Of a DNA stretch of 26,400 nt, positions 1 to 26,400 are shown in pieces; the first letter of the stretch is position 1, and every line of letters starts with the position of its first letter. A program made the position numbers and the translations under genes. A model generated the notes under the pieces. That model ran no database searches and had not been told where the DNA came from. It was given only the letters and a program-made list of their open reading frames with translations. The DNA is taken from positions 1-26,400 of the IMG/VR virus record IMGVR_UViG_3300021961_000540; one strand, 5' to 3'. Origin of the DNA: a virus.

Positions 1-66
1 AGTTTTGCAAATTTTACAGGAACTAACGCATCGGGTAATACCTACATCTATTTAGCAATAAAATAA
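1..66 (+). CDS. C-terminal end of a tail fibre-like protein (partial)
   Basis: The first reading frame is open from base 1 and stops with TAA at 64-66, giving the last 21 residues of a gene that begins outside the window. The end reads GNTYIYLAIK. A final Gly/Asn-Thr-Tyr-Ile-Tyr-Leu-Ala-Ile strand of this kind is, from memory, common at the C-terminus of lectin-like or fibre-like virion proteins in marine phages. The position just upstream of the packaging genes also fits a tail gene. The fragment is too short to prove a family. It could be any beta-rich virion protein. Confidence 0.45.
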   Translation, partial: SFANFTGTNASGNTYIYLAIK

Positions 67-98
67 TGAATGATTTGAAGATATACGGAGCAAAATAA
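66..98 (+). pseudogene. Ten-codon reading frame, possible remnant of a holin-like gene
   Basis: The ATG at 66-68 shares its A with the upstream stop (TAATG), a usual translational coupling in phages. It encodes MNDLKIYGAK and then stops at 96-98. The ten residues resemble the start of the holin-like protein at 25429 (MSDIRILGVS). From memory, similar Met-Asn-Asp-Leu-Lys-Ile-Tyr-Gly starts occur in small two-helix membrane proteins of related phages, placed between tail and terminase genes. Reading on past the stop gives only Asn, Lys and Ile codons, with no hydrophobic helix. If this is a remnant, the body of the gene has therefore been lost and replaced by an A/T repeat. It may equally be a chance frame. 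Confidence 0.25.
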
Positions 99-120
99 AA
101 TAAAATAATAAAATAATAAA
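92..120 (+). repeat. AAAAT/AAT repeat leader in front of the 121 gene
   Basis: This 29-base stretch contains only A and T, built from three AAAAT units followed by AATAA-type units, and it runs directly into an ATG at 121. There is no purine-rich Shine-Dalgarno sequence. Its likely role is an unstructured ribosome-entry leader of the kind used in Bacteroidota. A similar AAT run precedes the gene at 17175. Confidence 0.5.
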
Positions 121-342
121 ATGAATTTAATAAGAAAAATTAGTATTGGCCGTGATTATAAAAATGACGCAATGCATTATAGCGTTGGGCAAGAAGTTTA
201 TGGAAACCATATAATATGTGATATTATAGAAGAACAAGATAATTTTGTGGTATATATTAAAAAGAACGACGAAATATTGCCATGGAAATCTTTTAATAAA
301 AACATGGCTATCAGTATTGAATTTAATTTAAATTATGAATAG
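121..342 (+). CDS. Small conserved phage protein of unknown function (73 aa)
   Basis: A soluble 73-residue protein with no signal peptide or membrane segment. The N-terminal half contains ISIGRDYKNDAMHYSVGQ and the C-terminal half a WKSFN motif. From memory, small proteins with the pattern IS-IG-DYKNDAMHY...VGQ...WKSFN lie just upstream of the terminase genes in many marine phages, so this is a conserved family without a known role. The ATG follows an A/T-only leader, and the end overlaps the start of the next gene by 8 bases, so the two are probably translated together. I cannot assign a function. Confidence 0.75.
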   Translation: MNLIRKISIGRDYKNDAMHYSVGQEVYGNHIICDIIEEQDNFVVYIKKNDEILPWKSFNKNMAISIEFNLNYE

Positions 343-931
343 TATTTATTCTTTTATAATAAAACCTAAAGAAAATAGATATAATAACATTAAAAAAATA
401 AACAATAAAAGCTTAATACTTAACACATCGATAGAAGATCATAGATTTGTAAGTAGAAGTGCTATTGTTGTAGCTTTACCAAAAGCAATTAAAACTAATA
501 TAAAAATTGGTGATGAAATTATTGTTCACCATAATGTATTCAGAAGGTTTTATGATATGCAAGGTGAAGAAAAAAATAGTGGAAATTACTTTAAAGAAGA
601 TTTATATTTTTGCTATTTAGATCAAATATTTCTTTTTAAACAAAAAAACAATTGGAAAGCAATTGATGGATATTGCTTCATACAGCCAATAAAAAAAGAA
701 AACAATACATTTATATCTGAAGATAAAGAAGAGCCATTAAAAGGCTTTATAACGTATTCAGATGGCTCATATGGTATCAATAAACTGGTTGGATTTTCAC
801 CAGAGTCAGAATATGAGTTTATAATAGACAAAAAACGTCTATACAGAGTACCAATCAAATCTATTACTATTGAATATGACAGCAAAGGAACAGAAAAACC
901 GTATAATCCAGAGTGGGTACAAAGCAGTTGA
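335..931 (+). CDS. Possible GroES-like beta-barrel protein (198 aa)
   Basis: A 198-residue soluble protein that starts inside the end of the preceding gene. Around residues 57-95 it has IKIGDEIIVHHNVFRRFYD and then a segment with FKEDLYFCYLDQIFLFK. This layout, IGDEIIVHH followed by a flexible segment and a later hydrophobic strand, resembles the GroES/Cpn10 barrel with its mobile loop. Phages of several kinds carry GroES-like co-chaperonins for capsid folding (T4 gp31 is the known case). The protein is about twice the usual length of GroES, with N- and C-terminal extensions, and I see no diagnostic signature, so the fold is inference. It lies in a run of three small genes before the terminase, a place where a capsid-assembly helper would make sense. 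Confidence 0.5.
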   Translation: MNSIYSFIIKPKENRYNNIKKINNKSLILNTSIEDHRFVSRSAIVVALPKAIKTNIKIGDEIIVHHNVFRRFYDMQGEEKNSGNYFKEDLYFCYLDQIFLFKQKNNWKAIDGYCFIQPIKKENNTFISEDKEEPLKGFITYSDGSYGINKLVGFSPESEYEFIIDKKRLYRVPIKSITIEYDSKGTEKPYNPEWVQSS

Positions 932-1154
932 GGAACTTATTAAAGTAGCTGAAGAAGAAATTATTGTGCACGGCGGAGAAGATGAATTAGCGGCTGATAG
1001 ATTAAAAAATGCAGCAGCTACAAAAAAACTTGCAATATTTGATGCTTTTGAAATATTAAATAGAATAGAGATTGAAAAAGCATTATTAGAAAATAAACCT
1101 ATAGATAAAGAAGAAAAATCTTTTAGTGGGTTTGCAGAAAAAAGATCTAAATAA
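876..1154 (+). CDS. Small helical protein before terL, candidate small terminase subunit
   Basis: A 92-residue charged, mostly helical protein (start MTAKEQKNRI; core with KAVEELIKVAEEE and LKNAAATKKLAIFDAFEIL). The frame is also open from a TTG at 870. I prefer the ATG at 876, which lies inside the last part of the previous gene and overlaps it by 56 bases in another frame. The stop at 1152-1154 overlaps the terL ATG (TAATG), which suggests coupled translation. From memory, a small protein with the LKNAAATKKLAIFDAFEIL core precedes terL in related marine phages. Position and size suit a small terminase (DNA-recognition) subunit, but no helix-turn-helix is obvious, so the role is inferred from position only. 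Confidence 0.6.
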   Translation: MTAKEQKNRIIQSGYKAVEELIKVAEEEIIVHGGEDELAADRLKNAAATKKLAIFDAFEILNRIEIEKALLENKPIDKEEKSFSGFAEKRSK

Positions 1155-3364
1155 TGTATAAACAAACATTATTAAATATAGTTGAGCCGATTAAAAAAAC
1201 AACTATTCATAGATTGAATGCTAAAAAAGCATGGAAATACGGCTACAATGAAGAACACGATATTATTGTTATAAGTAAAAGCGGTAAGATTGGTGAAATA
1301 TACCAGATACAGAATTTGTGTATAGCATTACCGGAAGTGCCTAAAAAGGTAGATAACAACAATAATAAATGGCAACCTCATGAATACCCAAAAGATTTAA
1401 AGAATATAAAAAGTATTTTTGATTGGGAAGGGTATCCATTAGAATTTAAAGAAAAATGGTATGCATATATTGATAGAGAATTTACCAGACGCGAAGAAGG
1501 ATATTGGTTTTATAACAAGGATATACCTACTTATATTACTGGTTCTCATTACATGTACTTGCAGCACACCAAAATTGATGTTGGGCAACCAGATTATAGA
1601 GAAGCAAATAGACTATTCTTTATATTCTGGGAAGCTTGCAAAGCAGATAAAAGGTGCTACGGAATGTGTTACCTTAAAAATAGACGGTCAGGTTTTAGTT
1701 TTATGTCCAGCTCTGAAACAGTACATCAAGCCACAATTACTTCAGATGCCAGGTTCGGTATATTATCAAAGTCTGGATCGGATGCAAAAAAAATGTTTAC
1801 CGATAAAGTCGTTCCCATATCGGTCAACTACCCGTTCTTTTTTAAACCAATACAGGACGGGATGGATAGGCCAAAGTCGGAGCTTGCATACAGGGTCCCG
1901 GCCTCAAAGCTTACCAGAAAATCGATTACGTCTACAAGCGAAAGACAAACACTAGAAGGATTAGATACTACTATTGACTGGAAGAATACTGGTGACAATA
2001 GTTATGATGGTGAAAAATTAAGATTGCTAATCCATGATGAATCTGGTAAATGGGAAAGACCTGATAATATATTAAATAACTGGAGGGTTACAAAAACCAC
2101 TTTAAGACTAGGTAGTAAAATCATAGGCAAATGTATGATGGGCTCTACCTCTAATGCTTTAGACAAAGGAGGGGATAATTTTAAAAAGCTTTACAATGAT
2201 TCAGACGTCACAAAAAGAAATAAAAATGGGCAAACTAGCTCAGGATTATATAGTTTGTTCATACCTATGGAATGGAATTACGAAGGATTCATTGATTCTT
2301 TTGGACACCCTGTCTTTAATACACCCTCAGAACAAGTACTTGGGCCTGACAATGAATATATATCAATGGGAGTAATTGATTTTTGGGATAACGAAGTTGA
2401 AGGTTTAAAACACGATAGTGATGCTTTAAATGAATATTATCGTCAATTTCCAAGAACCGAAGAGCATGCTTTTCGTGATGAAACAAAAAACAGTATATTT
2501 AATTTAAGTAAAATATACGAGCAAATAGATTACAACGAAGATTTAAAATCTAACGGAGTAATAACCAGGGGAAACTTCCAGTGGGAGAATGGAATAAAAG
2601 ATACAAAAGTAATTTTTTATCCAGATTTAAACGGAAGGTTTAATATTGCTTGGATTCCACCTTTAAATTTACAAAATCGTGTAATATTAAAAAATGGAAT
2701 AAAACATCCTGGAAATGAGCATATAGGGGCATTTGGATGTGACTCTTATGATATTTCCGGTACAACAGATGGTAGAGGATCAAAAGGAGCACTACACGGA
2801 CTTACTAAATTTAGTATGGAAGATGCGCCTGCAAATACATTTTTTTTAGAATATATAGCTAGACCACAAACAGCTGAAATATTCTTTGAAGATGTTTTAA
2901 TGTCGTTAGTGTTTTATGGTATGCCACTACTGGCTGAAAATAACAAACCAAGATTGTTATATTATTTAAAAAGAAGAGGTTACAGGGGTTATTCAATGAA
3001 TAGACCAGATAAAGCTATTAACAAACTTTCTGTAACGGAAAAAGAAATTGGGGGGATGCCCAACTCTTCTGAAGATATAAAACAAATCCACGCAGCAGCA
3101 ATTGAGTCTTATATTGAAAAGCATGTTGGTCTGCAAGAAAATGGTGATTACGGCAATATATATTTTAATAAAACATTAAATGACTGGTCAAAATTTAATA
3201 TAAACAATAGAACGAAATTTGATGCAACTATCAGTTCGGGACTTGCTATAATGGCATGTAATAGGCATTTGTATGAGCCTAAAAAACTTAGAACAACGGC
3301 AAAATTAGATTTTGGCTTTAAAAAATATAACAATCAAGGACATATTTCAAAAATAATAAAATAG
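1154..3364 (+). CDS. terL: Terminase large subunit
   Basis: A 736-residue packaging motor that cuts and translocates phage DNA into the prohead through the portal. The N-terminal ATPase shows a deviant Walker A loop (KNRRSGFS, residues 175-182), of the K-x-R-R-x-G-F-S type from memory seen in crAss-like phages instead of the classical GxxxxGKS. Walker B follows at residues 291-296 (LLIHDE, with D295 and catalytic E296). The C-terminal RNase H-like nuclease shows its first acidic residue in GAFGCDSYD (D530) and its third in KFDATISSG (D690). The length fits crAss-like large terminases. It abuts the portal gene with no gap (TAG then ATG). Odd feature: codons for about residues 213-258 are GC-richer than the rest of the gene. 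Confidence 0.93.
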   Translation: MYKQTLLNIVEPIKKTTIHRLNAKKAWKYGYNEEHDIIVISKSGKIGEIYQIQNLCIALPEVPKKVDNNNNKWQPHEYPKDLKNIKSIFDWEGYPLEFKEKWYAYIDREFTRREEGYWFYNKDIPTYITGSHYMYLQHTKIDVGQPDYREANRLFFIFWEACKADKRCYGMCYLKNRRSGFSFMSSSETVHQATITSDARFGILSKSGSDAKKMFTDKVVPISVNYPFFFKPIQDGMDRPKSELAYRVPASKLTRKSITSTSERQTLEGLDTTIDWKNTGDNSYDGEKLRLLIHDESGKWERPDNILNNWRVTKTTLRLGSKIIGKCMMGSTSNALDKGGDNFKKLYNDSDVTKRNKNGQTSSGLYSLFIPMEWNYEGFIDSFGHPVFNTPSEQVLGPDNEYISMGVIDFWDNEVEGLKHDSDALNEYYRQFPRTEEHAFRDETKNSIFNLSKIYEQIDYNEDLKSNGVITRGNFQWENGIKDTKVIFYPDLNGRFNIAWIPPLNLQNRVILKNGIKHPGNEHIGAFGCDSYDISGTTDGRGSKGALHGLTKFSMEDAPANTFFLEYIARPQTAEIFFEDVLMSLVFYGMPLLAENNKPRLLYYLKRRGYRGYSMNRPDKAINKLSVTEKEIGGMPNSSEDIKQIHAAAIESYIEKHVGLQENGDYGNIYFNKTLNDWSKFNINNRTKFDATISSGLAIMACNRHLYEPKKLRTTAKLDFGFKKYNNQGHISKIIK

Positions 3365-5782
3365 ATGTTACAAGCACAACCAAAAGGTATATTCCCAAGT
3401 CAGGCTGTTTCAGATAAAGAAAAGAGCAGCTTAGAGTATGGAATGGAAATTTCAAGAGCCATTGAAGCAGAATGGTTTAAAAGAGATTCGGGAACAAACC
3501 GTTATTTTGCAAATCGAGATAATTTTCATAGATTAAGATTGTATGCCAGAGGCGAGCAATCAATTCAAAAGTATAAAGATGAATTATCTATTAATGGGGA
3601 TTTATCTTATTTAAACCTTGACTGGAAGCCGGTACCTATTATTCCTAAATTTGTAGACATCGTTGTTAATGGTATTGGGGAAAGAGCATACGATATAAAA
3701 GCATATTCACAAGATTCAGCTTCTATAAAGAAAAGAAGCAATTATATGGAATCTATTATAAAAGATATGCAAACCCGTGAAATAGCCGACCAAATTCAAC
3801 AACAGCTTGGTATAGATGTTTATGAAAATGATAAAGCTACTTTGCCGGAAACAGAAGAAGAGTTGGCATTACATATGCAGCTTGATTACAAGCAATCAAT
3901 TGAAATAGCACAAGAAGAAGCTATTAACAATGTGCTAGACCATAATAAATACCATTTATTAAAGAAAAGATTAGATTATGATATAGCTGTTATTGGTATG
4001 GGTTGTACTAAAAACAGCTTTAATACATCTGAAGGTATTAAAATAGAATATGTTGATCCCTCTGATATAGTTTATTCTTATACAGAATCACCGTATTTTG
4101 ATGATATATATTATGTAGGTGAAATAAGAAAAGTATCATTAATTGAGCTTAAAAAACAATATCCTAGTTTAACAGAAGAGGATATTAAAGAAATTGAAGG
4201 AAAAGGCAACGATGCAATAATGTATAATAAGTCTTATTCCGCAATGGATACAAATGACAGATCTTATGTGTATGTTCTTTATTTTGAATATAAAACATTC
4301 AAGAATCAAGTATATAAAATAAAAGAAACGGCTAGTGGTGCTAATAAAGCTTTAAAGAAAGACGATAGTTTTAATCCACCGAAAGATCAAAGAGCTCGTT
4401 TTGAAAAAGTATCAAGATCTATAGAAGTAATATATGAAGGTGCTAAAGTTATTGGAGCAAACAAATTGCTTAAATGGCAAGTTGCTGAAAACATGACCCG
4501 ACCAAAAGCTGATACAACCAAAGCGCAGTTTAGTTATAATATAGTAGCACCAAGAATGTATAAAGGTGCTGTAGAATCATTAGTAAGTAGAATGACAACA
4601 TTTGCTGATATGATTCAAATAACACATTTAAAATTACAACAGGTACTTTCAAGAATGGTGCCTGATGGTATATTTTTAGATGCAGATGGTATTGCCGAAA
4701 TTGATTTGGGCAACGGTACAAATTACAACGCGCAAGAAGCACTTAATATGTACTTCCAAACAGGTTCTGTTATTGGTAGATCAATGACACAAGACGGTGA
4801 GTTTAATCACGGTAGAGTACCTATTCAAGAATTACAAACATCTGGAGCAAACGCTAAAATTTCAAGTTTAATTAGCTCTTATAATTATTACTTGCAAATG
4901 ATTAGAGATGTTACGGGATTAAATGAAGCTCGTGACGGTAGCACTCCTGATAAAAATGCACTTGTTGGATTACAAAAATTAGCTGCTGCAAATTCAAATA
5001 CAGCAACAAGACACATATTACAAGCTGGTTTATATTTAACATTAAAAACAGCTGAAGCTATTAGCTTAAGAATATCAGATGTATTAGAATATTCAAATAC
5101 AAAAAATAATTTTATTCAGAGCATCGGAAAATATAATGTTGGAATATTGCAAGATTTAAACGAGTTACATCTTCATGATTTTGGTATTTTCCTAGAATTA
5201 TCCCCAGATGAAGAAGAAAAACAGCTTTTAGAAAATAATATACAAATGGCATTAAGTAGAGATCAAATATTCTTAGAAGATGCTATTGATATTAGAGAAG
5301 TTAAAAATCTTAAACTTGCTAATCAATTATTAAAAATACGCAGACGTAAGAAAAATGAAGATGACAGAGCACAGCAAATGCAAAATATCCAAGCACAGTC
5401 TCAGTCAAATACACAAGCCGCACAAAATGCAGCCCAAATAGATTTACAAAAACAGCAAGCTATTACAAATTCAAAAGTACAATTAGCTACCGCCGAACAC
5501 GATTTAAGTATGCAAAAATTAGAACGTGAAGCGATGCTCAAGAAAGAGCTTATGGTACATGAGTTTGAGTTAAATCAGCAACTTAAAGAAATGGATTTAC
5601 GGGTAATTAAAGATAAAGAGAGTTATAAAGAAGATCGCAAGGACGAAAGAACAAAAATTCAAGCTAGTCAGCAATCAGAACTTATAGAACAAAGAAAAAA
5701 CAATACACCACCGAAAAAATTTGAATCCGCTGGATTTGATACTTTGGGGGGATTTGGTTTAGAACAATTTGAACCAAGGTAA
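3365..5782 (+). CDS. Portal protein with long coiled-coil C-terminus
   Basis: An 805-residue protein placed directly after terL, where the portal is expected. The portal forms the dodecameric ring at the capsid vertex through which DNA passes. Residues about 79-103 contain a segment with LSYLNLDWKPVPIIPKFVDI, which from memory is typical of crAss-like portals. The middle of the protein is mixed alpha/beta. From about residue 655 to 775 it is rich in Gln, Ala, Lys and Glu without prolines, predicting a long helix or coiled coil. In portals such a part forms the barrel that projects into the capsid. The tail ends with a Phe/Gly-rich segment (GFDTLGGFGLEQF). The next gene follows after a 39-base A/T spacer. 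Confidence 0.88.
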   Translation: MLQAQPKGIFPSQAVSDKEKSSLEYGMEISRAIEAEWFKRDSGTNRYFANRDNFHRLRLYARGEQSIQKYKDELSINGDLSYLNLDWKPVPIIPKFVDIVVNGIGERAYDIKAYSQDSASIKKRSNYMESIIKDMQTREIADQIQQQLGIDVYENDKATLPETEEELALHMQLDYKQSIEIAQEEAINNVLDHNKYHLLKKRLDYDIAVIGMGCTKNSFNTSEGIKIEYVDPSDIVYSYTESPYFDDIYYVGEIRKVSLIELKKQYPSLTEEDIKEIEGKGNDAIMYNKSYSAMDTNDRSYVYVLYFEYKTFKNQVYKIKETASGANKALKKDDSFNPPKDQRARFEKVSRSIEVIYEGAKVIGANKLLKWQVAENMTRPKADTTKAQFSYNIVAPRMYKGAVESLVSRMTTFADMIQITHLKLQQVLSRMVPDGIFLDADGIAEIDLGNGTNYNAQEALNMYFQTGSVIGRSMTQDGEFNHGRVPIQELQTSGANAKISSLISSYNYYLQMIRDVTGLNEARDGSTPDKNALVGLQKLAAANSNTATRHILQAGLYLTLKTAEAISLRISDVLEYSNTKNNFIQSIGKYNVGILQDLNELHLHDFGIFLELSPDEEEKQLLENNIQMALSRDQIFLEDAIDIREVKNLKLANQLLKIRRRKKNEDDRAQQMQNIQAQSQSNTQAAQNAAQIDLQKQQAITNSKVQLATAEHDLSMQKLEREAMLKKELMVHEFELNQQLKEMDLRVIKDKESYKEDRKDERTKIQASQQSELIEQRKNNTPPKKFESAGFDTLGGFGLEQFEPR

Positions 5783-5821
5783 CATAAGTTACAATTTTTA
5801 TTAATTTTATAATATTATATT

Positions 5822-7021
5822 ATGTCAGAACAAACAGCCAAGGTTGTTGTTGATGAACAACTATCAGCAGCCGAAAAAGAAGAACAAGTCTTAGAGGCCG
5901 CGGGAGTGGACACTAAGGCTGACGATGGAGTTTTTAAAGTAGACTTAAGAAAACAACCAAAAGAAGAAGAAAATGCCGTTCAAGAACAAGAAACAGAAAG
6001 CAGCGTGCTGGATAGCACACAACAAAGCGATGAAAGCGGGGAAGGTGCCGAAGTGGAATTGCAAAAAGTGGGCGAAGGAGACGAAAAAGAAACTGAAGTA
6101 GTCTTAGAAAAAATTGAAGATGATGTTGAAGAAGCGCCTGCAAAAGAAGAAATTACAAAAGAAGACGTAATTCAAGAAGCATCGGAATCAAACAATATTG
6201 AACTACCTGAAAATATACAAAAGGTAGTTGATTTTATGAATGAAACAGGTGGATCATTAGAAGACTATGTAAGATTAAACGCTGATTATAGTCAAATAGA
6301 TGAATCTACTTTATTATATGAATACTACAAGCAAACTAAATCTCACTTGGATAAAGAAGAGATTGATTTTTTAATAGAAGATTCTTTTTCTTATGATGAA
6401 GAAATGGATGAAGAAAGAGATATTAAAAGAAAAAAGTTAGCTTACAAAGAAGAAGTTGCCAAAGCCAAAAGTTTTTTGGAAAATCTAAAGAGTAAATATT
6501 ACGAAGAGGTCAAGTTGAACTCTAAGTTAACTCCCGATCAACAAAAAGCAATTGACTTTTTCAATCGATACAGCAAGGAGCAATCCGAAACGCAAGATGT
6601 AGCACAAAAGCAAAAGCAGCATTTTGACAAAGTAACTAATGATGTTTTTAACGAAGGATTCAAAGGTTTTGATTTTTCTGTTGGAGACTCTAAATTTAGA
6701 TACAAAGTGTCAGATGTAAATTCGGTAAAAGAAGTTCAGAGTGACATTATGAATGTTATAAGTAAATACTTAGACAATAATAATATGCTCTCTGATGCTA
6801 AAGGTTACCACAAAGCTTTGTTTGCAGCGCAGAATGCGGATGCAATTGCAAATCACTTTTATGAACAAGGAAAAGCCGATGCAATAAAAGAAATTTCTTT
6901 AGAATCCAAGAATATAAATATGGATGCTAGGAAAAGTCCAGTTGTTGAAGCCGGTGGGATTAAAGTTAGAGCAATTACAGGAGAAGATAGTTCTAAGCTA
7001 AAAATAAAACTTAGACAATAA
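5822..7021 (+). CDS. Capsid scaffolding protein-like
   Basis: A 399-residue protein between portal and major capsid genes, the usual place of the scaffold that templates prohead assembly and is later removed. The first 140 residues are extremely rich in Glu, Asp, Gln, Lys and Ser with almost no large hydrophobics, so probably disordered and acidic. The middle (about 190-300) is charged and helical. The end is short and basic (KLKIKLRQ), like the capsid-binding tail of many scaffolds. No protease motif is seen. Assignment rests on position and composition, not on sequence family. The start ATG follows an A/T-only 39-base leader without a Shine-Dalgarno sequence. Confidence 0.65.
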   Translation: MSEQTAKVVVDEQLSAAEKEEQVLEAAGVDTKADDGVFKVDLRKQPKEEENAVQEQETESSVLDSTQQSDESGEGAEVELQKVGEGDEKETEVVLEKIEDDVEEAPAKEEITKEDVIQEASESNNIELPENIQKVVDFMNETGGSLEDYVRLNADYSQIDESTLLYEYYKQTKSHLDKEEIDFLIEDSFSYDEEMDEERDIKRKKLAYKEEVAKAKSFLENLKSKYYEEVKLNSKLTPDQQKAIDFFNRYSKEQSETQDVAQKQKQHFDKVTNDVFNEGFKGFDFSVGDSKFRYKVSDVNSVKEVQSDIMNVISKYLDNNNMLSDAKGYHKALFAAQNADAIANHFYEQGKADAIKEISLESKNINMDARKSPVVEAGGIKVRAITGEDSSKLKIKLRQ

Positions 7022-7039
7022 TTTAAAAAAATAATTACA

Positions 7040-8419
7040 ATGGCAGTTATTACTCCTACTGGCGGCGCGAACCTAAATGCAGTTCCAGCTCCAGTAAAAC
7101 AAACATTATCTACAAACTACCTTTCATTTACAGGTGGTGCTAACGACTGGTCTCAGCAATATTTACCAGAATTATATGAAGCAGAAGTAGAGCGATATGG
7201 TGATCGTTCAGTTTCTTCTTTCTTAAGAATGGTTGGTGCTGAAATGCCAATGACTTCTGATCAGGTTGTATGGTCTGAGCAAGGAAGATTACACTTATCT
7301 TATGCTGGAACTCTTGCTGCAGCTACAGGTATTATCACAGCAAACGGACACGGAGTTCGCGTTGGACAAACAATTGTTGTTTCTGACGGAAGTACTACAG
7401 TGAAAGCTTACGTTTCTGCAGTAACTACTAACACTATTACAGCAAAACGTTACGACAAAGCGCTTTTCACTACTGATACTGACTTCGCTGATGGGGCTGT
7501 TAATTTATTCGTTTATGGTTCTGAGTTCGCTAAAGGAACTACTGGAATCAACGAATCAATCACTCCTTCTTTCCAATCTTTCACTAACCAACCAATTATC
7601 ATTAAAGACAAATACGAAGTATCTGGCTCTGATGCATCTCAAATTGGATGGGTTGAAGTAACTGGAGAGTCTGGACAATCTGGATATTTATGGTATCTAA
7701 AAGCTGAAGGCGATACTCGCACTCGTTTTGAAGATTATCTTGAAATGTCTGTAGTAGAAGGTGAAGAAGCGGCTGCTGGTTCAGGTGCTGCTGGTATTAC
7801 CGGAATTAAAGGAACTGAAGGGCTTTTCGCTGCTATTCAAGATCGTGGTCACGTGACTGCTGGTGTTGATGGAAACGATGCTACTGAAGATCTTGCTGAT
7901 TTTGATGAAATCCTTAAGAAACTTGACAAGCAAGGAGCTATTGAAGAAAATATGCTTTTCTTAAATCGTTCAGTATCATTAAACATTGATGATATGCTTG
8001 CTGCACAAAACTCTTACGGTTCAGGTGGTACTTCTTACGGTGTTTTCTCAAACAGCGAAGATATGGCCCTTAACTTAGGATTTAGCGGATTCCGCAGAGG
8101 TTCTTATGACTTCTATAAAACTGATTGGAAATACTTAAATGACGCTAGCACTCGCGGACTTATTACTGATGTTCGCGGAGTATTAGTTCCCGCAGGTACT
8201 TCTACAATCTATGACCAAACTCTAGGCAAAAACCTAAAACGTCCATTCTTACACGTACGCTACAGAGCTTCTGAAGCTGACGACAGAAAAATGAAGTCTT
8301 GGACGACTGGTTCAGTAGGTGGAGCTTTCACATCTGATTTAGATGCTATGGAAGTACACTATCTATCTGAAAGATGTCTAGTTGTACAAGGCGCTAATAA
8401 CTTTATGTTATTAAACTAG
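7040..8419 (+). CDS. Major capsid protein
   Basis: A 459-residue protein that builds the icosahedral shell. It follows the scaffold gene by 18 bases. The C-terminal region contains LHVRYRASEADDRKMKSW (about residues 405-422) and YLSERCLVVQGANNFMLLN (441-459), which I recognise from HK97-fold capsid proteins of crAss-like and related marine phages. Residues about 92-165 are Gly/Thr/Val-rich (GHGVRVGQTIVVSDGS) and look like a beta-rich insertion, possibly a surface domain or extended loop. Codon use differs from the neighbours: many TTC, TAC, AAC, GAC and CGC codons, and a higher GC content, as expected for the most highly expressed virion gene. A strong intrinsic terminator begins 9 bases after the stop. 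Confidence 0.9.
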   Translation: MAVITPTGGANLNAVPAPVKQTLSTNYLSFTGGANDWSQQYLPELYEAEVERYGDRSVSSFLRMVGAEMPMTSDQVVWSEQGRLHLSYAGTLAAATGIITANGHGVRVGQTIVVSDGSTTVKAYVSAVTTNTITAKRYDKALFTTDTDFADGAVNLFVYGSEFAKGTTGINESITPSFQSFTNQPIIIKDKYEVSGSDASQIGWVEVTGESGQSGYLWYLKAEGDTRTRFEDYLEMSVVEGEEAAAGSGAAGITGIKGTEGLFAAIQDRGHVTAGVDGNDATEDLADFDEILKKLDKQGAIEENMLFLNRSVSLNIDDMLAAQNSYGSGGTSYGVFSNSEDMALNLGFSGFRRGSYDFYKTDWKYLNDASTRGLITDVRGVLVPAGTSTIYDQTLGKNLKRPFLHVRYRASEADDRKMKSWTTGSVGGAFTSDLDAMEVHYLSERCLVVQGANNFMLLN

Positions 8420-8428
8420 TATTTTAAT

Positions 8429-8480
8429 GTAAAGAACGGGGCGCTTACGGGCGTCCCTGCCTTTACTTTTTATTTATTTA
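8429..8480 (+). terminator. Rho-independent terminator after the capsid gene
   Basis: The outer stem is GTAAAG (8429-8434) with CTTTAC (8461-8466). The inner stem is GGGGCGC with GCGTCCC (one G-T pair) around the loop TTACGG, with a 3-by-3 internal bulge between the two stems. The sequence TTTTTATTTATTTA follows at once. This is a textbook terminator and probably limits read-through from the capsid gene into the tail genes. Confidence 0.88.
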
Positions 8481-8493
8481 ATCTTATTATATC

Positions 8494-9234
8494 ATGACAA
8501 AACAAACTACCCCAACTTGGGAAATTAAAGATAGAACTTATTATTTAAAAGGTGGTAAAAGTCCTTTAACATATACAATAAAAGGTAAAAATATATTTTA
8601 TTTTGACGAAGAAAAATCAGAAGAGCGTGAATTAAAATATACAATAAACCAAAAAACCCCATTTGTTGACGAATTTAAAGGACCAGCAAGATTAGGGCAC
8701 ATTGTTTTTACTGATGGACAATTATATGTACCAAAAGAAAAACAAACATTACAAAAATTATTATCATTATATCATCCAGATAGGAATAAAGTTTATTTAG
8801 AATTTGATCCTGTTGAAGAAGCTGAAGATGATCTTGATATTTTAGAACTTGAAATTGACGCATTAAACATTGCTGCATCTATGGATATAGACCATGCTGA
8901 AGCAATTATGCGTACAGAACATGGAAATAAAGTATCTAAGATGACTTCTAAGGAGCTTAAAAGAGATTTATTACTATTTGCCAGGAATTCGCCAGTATTG
9001 TTCTTAGAATTGGCTAATGACGAAAATATTAATATTAGAAACATGGGAATTAGAGCGGTTGAAGCAAACTTAATTTCTTTATCTGAAGATCAACGCACAT
9101 TTAAGTGGGTTAGTACAGGTAAAAAATTAATAACCGTTCCTTTTGAAGAAAATCCATATTCTGCTTTAGCATCTTTCTTTAAAACAGATGATGGAATTGA
9201 TGTATACAAATCAATAGAAAAAAAATTAAAATAG
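8494..9234 (+). CDS. Conserved virion-cluster protein of unknown function (246 aa)
   Basis: A 246-residue soluble protein. The N-terminal half is beta-rich (WEIKDRTYYLKGGKSPLTYTI; GHIVFTDGQLYVPK). The C-terminal half is helical, with MTSKELKRDLLLFARNSP and LANDENINIRNMGIRAVEAN. From memory, the same architecture (WEIKDR at the start, VSKMTSKE-KRDLLLFAR, then PFEENPYSALA-FKTDDG) is found directly after the capsid gene in many marine and crAss-like phages, so it is a real conserved family. Its role may be head completion or decoration, but nothing in the sequence proves this. It is flanked by a terminator on the left and a long hairpin on the right, so its transcript level may differ from both neighbours. 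Confidence 0.78.
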   Translation: MTKQTTPTWEIKDRTYYLKGGKSPLTYTIKGKNIFYFDEEKSEERELKYTINQKTPFVDEFKGPARLGHIVFTDGQLYVPKEKQTLQKLLSLYHPDRNKVYLEFDPVEEAEDDLDILELEIDALNIAASMDIDHAEAIMRTEHGNKVSKMTSKELKRDLLLFARNSPVLFLELANDENINIRNMGIRAVEANLISLSEDQRTFKWVSTGKKLITVPFEENPYSALASFFKTDDGIDVYKSIEKKLK

Positions 9235-9239
9235 TTGCA

Positions 9240-9280
9240 TTATAGTGGTTAGGCCGCTAAGTGCGGCTTAATCATTATAA
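9240..9280 (+). terminator. Long intergenic hairpin, possible terminator or RNA processing site
   Basis: An almost perfect inverted repeat: the arm 9240-9257 pairs with 9263-9280 over 18 base pairs (three of them G-T) around the five-base loop TAAGT, with a GC-rich core GCCGC/GCGGC next to the loop. It lies entirely between the stop at 9234 and the ATG at 9297. No T-run follows on the plus strand (AATAACAAATT), so it is not a classical intrinsic terminator. It could attenuate, protect the 3' end of the upstream message, or be an RNase III-type processing site. Confidence 0.45.
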
Positions 9281-9296
9281 ATAACAAATTATAAAT

Positions 9297-9998
9297 ATGG
9301 TTAGCATAGATACAGTTTATCAAAGAGTATTAGCCGCCGTTAATAAAGAAAATAGAGGGTATATAACACCACAGGAATTTAATTTATTTGCAAATCAAGC
9401 GCAGTTAGAAATATTTGAACAGTATTTTTTTGATCTTAATCAATACTCAAGATTAAAAGAAAATAATACTGAATATGCTAATCTTTATAAAATAACAGAC
9501 GAAAAACTTAGTATATTTAAAACAGAGGCCAATTTAACATATTCTACAAATTACTTTCAATTGCCTTCTAATTTTCATAAGCTAGGTACTGTTATTTATA
9601 ATAGCATAACTGAAGTTGAAAAAATTGATAACAAACAATTATTAGATTACCTAGGTTCAAAACTTACACAACCTTCAACTTCCAATCCTTTATATATACA
9701 AAATACAGCTAATTCTTCAAACGTATTAGGTATAAAAGTTTATCCTTTAACAATAACGTCTTTAATATCATGCAGTTATGTTAGGAAGCCAAATTCTGTT
9801 GAATGGGCTTATACTAATGTAGCGGGCGATGCTTTATATAATGCATCAAATTCCACTAATTTTGAACTTCATAATACGGAAGAGGTTTCTTTAGTATACA
9901 AAATATTATTGTATGCAGGGTTGAATGTTAAAGAAGCTGATATAGTTCAAATTGCTGACGGAAAAGAAACTAAAAAAATAACTCAAGAAAAGTCATAA
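9297..9998 (+). CDS. Head-tail connector / ring protein-like (233 aa)
   Basis: A 233-residue virion protein. The N-terminal helical part has VYQRVLAAVNKENRGYITPQ and a segment ending FNLFANQAQLEIFEQYF, followed by a beta-rich middle (YFQLPSNFHKLGTVIYNS) and a C-terminal helix. From memory, the pattern NK...GYI-P-EFNL-A-QAQ--IFE-YF...LP-DF--L--V-Y marks a family found next to the tail-tube genes of marine phages, probably one of the ring or adaptor proteins under the portal. It ends 3 bases before the next start, so the two are likely made together and may interact. The family is conserved. The exact place in the connector is inferred. Confidence 0.65.
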   Translation: MVSIDTVYQRVLAAVNKENRGYITPQEFNLFANQAQLEIFEQYFFDLNQYSRLKENNTEYANLYKITDEKLSIFKTEANLTYSTNYFQLPSNFHKLGTVIYNSITEVEKIDNKQLLDYLGSKLTQPSTSNPLYIQNTANSSNVLGIKVYPLTITSLISCSYVRKPNSVEWAYTNVAGDALYNASNSTNFELHNTEEVSLVYKILLYAGLNVKEADIVQIADGKETKKITQEKS

Positions 9999-10001
9999 TA
10001 A

Positions 10002-11111
10002 ATGGGATTAATAACACAAACAGCAAGACAGTATTATATCGTTACTGAGAAATTTACAGGAACTGGTTCTTTAAATACATTTACGCTTACATTTGACCCA
10101 TTACCAAGTACAATAAATGATTTTGTAGTATATATTAATGGCGAAGAAATTGATGACGATAATTACACATATAATAGTGGTACCGGTGTAATTGACTTCA
10201 CGCCGTCTTCACCGCCAGATGTGGGTGATGAAGTAACTGTAACATTAAAAAATCAAAGACACGGTAATTACAGATATATATCTTTAGACGACATAGTAAA
10301 TAACTTTATGGTTTCTTATGTTGGTGATGATAAAATTATTACTACAGCAAAAAGATTAGATGTTGTTTTTCATACAAAAAGGGCAATACAAGAATTTAGT
10401 TATGATATTTCAAGAGTTGAAAAAATTCAAGAAATTGAAGTTGGATCAAATTTAACTGTACCATTTCCACAAGATTATGTAAACTACGTGCAAATATCTT
10501 GGATTGATGGAAACGGATTAGAAAGAGTTTTATATCCAGCTACACAAACGTCAAGACCTTCTCAAGCTATACTGCAAGATGATGAAGCTAAATATTTGTA
10601 TGACAATGATGATAGCTTGTTAACTGGATCTTCTGTTGCTACAGATAGATTTGAAGGATTAGAAACAAGTGACACAATAGGGCGTTCAAATGCTGATGAC
10701 TATTTCTTTTCAAGTTCAGAACACAACGACAGTGTATTCGGAATGGGTAGAAGATACGGTGCTAATCCAGAAACAACACAAGCAAACGGAGTTTTTGTTA
10801 TTGATGAATTAAATGGACAATTTGGTTTTAGCAGCAATATTTCCGGAAAAATACTTACTATAAAATACATTTCTGATGGTCTTGGCACAGATGCAGAAAT
10901 GAAGATTCACAAGTTAGCAGAGGATGCAATATACAAATATGTTTCACATGCTATTATAGCTTCAAAAGCAAATATGCCAGAATACATTGTAAATAGATTT
11001 AAAAGAGAAAAAAGAGCTACAATGCGGAATGCTAAAATTAGACTTTCAAATATTAAGTCTATTGAAATGGCACAAGTAATGCGGGGTAAAAGTAAGCAAA
11101 TAAAACACTAA
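10002..11111 (+). CDS. Tail-tube/ring protein with an inserted beta-sandwich domain
   Basis: A 369-residue virion protein. The core begins MGLITQTARQYY and resumes at about residue 85 with NYRYISLDDIVNNFMVSYVG, followed by a helical segment with KRLDVVFHTKRAIQEFSYD and a PFPQDYVNYVQISWIDGNG strand. From memory this is the second ring or tail-tubular type protein of marine podoviruses. Between the two parts of the core lie about 65 residues (TGSLNTFTLTFDPLP through ITP-like strands to DVGDEVTVTLK) that read as a separate beta-sandwich module, similar in style to fibre N-terminal domains. The C-terminus is basic (KREKRATMRNAKIRL). It is coupled closely to both neighbours (3- and 4-base gaps). 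Confidence 0.65.
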   Translation: MGLITQTARQYYIVTEKFTGTGSLNTFTLTFDPLPSTINDFVVYINGEEIDDDNYTYNSGTGVIDFTPSSPPDVGDEVTVTLKNQRHGNYRYISLDDIVNNFMVSYVGDDKIITTAKRLDVVFHTKRAIQEFSYDISRVEKIQEIEVGSNLTVPFPQDYVNYVQISWIDGNGLERVLYPATQTSRPSQAILQDDEAKYLYDNDDSLLTGSSVATDRFEGLETSDTIGRSNADDYFFSSSEHNDSVFGMGRRYGANPETTQANGVFVIDELNGQFGFSSNISGKILTIKYISDGLGTDAEMKIHKLAEDAIYKYVSHAIIASKANMPEYIVNRFKREKRATMRNAKIRLSNIKSIEMAQVMRGKSKQIKH

Positions 11112-11115
11112 TTAA

Positions 11116-14100
11116 ATGCCTGAAATTAAGAATACTTTCCTTAAAGGCAGAATGAATAAAGACGTTGATGAACGTCTAATACAGCCTGGGGAATATAGAG
11201 ATGCATTAAACATTCAGATAGCAACATCAGAAGACAATAACGCCGGTAGTGTACATAATTTACTTGGTAATCAAAAACTAAGTACATTAAATATAACTGG
11301 CGCTATTTGTATTGGTAGTATTGCTGATACACAAAACGATAAATTATATTGGTTTATTTATGGCAGTTCTGTTGATGCTATTGCTGAATATGATGAATCT
11401 ACAGGCACTATCTCACCTGTATTAGTAGATACTTCTAAATCTATTATAAAATTCCCTACAACAAAAATTACAGCTATAAATGTTATAGAAGGATATTTAG
11501 CATGGACAGATAATAATTCTGAACCAAAAATAATAGATATTGAATTATTTAAAGCTAATTCAAGTAACTTTTTTACAACCACGGTTATTTATGATGATAT
11601 ATTAGGCTCAAATAGAAATATAGTTGAATCTGATATAACTTTAATAAAGAAAAAACCTTTAAATGCGCCATCATTAGCTATTAATACTACAGGAGCTAAT
11701 GTACAAAACAATAATATTGATGTAACTGCAACAGGAAATTTTACGGGTATTAATGAAGGAAACCCCACAACAGTAACATTTTCAGCTGATCCTAATTTTA
11801 CTGCAAACCAAATATTTTATATTGCAGATACATCTTATATTAATGTATTTAAATGCGCATTTATACAAATGCCTTCTGGGCTAACAGCGGATATAATATT
11901 TTTAAAAAATGAAAGCATATTAGGTGGAACTTTAACATTTACAAATTTAAATGTTAAAATTGGAGATATAATGTTTGAAAATAAGTTTGTAAGGTTTGCT
12001 TATAGATGGAAATTTAAAAATAATCAATATTCTGTTATTTCTCCATTTTCAGAAATTGCATTTAGACCATATGGAGCTATAGAATATGATTTTGAAAAAG
12101 GTTATAATAACTCAATGCAAAATCAAACTAGATCTATATTACTTGGTGAAATTAATGTTCAAGATACAAATATTGAATCTGTTGATATTTTATATAAAGA
12201 ATCTAATAATACAAATATATACATATATAAAAGTATTAAAAAAGAAGATTTAGATGGGTATGGTACAAATATAGTGCCATATATATGCACAACAACAATA
12301 ACAGGTGAAAGTGTTTATAGTGTATTGCCAGAGTCTCAATTATTAAGAAGCTATGATAATGTTCCGTACAGAGCCAAAGCAATGGAAATATCAAGCAATA
12401 GAATAATATTTGGTAATTATATAGACGGATTAAATATAACTTTAGATTCCAGCTTTAATTATCAACCTTATAGCCCTTCATTTAATGTTAGTATTGTTGG
12501 GAGAGGAGCAGCTCCTTTAAATAGATCTATAAAAGCGCATCGTAAATACCAATTAGGTATTGTATTTGAAGATGAATATGGAAGACAAACAACTGTATAT
12601 TCTAATGACAGTGGAATTATAAAAAGTGATTTTCCAAGATTAAATGCATTAACTGATCCGGGAAAAAGAATACAGGTTTCAATGAATGCATTGCCATCAG
12701 GTATAACATTTGATGACAGAATCAAAACATTTAAATATTTTATTAAAGAAAACTCTCAAGGATATTATAATATAATAATCTATAAAGCTTTTAATGATAA
12801 TCAAAATGCTAATTTTTTATGGCTAGTTATACCTAGCTACGAAATAAACAAAGTAAATGAAGAAGATTATATAATATTAAAGAAAAGAGCTGATAGTGCA
12901 TTACCTGAAGCAAACCCCTCTTTAAAATACAAAGTCATTGATATTAATGATAGCAAACCAAATAATGTAACTTCTTCAGAAAATTTTGAAGGTTATTTTT
13001 TCTTAAAAATTGAAAAAGATTCTTTTGGTGCTGCTACTGATTCAACTTTAACCCCATCATTTGTAGGGTCCTGGGCATCGCCAATTTTTGAAACTGTACC
13101 AGACGAAAATATACTTGACCTATACTATGAAACTGAAGAGTCTTATGATATAGCTGATTATACTACTGCTAAAGAATTAAAATGGTTTAATTGTTTTGAT
13201 TTTGGTAATGGAGTGGAAAGCGATAGGATTAGAGATGATTTTAATGAAGAGACCATAGATAATCAAGTTAGAGTTTCAACTATTGTTGAAGATGGATTTA
13301 AACAAAAACAAAATAAATACGGCTTAATATTTTCAAGTGGTTTATTTAATTCAAGAAATGGAGTTAATGATTTAAATCAATTTAACACTGGAGAAGCCAT
13401 AACTAAAAATTTAAATCCAGAATACGGTAGCTTACAAAAATTACATACTAGAAATAATGATATTATAGCTTTTGCTGAAGATAAAGTTATAAAAATATTA
13501 GCTAATAAAGATGCTTTATACAATGCGGATGGTAGTATAAATTTAACAGCAACTAACGCTGTATTAGGACAAGCAATCCCGTTTAATGGAGAATTTGGTA
13601 TATCTAAAAACCCAGAATCATTTGCTAGCTATGGTTATCAATGCTATTTTGCTGATAAAGCCCGCGGGGTTGTGTTAAGATTATCTGCTGATGGTTTAAC
13701 TGTTATATCCTCCTATGGACTTAATGATTTTATTAGAGATAATTTTAATTCTGATTTAACTAATATAATAGGTAGTTATGACATTTATACAAAACAATAT
13801 ATATTGTCTTTTGATACAACACCAATTATTACTACTACTACCACGACAGTAGCACCTCCAACTACTACAACCACATCAACTACCACAACTACATCAACCA
13901 CTACAACTACAAGTACAACTACAACCACTGCACCACCATTAACTACTACTACAACTACCGCGGCTCCACCGCTCACAACAACTACAACAACTAGCGGCGG
14001 CCCTCCACCGACCACAACCACAACTACCGAACCTCCACCACCAACTACCACAACTACTACAGAACCTCCACAGCCGACTACCACAACAACCGTTCGCACA

Positions 14101-14577
14101 GTTTGGTATCAAATGACCAATTGTGACGATAGTTCTACAATTTATTCTCAACAATATAATGAAGGAAGTTTTGCAATAAACGAAAGAGTTACTTCGGCTG
14201 GTGGATTAACAGCCGTTATTACGGGACAACTATTAGCTGATCCAGGGGGGTTCTTATATGCAATAACTTCTACTGGATTAACAGGATGCCCAGCCGCAAC
14301 AACAACTACTACCACAACTGCTGCGCCAACGACAACAACTACAACTGCTGCGCCAACAACTACTACAACAACTATTCGTTCGGTTTGGTATCAAATAACA
14401 GACTGTTCTGATAGCTCAACAGTGTATTCTCAACAATACAATGAAGGCACTTTTGCAATAAATGATAGAGTAACTTCATTAGGAGGGTTTGTTGGGGTTA
14501 TTACAGCAGAATTATTAGCTGACCCTGGTGGCTTCTTATATGCAATAACCGCCACAGGACAAACTGGATGTCCATAA
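11116..14577 (+). CDS. Tail-tip (muzzle/stabilisation) protein fused to mucin-like stalk and two Cys domains
   Basis: A 1153-residue protein. Residues 1-900 are the N-terminal part of a tail stabilisation (muzzle) protein: the opening NTFLKGRMNKDVDERLIQPG, GEYRDALNIQ and LLGN are, from memory, diagnostic of this family in crAss-like and marine phages, and the part ends with NIIGSYDIYTKQYILSF. Residues 906-992 are a Thr/Pro-rich tract made mostly of blocks of five or six Thr separated by APP, SGGPPP or EPPP. Residues 993-1059 and 1087-1153 are two copies of a 67-residue domain (VWYQ...GCP, two Cys each, about 76% identical), joined by a 27-residue Thr/Ala/Pro linker. The expected C-terminal part of the muzzle is missing here and is found in the gene at 15542. 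The glycosyltransferase gene follows 12 bases later. The stalk is probably exposed at the tail tip. Confidence 0.82.
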   Translation: MPEIKNTFLKGRMNKDVDERLIQPGEYRDALNIQIATSEDNNAGSVHNLLGNQKLSTLNITGAICIGSIADTQNDKLYWFIYGSSVDAIAEYDESTGTISPVLVDTSKSIIKFPTTKITAINVIEGYLAWTDNNSEPKIIDIELFKANSSNFFTTTVIYDDILGSNRNIVESDITLIKKKPLNAPSLAINTTGANVQNNNIDVTATGNFTGINEGNPTTVTFSADPNFTANQIFYIADTSYINVFKCAFIQMPSGLTADIIFLKNESILGGTLTFTNLNVKIGDIMFENKFVRFAYRWKFKNNQYSVISPFSEIAFRPYGAIEYDFEKGYNNSMQNQTRSILLGEINVQDTNIESVDILYKESNNTNIYIYKSIKKEDLDGYGTNIVPYICTTTITGESVYSVLPESQLLRSYDNVPYRAKAMEISSNRIIFGNYIDGLNITLDSSFNYQPYSPSFNVSIVGRGAAPLNRSIKAHRKYQLGIVFEDEYGRQTTVYSNDSGIIKSDFPRLNALTDPGKRIQVSMNALPSGITFDDRIKTFKYFIKENSQGYYNIIIYKAFNDNQNANFLWLVIPSYEINKVNEEDYIILKKRADSALPEANPSLKYKVIDINDSKPNNVTSSENFEGYFFLKIEKDSFGAATDSTLTPSFVGSWASPIFETVPDENILDLYYETEESYDIADYTTAKELKWFNCFDFGNGVESDRIRDDFNEETIDNQVRVSTIVEDGFKQKQNKYGLIFSSGLFNSRNGVNDLNQFNTGEAITKNLNPEYGSLQKLHTRNNDIIAFAEDKVIKILANKDALYNADGSINLTATNAVLGQAIPFNGEFGISKNPESFASYGYQCYFADKARGVVLRLSADGLTVISSYGLNDFIRDNFNSDLTNIIGSYDIYTKQYILSFDTTPIITTTTTTVAPPTTTTTSTTTTTSTTTTTSTTTTTAPPLTTTTTTAAPPLTTTTTTSGGPPPTTTTTTEPPPPTTTTTTEPPQPTTTTTVRTVWYQMTNCDDSSTIYSQQYNEGSFAINERVTSAGGLTAVITGQLLADPGGFLYAITSTGLTGCPAATTTTTTTAAPTTTTTTAAPTTTTTTIRSVWYQITDCSDSSTVYSQQYNEGTFAINDRVTSLGGFVGVITAELLADPGGFLYAITATGQTGCP
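13831..14091 (+). repeat. Mucin-like Thr/Pro-rich linker coding region
   Basis: This encodes residues 906-992 of the tail protein as repeated blocks of five or six Thr with Ser, Ala-Pro-Pro, Gly-Gly-Pro or Glu-Pro-Pro spacers. The blocks are irregular at DNA level because ACA, ACT, ACC and ACG codons are mixed. The opposite strand therefore shows a poly-Val frame that is only a shadow. Such tracts are extended and, in known proteins, are favoured targets of O-glycosylation. Confidence 0.85.
14092..14574 (+). repeat. Two tandem 67-residue Cys domains with Thr-rich linker
   Basis: Copy 1 is 14092-14292 and copy 2 is 14374-14574, separated by an 81-base Thr/Ala/Pro linker. By eye 51 of 67 residues match. 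Shared landmarks are VWYQ, a Cys near residue 11, SSTxYSQQYNEG, FAINxRVTS, LLADPGGFLYAIT and a final GCP. Many changes between copies are synonymous, so the duplication is not very recent. The two Cys per copy could form a disulfide. I do not recognise the domain family. A carbohydrate- or receptor-binding role is only a guess. Confidence 0.75.
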
Positions 14578-14589
14578 AAATTAAATTAA

Positions 14590-15495
14590 ATGAAATACAT
14601 ATGTGCTCAACCAGCGACTCAATATTTTGGGTGGCAGCTTGATGTATTGCTATATAGTTTTAAGAACGCGGGTGTAAACCTAAATGATGTTCATATACTT
14701 TTGGCTATTCATGAGTCTATTGATCTTTATTTTGATAAACTCATAAAAAAATACCCTGAAGTTATATTTTCATTTTATAAAGACACTAGAGACTATAAAG
14801 GTTATATACCATCAATTAAACAACATTTATTATATAAACATTATTCTGCATTACCTGAATTAGAAAATGAAACTATATTTTTAATGGATGCAGATACATG
14901 TTTAACAAAATCTATTGACTTTAATGGTTTGTTAAATGATAATATTTGGTATGTAAGTGATACTGTGAGTTATTTAGGGTATGATTACTTAAAACAAAAG
15001 GGTAGCGATATATATGAACCTATGTTCGAAATAGCCGGAATATCTGAAGATGTAGTTAAATCTATGAATAACGCATCGGGCGGAGCTCAGTACTTATATA
15101 AAAATGTAAAAAAAGAATTTTGGAAAGATGTTGTTGACATGTCTCATAACTTATATGAAAAAATATCTATTATAAGTAATGAAAAAAAACAAAAAGACGA
15201 AAGCTATTTTCCAATACAAATATGGACAGCAGAAATGTGGGCTATGTTATGGGTCGCTTGGAAACAAGGTATAATGACTTCTGTACATAAAAATTTAAAC
15301 TTTTGTTGGGCTACAGATTATATAGAAAAATGGGATCAATATAGTATATACCACAATGCGGGTGTAACTAATTCTGATAGCGGTTTATTTTATAAAGGAG
15401 CATATATTGATACTTTACCAAATTTAAATTTAGAAATATCAAATGAAAGGTGTTCTTATCAATATTATAAACTAATCAAAGAAGTTTTAAATTAA
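14590..15495 (+). CDS. GT-A-type glycosyltransferase
   Basis: A 301-residue soluble protein with no signal peptide. The first strand (KYICAQPATQYFGWQLDVLL) is followed by an alternating alpha/beta half ending in IFLMDADTCL, a DxD motif (D100 and D102) that in GT-A enzymes binds the metal and nucleotide sugar. SGGAQYL (163-169), the TAEMWAMLW helix (213-221) and IYHNAGV with H255 (a likely third metal ligand) fit acceptor and metal sites of this fold. The TAEMWAMLW and late His pattern loosely recalls protein O-glycosyltransferases of the hydroxyproline/serine type, but that is a weak analogy. The gene lies between the Thr-rich tail protein (12 bases upstream) and its detached C-terminal part, so the Thr tract is the obvious candidate acceptor. 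Alternatives are modification of host surface glycans or of another virion protein. Confidence 0.78.
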   Translation: MKYICAQPATQYFGWQLDVLLYSFKNAGVNLNDVHILLAIHESIDLYFDKLIKKYPEVIFSFYKDTRDYKGYIPSIKQHLLYKHYSALPELENETIFLMDADTCLTKSIDFNGLLNDNIWYVSDTVSYLGYDYLKQKGSDIYEPMFEIAGISEDVVKSMNNASGGAQYLYKNVKKEFWKDVVDMSHNLYEKISIISNEKKQKDESYFPIQIWTAEMWAMLWVAWKQGIMTSVHKNLNFCWATDYIEKWDQYSIYHNAGVTNSDSGLFYKGAYIDTLPNLNLEISNERCSYQYYKLIKEVLN

Positions 15496-15541
15496 TATAG
15501 AGAATTAAAGTGTAATAATAACAATATGAATAAAATAACTT

Positions 15542-16291
15542 ATGGAATCTATAGCTTTTAAAGAAGGTATTAACGGATGGACATCCAGATTAAGTTTTTC
15601 TCCTGAAAGCGCCGTATATTTAAATTCAAATTATTATACATTTAAGAATGGAGAAATGTGGAAACATCATTCAGAAAATGTTAATCATAATACTTTTTAT
15701 GGTACTAAATATAACAGTACAATAAAATTTATACAAAATGAAGAACCCACTTCAATAAAACATTTTAAAACAATTAATTACGAAGGAAGTATTGGGTGGA
15801 AAGCAACATCTATAGAAACAGACCAGCAGTCAGGCAAAGTATTAACCTTTATACCAAAAGAAGGTAAATGGTTTAATAATATAAAAGGCGTTGCTAGCAA
15901 TTTAAATAATTTAGATCCAAAAGAATTTTCAATTCAAGGTCTTGGTAATGCAAGCAGTTTAAGTGGTTTAGGCTCGTCTGTTTTAACAATTAACACGAGT
16001 TTTACTCATAACGCATCGTTACAAAAAGGAGATGTTATATATTACCTTGACGGATCAACAATAAAAAGAGTAGGTCCTGTTTCTTCATTAACAACAGGAT
16101 CAATAGTGTGCCAAGTAGATGGCGATACTTCTTTGCTAAATAATAATTCATATATATTTTTTGGTAAGGATAATGAAATAAATATAGGAGGAGTGATTGG
16201 GTATTATGCTGAAATTGAAATGACAAATGAATCAGCAAACGATATTGAATTATTCCAAGTTAGTTCACAAATATTTTTAAGTAGCAAATAA
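15542..16291 (+). CDS. Detached C-terminal part of the tail-tip (muzzle) protein
   Basis: A 249-residue protein whose N-terminus reads FKEGINGWTSRLSFSPE, then a segment with YTFKNGEMWKHHSE, then NTFYGT, HFKTINYEGSIGW and EGKWFNNIKGV. From memory, this order (F-E--GW-S--SF-PE--LN--YYTFKNG--W-HH...N-FYG...K-LNYEG) is the C-terminal portion of the single-chain tail stabilisation or muzzle protein whose N-terminal portion is the gene at 11116. The two parts are here separate reading frames with a glycosyltransferase between them. The frame is intact and well used, so the part is probably made and assembled as its own subunit. The ATG follows a 46-base A/T-rich spacer. The next gene starts 2 bases after the stop. 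Confidence 0.7.
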   Translation: MESIAFKEGINGWTSRLSFSPESAVYLNSNYYTFKNGEMWKHHSENVNHNTFYGTKYNSTIKFIQNEEPTSIKHFKTINYEGSIGWKATSIETDQQSGKVLTFIPKEGKWFNNIKGVASNLNNLDPKEFSIQGLGNASSLSGLGSSVLTINTSFTHNASLQKGDVIYYLDGSTIKRVGPVSSLTTGSIVCQVDGDTSLLNNNSYIFFGKDNEINIGGVIGYYAEIEMTNESANDIELFQVSSQIFLSSK

Positions 16292-16293
16292 TC

Positions 16294-17148
16294 ATGGACG
16301 AAGAAAATCAAATAAATTTACAAAATGTAGATGTTTTTGCAGTAAATAAAGCTTATACCCCACGGGGCTATCAGGGATTAAGTACTAACCCAATGGCGAT
16401 AACCTCTTTATCTCCTGTACAAGTTAATAATGCTCTTTCTATAGGAAGTATACCTTCTAATAATGTGTCTTCGTTACAGCAAGGACTTTCTGCATCAGAC
16501 ACTCCAAGCGCTTTTGAAAAAGCTAATATTGCAATTGGTGCAGGCGCAGGTTTAGCCGGAATTGCCGCTGGACTTATTGGGGGCGGGCAGCGTAGAAGAG
16601 AACAAAGGCGAGCTAAACAGGAGTATGAACAAATGATGGGTGAGTACAAAAATTTTGAATTTCAAAATGCTTATTTAAATTTAGAAAATCCATTTGAAGA
16701 TTTAAGAGTATCAACTGAAGCCGCGGAATTTCAAGCACAACAAAACCAACAAGCATTAGCACAATCTTTAGATGCATTAAGATCAGGTGGTGGAGGTGTA
16801 GGTGCTGCAGCACTTGCTCAATCATTAGCAAATGTACAAGCACAACAAACACAACGTATTGCAGCTGATATTTCAAGACAAGAAGTAGAAAACGAAAAAA
16901 TGGTAGCAGCAGGTCAAGCACAAATTCAACAATTACAAGCACAAGGACAAATGGCTGTTCAATCTATGGAATTTGATAGAACAGAAACACTACTTGGTAT
17001 GTCTCAGCAAAGAAAAGCAGCGGCTGATGTAGCAAGGCAACAAGCTACAGCCTCTTTAATTGGTGGTATAGGATCTATTGCTGGTGCTGCACTAAGCGGT
17101 GGAATGCTTCCTGGCGGAATAAGTTCATTATTTGGAGGAGGAAAATAA
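16294..17148 (+). CDS. Internal virion protein with hydrophobic and coiled-coil segments
   Basis: A 284-residue protein. Residues 84-99 form a Gly/Ala-rich hydrophobic segment (AIGAGAGLAGIAAGLIGG) followed by a basic patch (RRREQRRAKQEYE). Residues about 130-250 are Gln/Ala-rich and helical with NPFEDLRVSTEAAEFQAQQN. The C-terminus is a second Gly-rich hydrophobic segment (ASLIGGIGSIAGAALSGG). From memory, proteins with NPFEDL-V-T--AEF--QQ and QSL...AALAQ-LAN-QAQQTQ are common in marine podoviruses and crAss-like phages next to the ejected proteins. The pattern suits a protein packaged inside the head and ejected into the cell envelope, in the manner of T7 gp14. Function inferred from composition and position. 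Confidence 0.6.
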   Translation: MDEENQINLQNVDVFAVNKAYTPRGYQGLSTNPMAITSLSPVQVNNALSIGSIPSNNVSSLQQGLSASDTPSAFEKANIAIGAGAGLAGIAAGLIGGGQRRREQRRAKQEYEQMMGEYKNFEFQNAYLNLENPFEDLRVSTEAAEFQAQQNQQALAQSLDALRSGGGGVGAAALAQSLANVQAQQTQRIAADISRQEVENEKMVAAGQAQIQQLQAQGQMAVQSMEFDRTETLLGMSQQRKAAADVARQQATASLIGGIGSIAGAALSGGMLPGGISSLFGGGK

Positions 17149-17150
17149 AA

Positions 17151-17170
17151 AATAATAATAATAATAATTA
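17151..17170 (+). repeat. AAT trinucleotide run in the leader of the 17175 gene
   Basis: Six AAT units (17151-17168) followed by TAAAAT fill the short gap before the ATG at 17175. It is probably an unstructured leader for initiation without Shine-Dalgarno pairing, like the repeat at 92-120. Confidence 0.5.
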
Positions 17171-17174
17171 AAAT

Positions 17175-18533
17175 ATGGCAAATTTAGCTTTAATAAGAGG
17201 AGAAGCTGATGTAGCTCCTAAATTTTTAGATGTAGGTAAAGCCTTTTCAGAGCCTTTTGCAAATGTTGTTGGTAAAGCTGTTGAATTTAGAGAGCAACAA
17301 AAAGCTATAGTAAAAAGAGAAAATGAAATTAGAGCACAAGAATATGCATCTATAGATACTGTTAACGTTTCTCAAATTGGTGAAGATTTACTTGGTGCTA
17401 CTACAGTTGAAGCAAATAATATAAAAAACAAGGCTTTTGAATTAATAAAAAGCAAATCCGATATGGACCCTGTTGAATATAGTATTGCTTTATCAAATCT
17501 TAAAAAAGATGTAGCTGATTTAAATGCCAATATTAAAATTAAAAAATTATTAGGTACTGACTATGCTGATGCTGATAAAATTGGTCAGGCACCATGGCTA
17601 GACGCTAATAATAAAGCAGCATTATTAGCAGCAATTGATACAAATGTTAAAAAAGATTGGGTTAAAAAAGACGGTAAATATTTTTTAACCACTGATGGTG
17701 GAAAAACATTGATTGATTTATCAAATATTAAACCGCCTGAAACTATTGATTATGGTATTGGTGTAGCTATAGAAAATAGTACACAACAAATGCTCCAAAA
17801 TAAATATAAATTAGGACAAACTTTAACTGATCAAAATGTTATAGACACTGCTGATTTGCAAATAAGATCAATGAATCCTTCTCAAATTAAATCTGCAGCA
17901 TTACATTTTAATGTAGCTGGTAATACAGAAGAATCACAAAGAGATTATTATAATAAATCACTTGATGAAATTACTGAAGATGTAAGAAATGCAATGGTTA
18001 GCCGTTTAAAAGGTATACAGTCTTCATTAAATACCAAATTAAGTCAAGCTAATGCCCCTAAATCCGGTACCAATGAACCATATGTTGCACAAGTTGCTAA
18101 TAGAATTAAAAAAGCAATAGAAACTGAGCAAGGGACAATGAATGAATCTACTTTTATTAAAATAGCAAATGAAACATTGAGCCCATCAGCAAAAAGATCG
18201 GGTAAACTATTTACAGATAGAAATGAAGGCAAAGTACTTTATGTTCAAAACGCTTTAATGGCACAAAAAGAATTAGACTTAGAGCCGTCTGAAAAAAAAT
18301 CTAAAGCAGATTTTGAAAAAGAATTTAACGAATTATACCCAGTTGGAGCAGGAAATATATTTTTAAATGGCAATTTACTTGATATAAATTTATCAGATCC
18401 AAGAGCAATTGGAGAAGAAGTTTTGGGGCAAAGTGGTGTTAGTGATTTTGAAAAATTTATATCTAAATACTTACCACCATTGAGTATACCATCAATTAAA
18501 AAAGCCGCAGTAGAAAAAGCCGCATTACCTTAA
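17175..18533 (+). CDS. Internal virion (cargo-like) protein (452 aa)
   Basis: A 452-residue charged, mainly helical soluble protein. The N-terminal helix region contains FSEPFANVVGKAVEFREQQK, then a long helical part (IKNKAFELIKSKSDMDPVEY) and a globular C-terminal half ending in a short Ala/Lys-rich tail. No enzyme motif is visible. It sits between the hydrophobic internal protein and the giant 2135-residue protein with gaps of 26 and 11 bases. Proteins in this place in related phages are virion components carried inside the capsid, so an internal or cargo role is likely but not shown by the sequence itself. A scaffold-like or tail-chaperone role cannot be ruled out. Confidence 0.55.
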   Translation: MANLALIRGEADVAPKFLDVGKAFSEPFANVVGKAVEFREQQKAIVKRENEIRAQEYASIDTVNVSQIGEDLLGATTVEANNIKNKAFELIKSKSDMDPVEYSIALSNLKKDVADLNANIKIKKLLGTDYADADKIGQAPWLDANNKAALLAAIDTNVKKDWVKKDGKYFLTTDGGKTLIDLSNIKPPETIDYGIGVAIENSTQQMLQNKYKLGQTLTDQNVIDTADLQIRSMNPSQIKSAALHFNVAGNTEESQRDYYNKSLDEITEDVRNAMVSRLKGIQSSLNTKLSQANAPKSGTNEPYVAQVANRIKKAIETEQGTMNESTFIKIANETLSPSAKRSGKLFTDRNEGKVLYVQNALMAQKELDLEPSEKKSKADFEKEFNELYPVGAGNIFLNGNLLDINLSDPRAIGEEVLGQSGVSDFEKFISKYLPPLSIPSIKKAAVEKAALP

Positions 18534-18544
18534 ATTAAATATAC

Positions 18545-21500
18545 ATGGAAGAAATTTTTGAATACGAAGGCCAAGAATTTACATTAGCTGAAGTAGAACA
18601 AGCTGCTAGCACAAAAGGTTTAAGTGTAGATGATTATACTAAACAATATAATATTTCTCGTAAAGAGGGAAAGATAACTCCTCCACAGGAAGAACAGGGT
18701 GTAGCTGCGGAGGAAATTGTAGCACCCGAAACACAGCCAAGCGTTACGGAATTACAGCAGGAAGATATTTCTTTGGATTCACAAGAAATTAGTATTGAAG
18801 AAAAAAGAAAACTGCCATATGCCGTATCTCAATCTTTAATAAGAGATAAAAAAGAATTTACAATACAAAATGTAGATAAGGCTTTATTAGATTTTGAAAA
18901 AGCAAAAAATATTCCTATTGCTGAAAGAATTGTTGATGAAAGTGGTATACAGAAATTTAAAACAATATCTTATAATTTATTTGGAGAAGATGGAGCCGGC
19001 GGGGAATTTGGACCTTCCGTAAAAAGTAGATATCAAGCCGCGACTACTGCTGTTCTGGGAGCAATGCAAGCTTTATATACTACACCCTCAGCTGGAGTTG
19101 GGGTTGCGGGGGCGGTGCCAAGCATTGTTAGAGCTACCCAACCTGATTATGAGGCTTTAGTTGATAAACAAAAAGAAAGCTATAAAGAACTACTTAAAAC
19201 GAAAGAGCTAATAAAACCTATGCCTTCTATAACTGATGGTGAAGGAAGTAGTTTATTGGATGTAGCGGGTAGCTTAGTTGGTAGTGCTGCCGAAGTTGGT
19301 ATTTCTGTAGTTCCTACTGTATTAGCATCTACTGCGGCTACAGTATTAGCTGGCCCTGTTATGGGCGCAACAGTGGGGGCAACAATATCTGGTGCGGATA
19401 TAATGGGACAATTCGTAACTGATTATAATATAGAAAAAGCTAAAACATTATATAAAGATTTACCTGAAGAAGAAGCAATACAAAAACTTATTAATGATGG
19501 TAAAAACGAATTTTATGCTCCCGCAATGGCATCAGTCCCGGCAATTGCTTTAGAATATGCTGGTATTAAAGGTATTACAAAATGGCTTTCAAGTAATCCA
19601 GCAACAGCAAAAGGATTGGGGAATTTATTAACTGTAAGTAATAAAGAAGCGTGGACAGAAACAGCTCAACAATTACCTGAATACTTTAATACAGCTAAAG
19701 CCAAAGGGTATTCTTTTGACGATGCTGTTAAAGAAGCCATTGAATTTTCAAAAGAAAATGCTTTTAATACATATACTAATGCATTTTTTGGTACATTAGC
19801 ATTTGGTGGCCTTGGAAAAGGAGCTAAGATAGTTGCAAAAAAAGTTTGGGAACCTTTGAAAAATATGCGTGTAGCTATTGATGAAGGTAAAATGGAGGCT
19901 AAAATTGATGAAATTGCAGAACTTCAATATAAAAAAGGAGAGGCTAAAACAATTGATTTAAAAGAAGCTATTGAAGAACAAATAAAAACAAAACAACAAG
20001 AATTAGACGGCTTGATAACAAAAGCGGCTTCAATATTTAATTTTGCTGAAGATAAAGATTTTAATGAAATTAATGATATTGAAAATCTTAAAAAACAATA
20101 TATATCTAAAGTAAAAGATATAAATAATAAAAGAGATGAAATGCCTATTGAAGAATATCAAGAAGCATTGGAAATTTATAAAAATAAATATTTAGAAGCT
20201 CAAAATAGAATAAAAGGTGTTGTAAGCAATATTTCAAGCAAATCAAATGAGTCTGCTCAAAAAGTACAAAAAATATATGATGAAAAAGGTATCAATGGCG
20301 CTGCAGAAATAATTGAACTTTACCGCCCAATGGCTGAAAAAATAGCTATGAAACGTAAAAATGTTCCTGGTTTTGATAAAGAATTGCTTACAGATGAAAT
20401 ATTAACTGGGGAAAGAGGTGTATTGGATTTAATAAGATCCTTTAAGCCAGAAAAAAATCAAGGAGTTCCGTTACCAGCTTACATTAATAAATTCATAAAC
20501 AGCAGAGCTATTGAAGCATCTCAAAGAGTTTTAAAGCAAGATTTTGAATTAGATGTTACTGAAGCTAAAGGCATAGCAGAAGAAACTACAGCCGAAACAC
20601 GAGTTGAAGTTCAGGAAGAAGCTCAACAAGAAATTCGCAAAGCTTTAGCTGAAGATTTAAAGCTTGATGATAAAACTCAAAATGACATTGTTGCTGCTGT
20701 AGAAAAAACATTGGGTACAAAATTACCCTCAGTAACTGACAAAAAATTTAAACAGGCTTTAACTACTGGTTTTAGAAATGAATTAACAAATACATTCAAA
20801 CAAATATTTGGTAGAACTGAGTCTTATGAGCAATTCTTAAGAGATAATTTTGAAAAAATCTATCCAGCAATTCCACAATCTGCAATTAATAAAAGCTTTA
20901 AAGAATTTAATGAGCCAGTATTAGATCCTAAAACTGGTAAACAATTAAGAGAAAGAACAGCAGAAGGAAAAAAAGTATTTCAAAAAAGAAATATTACAAA
21001 AGCTGAATTTTTAAAATACTTTTTAGATGCACCAGGCAATGTTAAAGGTGCTAGAAAAACTTCTCTTGCTAGTACATTGGCAAGTGAAATTGGATTAGAC
21101 AATGTATTAAATTCATTAGCTAAACCAGAAATTGTAGAAAAGTTTAAAGCTATTCAAGAAATACAAGGGCAAGAAGTACCAAGTAATTTTATTGAGATTA
21201 TATCTAAAAACATTGATAGAGCTATTAATTATTTAGATAATCTACAAAAAAATAATGGAGAATTATATGTTTCATTAGGTTTTCCTGAACTTTCAATAGC
21301 AATTGCAAAAGCGTTTTTAAAAGCAATAAAAGCAGCATTTAAAGGCGGGCAATCTTTTGCCGAAGCTTTACAAAAAGGTATTGATGCAGCAAAAAAATTA
21401 CTTGATAATGAACAAGACAGAAATGCTGTAGAAGAAGCCGCAAAAGAAACTTTTAAAGAAACAAAAGATTTTACTTCAAAAGAAAAAAATGAAGAATTTG

Positions 21501-24500
21501 TTGAAAAAATTGATGGTGTTATTGTAAAAAATAAAATATTTAATATTTTAAATGACAGCATAGTTTCTTTAAAAGAAAATATTAAAAATACAAAAAATAT
21601 AGAAGAAAAAGAACAGGCTATATATGAGTTTTTAAAATATGAATTAGCTGGTCTTGTAAAAATAAATACTGGTACAAAAACAAATAAAAAATATTTATTC
21701 AAAGACGATTCAGTTGCTGTTGAACATGCTTGGGAATGGTTTAAAAAACAAAATGTTTTAGATACAGAAACGTTAAAAAGCTTTAAATTAATAAAAACCG
21801 GTAAAGGAAAAAGCCTATTTTATAAGAATATAGCAATAAATGATTTTAAAGGAAAGTATAGACCAAGCAGTGGTTCAATAGTAATAAAAAATTCTTGGCA
21901 AAGTGTTTATGATAAATTAACTAATCAAAAAGAAGCACAAGATATTATGAACGAAGCTAATGCTTCATATGTTGCTAAAAAAATTGCTAAATTAGTTATT
22001 GAAAATAAATTAGAACTAGCTGAAGATTATTTAAAAACTAGTGGATTATCTAGTGATAGTGCATTTAGGTTATCTGGTAAAATAAGATCTATACAAAAAG
22101 CGAAAAAAGGAGAAAAATTAGTATATGAACATACTCCACCAATACTTGAAATAAGAGAAAATATATTAAACGTAATAGATCCTAAAAAATCTTTTCAAGA
22201 AAATTATAAAAATGTATTGGCTGAATTAAATAAAAGCAAGATAGATTTTGTAACTGAAACAACAACAAAAAAAATAGATGAATTAGGAAGAAAAACAACT
22301 GGTGTTTTTTCTTCAAGATTTGAAGGTGTTATAGATATTGAAAAAGATTTAGCATATATTAATACAGCCACTGATTCTAAAAAAATTAGAATATTTGATT
22401 TTGATGATACATTAGCTGAATCAAAATCTAATGTATTATATACAATGCCTGATGGCAAAAAAGGCAAACTAAATGCAGAACAATTTGCAAAACAAGGTGA
22501 TGATTTAGCTAAGCAAGGAGCAAACTTTGATTTTTCTGAATTTGCAAAAGTAATTGATGGAGAAAAAGGACCATTGTTTGATGTTGCTAAAAAAATAATT
22601 GATGCTAGAGGCTCTGAAAATATATACATATTAACTGCTAGACCAGAAAATGCTAAATATGCAATAAAACAATTTTTAGACGCATTAGGGTTACCATTTA
22701 ATATAGACAATATTATTGGTTTAGGTAATGGGGCCCCACAAGCTAAAGCTGATTGGATTAAAAATAAAGTTAAAGAAGGGTTTAATGATGTTTATTTTGC
22801 AGATGATGCGGTTAAAAACGTTCAAGCCGTAAAAGATGCATTGAAAGATGAAGATATAAAATCAAGAGTACAGCAGGCTAAAAAACCAGCTAAATCTTTA
22901 GATAGACAATTTAATGAAGATATATTACAAAAATCAACTAAAGTAGATTGGTATAAAGAATATTCGCCTGTTAAAGCTGAATTGCTTGGGCGTAAAAAAG
23001 GTAAGGGTAAATTCTTTATTCCATATTCAGCTGATGATTTCGTAGGTTTGCTATACACAACCTTAGGTAAAAGCAAAATTGGCGATGCACAATTGCAATG
23101 GTATAATGAAAATTTATTACGACCATTTTCTCGTGGCATTCAACAATACGAGGCAGCTAAGCAAAAAGCTATGCGTGAATGGGTTAATCTTAAAAAACAA
23201 ATTAAGAAAGATATTCCCGCTGGCTTAAATAAACAAAATGAAACTGGATTTAGAAACCAAGATTCAGTTCGTATATATATATGGCATACTCAAGGGGTTG
23301 ATATGACATCAAAAGAAAATGGATTAGCCAAGGCAGATTTAAATGAAAATTTAAAATATGTTAGAAATAATCCTAAATTAAAATCTTTTGCAGATAGATT
23401 AATGGCATTAAATCCGGAGGGTTATCCTGATCCATCTAAAAATTGGAATGTTGGGGATATTACAACTGATCTTATTTCATATATTAATGATGTAAAAAGA
23501 AAAGAATTTTTACAAGAATGGAAAGATAATTCAGATATAATATTTTCTGATAAAAATAAAAATAAGCTTAAAGCTTTATACGGAGAAAAATATATTGAAG
23601 CATTAGATGATATGCTTTATAGAATGTGGAATGGCCGAAATAGAAGAATTGGTGTTAGTAAATTAGAAAGAGGTTTTCAAGATTGGGTAAATAATTCTGT
23701 TGGTACAATCATGTTCTTTAACTCACGTTCCGCATTATTACAAACTATTTCTGCGGTTAACTTTATTAACTTTACTGATAATAATCCAATTAATGCAGCT
23801 GTGGCTTTTGCTAATCAAAAACAATATTGGAGTGATTTTACAGAATTGTTTAATTCAGATTTTTTAAAGCAAAGACGTACTGGTTTACAAACAGATATTA
23901 ATGCAGATGAAATTGCTAATGCCGCTGCTACGTCTACAAATAAAGCTAAAGCAGCATTAAGCGCAATACTTAAATTTGGGTTTACGCCAACACAAATCGC
24001 TGACTCATTTGCTATTGCCTCAGGTGGGGCATCATTTTATCGCAATAGAATAAAAAAATATTTAAAAGAAGGATTATCTCAAGAAGAAGCCAAGAAAAAA
24101 TCTTTTTCAGATTTTCAAGAAGTAGCAGAAGAATCACAGCAATCTGCACGACCCGATAGAATTTCAATGCAGCAAGCGAGCTCATTAGGGCGTATTATAT
24201 TAGCTTTTGGTAATACACCTATGCAATATGCTCGTTTAACTAAAAAAGCTGCCTTAGATTTGATTAATAATCGTGGTGATTGGAAAACAAATATTAGTAA
24301 AATTATGTATTATAGCGTAATACAAAATATTATATTCTCTGCATTACAACAAGGTTTATTTGCTTTACTATTTTCTGATGAAGAAGACGACGAAGAAAAA
24401 TCAAGATATTTTAGAATAGCAAATAGTTCTATAGATACATTTTTAAGAGGAGCCGGTGTATACGGTGCAGGTGCTGCTACAGTTAAAAATATGATTCTTA

Positions 24501-24952
24501 AAGTTATAGAAGAATCAGAAAAAAGCAGACCTGATTATACTAAGGTTGCAATCGAAGCTACAGCAATATCACCACCAATTAATTCTAAACTACGTAAACT
24601 AGTTTCAGCCGGAAAAACTTTTACCTATAAGCAATCAAAAGAAAAAGTATTTACTGAAGGGTTTAGTTTAGAAAACCCGGCATTTTTAGCGGTGGGACAA
24701 GTAATATCAGCTGGAACTAATTTGCCGGCGGATAGATTAATTACGAAAGCAGATCATATTTATACTGCTATTCAACCTGAAACTGAATTATGGCAATCAA
24801 TAGCATTATCGCTAGGTTGGTCTGAATGGGATTTGGGGATGATTGAAAATCAAACTAAAAAACCTAAAAAGAAAATGCCTAGTAAAATTTCTACAAAAAG
24901 AAGTAGTGTTAAAAGTAGTGGCATAAAAAGAGCCCCGGTAAGAAGAAATTAA
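18545..24952 (+). CDS. Giant multidomain virion protein with sigma-like region and HAD domain
   Basis: A 2135-residue protein, the largest here. Residues 1-50 (FEYEGQEFTLAEVEQAA) form a small N-terminal module. Residues about 236-290 are a hydrophobic Ala/Val/Gly-rich region that may cross a membrane. Residues about 450-580 are helical and charged. Residues 588-670 (YRPMAEKIAMKRK...LLTDEILTGERGVLDLIRSF...LPAYINKFINSRAIEA) resemble sigma-70 region 2. Residues 1278-1445 carry a HAD-type domain: DFDDT (D1285, D1287), ILTAR (1362-1366) and FADD (D1420, D1421). Residues 1917-1950 contain another hydrophobic helix, and the C-terminal 35 residues are Lys/Arg/Ser-rich. From memory, similar architecture occurs in giant polyvalent proteins of other marine phages. 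Packaging and ejection with the DNA is likely. Confidence 0.75.
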   Translation: MEEIFEYEGQEFTLAEVEQAASTKGLSVDDYTKQYNISRKEGKITPPQEEQGVAAEEIVAPETQPSVTELQQEDISLDSQEISIEEKRKLPYAVSQSLIRDKKEFTIQNVDKALLDFEKAKNIPIAERIVDESGIQKFKTISYNLFGEDGAGGEFGPSVKSRYQAATTAVLGAMQALYTTPSAGVGVAGAVPSIVRATQPDYEALVDKQKESYKELLKTKELIKPMPSITDGEGSSLLDVAGSLVGSAAEVGISVVPTVLASTAATVLAGPVMGATVGATISGADIMGQFVTDYNIEKAKTLYKDLPEEEAIQKLINDGKNEFYAPAMASVPAIALEYAGIKGITKWLSSNPATAKGLGNLLTVSNKEAWTETAQQLPEYFNTAKAKGYSFDDAVKEAIEFSKENAFNTYTNAFFGTLAFGGLGKGAKIVAKKVWEPLKNMRVAIDEGKMEAKIDEIAELQYKKGEAKTIDLKEAIEEQIKTKQQELDGLITKAASIFNFAEDKDFNEINDIENLKKQYISKVKDINNKRDEMPIEEYQEALEIYKNKYLEAQNRIKGVVSNISSKSNESAQKVQKIYDEKGINGAAEIIELYRPMAEKIAMKRKNVPGFDKELLTDEILTGERGVLDLIRSFKPEKNQGVPLPAYINKFINSRAIEASQRVLKQDFELDVTEAKGIAEETTAETRVEVQEEAQQEIRKALAEDLKLDDKTQNDIVAAVEKTLGTKLPSVTDKKFKQALTTGFRNELTNTFKQIFGRTESYEQFLRDNFEKIYPAIPQSAINKSFKEFNEPVLDPKTGKQLRERTAEGKKVFQKRNITKAEFLKYFLDAPGNVKGARKTSLASTLASEIGLDNVLNSLAKPEIVEKFKAIQEIQGQEVPSNFIEIISKNIDRAINYLDNLQKNNGELYVSLGFPELSIAIAKAFLKAIKAAFKGGQSFAEALQKGIDAAKKLLDNEQDRNAVEEAAKETFKETKDFTSKEKNEEFVEKIDGVIVKNKIFNILNDSIVSLKENIKNTKNIEEKEQAIYEFLKYELAGLVKINTGTKTNKKYLFKDDSVAVEHAWEWFKKQNVLDTETLKSFKLIKTGKGKSLFYKNIAINDFKGKYRPSSGSIVIKNSWQSVYDKLTNQKEAQDIMNEANASYVAKKIAKLVIENKLELAEDYLKTSGLSSDSAFRLSGKIRSIQKAKKGEKLVYEHTPPILEIRENILNVIDPKKSFQENYKNVLAELNKSKIDFVTETTTKKIDELGRKTTGVFSSRFEGVIDIEKDLAYINTATDSKKIRIFDFDDTLAESKSNVLYTMPDGKKGKLNAEQFAKQGDDLAKQGANFDFSEFAKVIDGEKGPLFDVAKKIIDARGSENIYILTARPENAKYAIKQFLDALGLPFNIDNIIGLGNGAPQAKADWIKNKVKEGFNDVYFADDAVKNVQAVKDALKDEDIKSRVQQAKKPAKSLDRQFNEDILQKSTKVDWYKEYSPVKAELLGRKKGKGKFFIPYSADDFVGLLYTTLGKSKIGDAQLQWYNENLLRPFSRGIQQYEAAKQKAMREWVNLKKQIKKDIPAGLNKQNETGFRNQDSVRIYIWHTQGVDMTSKENGLAKADLNENLKYVRNNPKLKSFADRLMALNPEGYPDPSKNWNVGDITTDLISYINDVKRKEFLQEWKDNSDIIFSDKNKNKLKALYGEKYIEALDDMLYRMWNGRNRRIGVSKLERGFQDWVNNSVGTIMFFNSRSALLQTISAVNFINFTDNNPINAAVAFANQKQYWSDFTELFNSDFLKQRRTGLQTDINADEIANAAATSTNKAKAALSAILKFGFTPTQIADSFAIASGGASFYRNRIKKYLKEGLSQEEAKKKSFSDFQEVAEESQQSARPDRISMQQASSLGRIILAFGNTPMQYARLTKKAALDLINNRGDWKTNISKIMYYSVIQNIIFSALQQGLFALLFSDEEDDEEKSRYFRIANSSIDTFLRGAGVYGAGAATVKNMILKVIEESEKSRPDYTKVAIEATAISPPINSKLRKLVSAGKTFTYKQSKEKVFTEGFSLENPAFLAVGQVISAGTNLPADRLITKADHIYTAIQPETELWQSIALSLGWSEWDLGMIENQTKKPKKKMPSKISTKRSSVKSSGIKRAPVRRN

Positions 24953-24961
24953 TTTAATAAA

Positions 24962-25420
24962 ATGAAAATATCTAATCATATATCATACAAAGAATCTATA
25001 AAATCAAATACAGCTACAAGACTAGGTATTAAAAATGTACCTGGTTCATATGAATTAACAAATATGATTGCTGTTGCTAATAGTATTTTTGAACCATTAA
25101 GAGAATGGGTTGGGGGACCAATAAAAGTAAATAGTTTTTATCGTTGTAAAGAATTGAATAAAACTATTGGAGGTTCAGAAAGATCGCAACATTGCGAAGG
25201 AAGAGCAATTGATTTAGATGACACTTTTGGTCATAAAACAAATGCTGAAATGTTTAATTATATTAAAGACAACTTAAATTTTGATCAATTAATATGGGAA
25301 TTTGGTTCAGACAAAAACCCGGACTGGGTGCATGTAAGTTATGTATCCGAAGAACAAAACAGAAACCGTTGTCTGCGCGCGGAAAAGATAAACGGGAGGA
25401 CGCAATACCGCGAAATATAA
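24962..25420 (+). CDS. M15-family peptidase endolysin (D-Ala-D-Ala carboxypeptidase-like)
   Basis: A 152-residue zinc peptidase likely to cut peptidoglycan stem peptides at lysis. The zinc ligands are visible as SQHCEGRAIDLD (H77 and D84) and WVHVSY (H124), with E113 in QLIWEFG as a candidate catalytic acid. The SFYRC element (58-62) is also typical of the family. There is no signal peptide, so release would need the neighbouring holin-like protein. It follows the giant virion gene by 9 bases and is followed 8 bases later by the holin-like gene, forming a lysis block. The last 25 residues are Arg-rich and GC-richer than the rest of the gene. Confidence 0.87.
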   Translation: MKISNHISYKESIKSNTATRLGIKNVPGSYELTNMIAVANSIFEPLREWVGGPIKVNSFYRCKELNKTIGGSERSQHCEGRAIDLDDTFGHKTNAEMFNYIKDNLNFDQLIWEFGSDKNPDWVHVSYVSEEQNRNRCLRAEKINGRTQYREI

Positions 25421-25428
25421 TTAAAAAA

Positions 25429-25575
25429 ATGAGTGATATAAGAATTTTAGGGGTTAGCACAGGAGCATTATTGCTTAGTTCTATTTCAGAGATGGAACCA
25501 GCATTAAAAATAATAGTATTAGTATTATCAATTATATATACTTTAATAGGTATTTATAAACGACTAAAAAAATAG
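25429..25575 (+). CDS. Holin-like small membrane protein (48 aa)
   Basis: A 48-residue protein starting at the ATG at 25429 (MSDIRILGVSTGALLLSS). The frame is open further upstream into the peptidase gene, but only this start gives a sensible small membrane protein, and it has the ATTAAAAAAA leader used by other genes here. A short hydrophobic stretch (residues 9-20) and a clear transmembrane helix (about 25-43) are followed by a basic end (YKRLKK), as in small class II/III holins. It lies between the peptidase and the coiled-coil membrane protein. The role is inferred from position and topology. Confidence 0.6.
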   Translation: MSDIRILGVSTGALLLSSISEMEPALKIIVLVLSIIYTLIGIYKRLKK

Positions 25576-25577
25576 CT

Positions 25578-25862
25578 ATGGCAAAAATTGATATTAATGG
25601 TGACGGGAAAGCAGATTTCAGTATTTCGCTAGCCCAGGTTATTATGATAGGATCTTTATTTGGTTCTATTATAGGATCTTATTATACATTAAGTGCTAAA
25701 ATTGAAGCGTTGGAAATAGCGTCAAAAAAATTAAAAGAAAACGAACAACAATATACTTGGCCAGCGCAACGTAAATTAGAAACAGACTTTCAAGAAATAA
25801 AGTTAGAAATGAGAGACTTTATGAAAGATCTTGAATATTTACAAAAAGATAAAAAGAAATAA
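25578..25862 (+). CDS. Membrane-anchored coiled-coil protein, spanin- or holin-like, with EF-hand-type loop
   Basis: A 94-residue protein. Residues 4-12 (DINGDGKAD) form a calcium-binding-type loop of the D-x-N-x-D-G-x-x-D kind. A transmembrane helix follows (about residues 16-38, SLAQVIMIGSLFGSIIGSYY), then a charged helical segment to the end (IEALEIASKKLKENEQ; LETDFQEIKLEMRDFMKDL) that should form a coiled coil. One membrane anchor followed by a coiled coil in a lysis block resembles an inner-membrane spanin, but a holin or antiholin is possible. From memory, close relatives with the same start (MAKIDINGDGKAD) occur in marine phages. It starts 2 bases after the previous stop and is the last rightward gene before the convergent terminator. 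Confidence 0.6.
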   Translation: MAKIDINGDGKADFSISLAQVIMIGSLFGSIIGSYYTLSAKIEALEIASKKLKENEQQYTWPAQRKLETDFQEIKLEMRDFMKDLEYLQKDKKK

Positions 25863-25865
25863 AAA

Positions 25866-25891
25866 AAGGGGCCGCAAAGCCCCTTAATTTT
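25866..25891. terminator. Bidirectional terminator between converging genes
   Basis: The stem AAGGGGC (25866-25872) with GCCCCTT (25879-25885) around the loop CGCAAA, preceded by a run of A and followed by AATTTTTTT. T-runs on both strands mean it can stop the rightward lysis transcript and the leftward ribonucleotide reductase transcript. It lies within the 29 bases between the two stop codons. Confidence 0.85.
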
Positions 25892-26400
25892 TTACCCGTC
25901 ACAAGACAAACAATCTGGATCCATTGCTTTAGCAGCAATATCACCCCTTAATACGGATTCAGTTCTCATATAATATAAAGTTTTAATACCACGTTTCCAT
26001 GCTTCCATATGAACTTTATTAATCCATTTAGGTTCAGCTACAGATGGAAATGCTAAATTTAAACTTACAGACTGATCTATATAGTCTTGTCTAATACCTG
26101 CTTGATTAACCAATTCTAATTGGTTTATTTCTTTAAATGTTTTAAATACATTCTTCACAGGTTCACCTTCCTCTTCATTTAATCTTCCAAGGTGGTCGTA
26201 AAACCATCCATCGAGTTTTTTAATTCCTTGAACGGATCCACCGTCTTGCAGAATTTTATCCCAAGTTTCTTTGGTATCAATGCCAATTTTTCTAAGTATT
26301 TTTTTAAGTTCATTATTCTTTCTTATAAATGTTCCTTTTGCACTTTGCTCAGTAAATACGTTAGCAGCCCAAGGCTCAATTCCAGCAGATACGTTGCCAC
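25892..26400 (-). CDS. nrdA: Ribonucleotide reductase class I large subunit, C-terminal part
   Basis: On the minus strand an open frame runs from the window edge (26400) to TAA at 25894-25892, about 169 residues of the C-terminal part. It reduces ribonucleotides to deoxyribonucleotides for phage DNA synthesis. Landmarks are GIEPWAANVFTEQSAKGTFI near the edge, a segment with YIDQSVSLNLAFP, and KTLYYMRTESVLRGDI, where the Tyr-Tyr pair corresponds to the radical-transfer tyrosines of class Ia enzymes. The end is CLSCDG*, with two Cys for the mobile redox tail. A GTG inside the frame at 26158 is not the start, because the coding pattern continues without break to the edge. The gene is transcribed toward the lysis genes, so it belongs to a different, leftward module. 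Confidence 0.93.
   Translation of the reverse strand, partial: GNVSAGIEPWAANVFTEQSAKGTFIRKNNELKKILRKIGIDTKETWDKILQDGGSVQGIKKLDGWFYDHLGRLNEEEGEPVKNVFKTFKEINQLELVNQAGIRQDYIDQSVSLNLAFPSVAEPKWINKVHMEAWKRGIKTLYYMRTESVLRGDIAAKAMDPDCLSCDG

What the first reader, a model, noticed from the sequence alone, without database searches (positions are those of the whole stretch)
11116..16291. Tail-tip (muzzle) gene apparently split in two, with new material inserted exactly at the break
The 11116 gene carries what I recognise as the N-terminal three quarters of the tail stabilisation/muzzle protein, ending at the conserved NIIGSYDxYTKxY segment. The 15542 gene carries what I recognise as the remaining C-terminal part, starting FKEGINGWTSRLSF. 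In the relatives I remember these are contiguous in one chain. Here the break is filled by a Thr-rich stalk, two duplicated Cys domains and a complete glycosyltransferase gene. Both halves are intact and in tight register with their neighbours, so this looks like a working gene fission, not decay. It would put a new exposed stalk at the tip of the tail.
Basis: partly seen in the sequence, partly recalled or inferred. Interest (0 to 1): 0.82.

Follow-up and report, generated by a model that had tools for sequence, protein, structure and literature searches.

The report
Phage tail-tip protein encoded in pieces
The protein that caps the tail of crAss-like phages, one chain in the solved gut-phage structure, is encoded here as two separate genes with a stalk and its probable sugar-adding enzyme between them, and relatives carry the same pieces in other orders, so a conserved viral part appears to be assembled from relocatable fragments.

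Summary
Residues 1-901 of the 11116 product and all of the 15542 product match adjacent, non-overlapping parts of single-chain muzzles: phi38:1 gp097 1-1076 and 1079-1322, and crAss001 gp44 up to 1191 and from 1199/1200. Sixteen relatives' contigs hold one copy of each piece and no second muzzle.

It is not a one-off fission. Four segments (P, M, C1, C2) occur once each in six gene arrangements across about 90 loci. Four cultured Cellulophaga phages share the window's break. The window's nearest relatives (85% identical in the N part) break elsewhere. The 15542 gene carries a relic of another gene's leader and start codon, showing that C1 was inserted into a formerly separate C2 gene.

In 55 distinct lineages fetched by muzzle sequence, a Thr- or Pro-rich stalk always occurs with a glycosyltransferase-like or 2OG-Fe-oxygenase-like gene between the pieces (11 of 11); these genes never occur there without a stalk (0 of 44). 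Best explanation: a multi-chain muzzle that displays a modified stalk. Assembly of the pieces, stalk position and enzyme activity are inferred.

The parts
11116..14577 (+). N gene: muzzle N part (residues 1-883) + M hairpin + Thr-rich stalk with two Cys beads
   Evidence: hhalign to phi38:1 gp097 1-1076 and crAss001 gp44 4-390 / 1053-1191; model 33-900 matches muzzle chain 7qol_P, Z 16.9, top hit
13081..13743 (+). segment P (residues 656-876), last conserved part before the break
   Evidence: HMM segment used in the survey
13765..13806 (+). segment M, IIGSYDIYTKQYIL (residues 884-897); relocated to another place or gene in L006-L009, L011
   Evidence: M profile hits, one per locus; profile A2 finds it in a separate gene of L011's contig
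13828..14574 (+). Thr-rich stalk (about 54% Thr in the low-complexity part) with two Cys-bracketed beads at 14047-14292 and 14329-14574
   Evidence: composition, repeats
14590..15495 (+). PHROG 4417 gene, probable GT-A-type glycosyltransferase (invariant DxD at residues 100-102, conserved HxxG)
   Evidence: closest homolog 74% in L096, which has the same split
15504..15539 (+). relic leader and old start codon (ATG at 15526) of a formerly separate C2 gene, upstream of and out of frame with the present gene
   Evidence: 33 of 36 nt identical to the leader and first codons of the C2 gene of L007/L071, E 1.5e-7, best hit outside the window's own DNA
15542..16291 (+). C gene: muzzle C-terminal part
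   Evidence: PF25729 crAss_MUZ_C 7e-11; model 1-246 maps to muzzle chain residues 1199-1371 (chain end), Z 8.3
15542..15964 (+). segment C1 (residues 1-141)
   Evidence: in L071 this segment lies between P and M
15977..16291 (+). segment C2 (residues 146-249), a separate gene in the other members of the clade in which the window's N part lies

Best explanation
This is a split muzzle (tail-tip nozzle) of a crAss-like phage of the marine flavobacterial type. The N gene makes the propeller-bearing body and the C gene makes the last conserved segments, which in known muzzles are the C-terminal end of the same chain; the two chains most likely assemble non-covalently into one muzzle subunit (inferred). 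The break frees a C-terminus at a site that tolerates very large insertions, and this carries a Thr-rich stalk with two Cys-bracketed beads. The enzyme between the halves, probably a glycosyltransferase, most likely glycosylates the Thr-rich stalk (inferred from perfect co-occurrence). The window's arrangement is derived: C1 was moved from the N gene into the front of a formerly separate C2 gene. Shown here: homology and adjacency of the pieces, single copies in relatives, recurrence, rearrangement, stalk-enzyme association. Inferred: protein assembly, surface position of the stalk, enzyme activity and benefit to the phage.
For: Adjacent, non-overlapping matches to single chains. Structure: N model best match muzzle 7qol_P, Z 16.9, ahead of P22 gp10-type nozzles; C model best Foldseek hit muzzle 7qok/7qol, E 4e-5, aligned to 1199-1371. 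One copy each and no full-length muzzle in 16 contigs of 37-67 kb. Same break in cultured Cellulophaga phages phi46:3, phi13:2, phi19:3 and phi18:3; both halves annotated structural protein. Four segments, once each, in six arrangements. Relic C2 leader. In-frame insertions of about 730-1,110 aa at the same site without fission in L046, L047, L053, L057. Stalk and modifying enzyme co-occur in 11 of 11 lineages and are both absent in 44 of 44, p 8e-12 before allowing for kinship; oxygenase-like domain with Pro-rich (3 of 3) but not Thr-rich stalks (0 of 8), p 0.006.
Against: No direct evidence that the two chains meet in a virion; the 'structural protein' labels of the cultured relatives are by similarity to phi8:3, whose primary data were not seen. 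N and C could not be predicted together here. The C model alone has pTM 0.61 and low TM to the muzzle, so its fit is by domain. Pfam's main muzzle model PF25731 does not hit the N part, nor phi38:1. The enzyme has no named-family or PDB match. The window is one metagenomic contig and its exact order rests on that assembly.
Confidence: 0.8

Rival explanations
1. The pieces are joined after all, by protein splicing (split intein), trans-splicing introns or programmed frameshift/readthrough, so the virion still holds one chain.
For: In some relatives the two genes overlap or abut (gaps of -15 to +24 nt), so a frameshift or readthrough product is conceivable there.
Against: In the window a whole gene lies between the halves; in L100's contig they are about 8.6 kb apart. 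The C product begins its homologous part at residue 2-5, leaving no room for an intein C part. No Rfam match in 9000-18000.
Confidence: 0.05
2. The split is nearly neutral mosaicism: a propeller protein tolerates breaks between its segments, and the stalk and enzymes are passengers at a recombination hot spot.
For: L013 shows a break with nothing inserted (extension of 4 aa, gap 24 nt). Many split lineages have no stalk. The window's N part is 85% identical to L071 while most flanking genes are closer to other phages.
Against: The perfect stalk-enzyme association and the match of enzyme type to stalk composition are not expected of passengers; every piece is kept intact and single-copy.
Confidence: 0.25
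3. The C product is a separate tail protein, and single-chain muzzles arose by fusion rather than the pieces by fission.
For: On the tree, unsplit phages phi38:1, Gundel and elemo sit among A-split ones, and at least 4 changes are forced by supported branches, so some may be re-fusions.
Against: Sampled gut and cultured Crassvirales muzzles are single-chain in the same order. Either direction leaves the pieces as parts of one homologous structure.
Confidence: 0.15
4. The window's order is a chimeric assembly.
For: A single metagenomic contig; N and C have different nearest relatives.
Against: All ORFs are intact and closely spaced, the relic leader fits a biological insertion, and the order P-M | GT | C1-C2 recurs in several other contigs.
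Confidence: 0.04

Closest known systems
Crassvirales muzzle protein gp44 of phicrAss001 (PDB 7qok/7qol; PMC10172136) and phi38:1 gp097
   Same: Homologous along both products and in the same order; nozzle-type propeller body; adjacent match ranges
   Different: Known ones are one chain; here two genes, with a stalk and an enzyme gene between them
Cellulophaga phages phi46:3, phi13:2, phi18:3, phi19:3 (Pachyviridae)
   Same: Same break: N gene with a long extension, then a 241-aa C gene
   Different: No Thr-rich stalk seen, no enzyme gene between; genes 3 nt apart; the split is not mentioned in the passages of papers read here
Insertional fission of mitochondrial cox2 into complementary genes (title and abstract of PMC5374615)
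   Same: One chain split into two complementary genes
   Different: Organelle enzyme, not a virion protein; the paper was not read in full
Glycosylation of virion proteins in mycobacteriophages (own knowledge; suggested for phage Maravista in the abstract of PMC11256854)
   Same: Phage-encoded glycosyltransferases thought to modify virion proteins
   Different: Here the enzyme lies inside the split gene of its presumed substrate and varies with stalk composition

Membership tests
Crassvirales muzzle protein | Sequence homology along the chain | tested here: met
   hhalign of N and C to crAss001 gp44 (E 6e-8, 6e-5, 1e-10) and phi38:1 gp097; PF25729
Crassvirales muzzle protein | Match to Pfam PF25731 (main muzzle model) | tested here: inconclusive
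   No HMMER hit for N at E up to 1; phi38:1 gp097 fails too, while profile-profile and fold comparison succeed
Crassvirales muzzle protein | Muzzle fold | tested here: met
   N model Z 16.9 and C model Z 8.3 to 7qol_P, mapping mainly to complementary ranges
Crassvirales muzzle protein | One polypeptide chain (a property of known members; homology is what defines the family) | tested here: not met
   Two intact genes with a gene between them; hence described as a split variant, not as an ordinary member
Crassvirales muzzle protein | Hexamer at the tail tip | not testable with these tools
   needs a virion structure
Split intein | Intein halves at the junction | tested here: not met
   C homology starts at residue 2-5; no room for an intein part
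Self-splicing introns | Group I/II intron RNA in the interval | tested here: not met
   no Rfam match at E up to 0.1 in 9000-18000
Glycosyltransferase (GT-A type) | DxD motif and named-family match | tested here: inconclusive
   DxD invariant in 16 sequences; no Pfam, NCBIfam or PDB sequence match

The most novel reading that the evidence does not exclude
In environmental crAss-like phages the muzzle is a multi-chain assembly of relocatable segments that serves as a display platform, with a dedicated modification system (O-glycosylation of Thr-rich stalks, prolyl hydroxylation and glycosylation of Pro-rich ones) encoded inside the split gene.
Probability: 0.5. Interest if true: 0.87.

Novelty: new variant of a known kind. 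Interest (0 to 1): 0.75.

Why it matters
The muzzle is described as highly conserved among crassviruses and as the gate for release of the phage's cargo (PMC10172136). That it can be cut at two sites, have a short segment moved to another gene, and still be kept intact, with one of these breaks present in cultured isolates, is unexpected and gives natural experiments on which joints of a viral gate are dispensable. The co-variation of stalk composition with enzyme type makes virion protein glycosylation and hydroxylation in Bacteroidota phages directly testable, and the splitting would mislead annotation of tail tips in metagenomes.

Tried and rejected
Second full-length muzzle in relatives' contigs: none. 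Intein, intron: no evidence. Single-sequence PDB searches with both products gave only chance hits. A PDB profile search with the glycosyltransferase family gave nothing; Pfam and NCBIfam gave no family. Descent of the window's C1 from its near relatives could not be settled: the C1 tree leaves it unresolved. Profile A1 was too variable for a collection scan; the window's C product found no relative in bacterial genomes. No description of the split was found by keyword in the two crassvirus papers opened or in literature searches; the library lacks most subscription papers, so this is weak.

Full report
What is there. The three ORFs are intact and close-packed: 11116-14577, 14590-15495 and 15542-16291, with neighbours ending at 11111 and starting at 16294. 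The 15542 product hits Pfam crAss_MUZ_C (7e-11); the 11116 product hits PHROG 14478, virion structural protein (5e-121). tblastn finds the N part in Cellulophaga, Flavobacterium, Tenacibaculum and Maribacter phages and the C part in the same phages directly after it, and more weakly in gut crAss phages. In phi38:1 both lie in one annotated ORF, gp097; Gundel and elemo phages are also unsplit.

Do the halves match adjacent parts of one homolog? Yes. By hhalign, N aligns to phi38:1 1-1076 and C to 1079-1322; against crAss001 gp44, N aligns to 4-390 and 1053-1191 and C to 1200-1284. gp44 is the muzzle of PDB 7qok/7qol/8ckb. AlphaFold2 models were made of the C product (pLDDT 83, pTM 0.61) and of N residues 1-905 (pLDDT 78, pTM 0.75). 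For C, the muzzle is the top Foldseek hit (E 4e-5) and VIA maps model 1-246 to chain 1199-1371, Z 8.3. For N, the muzzle is the top VIA hit, Z 16.9, followed among others by P22 gp10-type nozzle proteins; its last strands run to chain residue 1216-1235 there, slightly beyond the sequence-based border, possibly because the model closes without its partner. In the N model residues 1-53 and 876-905, at the break, are among the low-confidence parts, which fits a missing partner but may also reflect a shallow alignment.

Is there a full-length muzzle elsewhere? Sixteen relatives' contigs of 37-67 kb gave one N and one C, or one C1 and (except where the contig ends) one C2, and no second copy. The window's own record is only 26.4 kb, so this cannot be tested for the window's phage itself.

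How general is it? I defined four segments: P (N residues 656-876), M (the IIGSYDxYTKQYIL hairpin, 884-897), C1 (C residues 1-141) and C2 (146-249). Among IMG/VR loci each occurs once, in six arrangements: P-M-C1-C2 in one chain; P-M | C1-C2 (the window; 16 loci); P-M-C1 | C2 (52); P-M | C1 | C2 (2); P-C1 | M-stalk | C2 (L008/L073, L009, L011); P-C1-M-stalk | C2 (L007/L071; also L006/L070, whose C2 lies elsewhere in the contig). Counts include some duplicate fetches of the same contig, and truncated loci are left out of them. Further fetches with other C proteins added more P-M | GT | C1-C2 loci and one unsplit relative, L138, that has neither stalk nor enzyme. Cultured Cellulophaga phages phi46:3, phi13:2, phi19:3 and phi18:3 have the window's break, with both genes annotated as structural, and so does the Manatee Spring phage record MW202828, with a 'putative glycosidase' between the genes. 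L046, L047, L053 and L057 carry about 730-1,110 extra residues at the same site without a break, so the site must be tolerant, probably an exposed loop (inferred).

History of this window. On a tree of segment P the window groups with L006/L007 (100/99) inside a clade in which the other rows have C2 as a separate gene, or lack it only because the locus ends. N is 85% identical to L071, but C1 and C2 only about 61%. At nucleotide level the window's P, M, C1 and C2 each align to L071, with C1 lying between P and M there and in front of C2 here. Window 15504-15539 matches 33 of 36 nt of the leader, start codon and first codons of L071's C2 gene (E 1.5e-7); the best hits outside the window's own DNA among all loci are the C2 leaders of L007/L071. 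In the window this old start (15526) leads into an 11-codon frame that ends in TAA (read), and the present gene starts at 15542 with C1. So C1 was inserted near codon 5 of a formerly separate C2 gene. The donor of C1 is unresolved.

Stalk and enzymes. The low-complexity part of the window's stalk is 54% Thr, with two Cys-bracketed beads. The 14590 product is PHROG 4417; 16 aligned members share an invariant D-x-D and H-x-x-G, which suggests a GT-A glycosyltransferase (inference). In L007 the interval holds an O-fucosyltransferase-like gene (PF10250, 1e-9) and a carbamoyltransferase (PF16861); L008 holds a 2OG-Fe(II) oxygenase (PF13640, 6e-20). I built profiles for the GT and for a second oxygenase-like domain (PHROG 2954, labelled ferrochelatase; HxD...H by inspection), and scored 55 distinct lineages fetched by muzzle sequence only: stalk and enzyme 11, stalk only 0, enzyme only 0, neither 44 (p 8e-12). 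The oxygenase-like domain occurs with 3 of 3 Pro-rich and 0 of 8 Thr-rich stalks (p 0.006). The 11 include the window itself. The tests ignore kinship, but stalk-bearing lineages fall in separate parts of the tree.

Verdict. The simple history of one fission with an insertion is wrong for this window, and the phenomenon is broader than described. What is not shown: that the chains meet in the virion, that the stalk is exposed, and that it is modified.

Noticed in passing
L046, L047, L053, L057 (about 4600-8000 in L046 and L057): Insertions of about 730-1,110 aa in frame at the window's break site, without fission there; no Pfam match in the two tested.
   Followed up: partly
L007:10123-13880: Between stalk and C2: oxygenase-like gene, O-fucosyltransferase-like gene, carbamoyltransferase and a 185-aa gene, a possible stalk-modifying cassette.
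   Followed up: partly
L102:5888-6958: Radical SAM/SPASM protein between stalk and C gene.
   Followed up: no
L050:8402-13273: 1623-aa gene with a sialic-acid acetylesterase domain (SASA) between the muzzle pieces.
   Followed up: no
L004 (Maribacter phage Panino) 4489-8402: Muzzle ORF interrupted by a frame change within the P segment, at a different place from the window's break; sequencing error or frameshift not distinguished.
   Followed up: partly
L007:10123-10725 and L008:9624-10775 (PHROG 2954 / 3531): PHROGs labels this domain ferrochelatase, but the members here look like 2OG-Fe oxygenases (HxD...H) and go with Pro-rich stalks; the label may be wrong.
   Followed up: partly
window 11116-13749: N part is 85% identical to L071 while most flanking genes are closer to L072/L073/L081, suggesting recent exchange of the muzzle body.
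   Followed up: partly
window 335-931, 1154-3364, 18545-24952: GroES-like co-chaperonin match, terminase large subunit, and a 2135-aa ORF with a weak polynucleotide-kinase match.
   Followed up: no
L103 and L100 contigs: N and C genes of the muzzle are more than 8 kb apart; in L103 the glycosyltransferase gene follows the C gene.
   Followed up: partly
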